DNA of 20,287 nt, from positions 1 to 20,287 of the IMG/VR virus record IMGVR_UViG_3300006802_000793. One strand, given 5' to 3'. The DNA is from a virus. Positions 1 to 20,287 of the stretch are shown one piece after another. The position numbers and the translations under genes were made by a program. Below the pieces are notes generated by a model. That model was not told the DNA's origin. It saw nothing but the letters and a program-made list of their open reading frames with translations, and made no database searches. How positions within the stretch are numbered: the first letter of the stretch is position 1; every line of letters begins with the position of its first letter.

Positions 1-801
1 TGCATATGCTTCATAGATTGGATGTGTGTATTCTATGTAACTCATGTAGATTGTAGGCTTTACTTTACAACCATAATCATATTGAGCAGTTCCACTATGT
101 TGTAATGCTTTACAAAGTGCTGGTTGCATATTGTGTATTTCTGGAATGTGTGGATAATCAAAGTCAGCAGTTCTCATATCAGCATGATATGGCTGAACTT
201 GATCAACTACAAGATTTCCATATTTGTCACTCAAAACTTTAGTTTCAAGTTTGTATTGTGCAACACATTCTTCATATGCTTTAACCACTTTACCTAAGAG
301 ATAATTCTTTGAATAATCAAAGGATTCTCCAAAAGTATCTGGTTTGAGTAAAGGTGCTTCCCATGAACCCTCAGTTTGAACTGGTGCAGAATTGCCTAAT
401 CCTCTTCTACATTCATTAAGATTCTTGAGTGCTTCTAGAATATCTCTATCGGCTCTGGTTTCTTTGCCTTTTTCGATTTTATCTTCTATTCTCTCAATTT
501 GTCTTTCTTCATATGTAGGAGGAACTTCTTTTTCAACTTCTACTGGTTCAGGAGTAACATCATCTAATGCTTCCTCATATTCTTCTTCAGTAAGAACATC
601 TTTGAACTCTTCTAGTTCTTCAACAGTAACTGCATTTCTAGCACCTTCCCATACACATGTGTAAGTTAATAGTTCTTCATTGAACGTACAACTTTGTCCA
701 TGATAATCAAAAGGAACATCTACAGTTGATTTTTCTGCATATGAAAAACCAATTGCACTTACTGCAACTACTAAAAGAATTGCAAATGTTTTTGACTTCA
801 T
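1..801 (-). CDS. Secreted protein of unknown function, 3' end outside window
   Basis: The reading frame starts at the ATG complementary to 799-801 and stays open for 267 codons to the left edge, so the C-terminus is missing. The first 22 residues form a clear Sec signal peptide: MKSK, then a hydrophobic core (FAILLVVAVSAIGF), then a SYA-E cleavage site. The mature part has a few cysteines (for example GQSCTF, TYTCVW), then an acidic and helical stretch (about residues 65-120, rich in E/K, likely coiled coil), then an aromatic-rich section. It is the only long leftward gene and has its own promoter about 27 nt upstream. The signal peptide style is typical of secreted proteins of marine ammonia-oxidising archaea. 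It could be a host gene flanking an integrated virus or a virus-borne secreted protein; the window does not decide. I do not recognise the family. Confidence 0.8.
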   Translation of the reverse strand, partial: MKSKTFAILLVVAVSAIGFSYAEKSTVDVPFDYHGQSCTFNEELLTYTCVWEGARNAVTVEELEEFKDVLTEEEYEEALDDVTPEPVEVEKEVPPTYEERQIERIEDKIEKGKETRADRDILEALKNLNECRRGLGNSAPVQTEGSWEAPLLKPDTFGESFDYSKNYLLGKVVKAYEECVAQYKLETKVLSDKYGNLVVDQVQPYHADMRTADFDYPHIPEIHNMQPALCKALQHSGTAQYDYGCKVKPTIYMSYIEYTHPIYEAYA

Positions 802-824
802 TGAGAATGCTTAAATTATCTAGA

Positions 825-838
825 CAATATAAATTATT
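825..838 (-). promoter_or_regulatory. TATA box for the leftward secreted-protein gene
   Basis: Read on the minus strand, the sequence contains TTTATA (complement of 828-833), whose near edge lies 27 nt from the start codon at 801. This spacing matches archaeal leaderless transcription, where the mRNA begins at or next to the start codon about 25 nt past the TATA box. Confidence 0.6.
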
Positions 839-900
839 GGATACCAATCTTTCGAGATTTTGAAATTTGCATAGGCTTCATGGGTGCTGGTATCCCACCC
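836..900. repeat. Nested inverted repeats in the divergent intergenic region
   Basis: Several palindromes are packed here. ATTGG-ATA-CCAAT (836-848) has 5-bp arms and abuts the leftward TATA box. GGATACCA (839-846) is repeated inverted as TGGTATCC (888-895). AATCT-TTCG-AGATT (846-859) can form a small hairpin. GGGTG...CACCC (882-900) is a 5-bp GC-rich stem with a 9-nt loop. Their position between divergent genes suggests an operator or other protein-binding site; a role as attachment or packaging site is possible but unsupported. Confidence 0.5.
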
Positions 901-942
901 CCTCTTACCTCAGAGAGAAAGAGAGACACATTTACCAAACAT

Positions 943-951
943 TCTTATACT
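943..951 (+). promoter_or_regulatory. TATA-like box before the phosphoesterase gene
   Basis: TTCTTATAC lies about 25-28 nt before an in-frame TTG at 974, which would begin MAKSAKTF. It is too close to the ATG at 956 to serve a leaderless start there. It therefore favours initiation at 974, or a promoter further upstream for 956. Confidence 0.35.
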
Positions 952-955
952 TTTT

Positions 956-1792
956 ATGTTAACAGTACAAATATTGGCGAAAAGTGCTAAAACTTTTGTA
1001 ATTTATTCTGATATTCACGTTGGTTCTAAATCATCTGTTTGTAGTGAAAGTCCAGTTTTAGATGACGGTACTGAATATAAACCAAACCCAAATCAAAAGA
1101 AAATGTTAGAGGCATGGTATCATGCTTTAGATTCTTTAGAAACAAAACAACCAGATATTATGGTAATTAATGGTGAACCTATTGATGGAGACAACTTCAA
1201 ATCTGTAGGAGATTCTGTTTGGTCTACAGACTTGGGAGATCAAATGAATGATGCAGAGAAATTAATCTCAATGATACCACATGACAAATTATATCTAGTC
1301 AGAGGTTCAGGTTATCACGTAACAAGAGGTGCGACAAACTTTGAAAAAATATTTGGTAAAAAAATTGGTAGTGAATCATATACATCTGTTAATGGAAACA
1401 GAACAATGACTGATTTTGAGGCAACATTTAAAGTAAACGGAAAACATCTTCACTTTACTCACCACATAGGATATTCTGGTTGGTGGATGTATAGAACAAC
1501 ACCAATAGCAAGAGAACTTGTAAAAATGCATTTTAATCACAAAGTAAATGGATTTCATACAGATCTATTAGTAAGAAGTCACGTACACTATTATGTAGAA
1601 GTTCGTTTCCCACACACAATAGGATTAAGTACACCAGCATGGAAGTTTCCAGATGGATTCATGTATCGTAGGGGTGCTCCAGAACCACCAACAATTGGAA
1701 ATGTTGAGATAATAGTAGAATCAAATGGTAAGATCATAGTAGAACCACATATTGTTGAGGTAAACTGGAAAAAACCTGTGATTAATGTATGA
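956..1792 (+). CDS. Calcineurin-like metallophosphoesterase, divergent
   Basis: The protein shows the metallophosphoesterase signature in order, numbered from the ATG at 956 (278 aa): SDIH (D19, H21), NGEPIDG (72-78) in place of GDxxDxG, RGSGYH (116-121) in place of GNHD/E, THH (168-170), and RSHVH (207-211) in place of GHxH. Metal-ligand histidines and aspartates are largely kept, but the usual asparagine is replaced and the second-motif aspartate is glutamate. The fold is therefore likely while the substrate (phosphomonoester, phosphodiester or nucleic acid) is unknown. The frame is open upstream to a GTG at 884, but that adds an atypical segment over a palindrome-rich region. The ATG at 956 or TTG at 974 are better starts. 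It overlaps the next gene by ATGA, so the two are probably co-translated. Phosphoesterases of this kind occur in many tailed viruses, usually with unproven roles. Confidence 0.8.
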   Translation: MLTVQILAKSAKTFVIYSDIHVGSKSSVCSESPVLDDGTEYKPNPNQKKMLEAWYHALDSLETKQPDIMVINGEPIDGDNFKSVGDSVWSTDLGDQMNDAEKLISMIPHDKLYLVRGSGYHVTRGATNFEKIFGKKIGSESYTSVNGNRTMTDFEATFKVNGKHLHFTHHIGYSGWWMYRTTPIARELVKMHFNHKVNGFHTDLLVRSHVHYYVEVRFPHTIGLSTPAWKFPDGFMYRRGAPEPPTIGNVEIIVESNGKIIVEPHIVEVNWKKPVINV

Positions 1793-2037
1793 AGAAAATA
1801 ACCTTTGTTCAAGACAATTCATCCTTCGCAATAACTAACGAGGAAAAAATAATAACTATGTTCAAAAAATATAGGAAAAAACAACCACTTAGCCTCTTTT
1901 ATATATCATATTATACAGGCATATCATCTGGAGGTCATTTAACCCAATCTATCAGAAACCTAGTAAAAGATGGCTATTTAAAGAAGGATGACTGTCCTCA
2001 TTGTAATGGTGCTTCGGTATATTATCTAGTCAAATAA
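1789..2037 (+). CDS. Small winged-helix DNA-binding-like protein
   Basis: This 82-aa basic protein has the shape of a winged helix. Residues 17-31 form one helix (NEEKIITMFKKYRKK), followed by SLFYISYYTGIS, a helix-turn-helix with GHLTQSIRNLVKDGYL as the recognition helix, and a C-terminal hairpin ending YYLVK. A CPHC motif sits in the wing near residues 69-72. The pattern (response to a partner, then LxxLxxxGYL) is that of MarR/ArsR-like or replication-initiator-like winged helices. It starts inside the stop codon of the phosphoesterase gene (ATGA), so both are in one transcript. As a small basic DNA-binding protein near a divergent palindromic region it could be a local regulator, which is inference only. 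Confidence 0.65.
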   Translation: MKKITFVQDNSSFAITNEEKIITMFKKYRKKQPLSLFYISYYTGISSGGHLTQSIRNLVKDGYLKKDDCPHCNGASVYYLVK

Positions 2038-2067
2038 CCTTATCTCCTAGATCTACCTAGTAATCAC

Positions 2068-2181
2068 ATGCCACTACCATGGCTTATTGACGAAGAGATT
2101 ATAAATCCAAAGTTCCAACCAGAGATGTACGATGACGAAGAAGATGAAGAAGATTATTCAGACGAAGATTTTTCTCTTTGA
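2068..2181 (+). CDS. Acidic micro-protein, 37 aa
   Basis: An ATG at 2068 opens a 37-codon frame ending with TGA at 2179-2181. The protein begins MPLPWLIDEEII and ends in a tail of almost only Asp and Glu with Tyr (from residue 21, YDDEEDEED). It fills an otherwise empty gap after the winged-helix gene. A weak TATA-like CTTATC at 2039-2044 lies about 25 nt upstream. Its last 50 bases overlap the start of the next ORF in another frame. Acidic tails of this kind occur in DNA-mimic and chaperone-like small viral proteins, but no function can be assigned. It could be a chance ORF. Confidence 0.45.
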   Translation: MPLPWLIDEEIINPKFQPEMYDDEEDEEDYSDEDFSL

Positions 2182-2383
2182 TACTACTAAGGAATATAAA
2201 GATCCAAAAGAGGATTTGGAGAAAATCCAAAACCAGATAAATCAATGGTGTTGGGATAATGATATAGAAAATGATGATGACACAATAATGGCATCAGAGT
2301 TTGGAGATGGTTATTATGCTGTAGTCTTGACTTATTCTAAAATCAAGAAAGTTGACGTACCTCAGTCATTGAAGACAGTTTAG
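2132..2383 (+). CDS. Small hypothetical protein
   Basis: This 83-aa ORF reads as a short alpha/beta protein: a strand (TKIFLFD), a helix (KEDLEKIQNQINQWC), an acidic turn (NDIENDDD) and a strand (GYYAVVLTY). The layout, KIFxFD then a helix then a C-terminal strand, resembles small phage proteins of the Cse60-like type, but I cannot confirm this. The N-terminus is Lys-rich (MTKKMKK) because it uses the same bases that encode the acidic tail of the 2068 micro-ORF in the other frame. Starts at 2132 or 2144 are both possible. Its 3' end overlaps a convergent minus-strand micro-gene by 41 bases. Confidence 0.6.
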   Translation: MTKKMKKIIQTKIFLFDTTKEYKDPKEDLEKIQNQINQWCWDNDIENDDDTIMASEFGDGYYAVVLTYSKIKKVDVPQSLKTV

Positions 2384-2471
2384 TCATCATAATATCTGCT
2401 TTTTCACTTTCCAAACATGCTTTCGCCCACGTTCCATCGCTTTTCTTAAATTCAAATTCAATAAATTGCAT
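2343..2471 (-). CDS. Leftward micro-gene, 42 aa
   Basis: On the minus strand an ATG (complement of 2469-2471) opens a 42-codon frame with TGA at 2343-2345. It encodes a plausible soluble peptide beginning MQFIEFEFKKSDGTWAK, with alternating hydrophobic and charged residues and a helical C-half. It fills the 90-base interval that holds no rightward gene. A TATA-like element (complement of 2497-2504, TTTTATTA) sits about 27-30 nt upstream, as expected for leaderless archaeal transcription. The C-terminal codons overlap the tail of the rightward 2132 gene. No family is recognised; the strand, the length and the well-placed promoter are the evidence. Confidence 0.45.
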   Translation of the reverse strand: MQFIEFEFKKSDGTWAKACLESEKADIMMTKLSSMTEVRQLS

Positions 2472-2495
2472 GAGAATTGTGTTTAGAACTGTGGA

Positions 2496-2504
2496 TAATA
2501 AAAA
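2496..2504 (-). promoter_or_regulatory. TATA-like box of the leftward micro-gene
   Basis: The minus strand reads TTTTATTAT here, about 27 nt before the start at 2471. Together with the rightward TATA-like box at 2516-2524 it forms a compact back-to-back promoter pair. Confidence 0.4.
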
Positions 2505-2515
2505 GATTCACTACA

Positions 2516-2524
2516 GATATAAGA
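2516..2524 (+). promoter_or_regulatory. TATA-like box ahead of the zinc-knuckle and terminase genes
   Basis: GATATAAGA lies about 30 nt before the ATG at 2552. A second AT-rich run (TTTTTAAATTATATATT, about 2534-2550) lies right before the start and could serve instead. One of them probably begins the transcript for the packaging genes. Confidence 0.35.
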
Positions 2525-2551
2525 GTGCATTGTATTTTTAAATTATATATT

Positions 2552-2659
2552 ATGGAACACGAATGCGAAGAAGAAGACTTTGTTAAAATAACAACTCTTA
2601 ATAGAGATTACAGAAAATGTTCAGAGTGTGGTGTAGAGATAGATGAGGAGATTGGGTAG
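2552..2659 (+). CDS. Tiny zinc-knuckle-like protein, 35 aa
   Basis: The ATG at 2552 gives a 35-aa peptide that begins MEHECEEED and later carries CSEC (residues 24-27). The HxC plus CxxC spacing would suit one bound zinc ion. The frame is open to an ATG at 2477, but that extension runs through AT-rich promoter-like sequence and the leftward micro-gene's promoter, so the shorter start is preferred. It overlaps the next gene by 17 bases in another frame, which suggests coupled translation. A micro zinc-finger just ahead of the terminase could help DNA recognition; this is inference. Confidence 0.55.
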   Translation: MEHECEEEDFVKITTLNRDYRKCSECGVEIDEEIG

Positions 2660-3188
2660 TAGAAATAATTGTGAACTTTGTTTAATTGATAACATAGAAG
2701 ATTATGAAAAACAATACTTTGAAGGTACAAAACAAAGACAAGAAATAATCAAAGAACTCCAGACATCTTCTTACAAGTGGACAAACCATGTAAGAGAACA
2801 TGTACAACTTCCAGTTACAGCAAAAGTTACAGACTTAGCTCCACAACTTGTTCAAGAGTATGTTGATTTGGTACACGAGTCAGCAGGAATTATAGATAGA
2901 ATAAGAGAAAAGGTTGAGGAATTTAGTCCAAAGATTCATCCTGATGCAGATCCACATTTGATCAAATCATACATTCAAATGGAAAGTGAACTTGGAAGAA
3001 TGTTGGAAAGGATAGGTCGTATATCTGGTGACATAAAAGGAATGACAAAAATACAAAACCAAAATGTCACCATTGAATATAATAATGTCATAGAACATGT
3101 TTTGCAGAACACTTGTCCAAAGTGTAAAATCAATCTGTCAAAATCAATTCCAGATGTTATTAAGGTAGCAGATGATAACAAAGCTTGA
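2643..3188 (+). CDS. Probable terminase small subunit (zinc-binding)
   Basis: This 181-aa protein directly precedes and overlaps the large terminase gene by 17 bases, the usual place of the small subunit, which recognises viral DNA and starts packaging. It has a CELC motif (residues 10-13), then HVREHVQLP (about 49-57), a long mainly helical middle (about 60-140, likely coiled coil for oligomerisation), and a C-terminal CPKCK (about 158-162). The CxxC plus HxxxH group at the N-terminus may be a zinc-bound DNA-binding domain in place of the usual helix-turn-helix. Identification rests on synteny, size and helical layout; I do not see a family-specific motif. It could instead be another packaging accessory protein. 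Confidence 0.5.
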   Translation: MRRLGSRNNCELCLIDNIEDYEKQYFEGTKQRQEIIKELQTSSYKWTNHVREHVQLPVTAKVTDLAPQLVQEYVDLVHESAGIIDRIREKVEEFSPKIHPDADPHLIKSYIQMESELGRMLERIGRISGDIKGMTKIQNQNVTIEYNNVIEHVLQNTCPKCKINLSKSIPDVIKVADDNKA

Positions 3189-4701
3189 GTTTACATGTGA
3201 TCCAAATATATGGAAGGATATCTCCCAAGGAGAAAAACTTGCCATGGAACTTCGTGCATCTGTAGATCCTGCTTATTTTTGGAATGAACCACGTATGGGA
3301 AATTTTCCACTTTTTGAATCCAAGATAGAAATTATGAATGAACTCTGGAAGTTTGATGAAAATGGAAAAAGAATAAACTCTGAATTAATCATGTCATCTG
3401 GTATGAGAGGTGGAAAGACAGCGATGGCAGGACTTGCAGGATTAACTGAAACTTACCGTTTATTAATGATGCAGAATCCTCAAGAATATTACCATCTTGC
3501 TCCAAACACAGAAATTTCAAACATAAATGTAGCAAACTCATTAGAACAGGCAAAAGATACTGTGTTTAGAAAAGTCAAGGAAATGGTAAGTAATAGTCCT
3601 TACTTTGCTGCTCAAGATCCATACTTAACTGCTACCTCTATGAAATTTCCAAAGAATATTGTCTTTAAAGCACTGGGTTCTAACCTAAGTTCTAATGTCG
3701 GAAGAACTGTCAAAAGTTTTGTCGCAGATGAAATTGATACTTATGAAGATCCAGAGGAAGTTTATGACAAACTATCAAAATCCACAGCAAACTTCGCCAA
3801 GTGGAATGAAAATCTTAGAATTGCAATTGGATCTCCTACAGATCCAGGAGGATTTTTACTCTCAAGATTAAACAGAGCAAGAGAAGAGAAATGGAAAGGC
3901 GTAATTACTATATGGAAACCAACTTGGGAATTAAACCCAGAGATTCCTCATGATGAAGAGGCAAGGGCACGTAACCCAATTGCCTATGATAGAGACTTTG
4001 GTGCTATGCCATCTTCAAGAAGAGAAAACCTATTCAATACTCAACTACTTGCAATAATTCAACAAAAATCAATGAATGTACCAAACATATTCTTGGGAAC
4101 ACCTGATTGGAGGGATAGATGGAATTTTACACCTTCACTAGATAAGAGTCTACTTAGAACTGCACCTGATGCAATAGAATATTATATCGGTCTTGATCCT
4201 TCAGTAAAAAATGATGCATTTGGAATATCAGTAGGTTATTTAAGTACCGATGACACTATAAAGATAATTGGATCTACAATACTCACAGCACCAAAAGGAG
4301 AAGAAATTAAGACTTCTGATGCAGAGAAACTTATCTCACCAATATGCCAATTATTGCCGGTTAGAACAATGATATTTGATGTTTACATGCATACACAACT
4401 TCATGATATAGCAGAAGATAATGGAGTGAAAATAGCACAACATAACCTCAATTTACATGATTGGATATACTTTAGAAATGACCTTTATGATTCAAAATCA
4501 TCAATACCATATTCTGAATATCTGTTCAAAGAGTTTAGAGAACTTTTAGTTTTACATGGAAAAAAGGTTGATCACCCAAGAAGTGGTTCAAAAGACCAAG
4601 CAGACTCTGCAGCCCAAATTGTTTCTTTTATTAGAAGGGAACAGGAGGAAGCAAGATTAAAAAACAACGACATGGTTACAAATTTTGTAGTTCGATTCTA
4701 G
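3172..4701 (+). CDS. terL: Terminase large subunit (packaging ATPase-nuclease)
   Basis: This is the motor that cuts concatemeric viral DNA and pumps it through the portal. The 509-aa length is normal for the family. The ATPase domain shows a Walker A-like loop SSGMRGGKT (75-83) and a Walker B FVADE (183-187) with the catalytic glutamate. The SPTDPGG segment (221-227) fits the coupling motif. The RNase H-like nuclease domain follows: GLDPS with D342 and a glycine-rich strand, IFDVY with D403, and KDQADSA with D475/D478. The gene overlaps the upstream gene by 17 bases and ends 4 bases before the portal gene. The start at 3172 gives the residues expected before the adenine-binding region. Confidence 0.95.
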   Translation: MITKLEFTCDPNIWKDISQGEKLAMELRASVDPAYFWNEPRMGNFPLFESKIEIMNELWKFDENGKRINSELIMSSGMRGGKTAMAGLAGLTETYRLLMMQNPQEYYHLAPNTEISNINVANSLEQAKDTVFRKVKEMVSNSPYFAAQDPYLTATSMKFPKNIVFKALGSNLSSNVGRTVKSFVADEIDTYEDPEEVYDKLSKSTANFAKWNENLRIAIGSPTDPGGFLLSRLNRAREEKWKGVITIWKPTWELNPEIPHDEEARARNPIAYDRDFGAMPSSRRENLFNTQLLAIIQQKSMNVPNIFLGTPDWRDRWNFTPSLDKSLLRTAPDAIEYYIGLDPSVKNDAFGISVGYLSTDDTIKIIGSTILTAPKGEEIKTSDAEKLISPICQLLPVRTMIFDVYMHTQLHDIAEDNGVKIAQHNLNLHDWIYFRNDLYDSKSSIPYSEYLFKEFRELLVLHGKKVDHPRSGSKDQADSAAQIVSFIRREQEEARLKNNDMVTNFVVRF

Positions 4702-4705
4702 AGAC

Positions 4706-6256
4706 ATGGGAATATTTGACTTTATAACAAGAGCATCGGAAAGTAAGAACACTGCAGTAAGAAGTGATCCTATTGATACAACTGCACAAATCACTGATCC
4801 TCCAATATCACTTCCAGCAAACATTATTGGTGGTAGGATGGTTGACTTTCAGAATACACGAAGGAATAGATATTCATTAGCAGATAGTCTTTATGCTTCA
4901 GATGAACGTCTTTGGTCTGCGATTGAACTTATGGCTATTATGATTAGCAAATCAATCGGTGATGTTTCAATCTCAGTAAGGGATGACGGTGATGGCGTAT
5001 TATCAAATGAGGAAAAGAATGCAATAAAGGAAGGACAAAACTTTGCAAAGACATTAAAACTAAAGAAATTATTTTACAGATACACAATTGATTTATTCAA
5101 ATACGGAGATGCTGTAGATCTCATTAAATTCAACTCAAAGGGAATTATTGGACTTCAGCCATTACCAATGATGCATGTAACTGCAGTTGATAGACGTAGT
5201 CAGATTAATCAAGCACTAAACTTTGGCGAACCAATGATTCAAGATCCAAAGTTCTATGTTGTAGATGAGGGAATGACTCATCCAGATATCAAAGACCAAA
5301 TTTACAGAAAGGAACGTATCCTTCACATATCATTCAACCCAGAAAGAAACCTAATCAGAGATAACAAAGGTCGTTGGACAATGTCAGTATGGTCTGATGC
5401 ACCTATCAACTCACTAATTGCAATACTTGAATGGAAACAGAACTTAATCCGTAACGATATGATTTGGTCTAACAGAGCACTTCCAAGAGAACACCACAAG
5501 TTAGACCTCTCACAATACTCTATGGACAGATTCCCAGGAAACTTTGCAGAAAAACAGACAGCAGCATTACTTGCAGGACAAAAAGCAATACAGGATTATA
5601 ACGATAATGTGAATAAACGAAGAGAAGCAGATCAAGGATTCATTTCCTCAAAATCTGTAGAGATTGAATATGTAGAACCAAAGACCACAAACTGGCTTGA
5701 TCCATCTGCAAAGATTGATCAAATCAACCAATTGATTGGTGGACCTACAGGTACTCCTAGTGCACTTATGGGTGGAGAATCCAAAGGATTTACCTCTGTA
5801 ATTCACAGTAGTTCATTCTTAGCACTTAGAGCAGAAATCTATGCAGGAATTATTCAAGACAAACTAGAAGAATTAATGAAACGTCACGTAGGTATTGCAA
5901 GACCTGGAATTCGTAAGACTGTAGTTGATAGACTTTACATTAAGAACAGATTAATCTTAGACAGAGACAGAGCAGAACTTGCAAGAATGATCAGTGTATT
6001 AGATGATACTGGTAAGTTTACTCCAGATGAAATAAGAGCAATATGGGGATTAGAACCACTAACTGAAACTCAAAAGAAACAGATTAAGGAATTTAATAAG
6101 ATGGTGGAATCATCAAAACCAAAGGGATTATCAAGCACTCAGGAGGACTTATTAAGAAAAAAATCTGATAGTCCAACAGGAGGTCAAGAGTCTCAAGGTA
6201 AACGTGACAACGACCAAAATCAAATAGGAGATGACAGAGGAAAAGCACCAATTTAG
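4706..6256 (+). CDS. Portal protein
   Basis: The portal is the dodecameric ring at one capsid vertex through which DNA enters and leaves. This 516-aa protein follows the large terminase with a 4-base gap, the classic position. It has the expected layout: a short polar N-terminus, then the helical SLADSLYASDERLWSAIE region (about 57-74) typical of portals, a central mixed domain with IIGLQPLPMMHV (about 146-157), a segment around VEYVEPKTTNWLD, GGPTGTPSALMGGE (about 348-361), a helical clip/crown part, and a hydrophilic Lys/Gln/Asp-rich tail after about residue 465. It overlaps the next gene by 26 bases. Family membership is inferred from position and these sequence features. Confidence 0.85.
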   Translation: MGIFDFITRASESKNTAVRSDPIDTTAQITDPPISLPANIIGGRMVDFQNTRRNRYSLADSLYASDERLWSAIELMAIMISKSIGDVSISVRDDGDGVLSNEEKNAIKEGQNFAKTLKLKKLFYRYTIDLFKYGDAVDLIKFNSKGIIGLQPLPMMHVTAVDRRSQINQALNFGEPMIQDPKFYVVDEGMTHPDIKDQIYRKERILHISFNPERNLIRDNKGRWTMSVWSDAPINSLIAILEWKQNLIRNDMIWSNRALPREHHKLDLSQYSMDRFPGNFAEKQTAALLAGQKAIQDYNDNVNKRREADQGFISSKSVEIEYVEPKTTNWLDPSAKIDQINQLIGGPTGTPSALMGGESKGFTSVIHSSSFLALRAEIYAGIIQDKLEELMKRHVGIARPGIRKTVVDRLYIKNRLILDRDRAELARMISVLDDTGKFTPDEIRAIWGLEPLTETQKKQIKEFNKMVESSKPKGLSSTQEDLLRKKSDSPTGGQESQGKRDNDQNQIGDDRGKAPI

Positions 6257-6479
6257 CAGAGAAGAGTTACATAGAATACTCAATACCCTAGGTCAATCCT
6301 CTTTAATGTCAGAAGAGAAGGATGCAGTTGGTAGATGTTTAGCAAGTAAAAAGAAAAAAGGTATGGTAATTGATGATCAGGCAATAGCAATATGTATAGA
6401 AGAATCAAAAAACAAACATCATTATGACAAGACTAATATGCCTACAAAGAAAGATGATAAACCTGTGGTTAGAATTTGA
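6231..6479 (+). CDS. Small helical protein of the head gene cluster
   Basis: This 82-aa charged, helical protein starts inside the end of the portal gene (26-base overlap) and ends in the start of the next. Its centre has a Lys-rich CLASKKKKG followed by IDDQAIAICIEESKNK. A Cys-then-Ala-Ile-Ala-Ile-Cys helix of this kind recurs in small phage proteins and in tails of prohead proteases, where the role is unknown. An AGGAG sits directly against the ATG, too close for a normal Shine-Dalgarno, so translational coupling to the portal is more likely. No function is assigned. Confidence 0.65.
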   Translation: MTEEKHQFSREELHRILNTLGQSSLMSEEKDAVGRCLASKKKKGMVIDDQAIAICIEESKNKHHYDKTNMPTKKDDKPVVRI

Positions 6480-6784
6480 CCAATTTAAACGATAAAATTA
6501 AAATCATATACAAGGATAGACCGTTAGAAGAGAACAGAATAGACATATCCACAACTCAGGAGGTTGTAGTTATGGATTTGACTGTACTCAATAACTCTGA
6601 TGTACTTTTAAAGAATATGAAGTTTGATTTTCCTGCAGGTATTGATGTTGTAGAACCAAAAATATTACCAGAGAGAATGATTCCAGGTCAGGAAGTAGAA
6701 CTTACAATAAAGATAGATACATCAATAACAAGAACTTTGACTGTTGAGGTTGAAGGTGGATTTTTACATATTTTAGCTAGATAG
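6476..6784 (+). CDS. Ig-like beta-sandwich protein (putative structural)
   Basis: The start is a TTG at 6476 that overlaps the preceding TGA stop (TTGA). The 102-aa product has strand-forming repeats and phrases typical of Ig-like or CARDB/NEW3-type domains: VVVMDLTVLNNSDVLLKNMKF, a PAGIDVVEPK turn, then RMIPGQEVELTIKID. Such folds are common on virion surfaces and in archaeal cell-surface proteins. An in-frame ATG at 6572 is preceded by an AGGAGG, so a shorter 70-aa product is conceivable. There is no signal peptide, consistent with a virion rather than secreted protein. Confidence 0.6.
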   Translation: MTNLNDKIKIIYKDRPLEENRIDISTTQEVVVMDLTVLNNSDVLLKNMKFDFPAGIDVVEPKILPERMIPGQEVELTIKIDTSITRTLTVEVEGGFLHILAR

Positions 6785-6785
6785 G

Positions 6786-6793
6786 TTTTTATT
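6786..6793 (+). promoter_or_regulatory. TATA-like box before 6820
   Basis: TTTTTATT is centred about 30 nt before the TTG start at 6820, in the 35-base gap after a TAG stop. It supports a new transcript start within the cluster and initiation at the TTG. Confidence 0.5.
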
Positions 6794-6819
6794 CAGTTTA
6801 ACTTACTAACATTATTATC

Positions 6820-7635
6820 TTGAGATTACTTAATGTAAAGAAAGAAGACATAGAGTATAAAGATGGTATAATGTCTGTAAAGACCGATACAGGTTATACA
6901 GTAAAATTCCCAATGACTCCAATGATTGGACTGTTGGAAAATCTAACAGAAAACCAACAACCAATATTCAATGGCAATGTCCAGTTTGGTGTATTGGAAC
7001 AAGAAGTAAAACCATCTGAAAATAAAATCGGAACACAGCAAGATTTAGATAAATACCTTCGAGCAAGTCCAGTTATTCCAGAAAGTTTGGAATGGGATGA
7101 CTTTCTAGTAGGATTCATTTACTCAGGTAATCCACAAGATCAAGACAACCACAAATGGTTTATGCAATTCAGAAAGAACGGACAGATATTCCAAAGTTAC
7201 ATTTATGCAAATGGAATTGACATCAAAGTACCTGTAACTTCATACTCTTGGAATGATGGTAACTGGCACGGAAGGTTAATGGTAAAGAGAAGTGACTTTG
7301 AAAAACTAATCGAACAACCAGACAATATTGCAGAAATTCATGGAAAGAAATGTGGTGGTTACAAGGAAGGTGATCTATCTTTAATTCCAGATGGATGTGA
7401 AATCTTAGAAGTAAGATACAACATATTCACAAACAAATGGTATGTCTCATTTCTTGGAAAGAAAGACAAAAAACTAGAACCTGATTTGGTGTTGGACAGT
7501 ATATCAGCATCAATACCAATGGAGGCAAAAACAGATAGAGGACACATTAAACCAAAAGTAACACAGAGAATAAAAGTTACAGATATTGCAAACATATTAA
7601 TGATATCTGGAAACCTAACAATCTTAGGCAAATGA
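6820..7635 (+). CDS. Hypothetical protein, 271 aa
   Basis: The frame begins with TTG at 6820 (MRLLNVKKED), which suits the TATA-like box upstream; the first ATG is 17 codons further in. The product is soluble and mixed alpha/beta: an N-terminal strand pair (IEYKDGIMSVKTDTGYTVKF), a middle rich in aromatic residues (KWFMQFRKNGQIFQSYIY, SWNDGNWHGRLMV), a KCGGY...DGCEIL pair of cysteines near residues 178-193, and a C-terminal part with repeated beta strands. There is no signal peptide or membrane helix. Its last four bases overlap the next gene (ATGA). I do not recognise the family; its place between portal and tail-like genes suggests a virion or assembly protein. Confidence 0.7.
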   Translation: MRLLNVKKEDIEYKDGIMSVKTDTGYTVKFPMTPMIGLLENLTENQQPIFNGNVQFGVLEQEVKPSENKIGTQQDLDKYLRASPVIPESLEWDDFLVGFIYSGNPQDQDNHKWFMQFRKNGQIFQSYIYANGIDIKVPVTSYSWNDGNWHGRLMVKRSDFEKLIEQPDNIAEIHGKKCGGYKEGDLSLIPDGCEILEVRYNIFTNKWYVSFLGKKDKKLEPDLVLDSISASIPMEAKTDRGHIKPKVTQRIKVTDIANILMISGNLTILGK

Positions 7636-7994
7636 TTACTTTTGTAGGAATAAAACCAGAAAGATTACTAAAACAAACAGGCAATAATGGGATACCATAT
7701 ATTGAATTTGTTGCTGCTGCATACGGTCATGACTTTTTAGAAGTAGATAGTTTTGAAGAGATACCAAAGGATAAACCAATAATAATATTCTCAGATCATG
7801 GAGAGACAAACATCAGGGATTTTGATTTCCCAGATGATTCTTACTATGTAATTGGTCATGATTGGAGTGAGTTGGATATTGCCGGTCATCAAAGTGTTTA
7901 CATTCCAACTGTAAATACGAAAAGGTTTAGAGCATTATTTGGTAGCCAAGCAGCATCTATAATTGCATGGGAATGTTATGTTAGGAAATTATAA
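7632..7994 (+). CDS. Compact SPOUT-methyltransferase-like protein
   Basis: The C-terminal half of this 120-aa protein reads like the S-adenosylmethionine-binding trefoil knot of SPOUT RNA methyltransferases (TrmL/TrmH type). It has a strand ending YYVIGHDWSELDI (about residues 71-83, compare the GxExxGL loop), then VYIPTVN (about 88-94, the IPM strand), then a helix with SQAASIIAWE (about 104-113, compare LNxSxAxxxxxYE). The N-terminal half has alternating strands and helices, including KPIIIFSDHG. Full SPOUT domains are usually 150 aa or more, so this is a minimal version and may lack activity. It overlaps the upstream gene by ATGA. An RNA-modifying enzyme inside a virion gene block would be unusual. 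The identification is from motif reading only. Confidence 0.5.
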   Translation: MITFVGIKPERLLKQTGNNGIPYIEFVAAAYGHDFLEVDSFEEIPKDKPIIIFSDHGETNIRDFDFPDDSYYVIGHDWSELDIAGHQSVYIPTVNTKRFRALFGSQAASIIAWECYVRKL

Positions 7995-7998
7995 ATAA
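7989..7998 (+). promoter_or_regulatory. TATA box before 8020
   Basis: TTATAAATAA is centred about 26 nt before the ATG at 8020, a textbook leaderless archaeal promoter spacing. It overlaps the stop of the upstream gene and probably drives the 8020-14316 block. Confidence 0.6.
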
Positions 7999-8019
7999 TT
8001 ACTCAGGTATAAAAAAGAC

Positions 8020-8280
8020 ATGACAGAAAAGACAGGAGAATCTGTTAGACTATCTTTGACTACTCCTAATAATTTTTGGGCACTTGACGTTCCCACAATA
8101 ATGGTTATTGGTGATTTTGTTTCTATGACAGTATACTATGAAGGATTAAACCCATCACTTAATTGGGGAATCATTAATACTTTAGAAAACAATGAAGTTC
8201 TTCCTAATGAACAAACATTATCTCAATATATCTCCAATAAAGGTTTAATACAATTGGAGTTGGAGATTAGGGAATTATAA
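8020..8280 (+). CDS. Small hypothetical protein preceding the Cys-rich fibre gene
   Basis: This 86-aa protein starts at the ATG placed 26 nt after a TATA box. It is beta-rich (SVRLSLTTP, FVSMTVYYEGL, LIQLELEIREL at the end), with no cysteine, signal peptide or membrane helix. Its stop codon TAA overlaps the ATG of the 776-aa gene (TAATG), so the two are tightly coupled. It could be a partner or attachment domain of the large protein. The family is not recognised. Confidence 0.65.
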   Translation: MTEKTGESVRLSLTTPNNFWALDVPTIMVIGDFVSMTVYYEGLNPSLNWGIINTLENNEVLPNEQTLSQYISNKGLIQLELEIREL

Positions 8281-10610
8281 TGGCTATTACTACTTCTGCA
8301 GGTGATGGTGTAAGAGTTACTAGTCCTGCTTGGTGTGGGGTTGCAAACTCTGGTACTACTACAACTGCTGTATTAAATGGTAGATGGGCTCTAGGAGCTA
8401 ATCAAAACAACGGTAATACCTGTGCTTGTTTTACTATGCCTTGTCGTGTTGTTGTATTAAGACAAGGTGCTTGTAATCAAGAAATTAGATTTATTACTGC
8501 AGCTTGTGAATGTGCAGGTGCAGATACTACAACAATAACAGTTCACGAACCATGGTGTACAACTCCAACTGCTTGTGATTCTGTTGATATCTCTTACATA
8601 ATTCAAGATGCAGCAACTTTAACTGGTTTATCACTTTTATCAAAAAGAGTTCAAGATTTTGGATCTACTAGATCCTTCAATGTTGGAAATGCAGGTTGTG
8701 CTCCAGCATATGCACTATTTGCTATGGTAAACGGTGTATCTTTGGAAAGTTGTGGTTCAGCTATGGCTAATTGTGTTCCAGATGTTGAAGTAGAAAACAA
8801 TGGTCATTTTATAAACGGTTATGTATCCAACGGTGTGGGAATTAATGGTGGTTACTTTGTATTTGCAAATCAGACTGCAGGTCGTTGTGGGTTTAGAGCA
8901 AACAATGGTGCAATTGTAGATATTTTAGATAATCAAGAATGGAACTCTGTATCAAATCCAGAACATAGAATATTGGGTGCTTGTACTTCTGGTACAATTA
9001 GACTCAAGGATGTATTCGGTACTAGAGAATTTGATTTATCAGCTTCTGGTATTACTTATGAAGACTGGAGAATGCAAGGTCAGGGTGTAGCATGTGATGT
9101 GATAAATGTTGCAGGTGGTGTTACAATAAATAACTTTGAGTTGATTAACATGGGAGCAATTAGAAACATCAACCAAAATACATGTGCAGAAACTATGACA
9201 TTTAAGAATGTAGTATTTGCAGGAAATCCTGGTGATATTATTACAGTACAAGGTGCTTGTTCAAATAACAAAACATTCATCTTACAAAACCCAAAATACA
9301 CAAACTGTCCTCCAACATGTGATATTACATTACTTGGAGCTGCATCAAGTGTCCAAGAACAGTTCATCCAAACAGTAACAGTTCAGAATCCTGACGGTAC
9401 TAAGATTAATAACTCTGTATTAAATCACATATCAACAAGATGTGCTACAGCAGCGATTAGAGTAACCACAACTTCGAATTCATGTGGTATTGCAACACTT
9501 AATACAGAACAGCGTAGGTGGACTGGTGTTTGTGAAACATTGGCAACTTCAACTGCCCATGGATTACAAGTTCATAATTATTCATGTGAGTCATTTGCAA
9601 CTTTACCATCATTGACAAACAAGACAGGTGGATTTGGTCAGTGTTTGACAGTTGCAGTTTGTAATGACTCTTATGTAGTTGAGGCAACAGAGGCAACTGC
9701 ACTTTCAGATGGATCTACAAAGATAACAATATGTGGACCAGTAGCAACACCTCATTCCATTATTAAATTTACAGGTGGTTCAGGTACACTTACAGTAGGT
9801 CAGGTTGTAGGAGTATGTAATGGTACTTGTGCTCCAACTGTTTATGGTACGGTTAAAGAATTATCAGAGGGTAATTCTACTGCAGGAACTATAGTACTTA
9901 CTGCAAGAACTGGATCAACATTTTCCGGTACATTACAAGAATATTGTTCTGGTTGTCTTGCAACAAAACTTGACTGGACTGGAACATTTACAACTTCCTC
10001 TCAGACATGTTATACATGGTTAATGTGTGCAGGTCAGATAGGTTGTACTAATAGAACAATGCAGCAATTATATGATAGCAATAAAGCAAAACTACATGAA
10101 TGTCCAATTGACACTGCAGATAATTGGGATGATGTCAAAGTATGGGGTGAATCAGAACACCCACATCCAATAAGAGGAGTTAGTGGAGCTGGAACTGGTT
10201 GTGTTAAATTCAGAACTGTGAGAAATGTTGCAAATACTGAAGGGTGGGTAGTTACAGGATTACTCAATCTAGGTCAAGTTGACAGATTTACTTCTGATAA
10301 CGGTACAGCATTTGTACCACAACAATCATTCAATATCACAGCAAAAGTAACAGATTCTGTATCTCAAAACAATGTAAGATGTGCAGGTGTATGGATAGAG
10401 GAAGTACCAACAGCACTACCAGTAATAGGACAGGGAACAACAAATACATGTGGAGAATTTACTGCATCTTACACAGGTCCATCATGTCAAGCAGCAGAAA
10501 TAGTTGTAAGAAAGAGAGGATATGTCCCAGTCCGTGTTAACATTACAATCAATAGTAATGTAACTGTACCAATTTCACTTACACAATGTTCATCAGGTGA
10601 TACCTTATAA
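8280..10610 (+). CDS. Giant cysteine-rich virion surface protein (fibre-like)
   Basis: This 776-aa protein contains 39 cysteines by my count (5%), spread over its whole length, often as GxC, ACxC or CxxC. The rest is Gly/Thr/Asn/Val-rich beta sequence. About residues 165-345 show rung-like spacing (INGYVSNGVGINGGY, GAIVDIL, GTIRLKDVFG, VINVAGGVTINNF, IITVQGAC), as in right-handed beta-helices of phage fibres. The C-terminus (EIVVRKRGYVPVRVNITI) resembles a small beta-sandwich. There is no signal peptide or transmembrane helix. It begins within the stop of the 86-aa gene and ends in the ATG of a zinc-ribbon gene (TAATG at both junctions). A disulfide-stabilised fibre or capsid-surface protein is the likeliest role; metal binding is an alternative. 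Confidence 0.75.
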   Translation: MAITTSAGDGVRVTSPAWCGVANSGTTTTAVLNGRWALGANQNNGNTCACFTMPCRVVVLRQGACNQEIRFITAACECAGADTTTITVHEPWCTTPTACDSVDISYIIQDAATLTGLSLLSKRVQDFGSTRSFNVGNAGCAPAYALFAMVNGVSLESCGSAMANCVPDVEVENNGHFINGYVSNGVGINGGYFVFANQTAGRCGFRANNGAIVDILDNQEWNSVSNPEHRILGACTSGTIRLKDVFGTREFDLSASGITYEDWRMQGQGVACDVINVAGGVTINNFELINMGAIRNINQNTCAETMTFKNVVFAGNPGDIITVQGACSNNKTFILQNPKYTNCPPTCDITLLGAASSVQEQFIQTVTVQNPDGTKINNSVLNHISTRCATAAIRVTTTSNSCGIATLNTEQRRWTGVCETLATSTAHGLQVHNYSCESFATLPSLTNKTGGFGQCLTVAVCNDSYVVEATEATALSDGSTKITICGPVATPHSIIKFTGGSGTLTVGQVVGVCNGTCAPTVYGTVKELSEGNSTAGTIVLTARTGSTFSGTLQEYCSGCLATKLDWTGTFTTSSQTCYTWLMCAGQIGCTNRTMQQLYDSNKAKLHECPIDTADNWDDVKVWGESEHPHPIRGVSGAGTGCVKFRTVRNVANTEGWVVTGLLNLGQVDRFTSDNGTAFVPQQSFNITAKVTDSVSQNNVRCAGVWIEEVPTALPVIGQGTTNTCGEFTASYTGPSCQAAEIVVRKRGYVPVRVNITINSNVTVPISLTQCSSGDTL

Positions 10611-10855
10611 TGAAATGTATAAACTGTAATTCTCGTGAAGTTGGAGGTATTGTCGGAGACAGAGAATGTGATGATTGTGGAGCTTTTGAAAGAAAAAATG
10701 CAAAAGGTAACATAGAATGGGTATTAGATGGTCAAATTTTACAATGTCAAGTAGAAGAAGATGAAGCAGAGGATGCTGCTAAAAAAGCTAGTGATGATAC
10801 ACAACGTGCCCTCAACTTTTTAAATAGAAAACTACAAGAAGATAACAGAAATTAA
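10610..10855 (+). CDS. Zinc-ribbon protein with coiled-coil tail
   Basis: This 81-aa protein starts with a zinc ribbon: CINC (residues 3-6) and CDDC (20-23), followed by a short strand and CQ near residue 46. The C-terminal half is acidic and helical (EEDEAEDAAKKASDDTQRALNFLNRKL), likely a coiled coil. It is translated from TAATG junctions on both sides, between the two giant structural genes. That placement suggests a small assembly helper (chaperone) or minor component for one of them. Zinc-ribbon plus acidic helix also occurs in transcription-factor-like proteins, so a regulatory role is possible. Confidence 0.65.
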   Translation: MKCINCNSREVGGIVGDRECDDCGAFERKNAKGNIEWVLDGQILQCQVEEDEAEDAAKKASDDTQRALNFLNRKLQEDNRN

Positions 10856-13800
10856 TGGCTACTTCAACTACAATACTTGACAGTTATTATTTTGACTTTA
10901 CAAACACAACCATCTATCACAAAGATCTCGTGTTACCATATGATGGAAACACTGGAACTGCACCATCATTTGGTGATTATGTAAGAGACAGTGTTACTGG
11001 TGCAACTGGTAAGGTTATTGCTGGTACTGATTTAGGAGGTACTGCAGGAACAGGAACCATTACATTAAGCAGAGTAAAAGGTCGTTTTGGTAACAACAAT
11101 CACCTAGATGTCCTAGACACATTAGGTTTTGATACAGTAGATTCTGCAAAAAATGGCTTTGCAAGAGGAGATACAATTGATGAACAAGGTGCAGGTACAG
11201 CACAAATCATAGTTGATGATGTAGAATTCAACTGGCCTGGATTTACAGCAGGAGATGGTATAATTTACGGTAGATTACAAGTTACAGGATTTTTAGATAA
11301 TGATAATTTAGATAACACAACAAGTGGGGAAACCACAGTAGCAATAGTTAATGCAACTGGTGAGACAGACAACTCTGCACTATTTACAACAGCACTAGTA
11401 AACTCTGCTACAGGAGGAACATCCCCAACTATTACAGGTATTATTCACTATGATGCAGGTACAGTGGACATTACTACTGATGCAGATGTATATGCTGGTA
11501 CACAAGATACCGGAACTTTAACCTCTACAGGAACAATCCCATCAGATGGTGATACAGTCACATTAGGTGCAAAGACCTACACATTTAGAACAACATTAAC
11601 TCCTACAGTAAACGAAGTTCTAATCGGTGCAGCAGCAATCAACTCAATAAGAAATCTTGCTTCTGCAATTAACGGTACTGGAACAGAAGGTACTGATTAT
11701 GCTAACGGTACAACACCAAACGTTGATGCAACCGCAGCTATTACTTCAGCAACCACTCTGGTCGCAGAATCAATTAAACCAAATCCAGCAGTAGCTATCG
11801 CATCAGCAGAAACAAGTGCACAACTTTCATGGGGTGCAACTGCCCTTACAGGTGGTGTAGGAAATACTGGTAGAGGAAATAACTATGGTAGAACAAGAAC
11901 ATCAGTTACAGCAACTGGTTCAATTATACTTAACGATATTGACGGATCATTCGCAGATAATGATTCATTATACTTAGACGGTGAACTTGCATATGACAAC
12001 GTTCAAGCAGGTCAGAAATTCAAAGTCGGTGACGTAGTAAAAGGAGGTACTTCTGGTGCAAGAGGTCGTATCATTGCATTACCAACTGGTACTACAATGT
12101 TACTTGCAGAACAAACCGGAAGATTTGAAGACAATGAACAAATACAAACAGTAGCAAGAGATGAATCTACTACCTATGTAGCAGATGCAAACGGTACTGA
12201 TGGACTTACAACTGCTGTTGCAACAATTAATCATCCAAACTCTGCACCATGTCCACGTTTCAGACAATCAGAAGACTTGCAAGGTGGAATTTATGATACT
12301 ACACACTCATTAAATGACTTTAGAAGAAGCAGAAGATTCTTCAACATGGTCATGACTGAATTTGCAAATGACTTCGATAAATTTGATGATAAAATCCCAA
12401 TGGATGGTTCTGTAAAGAACGGTAACTACAGAATGAAGAACTCTTGGTTCCAACCAGATGAAAACTACTATTACTTGACTACTGGTGCATGGACTGATGA
12501 GACTTCAGAAAACATCTTCATTAACCCACAAGTGATTGGTACAATCTTTAGAGTTGATGCAGGAGCATGGGGTAATGCAGAGGTAGCACCACAAATCTAC
12601 TGTTCACAAGACGGAGTTTTAATCGAACCATACTGGTTAGAAGGATACCTTGACATTAACGTAAAAATCAAGACCACAACAAATACAAAGTACACTACTG
12701 CAACTGCAGGAGAAGGTGCAATTATTGATAACGGTCAAATTACAGTGTTCAACAGATTCAAGACTCATACTTATTCTACATCAAGAACAGAAGCAAATGA
12801 TACCGGTGGTGTCGTAACTGTCGCACTTGGTACTCAGGATGACCTCCAAGATGTTACAGAAACACATGACTTTGCATATACCACAGGTTCAGGAACTTGG
12901 AATGCAGGTGAAGAAATTGTTGCAGTAACTGCAGGTGTTGAGAAGGTAGGTGTTGTTGTATCAGCAGATACAGGAGCAACTGGTAACGTTCAATACATAT
13001 TAAAATCTGGAACTAACTTTGCAAACTCTGATGTTGTAACTGGTCAATACTCACAAGTAGCAAAAACAGTTAACGGTGCACCTACAACAGTAGTTGCAGG
13101 ATATTCAGACAAGATTGGATTTGGTACAGTAGATGCTAGATATGATGGTGGAACCACTTCAGGCACTTTCTATGTCGGTGAACCAGTAACTCAAACTGCA
13201 ACTGGTGCTACAGGAATATTCTTGGAAGATGATACTTCTTCAATTTACATTGACGAATTAACTGGAACATTTAACGGTACTGATACAATTACTGGAGACA
13301 ACTCTTCAGCAACATATACTCCAACATCAAGAAACGTTGATACCAATGCACCAAAAGATATTGGTGATGAGGTAGATAATGATTACTCTGTAATTATCGG
13401 AGCAGACAGAACAAACACTGGTTCTGGTAGAACAATCCTTCAAGTATACGAATATCTAAAATATGTAACTGCAAAAGAAGCAGACAGTAGTATCCAACTA
13501 CAAGGTGGTAGAGGTAGTGGAAGTCCTGTACAGGGAAGATTTTACAGAACAGTAGATACTTCTTTCGTAGAAGTTACAGCATCTCCTTATGGCATCATGG
13601 GAGGTCCAGATCTCTTCATTGGTGCACAGTCCGTATTCGTTGAGGATTTGGCTGCAGCAGACATTCAGAAAATTTCACTTACAGATGATGTTGGTACTGG
13701 TGAGACACCTCCAAACCTCCAGACATTAACCTTTGATCAGGTAGCTTCCGGTGATAACCTCAGCGTATTCAGAACTACTACCGGTGAAACAATTGCAACT

Positions 13801-14316
13801 GGTGAATGGTCAGTAGACACTCCAGGTGCTGGACAAAACCAAAGTGCAGATTCAATTATCAATGTAGCTAACGGTTCAGGTGTTGGTGCAAGAACTCTTG
13901 GTGGTGGTACAGACTTGCCAAATGATATTCCAACAACTGGAACTATCAGAGCAGAAGATCCAAACAATGCAGGATTATTCCTCAGCTTCCAATATGATTC
14001 CAGAGTAAAGACTGGAGCAAATGCAGCAGACTTTAACCTATCTACTAACGCTAGACAACCAAACGGTCAAATCGGAGATGTTACTTCTTCAACAGACCTA
14101 GTATCAGGTGACGATGTCCACGTAATGTTGATGCAAAGAACTGCAACTACAACATCAGAGACACAGACCATAGAGCATGTAAGTGATATCAACTTCTTGG
14201 GAGTTCTCAGAAAGAGAGGACTCAATCCATTTAGAGTTACAGGTACTTTCAACGGTACAGCAGGTGCAACAATCACCGCTGTAAGACAAGATGATCCTGT
14301 AGTAGACTTCCTCTAG
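10855..14316 (+). CDS. Giant repeat-containing tail/fibre-type structural protein
   Basis: This 1153-aa protein, the largest here, is made of Gly/Thr/Asp-rich beta modules with only two cysteines. A module of the form GDxV...TGATGxV...GTxxLxxxxGxFxxxdxI recurs near residues 39-86, 391-430, 693-740 and 784-823, a pattern frequent in marine phage tail proteins. About 218-345 holds another common phage module (SDGDTVTLGAKTYTF ... VLIGAAA ... LSWGATALTGG). A conserved-looking non-repeat domain spans about 471-660 and is rich in aromatic residues (SWFQPDENYYYL, PYWLEGYLDINVKI). The C-terminus ends in a compact beta segment. It is coupled to the preceding gene by TAATG. It probably forms a fibre, baseplate or other large external structure. 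Confidence 0.8.
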   Translation: MATSTTILDSYYFDFTNTTIYHKDLVLPYDGNTGTAPSFGDYVRDSVTGATGKVIAGTDLGGTAGTGTITLSRVKGRFGNNNHLDVLDTLGFDTVDSAKNGFARGDTIDEQGAGTAQIIVDDVEFNWPGFTAGDGIIYGRLQVTGFLDNDNLDNTTSGETTVAIVNATGETDNSALFTTALVNSATGGTSPTITGIIHYDAGTVDITTDADVYAGTQDTGTLTSTGTIPSDGDTVTLGAKTYTFRTTLTPTVNEVLIGAAAINSIRNLASAINGTGTEGTDYANGTTPNVDATAAITSATTLVAESIKPNPAVAIASAETSAQLSWGATALTGGVGNTGRGNNYGRTRTSVTATGSIILNDIDGSFADNDSLYLDGELAYDNVQAGQKFKVGDVVKGGTSGARGRIIALPTGTTMLLAEQTGRFEDNEQIQTVARDESTTYVADANGTDGLTTAVATINHPNSAPCPRFRQSEDLQGGIYDTTHSLNDFRRSRRFFNMVMTEFANDFDKFDDKIPMDGSVKNGNYRMKNSWFQPDENYYYLTTGAWTDETSENIFINPQVIGTIFRVDAGAWGNAEVAPQIYCSQDGVLIEPYWLEGYLDINVKIKTTTNTKYTTATAGEGAIIDNGQITVFNRFKTHTYSTSRTEANDTGGVVTVALGTQDDLQDVTETHDFAYTTGSGTWNAGEEIVAVTAGVEKVGVVVSADTGATGNVQYILKSGTNFANSDVVTGQYSQVAKTVNGAPTTVVAGYSDKIGFGTVDARYDGGTTSGTFYVGEPVTQTATGATGIFLEDDTSSIYIDELTGTFNGTDTITGDNSSATYTPTSRNVDTNAPKDIGDEVDNDYSVIIGADRTNTGSGRTILQVYEYLKYVTAKEADSSIQLQGGRGSGSPVQGRFYRTVDTSFVEVTASPYGIMGGPDLFIGAQSVFVEDLAAADIQKISLTDDVGTGETPPNLQTLTFDQVASGDNLSVFRTTTGETIATGEWSVDTPGAGQNQSADSIINVANGSGVGARTLGGGTDLPNDIPTTGTIRAEDPNNAGLFLSFQYDSRVKTGANAADFNLSTNARQPNGQIGDVTSSTDLVSGDDVHVMLMQRTATTTSETQTIEHVSDINFLGVLRKRGLNPFRVTGTFNGTAGATITAVRQDDPVVDFL

Positions 14317-14322
14317 CCAAAA

Positions 14323-14332
14323 TCTATATATC
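14323..14332 (+). promoter_or_regulatory. TATA box before 14356
   Basis: TCTATATATC is centred 28 nt before the TTG start at 14356, in the 39-base gap after the giant gene. It supports leaderless transcription with a TTG first codon. Confidence 0.6.
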
Positions 14333-14355
14333 TTTTCAATACTTTCTACATAGTA

Positions 14356-14931
14356 TTGGCTACACTGACGTTTAATAAACTGGCCAAACAGATCACCGTA
14401 GATGCTCCTGATACCAGTATTACATGTCAAGAGTTAGCTGAGCTTATTAGAGATTATGAGGAAGATTTTGAAAACCATGATATTATTCCCCATATTATCA
14501 ATACTTCCGGTAAAGTCCCAGTACCTGGTGGAACTACTGGTATCGTTATTGAGTTATTAGATAATTGGGAGTTGGCATTTGAAGCTAGAGCTGGTCCATC
14601 TCTTACAGAAGTTGAAGTTACTGGTGGTGTGCTTACAACTACCGGTGGACAGTCACCATTCTTCGAAACAGCATTCACATCACCTACTCGTTCTATAGAC
14701 GTAACTCCTGCACTTCCAGACGTATCAACCATACTAGCTGATCTTACAACAATTAAGGCTGATACATCACTAGCTAGAAAGATTTTACAAAATGATTACC
14801 TTATTGATGAAGTAGCCAATACCTTTACAGTATTTGATGATGATGGAACAACTCCATTGGTTGTATGGGATTTGAAGGATGAGAATGGAAGTCCTGCAGT
14901 AACTGCAATACATGAGAGAAGAAAACAATGA
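14356..14931 (+). CDS. Tail/baseplate-associated protein
   Basis: The 191-aa product starts at TTG (MATLTFNKLAKQITVDAPD), which matches the TATA box at the correct distance. The layout follows a recurrent phage family: an N-terminal ITVDAPDTSITCQELAELIRDYEE (strand then helix), a central GGTTGIVIELLDNWELAFEA (hydrophobic strand with Trp), a TGGVLTTTGGQSPF beta turn, then a helical linker (LADLTTIKADTSLARKIL) and a C-terminal FTVFDDDGTTPLVVWDL ending in ERRKQ. Such proteins are often found beside tail fibre genes. It overlaps the following micro-gene by ATGA. The exact virion position is unknown. Confidence 0.65.
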   Translation: MATLTFNKLAKQITVDAPDTSITCQELAELIRDYEEDFENHDIIPHIINTSGKVPVPGGTTGIVIELLDNWELAFEARAGPSLTEVEVTGGVLTTTGGQSPFFETAFTSPTRSIDVTPALPDVSTILADLTTIKADTSLARKILQNDYLIDEVANTFTVFDDDGTTPLVVWDLKDENGSPAVTAIHERRKQ

Positions 14932-15029
14932 ATTTAGATTTACCAATACTGATAGTAAGTATTGGAATACTTTTGGTAAACATCATCTTCTATGCAAAAA
15001 AATGGAAGGTAGGTGATAAGAGTGGTTGA
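14928..15029 (+). CDS. One-helix membrane micro-protein, 33 aa
   Basis: An ATG inside the previous stop (ATGA at 14928) starts a 33-codon frame ending TGA at 15027-15029. The product begins MNLDLPILIVSIGILLVNII and ends FYAKKWKVGDKSG, a single transmembrane helix (about residues 4-22) followed by a positive tail. Both ends overlap neighbours: 4 bases with the gene before and 17 with the gene after, as for coupled genes. It may be a membrane-active small protein (lysis, entry or assembly), but no family is evident. Confidence 0.6.
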   Translation: MNLDLPILIVSIGILLVNIIFYAKKWKVGDKSG

Positions 15030-15399
15030 TCCCATAGTAACTTTTGGTTATGGACCTGAAAGCAGAAACCTCCCTACATTTGGATATGGTAATTTCATAT
15101 CAGTAATAACTCCTGTAGTAGAAGAGCAACAGGGTGCTACTCCACAGGTAATTCTAAAAAAGACAGTAACATTCATCCGTATAGATATTGATCATGTATA
15201 CGGTAAAAGATTCAAGTTACTTGATGTAGTAATAGGTAAGTTTGCACCGGATACTTCTTCTGTTGACTTAAATATAGAAAAATTCAGAAATGATGCTTTA
15301 GATATAGCAATCCGTCATATTAATATCGAATTAGCCTCTAAACTTAATAGAATAGTCACAGGTAATAGAGACATAAGTGTGAAAACAGAAAATGAGTAA
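15013..15399 (+). CDS. Hypothetical structural protein, 128 aa
   Basis: The best start is GTG at 15013 (MIRVVDPIVT), 17 bases inside the membrane micro-gene. The protein has an N-terminal Gly/Tyr-rich repeat (TFGYGPESRNLPTFGYGNF), a proline-rich turn and a strand-rich middle (QVILKKTVTFIRIDI), then a helical C-terminus (NIEKFRNDALDIAIRHINIELASKL). There are no cysteines or membrane helices. It overlaps the next gene by 8 bases. The family is not recognised; the operon position suggests a minor virion or assembly protein. Confidence 0.6.
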   Translation: MIRVVDPIVTFGYGPESRNLPTFGYGNFISVITPVVEEQQGATPQVILKKTVTFIRIDIDHVYGKRFKLLDVVIGKFAPDTSSVDLNIEKFRNDALDIAIRHINIELASKLNRIVTGNRDISVKTENE

Positions 15400-15784
15400 C
15401 AAAGTATTTCCAGGACAAATAAGAAGCTTTTATGCAAGACTAGCAGCAGAGGATATTGATGCTGTTGACCAATTTAAATTAAAATCTGTTCAATTAGTAA
15501 AACAAGGTAAACCAGTAAAGGTTCTCAAAGCAAAATTTGGTGATGGAACATATACTACTAGCTATATATTTGATAAAAAAGACGAACCAGGAGATTATGA
15601 GGTTCATTGGAATTTTGTATTTAACGGAGATAGGTTGGAACCACAAATTGATTACATTACATTACAGAGAAAACCAAACGTAGAATTTGGCTCTCAAGTA
15701 ACAGAAGAAAAAGTAATCAGGGAAGCTCCAAGCTTAAATGAAGACGATACAATACCTCAAGATGTAAAGGACTTAATGATATGA
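15392..15784 (+). CDS. Beta-sandwich structural protein, 130 aa
   Basis: The first part (FPGQIRSFYARLAAEDIDAVDQFKL) leads into alternating strands with the spacing of an Ig-like or polysaccharide-type beta sandwich: VQLVKQGKPVKVLKAKFGDGTYTTSYIFDKK, then GDYEVHWNFVFNGDRLEPQIDYITLQ. A hydrophilic acidic tail follows (APSLNEDDTIPQDVKDLM). It overlaps both neighbours (8 bases before, 4 after). Such small beta proteins next to the protease and scaffold are commonly neck, decoration or fibre-base components; which one cannot be said. Confidence 0.55.
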   Translation: MSNKVFPGQIRSFYARLAAEDIDAVDQFKLKSVQLVKQGKPVKVLKAKFGDGTYTTSYIFDKKDEPGDYEVHWNFVFNGDRLEPQIDYITLQRKPNVEFGSQVTEEKVIREAPSLNEDDTIPQDVKDLMI

Positions 15785-16815
15785 TATTTAGAAGTAATAA
15801 CCAAGAAGTTGATTTTGTTGTACATGAACATAGTGTAGGAGGCACTATTGACTATCAACTCTCCATACAAGATGGAGATGAATTACGGTTCCTAAGTTTT
15901 CTTAGGACAGGCGAAATGGCTACAATTAGTGATGTACCTAACATTACTAGGCTGTTTGGAAGAGAGTCAGAGGACACCAGAGCACTAACTTGGTTAACTT
16001 ATCAAGGTATGACTAAGAACTCCGAGGGTGGGGATGATGATCCCCACACTCCTGGTGTTTACAAGATTCTGGACAGTGGTAAAGCTATTGTTGGACATCA
16101 AACAGAGGAATACTCTGAAGTATTTCTAAGTGGAGAAAGCCTGTCTGATAGATGGATAATTAGAAAATTACCCAATCTATTTCCTAGTGTGTTCAAAGGT
16201 TCTGATGATATATACCTACTATGGAAACCACCAGTTCAAAAGAAATATGAAAAGGCATTAAATTCAGAAGAACCCTATAACAACATCAACTGTGCATGTC
16301 CTGTAAATAATGCCTCAAGTAAATTTGCAGAACTTACAAAGGAAGAAGGAGTTGCTATGGGTTCAACAATAACAACAGATATGCTGTTTAATCCAGAAGC
16401 AAAAACCTTTGAAGGTGTTGGAGCTGCAGAGGGAACTTGGATTGATATGTTTGGAAACAAATACACTTACACACCAGAATTTATAGTACATAATTACGAA
16501 GAGCAAAGAAGTAGACTTGCTGCAGGTGAAATTATACAAGTTAATACTCATCATGAGACAGAACATGAATTTGAGGGCAGAATTACCGAAGTTCAGTTGT
16601 TTCAGCAACCTATAAAACATATAGTTGTGAAGGGCACATATAACGGACCGGTAGACTTAGATGACAGACAATTTGGACTTTCATATGAATACAGATTACG
16701 ATCTGTTTGGAATGAAGAATTCCAGTCATGGGTTCCGTTTGAAGCTACAACTGACAAGATATCTGTCGTTGAACGACCTGCATGTAAAGTTTGTTGGATA
16801 AACAAGGTGAAATAA
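15781..16815 (+). CDS. Prohead protease fused to a LigD phosphoesterase-like domain
   Basis: This 344-aa protein sits directly before scaffold and capsid genes, the place of the maturation protease, which cuts the scaffold and capsid precursors. The C-terminal part (about 205-340) fits an HK97-type (S78-like) protease: FEGVGAAEGTWIDMFGN, then THHETE (H257/H258 candidate) with GRITEV, a strand IVVKGTYNG, and GLSYEYRL (S301 candidate). The N-terminal 130 residues resemble the 3'-phosphoesterase domain of bacterial/archaeal LigD: FVVHEHSVGGTIDYQLSIQDG (compare the H...HYDxRLE motif), then ILDSGK and FLSGESLSDRWIIRKL. However, the second histidine and the arginine of that motif are absent, so it is probably inactive. 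Cysteines CAC (171-173) and CKVC (335-338) lie between and after. It overlaps its upstream neighbour by ATGA. Both calls are from motif reading. Confidence 0.6.
   Translation: MIFRSNNQEVDFVVHEHSVGGTIDYQLSIQDGDELRFLSFLRTGEMATISDVPNITRLFGRESEDTRALTWLTYQGMTKNSEGGDDDPHTPGVYKILDSGKAIVGHQTEEYSEVFLSGESLSDRWIIRKLPNLFPSVFKGSDDIYLLWKPPVQKKYEKALNSEEPYNNINCACPVNNASSKFAELTKEEGVAMGSTITTDMLFNPEAKTFEGVGAAEGTWIDMFGNKYTYTPEFIVHNYEEQRSRLAAGEIIQVNTHHETEHEFEGRITEVQLFQQPIKHIVVKGTYNGPVDLDDRQFGLSYEYRLRSVWNEEFQSWVPFEATTDKISVVERPACKVCWINKVK
16804..16810 (+). promoter_or_regulatory. Shine-Dalgarno-like site before the scaffold gene
   Basis: AAGGTGA, complementary to the conserved 3' end of archaeal 16S rRNA, ends 10 nt before the ATG at 16821. 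Most genes here lack such a site. It supports ATG 16821 over the upstream in-frame TTG at 16791. Confidence 0.45.
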
Positions 16816-16820
16816 AAAAA

Positions 16821-17450
16821 ATGGCTAAACAAGAAATCCCAGAACAAGTTGTCGATTTTTCTAAATTGACTACTGAGGAAAAGTTAGCTGCATTCAAAGA
16901 AGCCTTGTCACAAGACGAATCATTCAAAAATATCGATCTAGCAAAAGAATTAGGAATTAAAGCACCAGAACAAGTTGATGAAACACAGGTGAAAAACCAA
17001 GAAATCATCAAAGAAACATTACCTCTATACGAAGAAATTCGTGCAAAACTAGCACAAGCTGGTTACAAATTTGAGGAATCAAAAATGTCTGAGGCTGAAT
17101 TGAAAGTAAGAGAAATCACTGAGAAACAATCAAGAGCAATGTTTGCAGATGCTTCTGAAGCAATCACAAATGTTGACAAAGACTTCCCAGTTGAAGTAAT
17201 CGCAAAACTTTCTATCCCAACAGAGGACAAAGTAATCATCGCACAAGCAATGAAGACTGTCGCTGTTAGAAATTCTGAAGCTGTCGAAAAAGTCCAAAAA
17301 GAACTTGATGCTGCAACTGCTGAATTGAAAGATGCAAGACTCGGTGCTCCAAAGCCTGAGGACTCTGAAATTCTAGAGGGTAGCACAAAAGTATCTAATG
17401 CACTCGCTGCATTTGGAATGAAAGATTCTGTTCCAGAAACAAAAGTATAA
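16821..17450 (+). CDS. Capsid scaffold protein
   Basis: This 209-aa protein (MAKQEIPEQVV) is almost wholly helical, acidic and free of cysteine, with heptad-like stretches (for example SEAVEKVQKELDAATAELKDA, about residues 151-171), as expected for a scaffold. It sits between the prohead protease and the decoration/major capsid genes, the standard order. The scaffold organises capsid proteins into the procapsid and is removed by the protease before DNA packaging. The frame is open further upstream to TTG 16791, but that extension overlaps the protease gene and lacks the ribosome site seen before 16821. Called by position, composition and shape. Confidence 0.65.
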   Translation: MAKQEIPEQVVDFSKLTTEEKLAAFKEALSQDESFKNIDLAKELGIKAPEQVDETQVKNQEIIKETLPLYEEIRAKLAQAGYKFEESKMSEAELKVREITEKQSRAMFADASEAITNVDKDFPVEVIAKLSIPTEDKVIIAQAMKTVAVRNSEAVEKVQKELDAATAELKDARLGAPKPEDSEILEGSTKVSNALAAFGMKDSVPETKV

Positions 17451-17456
17451 TAAAAA

Positions 17457-18014
17457 ATGTCACAAATCGCTGGTGGAGGTTTAACTAGAGAACTCGGAGA
17501 GTTTTGGAATATCCAATTATTGGATGCCACTTCTCTTGATGATGCTGGTTATGTACTCACCTATAAAGTGGAATCTTCTACTAACAAAGTTGACCTATGT
17601 GGTGCATCCGATGTACCTGCAGCAGTTAACTTTAGAAGTACAAGAGATCCAGAAGACATGAATGAACACAAAACCCACCTCGTTCTTACCGGTTCAGAGG
17701 TAGGTGCAAAGGGAATTCCTGTCTTCCGTGAAGGTTGGGCTAAACTAAAAGTTGCCACTAACAACACTGCTATCGTCAGAGGAGATTCACTCGTCTGTAC
17801 TGGTAGTGGTAAAGTTGACAAATACACTCCTGCTGCATTAACAGGAACTGATGGTGCTTCAACATTAGCTGCTGAACTCGAAACACGTTTCGATGACTTA
17901 GCAAGACTAGTTGGACACGCAGAAGAAGACGTAGCAGTAGGAAATACTTCAGCTCCTGGAGCCGACAAGGTTCTAACAAAACTCTCAATCCGTGCAATCG
18001 GACTTAATTCATAG
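17457..18014 (+). CDS. Capsid decoration/stabilisation protein
   Basis: This 185-aa protein, placed between the scaffold and the major capsid gene, reads like the decoration family that binds the outer or inner capsid surface. It has KGIPVFREGWAKLKVATNNTAIVRGDSLVC (about residues 85-114), a beta-rich sequence with G-x-P-V and GDxLV turns, then GSGKVDKYTP, LVGHAEEDVAVGNTS and a final VLTKLSIRAIG strand. This order (pV..GwA.v......i..Gd.Lv...G.......vG.A.E......v.v) is typical of the DUF2190-like decoration proteins. It starts 6 bases after the scaffold stop and ends 2 bases before the capsid start. No signal peptide is present, as expected. Confidence 0.7.
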   Translation: MSQIAGGGLTRELGEFWNIQLLDATSLDDAGYVLTYKVESSTNKVDLCGASDVPAAVNFRSTRDPEDMNEHKTHLVLTGSEVGAKGIPVFREGWAKLKVATNNTAIVRGDSLVCTGSGKVDKYTPAALTGTDGASTLAAELETRFDDLARLVGHAEEDVAVGNTSAPGADKVLTKLSIRAIGLNS

Positions 18015-18016
18015 GC

Positions 18017-19027
18017 ATGATTCAAGAAATTAAATCATTTAATGGAGTTCCTGGTGCAGTACCATATGCTACACTTGAAACTCTCAAAAGCTATACTAAG
18101 GAAGATATCGCAAAACTAGGAGAAGCAACATTTGATGAGGTTGTACAATTAACAATTATCAGAGAGAAGATTTACCAAGATTCATCTCTAATGTCTGTCG
18201 GTGAGCAAGTCTCAGTCGTCAAAGCATTAGATAGATTAGAATCACAAATCTTTAGTCCTACTGATGATGCAATTGAGCATACTTATCCACTTCCTCCTGA
18301 AAGCGTAGCACCATCACAAAGAGCAAAACCAGTAACCTACAATGTAAAATCAGTTTCCTTAGATCTTGGTGAAACAAGATACTTCATCTCTGATGAAGCT
18401 AAGATTAGAGGAGCAGCCGAATGGTTAATTCAGGATTCTGCAGCAAGAGCAGCAGAACACATCGCTGAATCTAAAGACAAGCACATCATTAATAACTGGG
18501 ATACCCTAGTTACTGCCGGTAATACAATTACTGCTGGTGGTCCATGGGATGCAGCTTCTGCAACCCCAGAAGATGATGTCGCAAGTGCTGTAGCTGCAAT
18601 CATTGAGAACTCTAACGTATCAACTGCACAAATCAATAGACCTGATGCATTTGCATTAGTTCTACCTGCTGCAGCATTCGTTGGTGTTACAAAACTCAAA
18701 TTGATCAGAAACATCACACAACCAATTCAAGACTTCTTATCAACTGAATACAAAGTAAAGATAATGCTATCAAGAAAACCACAAGTAGAATCTACTTGGC
18801 CGGTTAGTACATCAGCATATGTTGTACCTATCAAAGATAGTGGTATTGGTTTCCTCGGAACATGGGATGGTGGAGGTATCGTACCTGCACAAGAGAGGGT
18901 TAGAGTAGCTGGTCGTGGTGAAGATATCATCACGAAACAGTGGTACAAATGGACAAGTATTCCTTATCCATTTAGTGCAGCAACAACTAACACTAAAGTC
19001 GCAAGAATAGACGGAGTCCTTACATAG
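18017..19027 (+). CDS. Major capsid protein, HK97 fold
   Basis: The 336-aa length, position after scaffold and decoration genes, and sequence layout indicate the HK97-fold shell protein. There is a helical N-terminal part (about 1-75), then a linker, then the P-domain hallmark: a strand (TYNVKSVSLDLGETRYFISDE, about 108-128) followed by a long spine helix (AEWLIQDSAARAAEHIAESKDKHIINNW, about 134-161). The A-domain follows with FALVLPAAAFVGV, then a beta-rich C-terminus with GIGFLGTWDGG and KQWYKWTSIPYPF, a usual ending. The gene begins 2 bases after the decoration stop and is followed by a hairpin and pyrimidine-rich tract, so a transcript probably ends here. It is rich in structural beta sequence and has no cysteines. 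Confidence 0.8.
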   Translation: MIQEIKSFNGVPGAVPYATLETLKSYTKEDIAKLGEATFDEVVQLTIIREKIYQDSSLMSVGEQVSVVKALDRLESQIFSPTDDAIEHTYPLPPESVAPSQRAKPVTYNVKSVSLDLGETRYFISDEAKIRGAAEWLIQDSAARAAEHIAESKDKHIINNWDTLVTAGNTITAGGPWDAASATPEDDVASAVAAIIENSNVSTAQINRPDAFALVLPAAAFVGVTKLKLIRNITQPIQDFLSTEYKVKIMLSRKPQVESTWPVSTSAYVVPIKDSGIGFLGTWDGGGIVPAQERVRVAGRGEDIITKQWYKWTSIPYPFSAATTNTKVARIDGVLT

Positions 19028-19036
19028 GCACTCTAC

Positions 19037-19068
19037 TAGTCTTTAAGACTATCCCCTTTCCTTTTTTA
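19037..19068 (+). terminator. Hairpin plus pyrimidine tract after the capsid gene
   Basis: TAGTCTTTAAGACTA (19037-19051) is a perfect 7-bp inverted repeat with a one-base centre (5-bp stem if a 5-nt loop forms). It is followed by a pyrimidine-only run with repeated T tracts (about 19052-19067). Archaeal termination usually depends on T tracts; the hairpin adds support. It lies 10 bases past the capsid stop and before a new promoter. Confidence 0.55.
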
Positions 19069-19075
19069 TTATTAA
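19061..19075 (+). promoter_or_regulatory. TATA-like box before 19090
   Basis: CTTTTTTATTATTAA is centred about 24 nt before the ATG at 19090 and overlaps the T tract of the preceding terminator. It suggests a fresh leaderless transcript for the following genes. Confidence 0.5.
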
Positions 19076-19089
19076 ACTCAAGATAGTTC

Positions 19090-19338
19090 ATGCTCGAAAT
19101 CTATGTAGGTATAGGTGCAATTGTAGTACCAGTAGCTATATTGATTGCAAAGGCAATTAATGGTCAACGTACATGTTTGATGAATCAAGATAAACGAAGT
19201 TTTAGACAATCTCAAGCACTAATAGTATTAGCTAATGAATTGGATGATCTTCACAGAGAAAGTCATCCAAGTGCATCTCCTGCACACTTAGGTAAAAAAA
19301 TTGATACCATACTAAGGGATGAGAATGGCAACCTCTAA
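19090..19338 (+). CDS. Small N-anchored membrane protein
   Basis: This 82-aa protein has one clear transmembrane helix at residues 4-23 (IYVGIGAIVVPVAILIAKAI), followed by a basic stretch and a soluble helical tail (SQALIVLANELDDLHRES). It begins the transcript after the capsid terminator, about 25 nt past a TATA box, and overlaps the next membrane gene by 20 bases. Spanin or holin-partner roles fit this architecture, as does a virion membrane or tail-end protein; none is proven. No family is recognised. Confidence 0.6.
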   Translation: MLEIYVGIGAIVVPVAILIAKAINGQRTCLMNQDKRSFRQSQALIVLANELDDLHRESHPSASPAHLGKKIDTILRDENGNL

Positions 19339-19528
19339 GACAATAATTTTCACTAAAGATAGAATTGCAAATATCATGTCAGCAGTTATCCTTGTTTGGG
19401 GATTCATGTATTTTACTCAGGGAGTTATCATTGAAGCAAATGCCCATGTTCCTAGCTCAGGTAGTGAGGTTATTGCAGGGATAATGGGGTTCGCAGCCAA
19501 GCATTTATGGGACAGTTGTAGTAAATAG
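19319..19528 (+). CDS. Holin-like small membrane protein
   Basis: The 69-aa product (ATG 19319; an in-frame ATG at 19325 is equally possible) has a transmembrane helix at about residues 17-38 (IANIMSAVILVWGFMYFTQGVI) and a second weaker hydrophobic helix (SEVIAGIMGFAAKHLW, about 48-63). Two short helices with charged ends fit many phage holins. It overlaps the preceding membrane gene by 20 bases, so the two are probably translated together. The location between capsid and connector genes is unusual for lysis genes, so a virion role remains possible. Confidence 0.5.
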   Translation: MRMATSKTIIFTKDRIANIMSAVILVWGFMYFTQGVIIEANAHVPSSGSEVIAGIMGFAAKHLWDSCSK

Positions 19529-19534
19529 ATTGTA

Positions 19535-19933
19535 ATGACAGTAAGTATTCAAAATATTAGAGATGTATTGGATGTACCTGCACAATCAGTTGCAGATGCA
19601 ATCATAACAGAGAATATAACCAGAAGTTTAGAGTTTGTAACCAATGTTCAACATGTAGATACAACTGCAGCAGTTACTGATGATGCAGTACAAGCTATGG
19701 CAGCATGGTTAACCTACGGTTCTTACATGGAGGGAATATCACAAGACCTTGGTGCAGTCTCAGTAGCTGATCAAGTAAAGTTAGACTTTCTTAGAAAAGT
19801 AGCAGAGTTATTCATTGGACAAGCTGCACAACAACCAATTGACTTGGATAATCCTGTAGACAACATGAAAGATACATCAATACCCATAGATCCTGGAGTA
19901 TTCACGTTGACAACATCAGAGGGACTTGGTTAA
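19535..19933 (+). CDS. Head-tail connector (adaptor) protein
   Basis: This 132-aa protein follows the capsid region, as adaptor genes do. It has the typical helical layout: an N-terminal IQNIRDVLDVPAQSVADAIITENITRSLEFV (helix pair), a middle helix DDAVQAMAAWLTYGSYMEGI, then a helix DQVKLDFLRKVAELFIGQAA and an extended acidic/proline tail (PIDLDNPVDNMKDTSIPID). This resembles the gp6/YqbG-type adaptors that ring the portal and dock the tail. The stop overlaps the TTG start of the next gene. There are no membrane segments or cysteines. Confidence 0.65.
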   Translation: MTVSIQNIRDVLDVPAQSVADAIITENITRSLEFVTNVQHVDTTAAVTDDAVQAMAAWLTYGSYMEGISQDLGAVSVADQVKLDFLRKVAELFIGQAAQQPIDLDNPVDNMKDTSIPIDPGVFTLTTSEGLG

Positions 19934-20287
19934 GAAAGATTTCGAATTAAAGATTAGAATCAAACCAAAGAACGCTGCAAATAAACAAAAACAAATTTAC
20001 CCAGAATTCATAAAAGAAGCTCGAAAGACTCTCAAGGAATTTGGTGAATTAATGGAGGAAGAATTCAAACAATTAATTCCTGTAAGAAGTGGTGCAACAA
20101 GATCATCAATCAATGTAAAAGGCAGATTTGCAAGATCAGAGGTAAAAGCAAATTATACAATATCAGGTTCTGAAAATGTAAACAGGTTAGACAAGGGTAC
20201 AAGACCTTCACCAGGTGTGTATTTAGATTTCTTAGGATTTACAGCACCATTAGGTCGTAGATTGATAAATCCACCATATGGAACACA
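19926..20287 (+). CDS. Tail-completion (HK97 gp10-like) protein, 3' end outside window
   Basis: The frame starts with TTG at 19926, 8 bases inside the connector gene, and stays open to the right edge (120 codons), so the end is missing. After a basic N-terminus (MVKKDFELKIRIKPKN) a helix (FIKEARKTLKEFGELMEEEF) is followed by IPVRSGATRSSINV and later DKGTRPSPGVYLDF. This P(V/I)xTGxTxxSI...GTxPxxG order is the signature of the HK97 gp10-like family, which closes the neck or tail end. It is the expected next gene after the adaptor. Confidence 0.7.
   Translation, partial: MVKKDFELKIRIKPKNAANKQKQIYPEFIKEARKTLKEFGELMEEEFKQLIPVRSGATRSSINVKGRFARSEVKANYTISGSENVNRLDKGTRPSPGVYLDFLGFTAPLGRRLINPPYGT

Follow-up and report, generated by a model that had tools for sequence, protein, structure and literature searches.

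The window, by which we mean the whole stretch of DNA analyzed, is a 20,287-base virus record. Its head genes are ordered terminase, portal, long insert, 130-aa gene, protease, scaffold-like, decoration-like, and capsid-like. The protease gene thus sits between the portal gene and the scaffold and capsid genes, as expected of a prohead protease. An initial annotation of this DNA had called an open reading frame at 15781 to 16815 and quoted stretches of its translation, and both are present exactly. The features of the cluster are as follows.

3172 to 4701, plus strand: terminase large subunit (phrog_17415, E 3.7e-17)
4706 to 6256, plus strand: portal protein (PF04860, E 4e-4)
15392 to 15784, plus strand: 130-aa gene upstream of the protease gene, with a 4-nt overlap
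15781 to 16815, plus strand: two-domain prohead protease (LigD-PE-like and S78-like), 344 aa, ATG start
15808 to 16176, plus strand: N-terminal LigD 3'-phosphoesterase (LigD-PE)-like beta-barrel, residues ~10 to 132, catalytic residues lost
16177 to 16350, plus strand: inter-domain segment, residues ~133 to 190, with an invariant WKP and a CxC motif
16351 to 16812, plus strand: C-terminal prohead-protease domain, residues ~191 to 344
16821 to 17450, plus strand: scaffold-like protein, helical and acidic, with an ATG at 16821, assigned by position and composition
17457 to 18014, plus strand: decoration-like protein, a putative assignment from its position in the gene order
18017 to 19027, plus strand: major-capsid-like protein, with weak matches to PHROG head proteins (E 0.07 to 0.11)

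The major-capsid-like protein is strongly conserved among the relatives described below. The long insert, at 6260 to 15390, separates portal from protease by ~9 kb of genes, among them genes for proteins of 776 and 1153 aa; in relatives such as contig L012 this gap is just ~0.5 kb. The 776-aa protein (8280 to 10610) is unusually cysteine rich by eye and repeat-like in sequence. A small gene 3' of the portal gene (6231 to 6479) carries the motif RCLASKKKKGMVIDDQAIAICIEESK, and a similar motif occurs both within the protease fusion of contig L006 and in the gene that precedes the protease in L012. From these three different placements, the motif appears to be mobile within the head cluster. Outside the cluster, a 302-aa protein (884 to 1792) has the look of a calcineurin-type phosphoesterase (YSDIHVGS) with altered later motifs (GEPID, RGSGYH). 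It has no Pfam match and is possibly another degenerate phosphoesterase, judging by these motifs.

Searching viral contigs with protein and profile queries recovered relatives of the two-domain protein in L001, L004, L005, L006, L012, and the pair L020/L024, at 38 to 56% identity to the window protein; L012 stands for itself and four identically scoring contigs, L013 to L016. It had been asked earlier whether the fusion of the two domains is conserved among viral homologues, and it is kept in every relative that we found. When the C-terminal domain alone was the query, 11 viral contigs were recovered, every one of which also had the N-terminal domain. Thus, with the window counted, the PE-like domain is fused to the protease in 12 of 12 contigs, representing about seven distinct lineages. 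Further contigs came from terminase and portal searches; those that lacked the protease were shorter than 10 kb, which is not long enough to demonstrate that the gene is absent. Searches of genome contigs by protease and by portal confirmed no provirus relatives. By the Nei-Gojobori method, dN/dS of the N-terminal domain was ~0.06 for L020/L024 and ~0.22 for L001/L005. Therefore, the domain is not decaying and is under purifying selection.

The protein encoded by L006 (7224 to 8924) is 567 aa long: a homologue of the upstream 130-aa protein and a spacer rich in cysteine (CQNCMHY...C...C) are fused in frame ahead of the PE-protease. That these parts are fused in L006 suggests that the 130-aa protein, the cysteine-rich spacer, and the PE-protease function together. 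L012 encodes the cysteine-rich part separately, in an upstream gene (7505 to 8035).

We modeled the full-length protein with AlphaFold2 from eight sequences. The model was of moderate confidence (mean pLDDT 74, pTM 0.51); pLDDT blocks in the N-terminal domain were mostly 82 to 91, with dips to 52 to 68 near residues 41 to 60 and 81 to 90. The initial annotation had likened this domain to LigD-PE, and the fold search of the PDB returned LigD-PE and nothing else significant. The six best Foldseek matches were all LigD-PE, including 3p43, 3n9b, 3p4h, 3n9d, and 5dmp (E 3e-6 to 7e-5, probability 1.00), and the seventh match had an E value of 0.036. Target-normalized TM scores against the archaeal LigD-PE structures 3p43 and 3p4h were 0.81 to 0.82.

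Sequence profiles gave the same answer. A profile of the eight N-terminal domains, compared with 177,635 PDB sequences, had as its sole match the archaeal LigD-PE 3p4h (E 0.021), which aligned over nearly the full length. Aligned by hhalign to seven LigD-PE sequences, the profile scored 41.0 (probability 91, E 1.1e-6). As controls, 200 column shuffles gave a mean of 11.5, a standard deviation of 2.5, and a maximum of 22.8; the reversed profile scored 12.5 and a profile of the protease domain scored 14.6. Because the score of 41.0 lies well above the shuffle maximum, the resemblance to LigD-PE exceeds chance, in agreement with the earlier suggestion. Single sequences gave weaker signals. The Pfam family LigD_N (PF13298) matched two homologues weakly; it was the only Pfam match of the L001 protein (E 0.011), as TIGR02777 (LigD_PE_dom) was its only NCBIfam match (E 0.034). 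Neither match of L001 reached the curated cut-off (16.3 of 31.1 bits for PF13298 and 13.9 of 144 bits for TIGR02777), and none of the eight members reached the gathering cut-off of LigD_N. The window protein alone matched no Pfam or NCBIfam family and had only weak PHROG matches, of unknown function; a single-sequence phmmer search of the PDB with it returned chance matches only. Together, the predicted structure and the sequence profiles show residues ~10 to 132 to have the LigD-PE fold, either by descent from that family or at least by sharing its fold.

In LigD, manganese is bound by His42, His48, and Asp50, phosphate is held by Arg52, His84, and Tyr88, and Gln40 lines the site (PMC8656161). 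We mapped these residues onto the eight viral sequences through a sequence-profile alignment of low identity. The metal ligands are replaced: the His42 position reads HFHIHFVV (His in three of the eight), the His48 position reads D-D-SSKK, and the Asp50 position reads QQQQEQFF. The Arg52 position reads SSSSGSNN. Not one of the eight homologues keeps the His42/His48/Asp50 triad or Arg52. The Gln40, His84, and Tyr88 positions are instead occupied throughout by histidine (HHHHHHHH), arginine (RRRRRRRR), and tryptophan (WWWWWWWW), which in the window are the following residues.

15823 to 15825, plus strand: His15, at the Gln40 position of LigD, invariant in 8 of 8
15979 to 15981, plus strand: Arg67, at the position of the catalytic His84 of LigD, invariant in 8 of 8
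15991 to 15993, plus strand: Trp71, at the Tyr88 position of LigD, invariant in 8 of 8

By this alignment, the metal site is lost, and the former pocket has new residues at three positions, none of which varies among the eight sequences. The second histidine and the arginine of the LigD motif had been reported missing. They are indeed missing, but they are not the only ones; the whole metal triad, Arg52, His84, and Tyr88 are all unkept. The loss of activity that had been thought likely is in keeping with the absence of the catalytic residues from 8 of 8 sequences. With the metal-binding and phosphate-stabilizing residues lost, we infer that processing of DNA 3' ends by this domain is very unlikely.

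The C-terminal part had been described as an HK97-type protease. Modeled alone (mean pLDDT 68), this domain matches viral prohead proteases in BFVD, with 32 matches at E<=1e-3 and probability 1.00, in a comparison that has predicted models on both sides. Many of the matched proteins are named prohead protease, head maturation protease, or DUF2213, and the full-length model finds matches of the same kind. For the catalytic residues, the initial annotation had offered His257 or His258 together with Ser301. His258 and Ser301 are invariant in our alignment; His257 is not conserved among the eight sequences, and we reject it.

16552 to 16554, plus strand: His258, candidate catalytic histidine, invariant in 8 of 8
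16681 to 16683, plus strand: Ser301, candidate catalytic serine (GLSxE), invariant in 8 of 8

Gly266, Glu303, and Arg307 are also invariant in this domain. The Pfam S78 families PF04586 and PF14550 matched none of the eight members, so the case for a prohead protease is made by fold, residues, and gene position. On these three grounds, the domain is an HK97/S78-like Ser/His protease, presumably an active one. In the segment between the domains, residues 167 to 180 are poorly predicted (pLDDT <50), and the CxC motif is absent from L001 and L005. The C terminus of the protease (16774 to 16812) is a nearly invariant PACK(I/V)CWI tail with a CxxC.

We conclude that the gene encodes a prohead protease, that the virus is tailed and probably infects archaea, and that the N-terminal domain of the protease is, as the most likely reading, a noncatalytic docking module. 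Prohead proteases are incorporated in the prohead, where they cleave the scaffold and the capsid protein, and a propeptide of the protease gp245 of phage SPN3US has been proposed to target it to the core (PMC7411985). It is by analogy with such propeptides, which target other prohead proteases, that we propose a docking or targeting role here. The PE-like domain would target the protease to the prohead core or dock it there, through contacts with the scaffold, the portal, or the overlapping 130-aa neighbor, and may be removed or released once the protease fires.

An unlikely alternative, although the best of those that we weighed, is that the domain is a nucleic-acid-binding module, in which the DNA-end groove of LigD-PE survives the loss of catalysis and serves either to anchor the protease to core or packaged nucleic acid or to sense the entry of DNA. 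DNA ends are the substrate of the parent fold (PMC8656161), and the invariant His15, Arg67, and Trp71 occupy the Gln40, His84, and Tyr88 sites of the old pocket. However, the domain has lost Arg52 together with the metal ligands. The charge of the domain speaks both ways: its pI is 9.6 in two members, which could suit DNA binding, but 4.6 to 5.2 in the other six of the eight. With N-terminal charge this variable, a conserved basic DNA-binding surface is unsupported, and since charge is not conserved, neither a strict DNA-binding surface nor a strict acidic docking surface fits. Moreover, prohead proteases do their work before DNA is packaged.

We think it rather unlikely that the domain is a simple inhibitory prodomain, cut off at prohead assembly, whose PE ancestry is incidental. 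Some prohead proteases, SPN3US gp245 among them, are made as self-cutting precursors (PMC7411985), and the poorly predicted segment between the domains of our protein could hold a cleavage site. However, no such site was identified, and the SPN3US precedent is a 64-residue C-terminal propeptide rather than a conserved, folded N-terminal domain. More doubtful still is the idea that the remodeled pocket of His15, Arg67, and Trp71 is a binding site for a phosphate, a DNA end, or a peptide carboxylate, through which the firing of the protease would be tied to a step of assembly or packaging. If it were true, a DNA-repair active site would have been turned into a sensor of capsid maturation.

It is very improbable that the domain is an active enzyme with a remodeled site (built, for example, of His15, Asp51, and Arg67) and a new substrate: the polar residues His15, Asp51, Arg67, Tyr94, and Arg128 are invariant, but they may be structural, the domain has neither the canonical metal ligands nor the Arg52 that binds phosphate, and no metal site was identified. 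We give just as little credence to convergence, that is, to a generic beta-barrel that merely resembles PE; the structural alignments have only 14 to 18% sequence identity and the single-sequence matches fall under curated cut-offs, but the fold search was exclusive to LigD-PE, with an ~500-fold gap in E value to the next match, and independent sequence profiles indicate the same family.

The proposed docking module can be compared with LigD-PE in other settings. The viral domain has in common with LigD 3'-phosphoesterases (PF13298, TIGR02777; 3p4h, 3p43, 3n9b, 5dmp) the fold, the strand order, and the framework FVVxEH...FEG...D.G...L.G.W.L. In LigD, the partner of this domain is a ligase or polymerase, whereas the viral domain has a protease as partner and does not keep the set of His42, His48, Asp50, Arg52, His84, and Tyr88. 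With the prohead proteases of tailed viruses (S78/U35-like, XkdF, and DUF2213 groups), the window protein shares the C-terminal fold, the invariant His and Ser, and a place upstream of the scaffold and capsid genes. Unlike them, it adds the PE-like domain and the conserved PACK(I/V)CWI tail, and it has no Pfam S78 match. The best viral fold match of the full-length model is BFVD A0A6J7WT14, a 602-aa prohead protease of an uncultured Caudovirales phage. The alignment, of 365 columns, is long enough to span both domains of the window protein, and by this comparison of models A0A6J7WT14 may share the two-domain plan.

Among named viruses, the nearest relative of the N-terminal domain is in ANMV-1 (KP703175), a virus of an uncultured methane-seep archaeon. 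Its 866-aa protein AJP62006.1, annotated as an ATP-dependent DNA ligase, has a region that matches the viral N-domain profile (E 3e-8 / 6.9e-7), and its gene directly follows the portal gene. There the PE-like region is joined to a ligase adenylation domain (PF01068) and not to a protease. We considered whether this ligase might be the protease of ANMV-1 itself and rejected the idea, because that virus has a separate DUF2213 protease. The ligase (L003:3200-5797, KP703175.1) has a nucleotidyltransferase-like N-terminal stretch, the adenylation domain, and one PE-like region; hmmsearch counted two domains, and a second degenerate PE-like region is possibly present at the C terminus. No relatives of the ligase were found in viral contigs. 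Against named phages, a tblastn search with LigD-PE (the 3p4h segment) gave no match, and the PE domains or whole proteins of the other homologues gave nothing meaningful. The ANMV-1 case suggests that PE-like domains may circulate in the head clusters of archaeal viruses and that, in the lineage of the window, one may have come to be fused with the protease. The thaumarchaeal proviruses Nvie-Pro1, NCAV2-Pro1, and CalSub-Pro are also archaeal head-tail elements with variable protease architecture; their protease is either fused to the capsid protein or stand-alone, and the available part of the report on them mentions no PE-like domain (PMC6563490).

The contigs of the relatives, up to 55 to 74 kb long, encode a family B DNA polymerase, a HerA-like ATPase, an ERCC4-HHH nuclease, a tail tube, and a tape measure. 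We conclude that the virus is tailed, with archaeal-type replication genes, and that its host is probably an archaeon. A search for the host marker AmoC gave no match, nor did its controls. The contigs also encode the preQ0 genes QueC, QueE, and FolE, which we observed in L046, L051, and L052 (in L052 by the look of the sequence only). This gene content suggests 7-deazaguanine DNA modification in these three relatives.

Prohead proteases need to be placed within the shell and activated in time, and the mode of targeting is known for few viruses. In our coverage of the literature, which is incomplete, LigD and prohead proteases were linked by nothing beyond single word mentions. Here, virus head assembly seems to have put a DNA-end-processing fold to new use, and the fusion clearly exemplifies the recruitment of a domain from a repair enzyme into the building of virions. 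The ANMV-1 ligase gene beside the portal gene hints at a route of recruitment in archaeal viruses. The conserved fusion of the protease to a retired DNA-end-processing fold thus offers a discrete, testable targeting or regulatory module.
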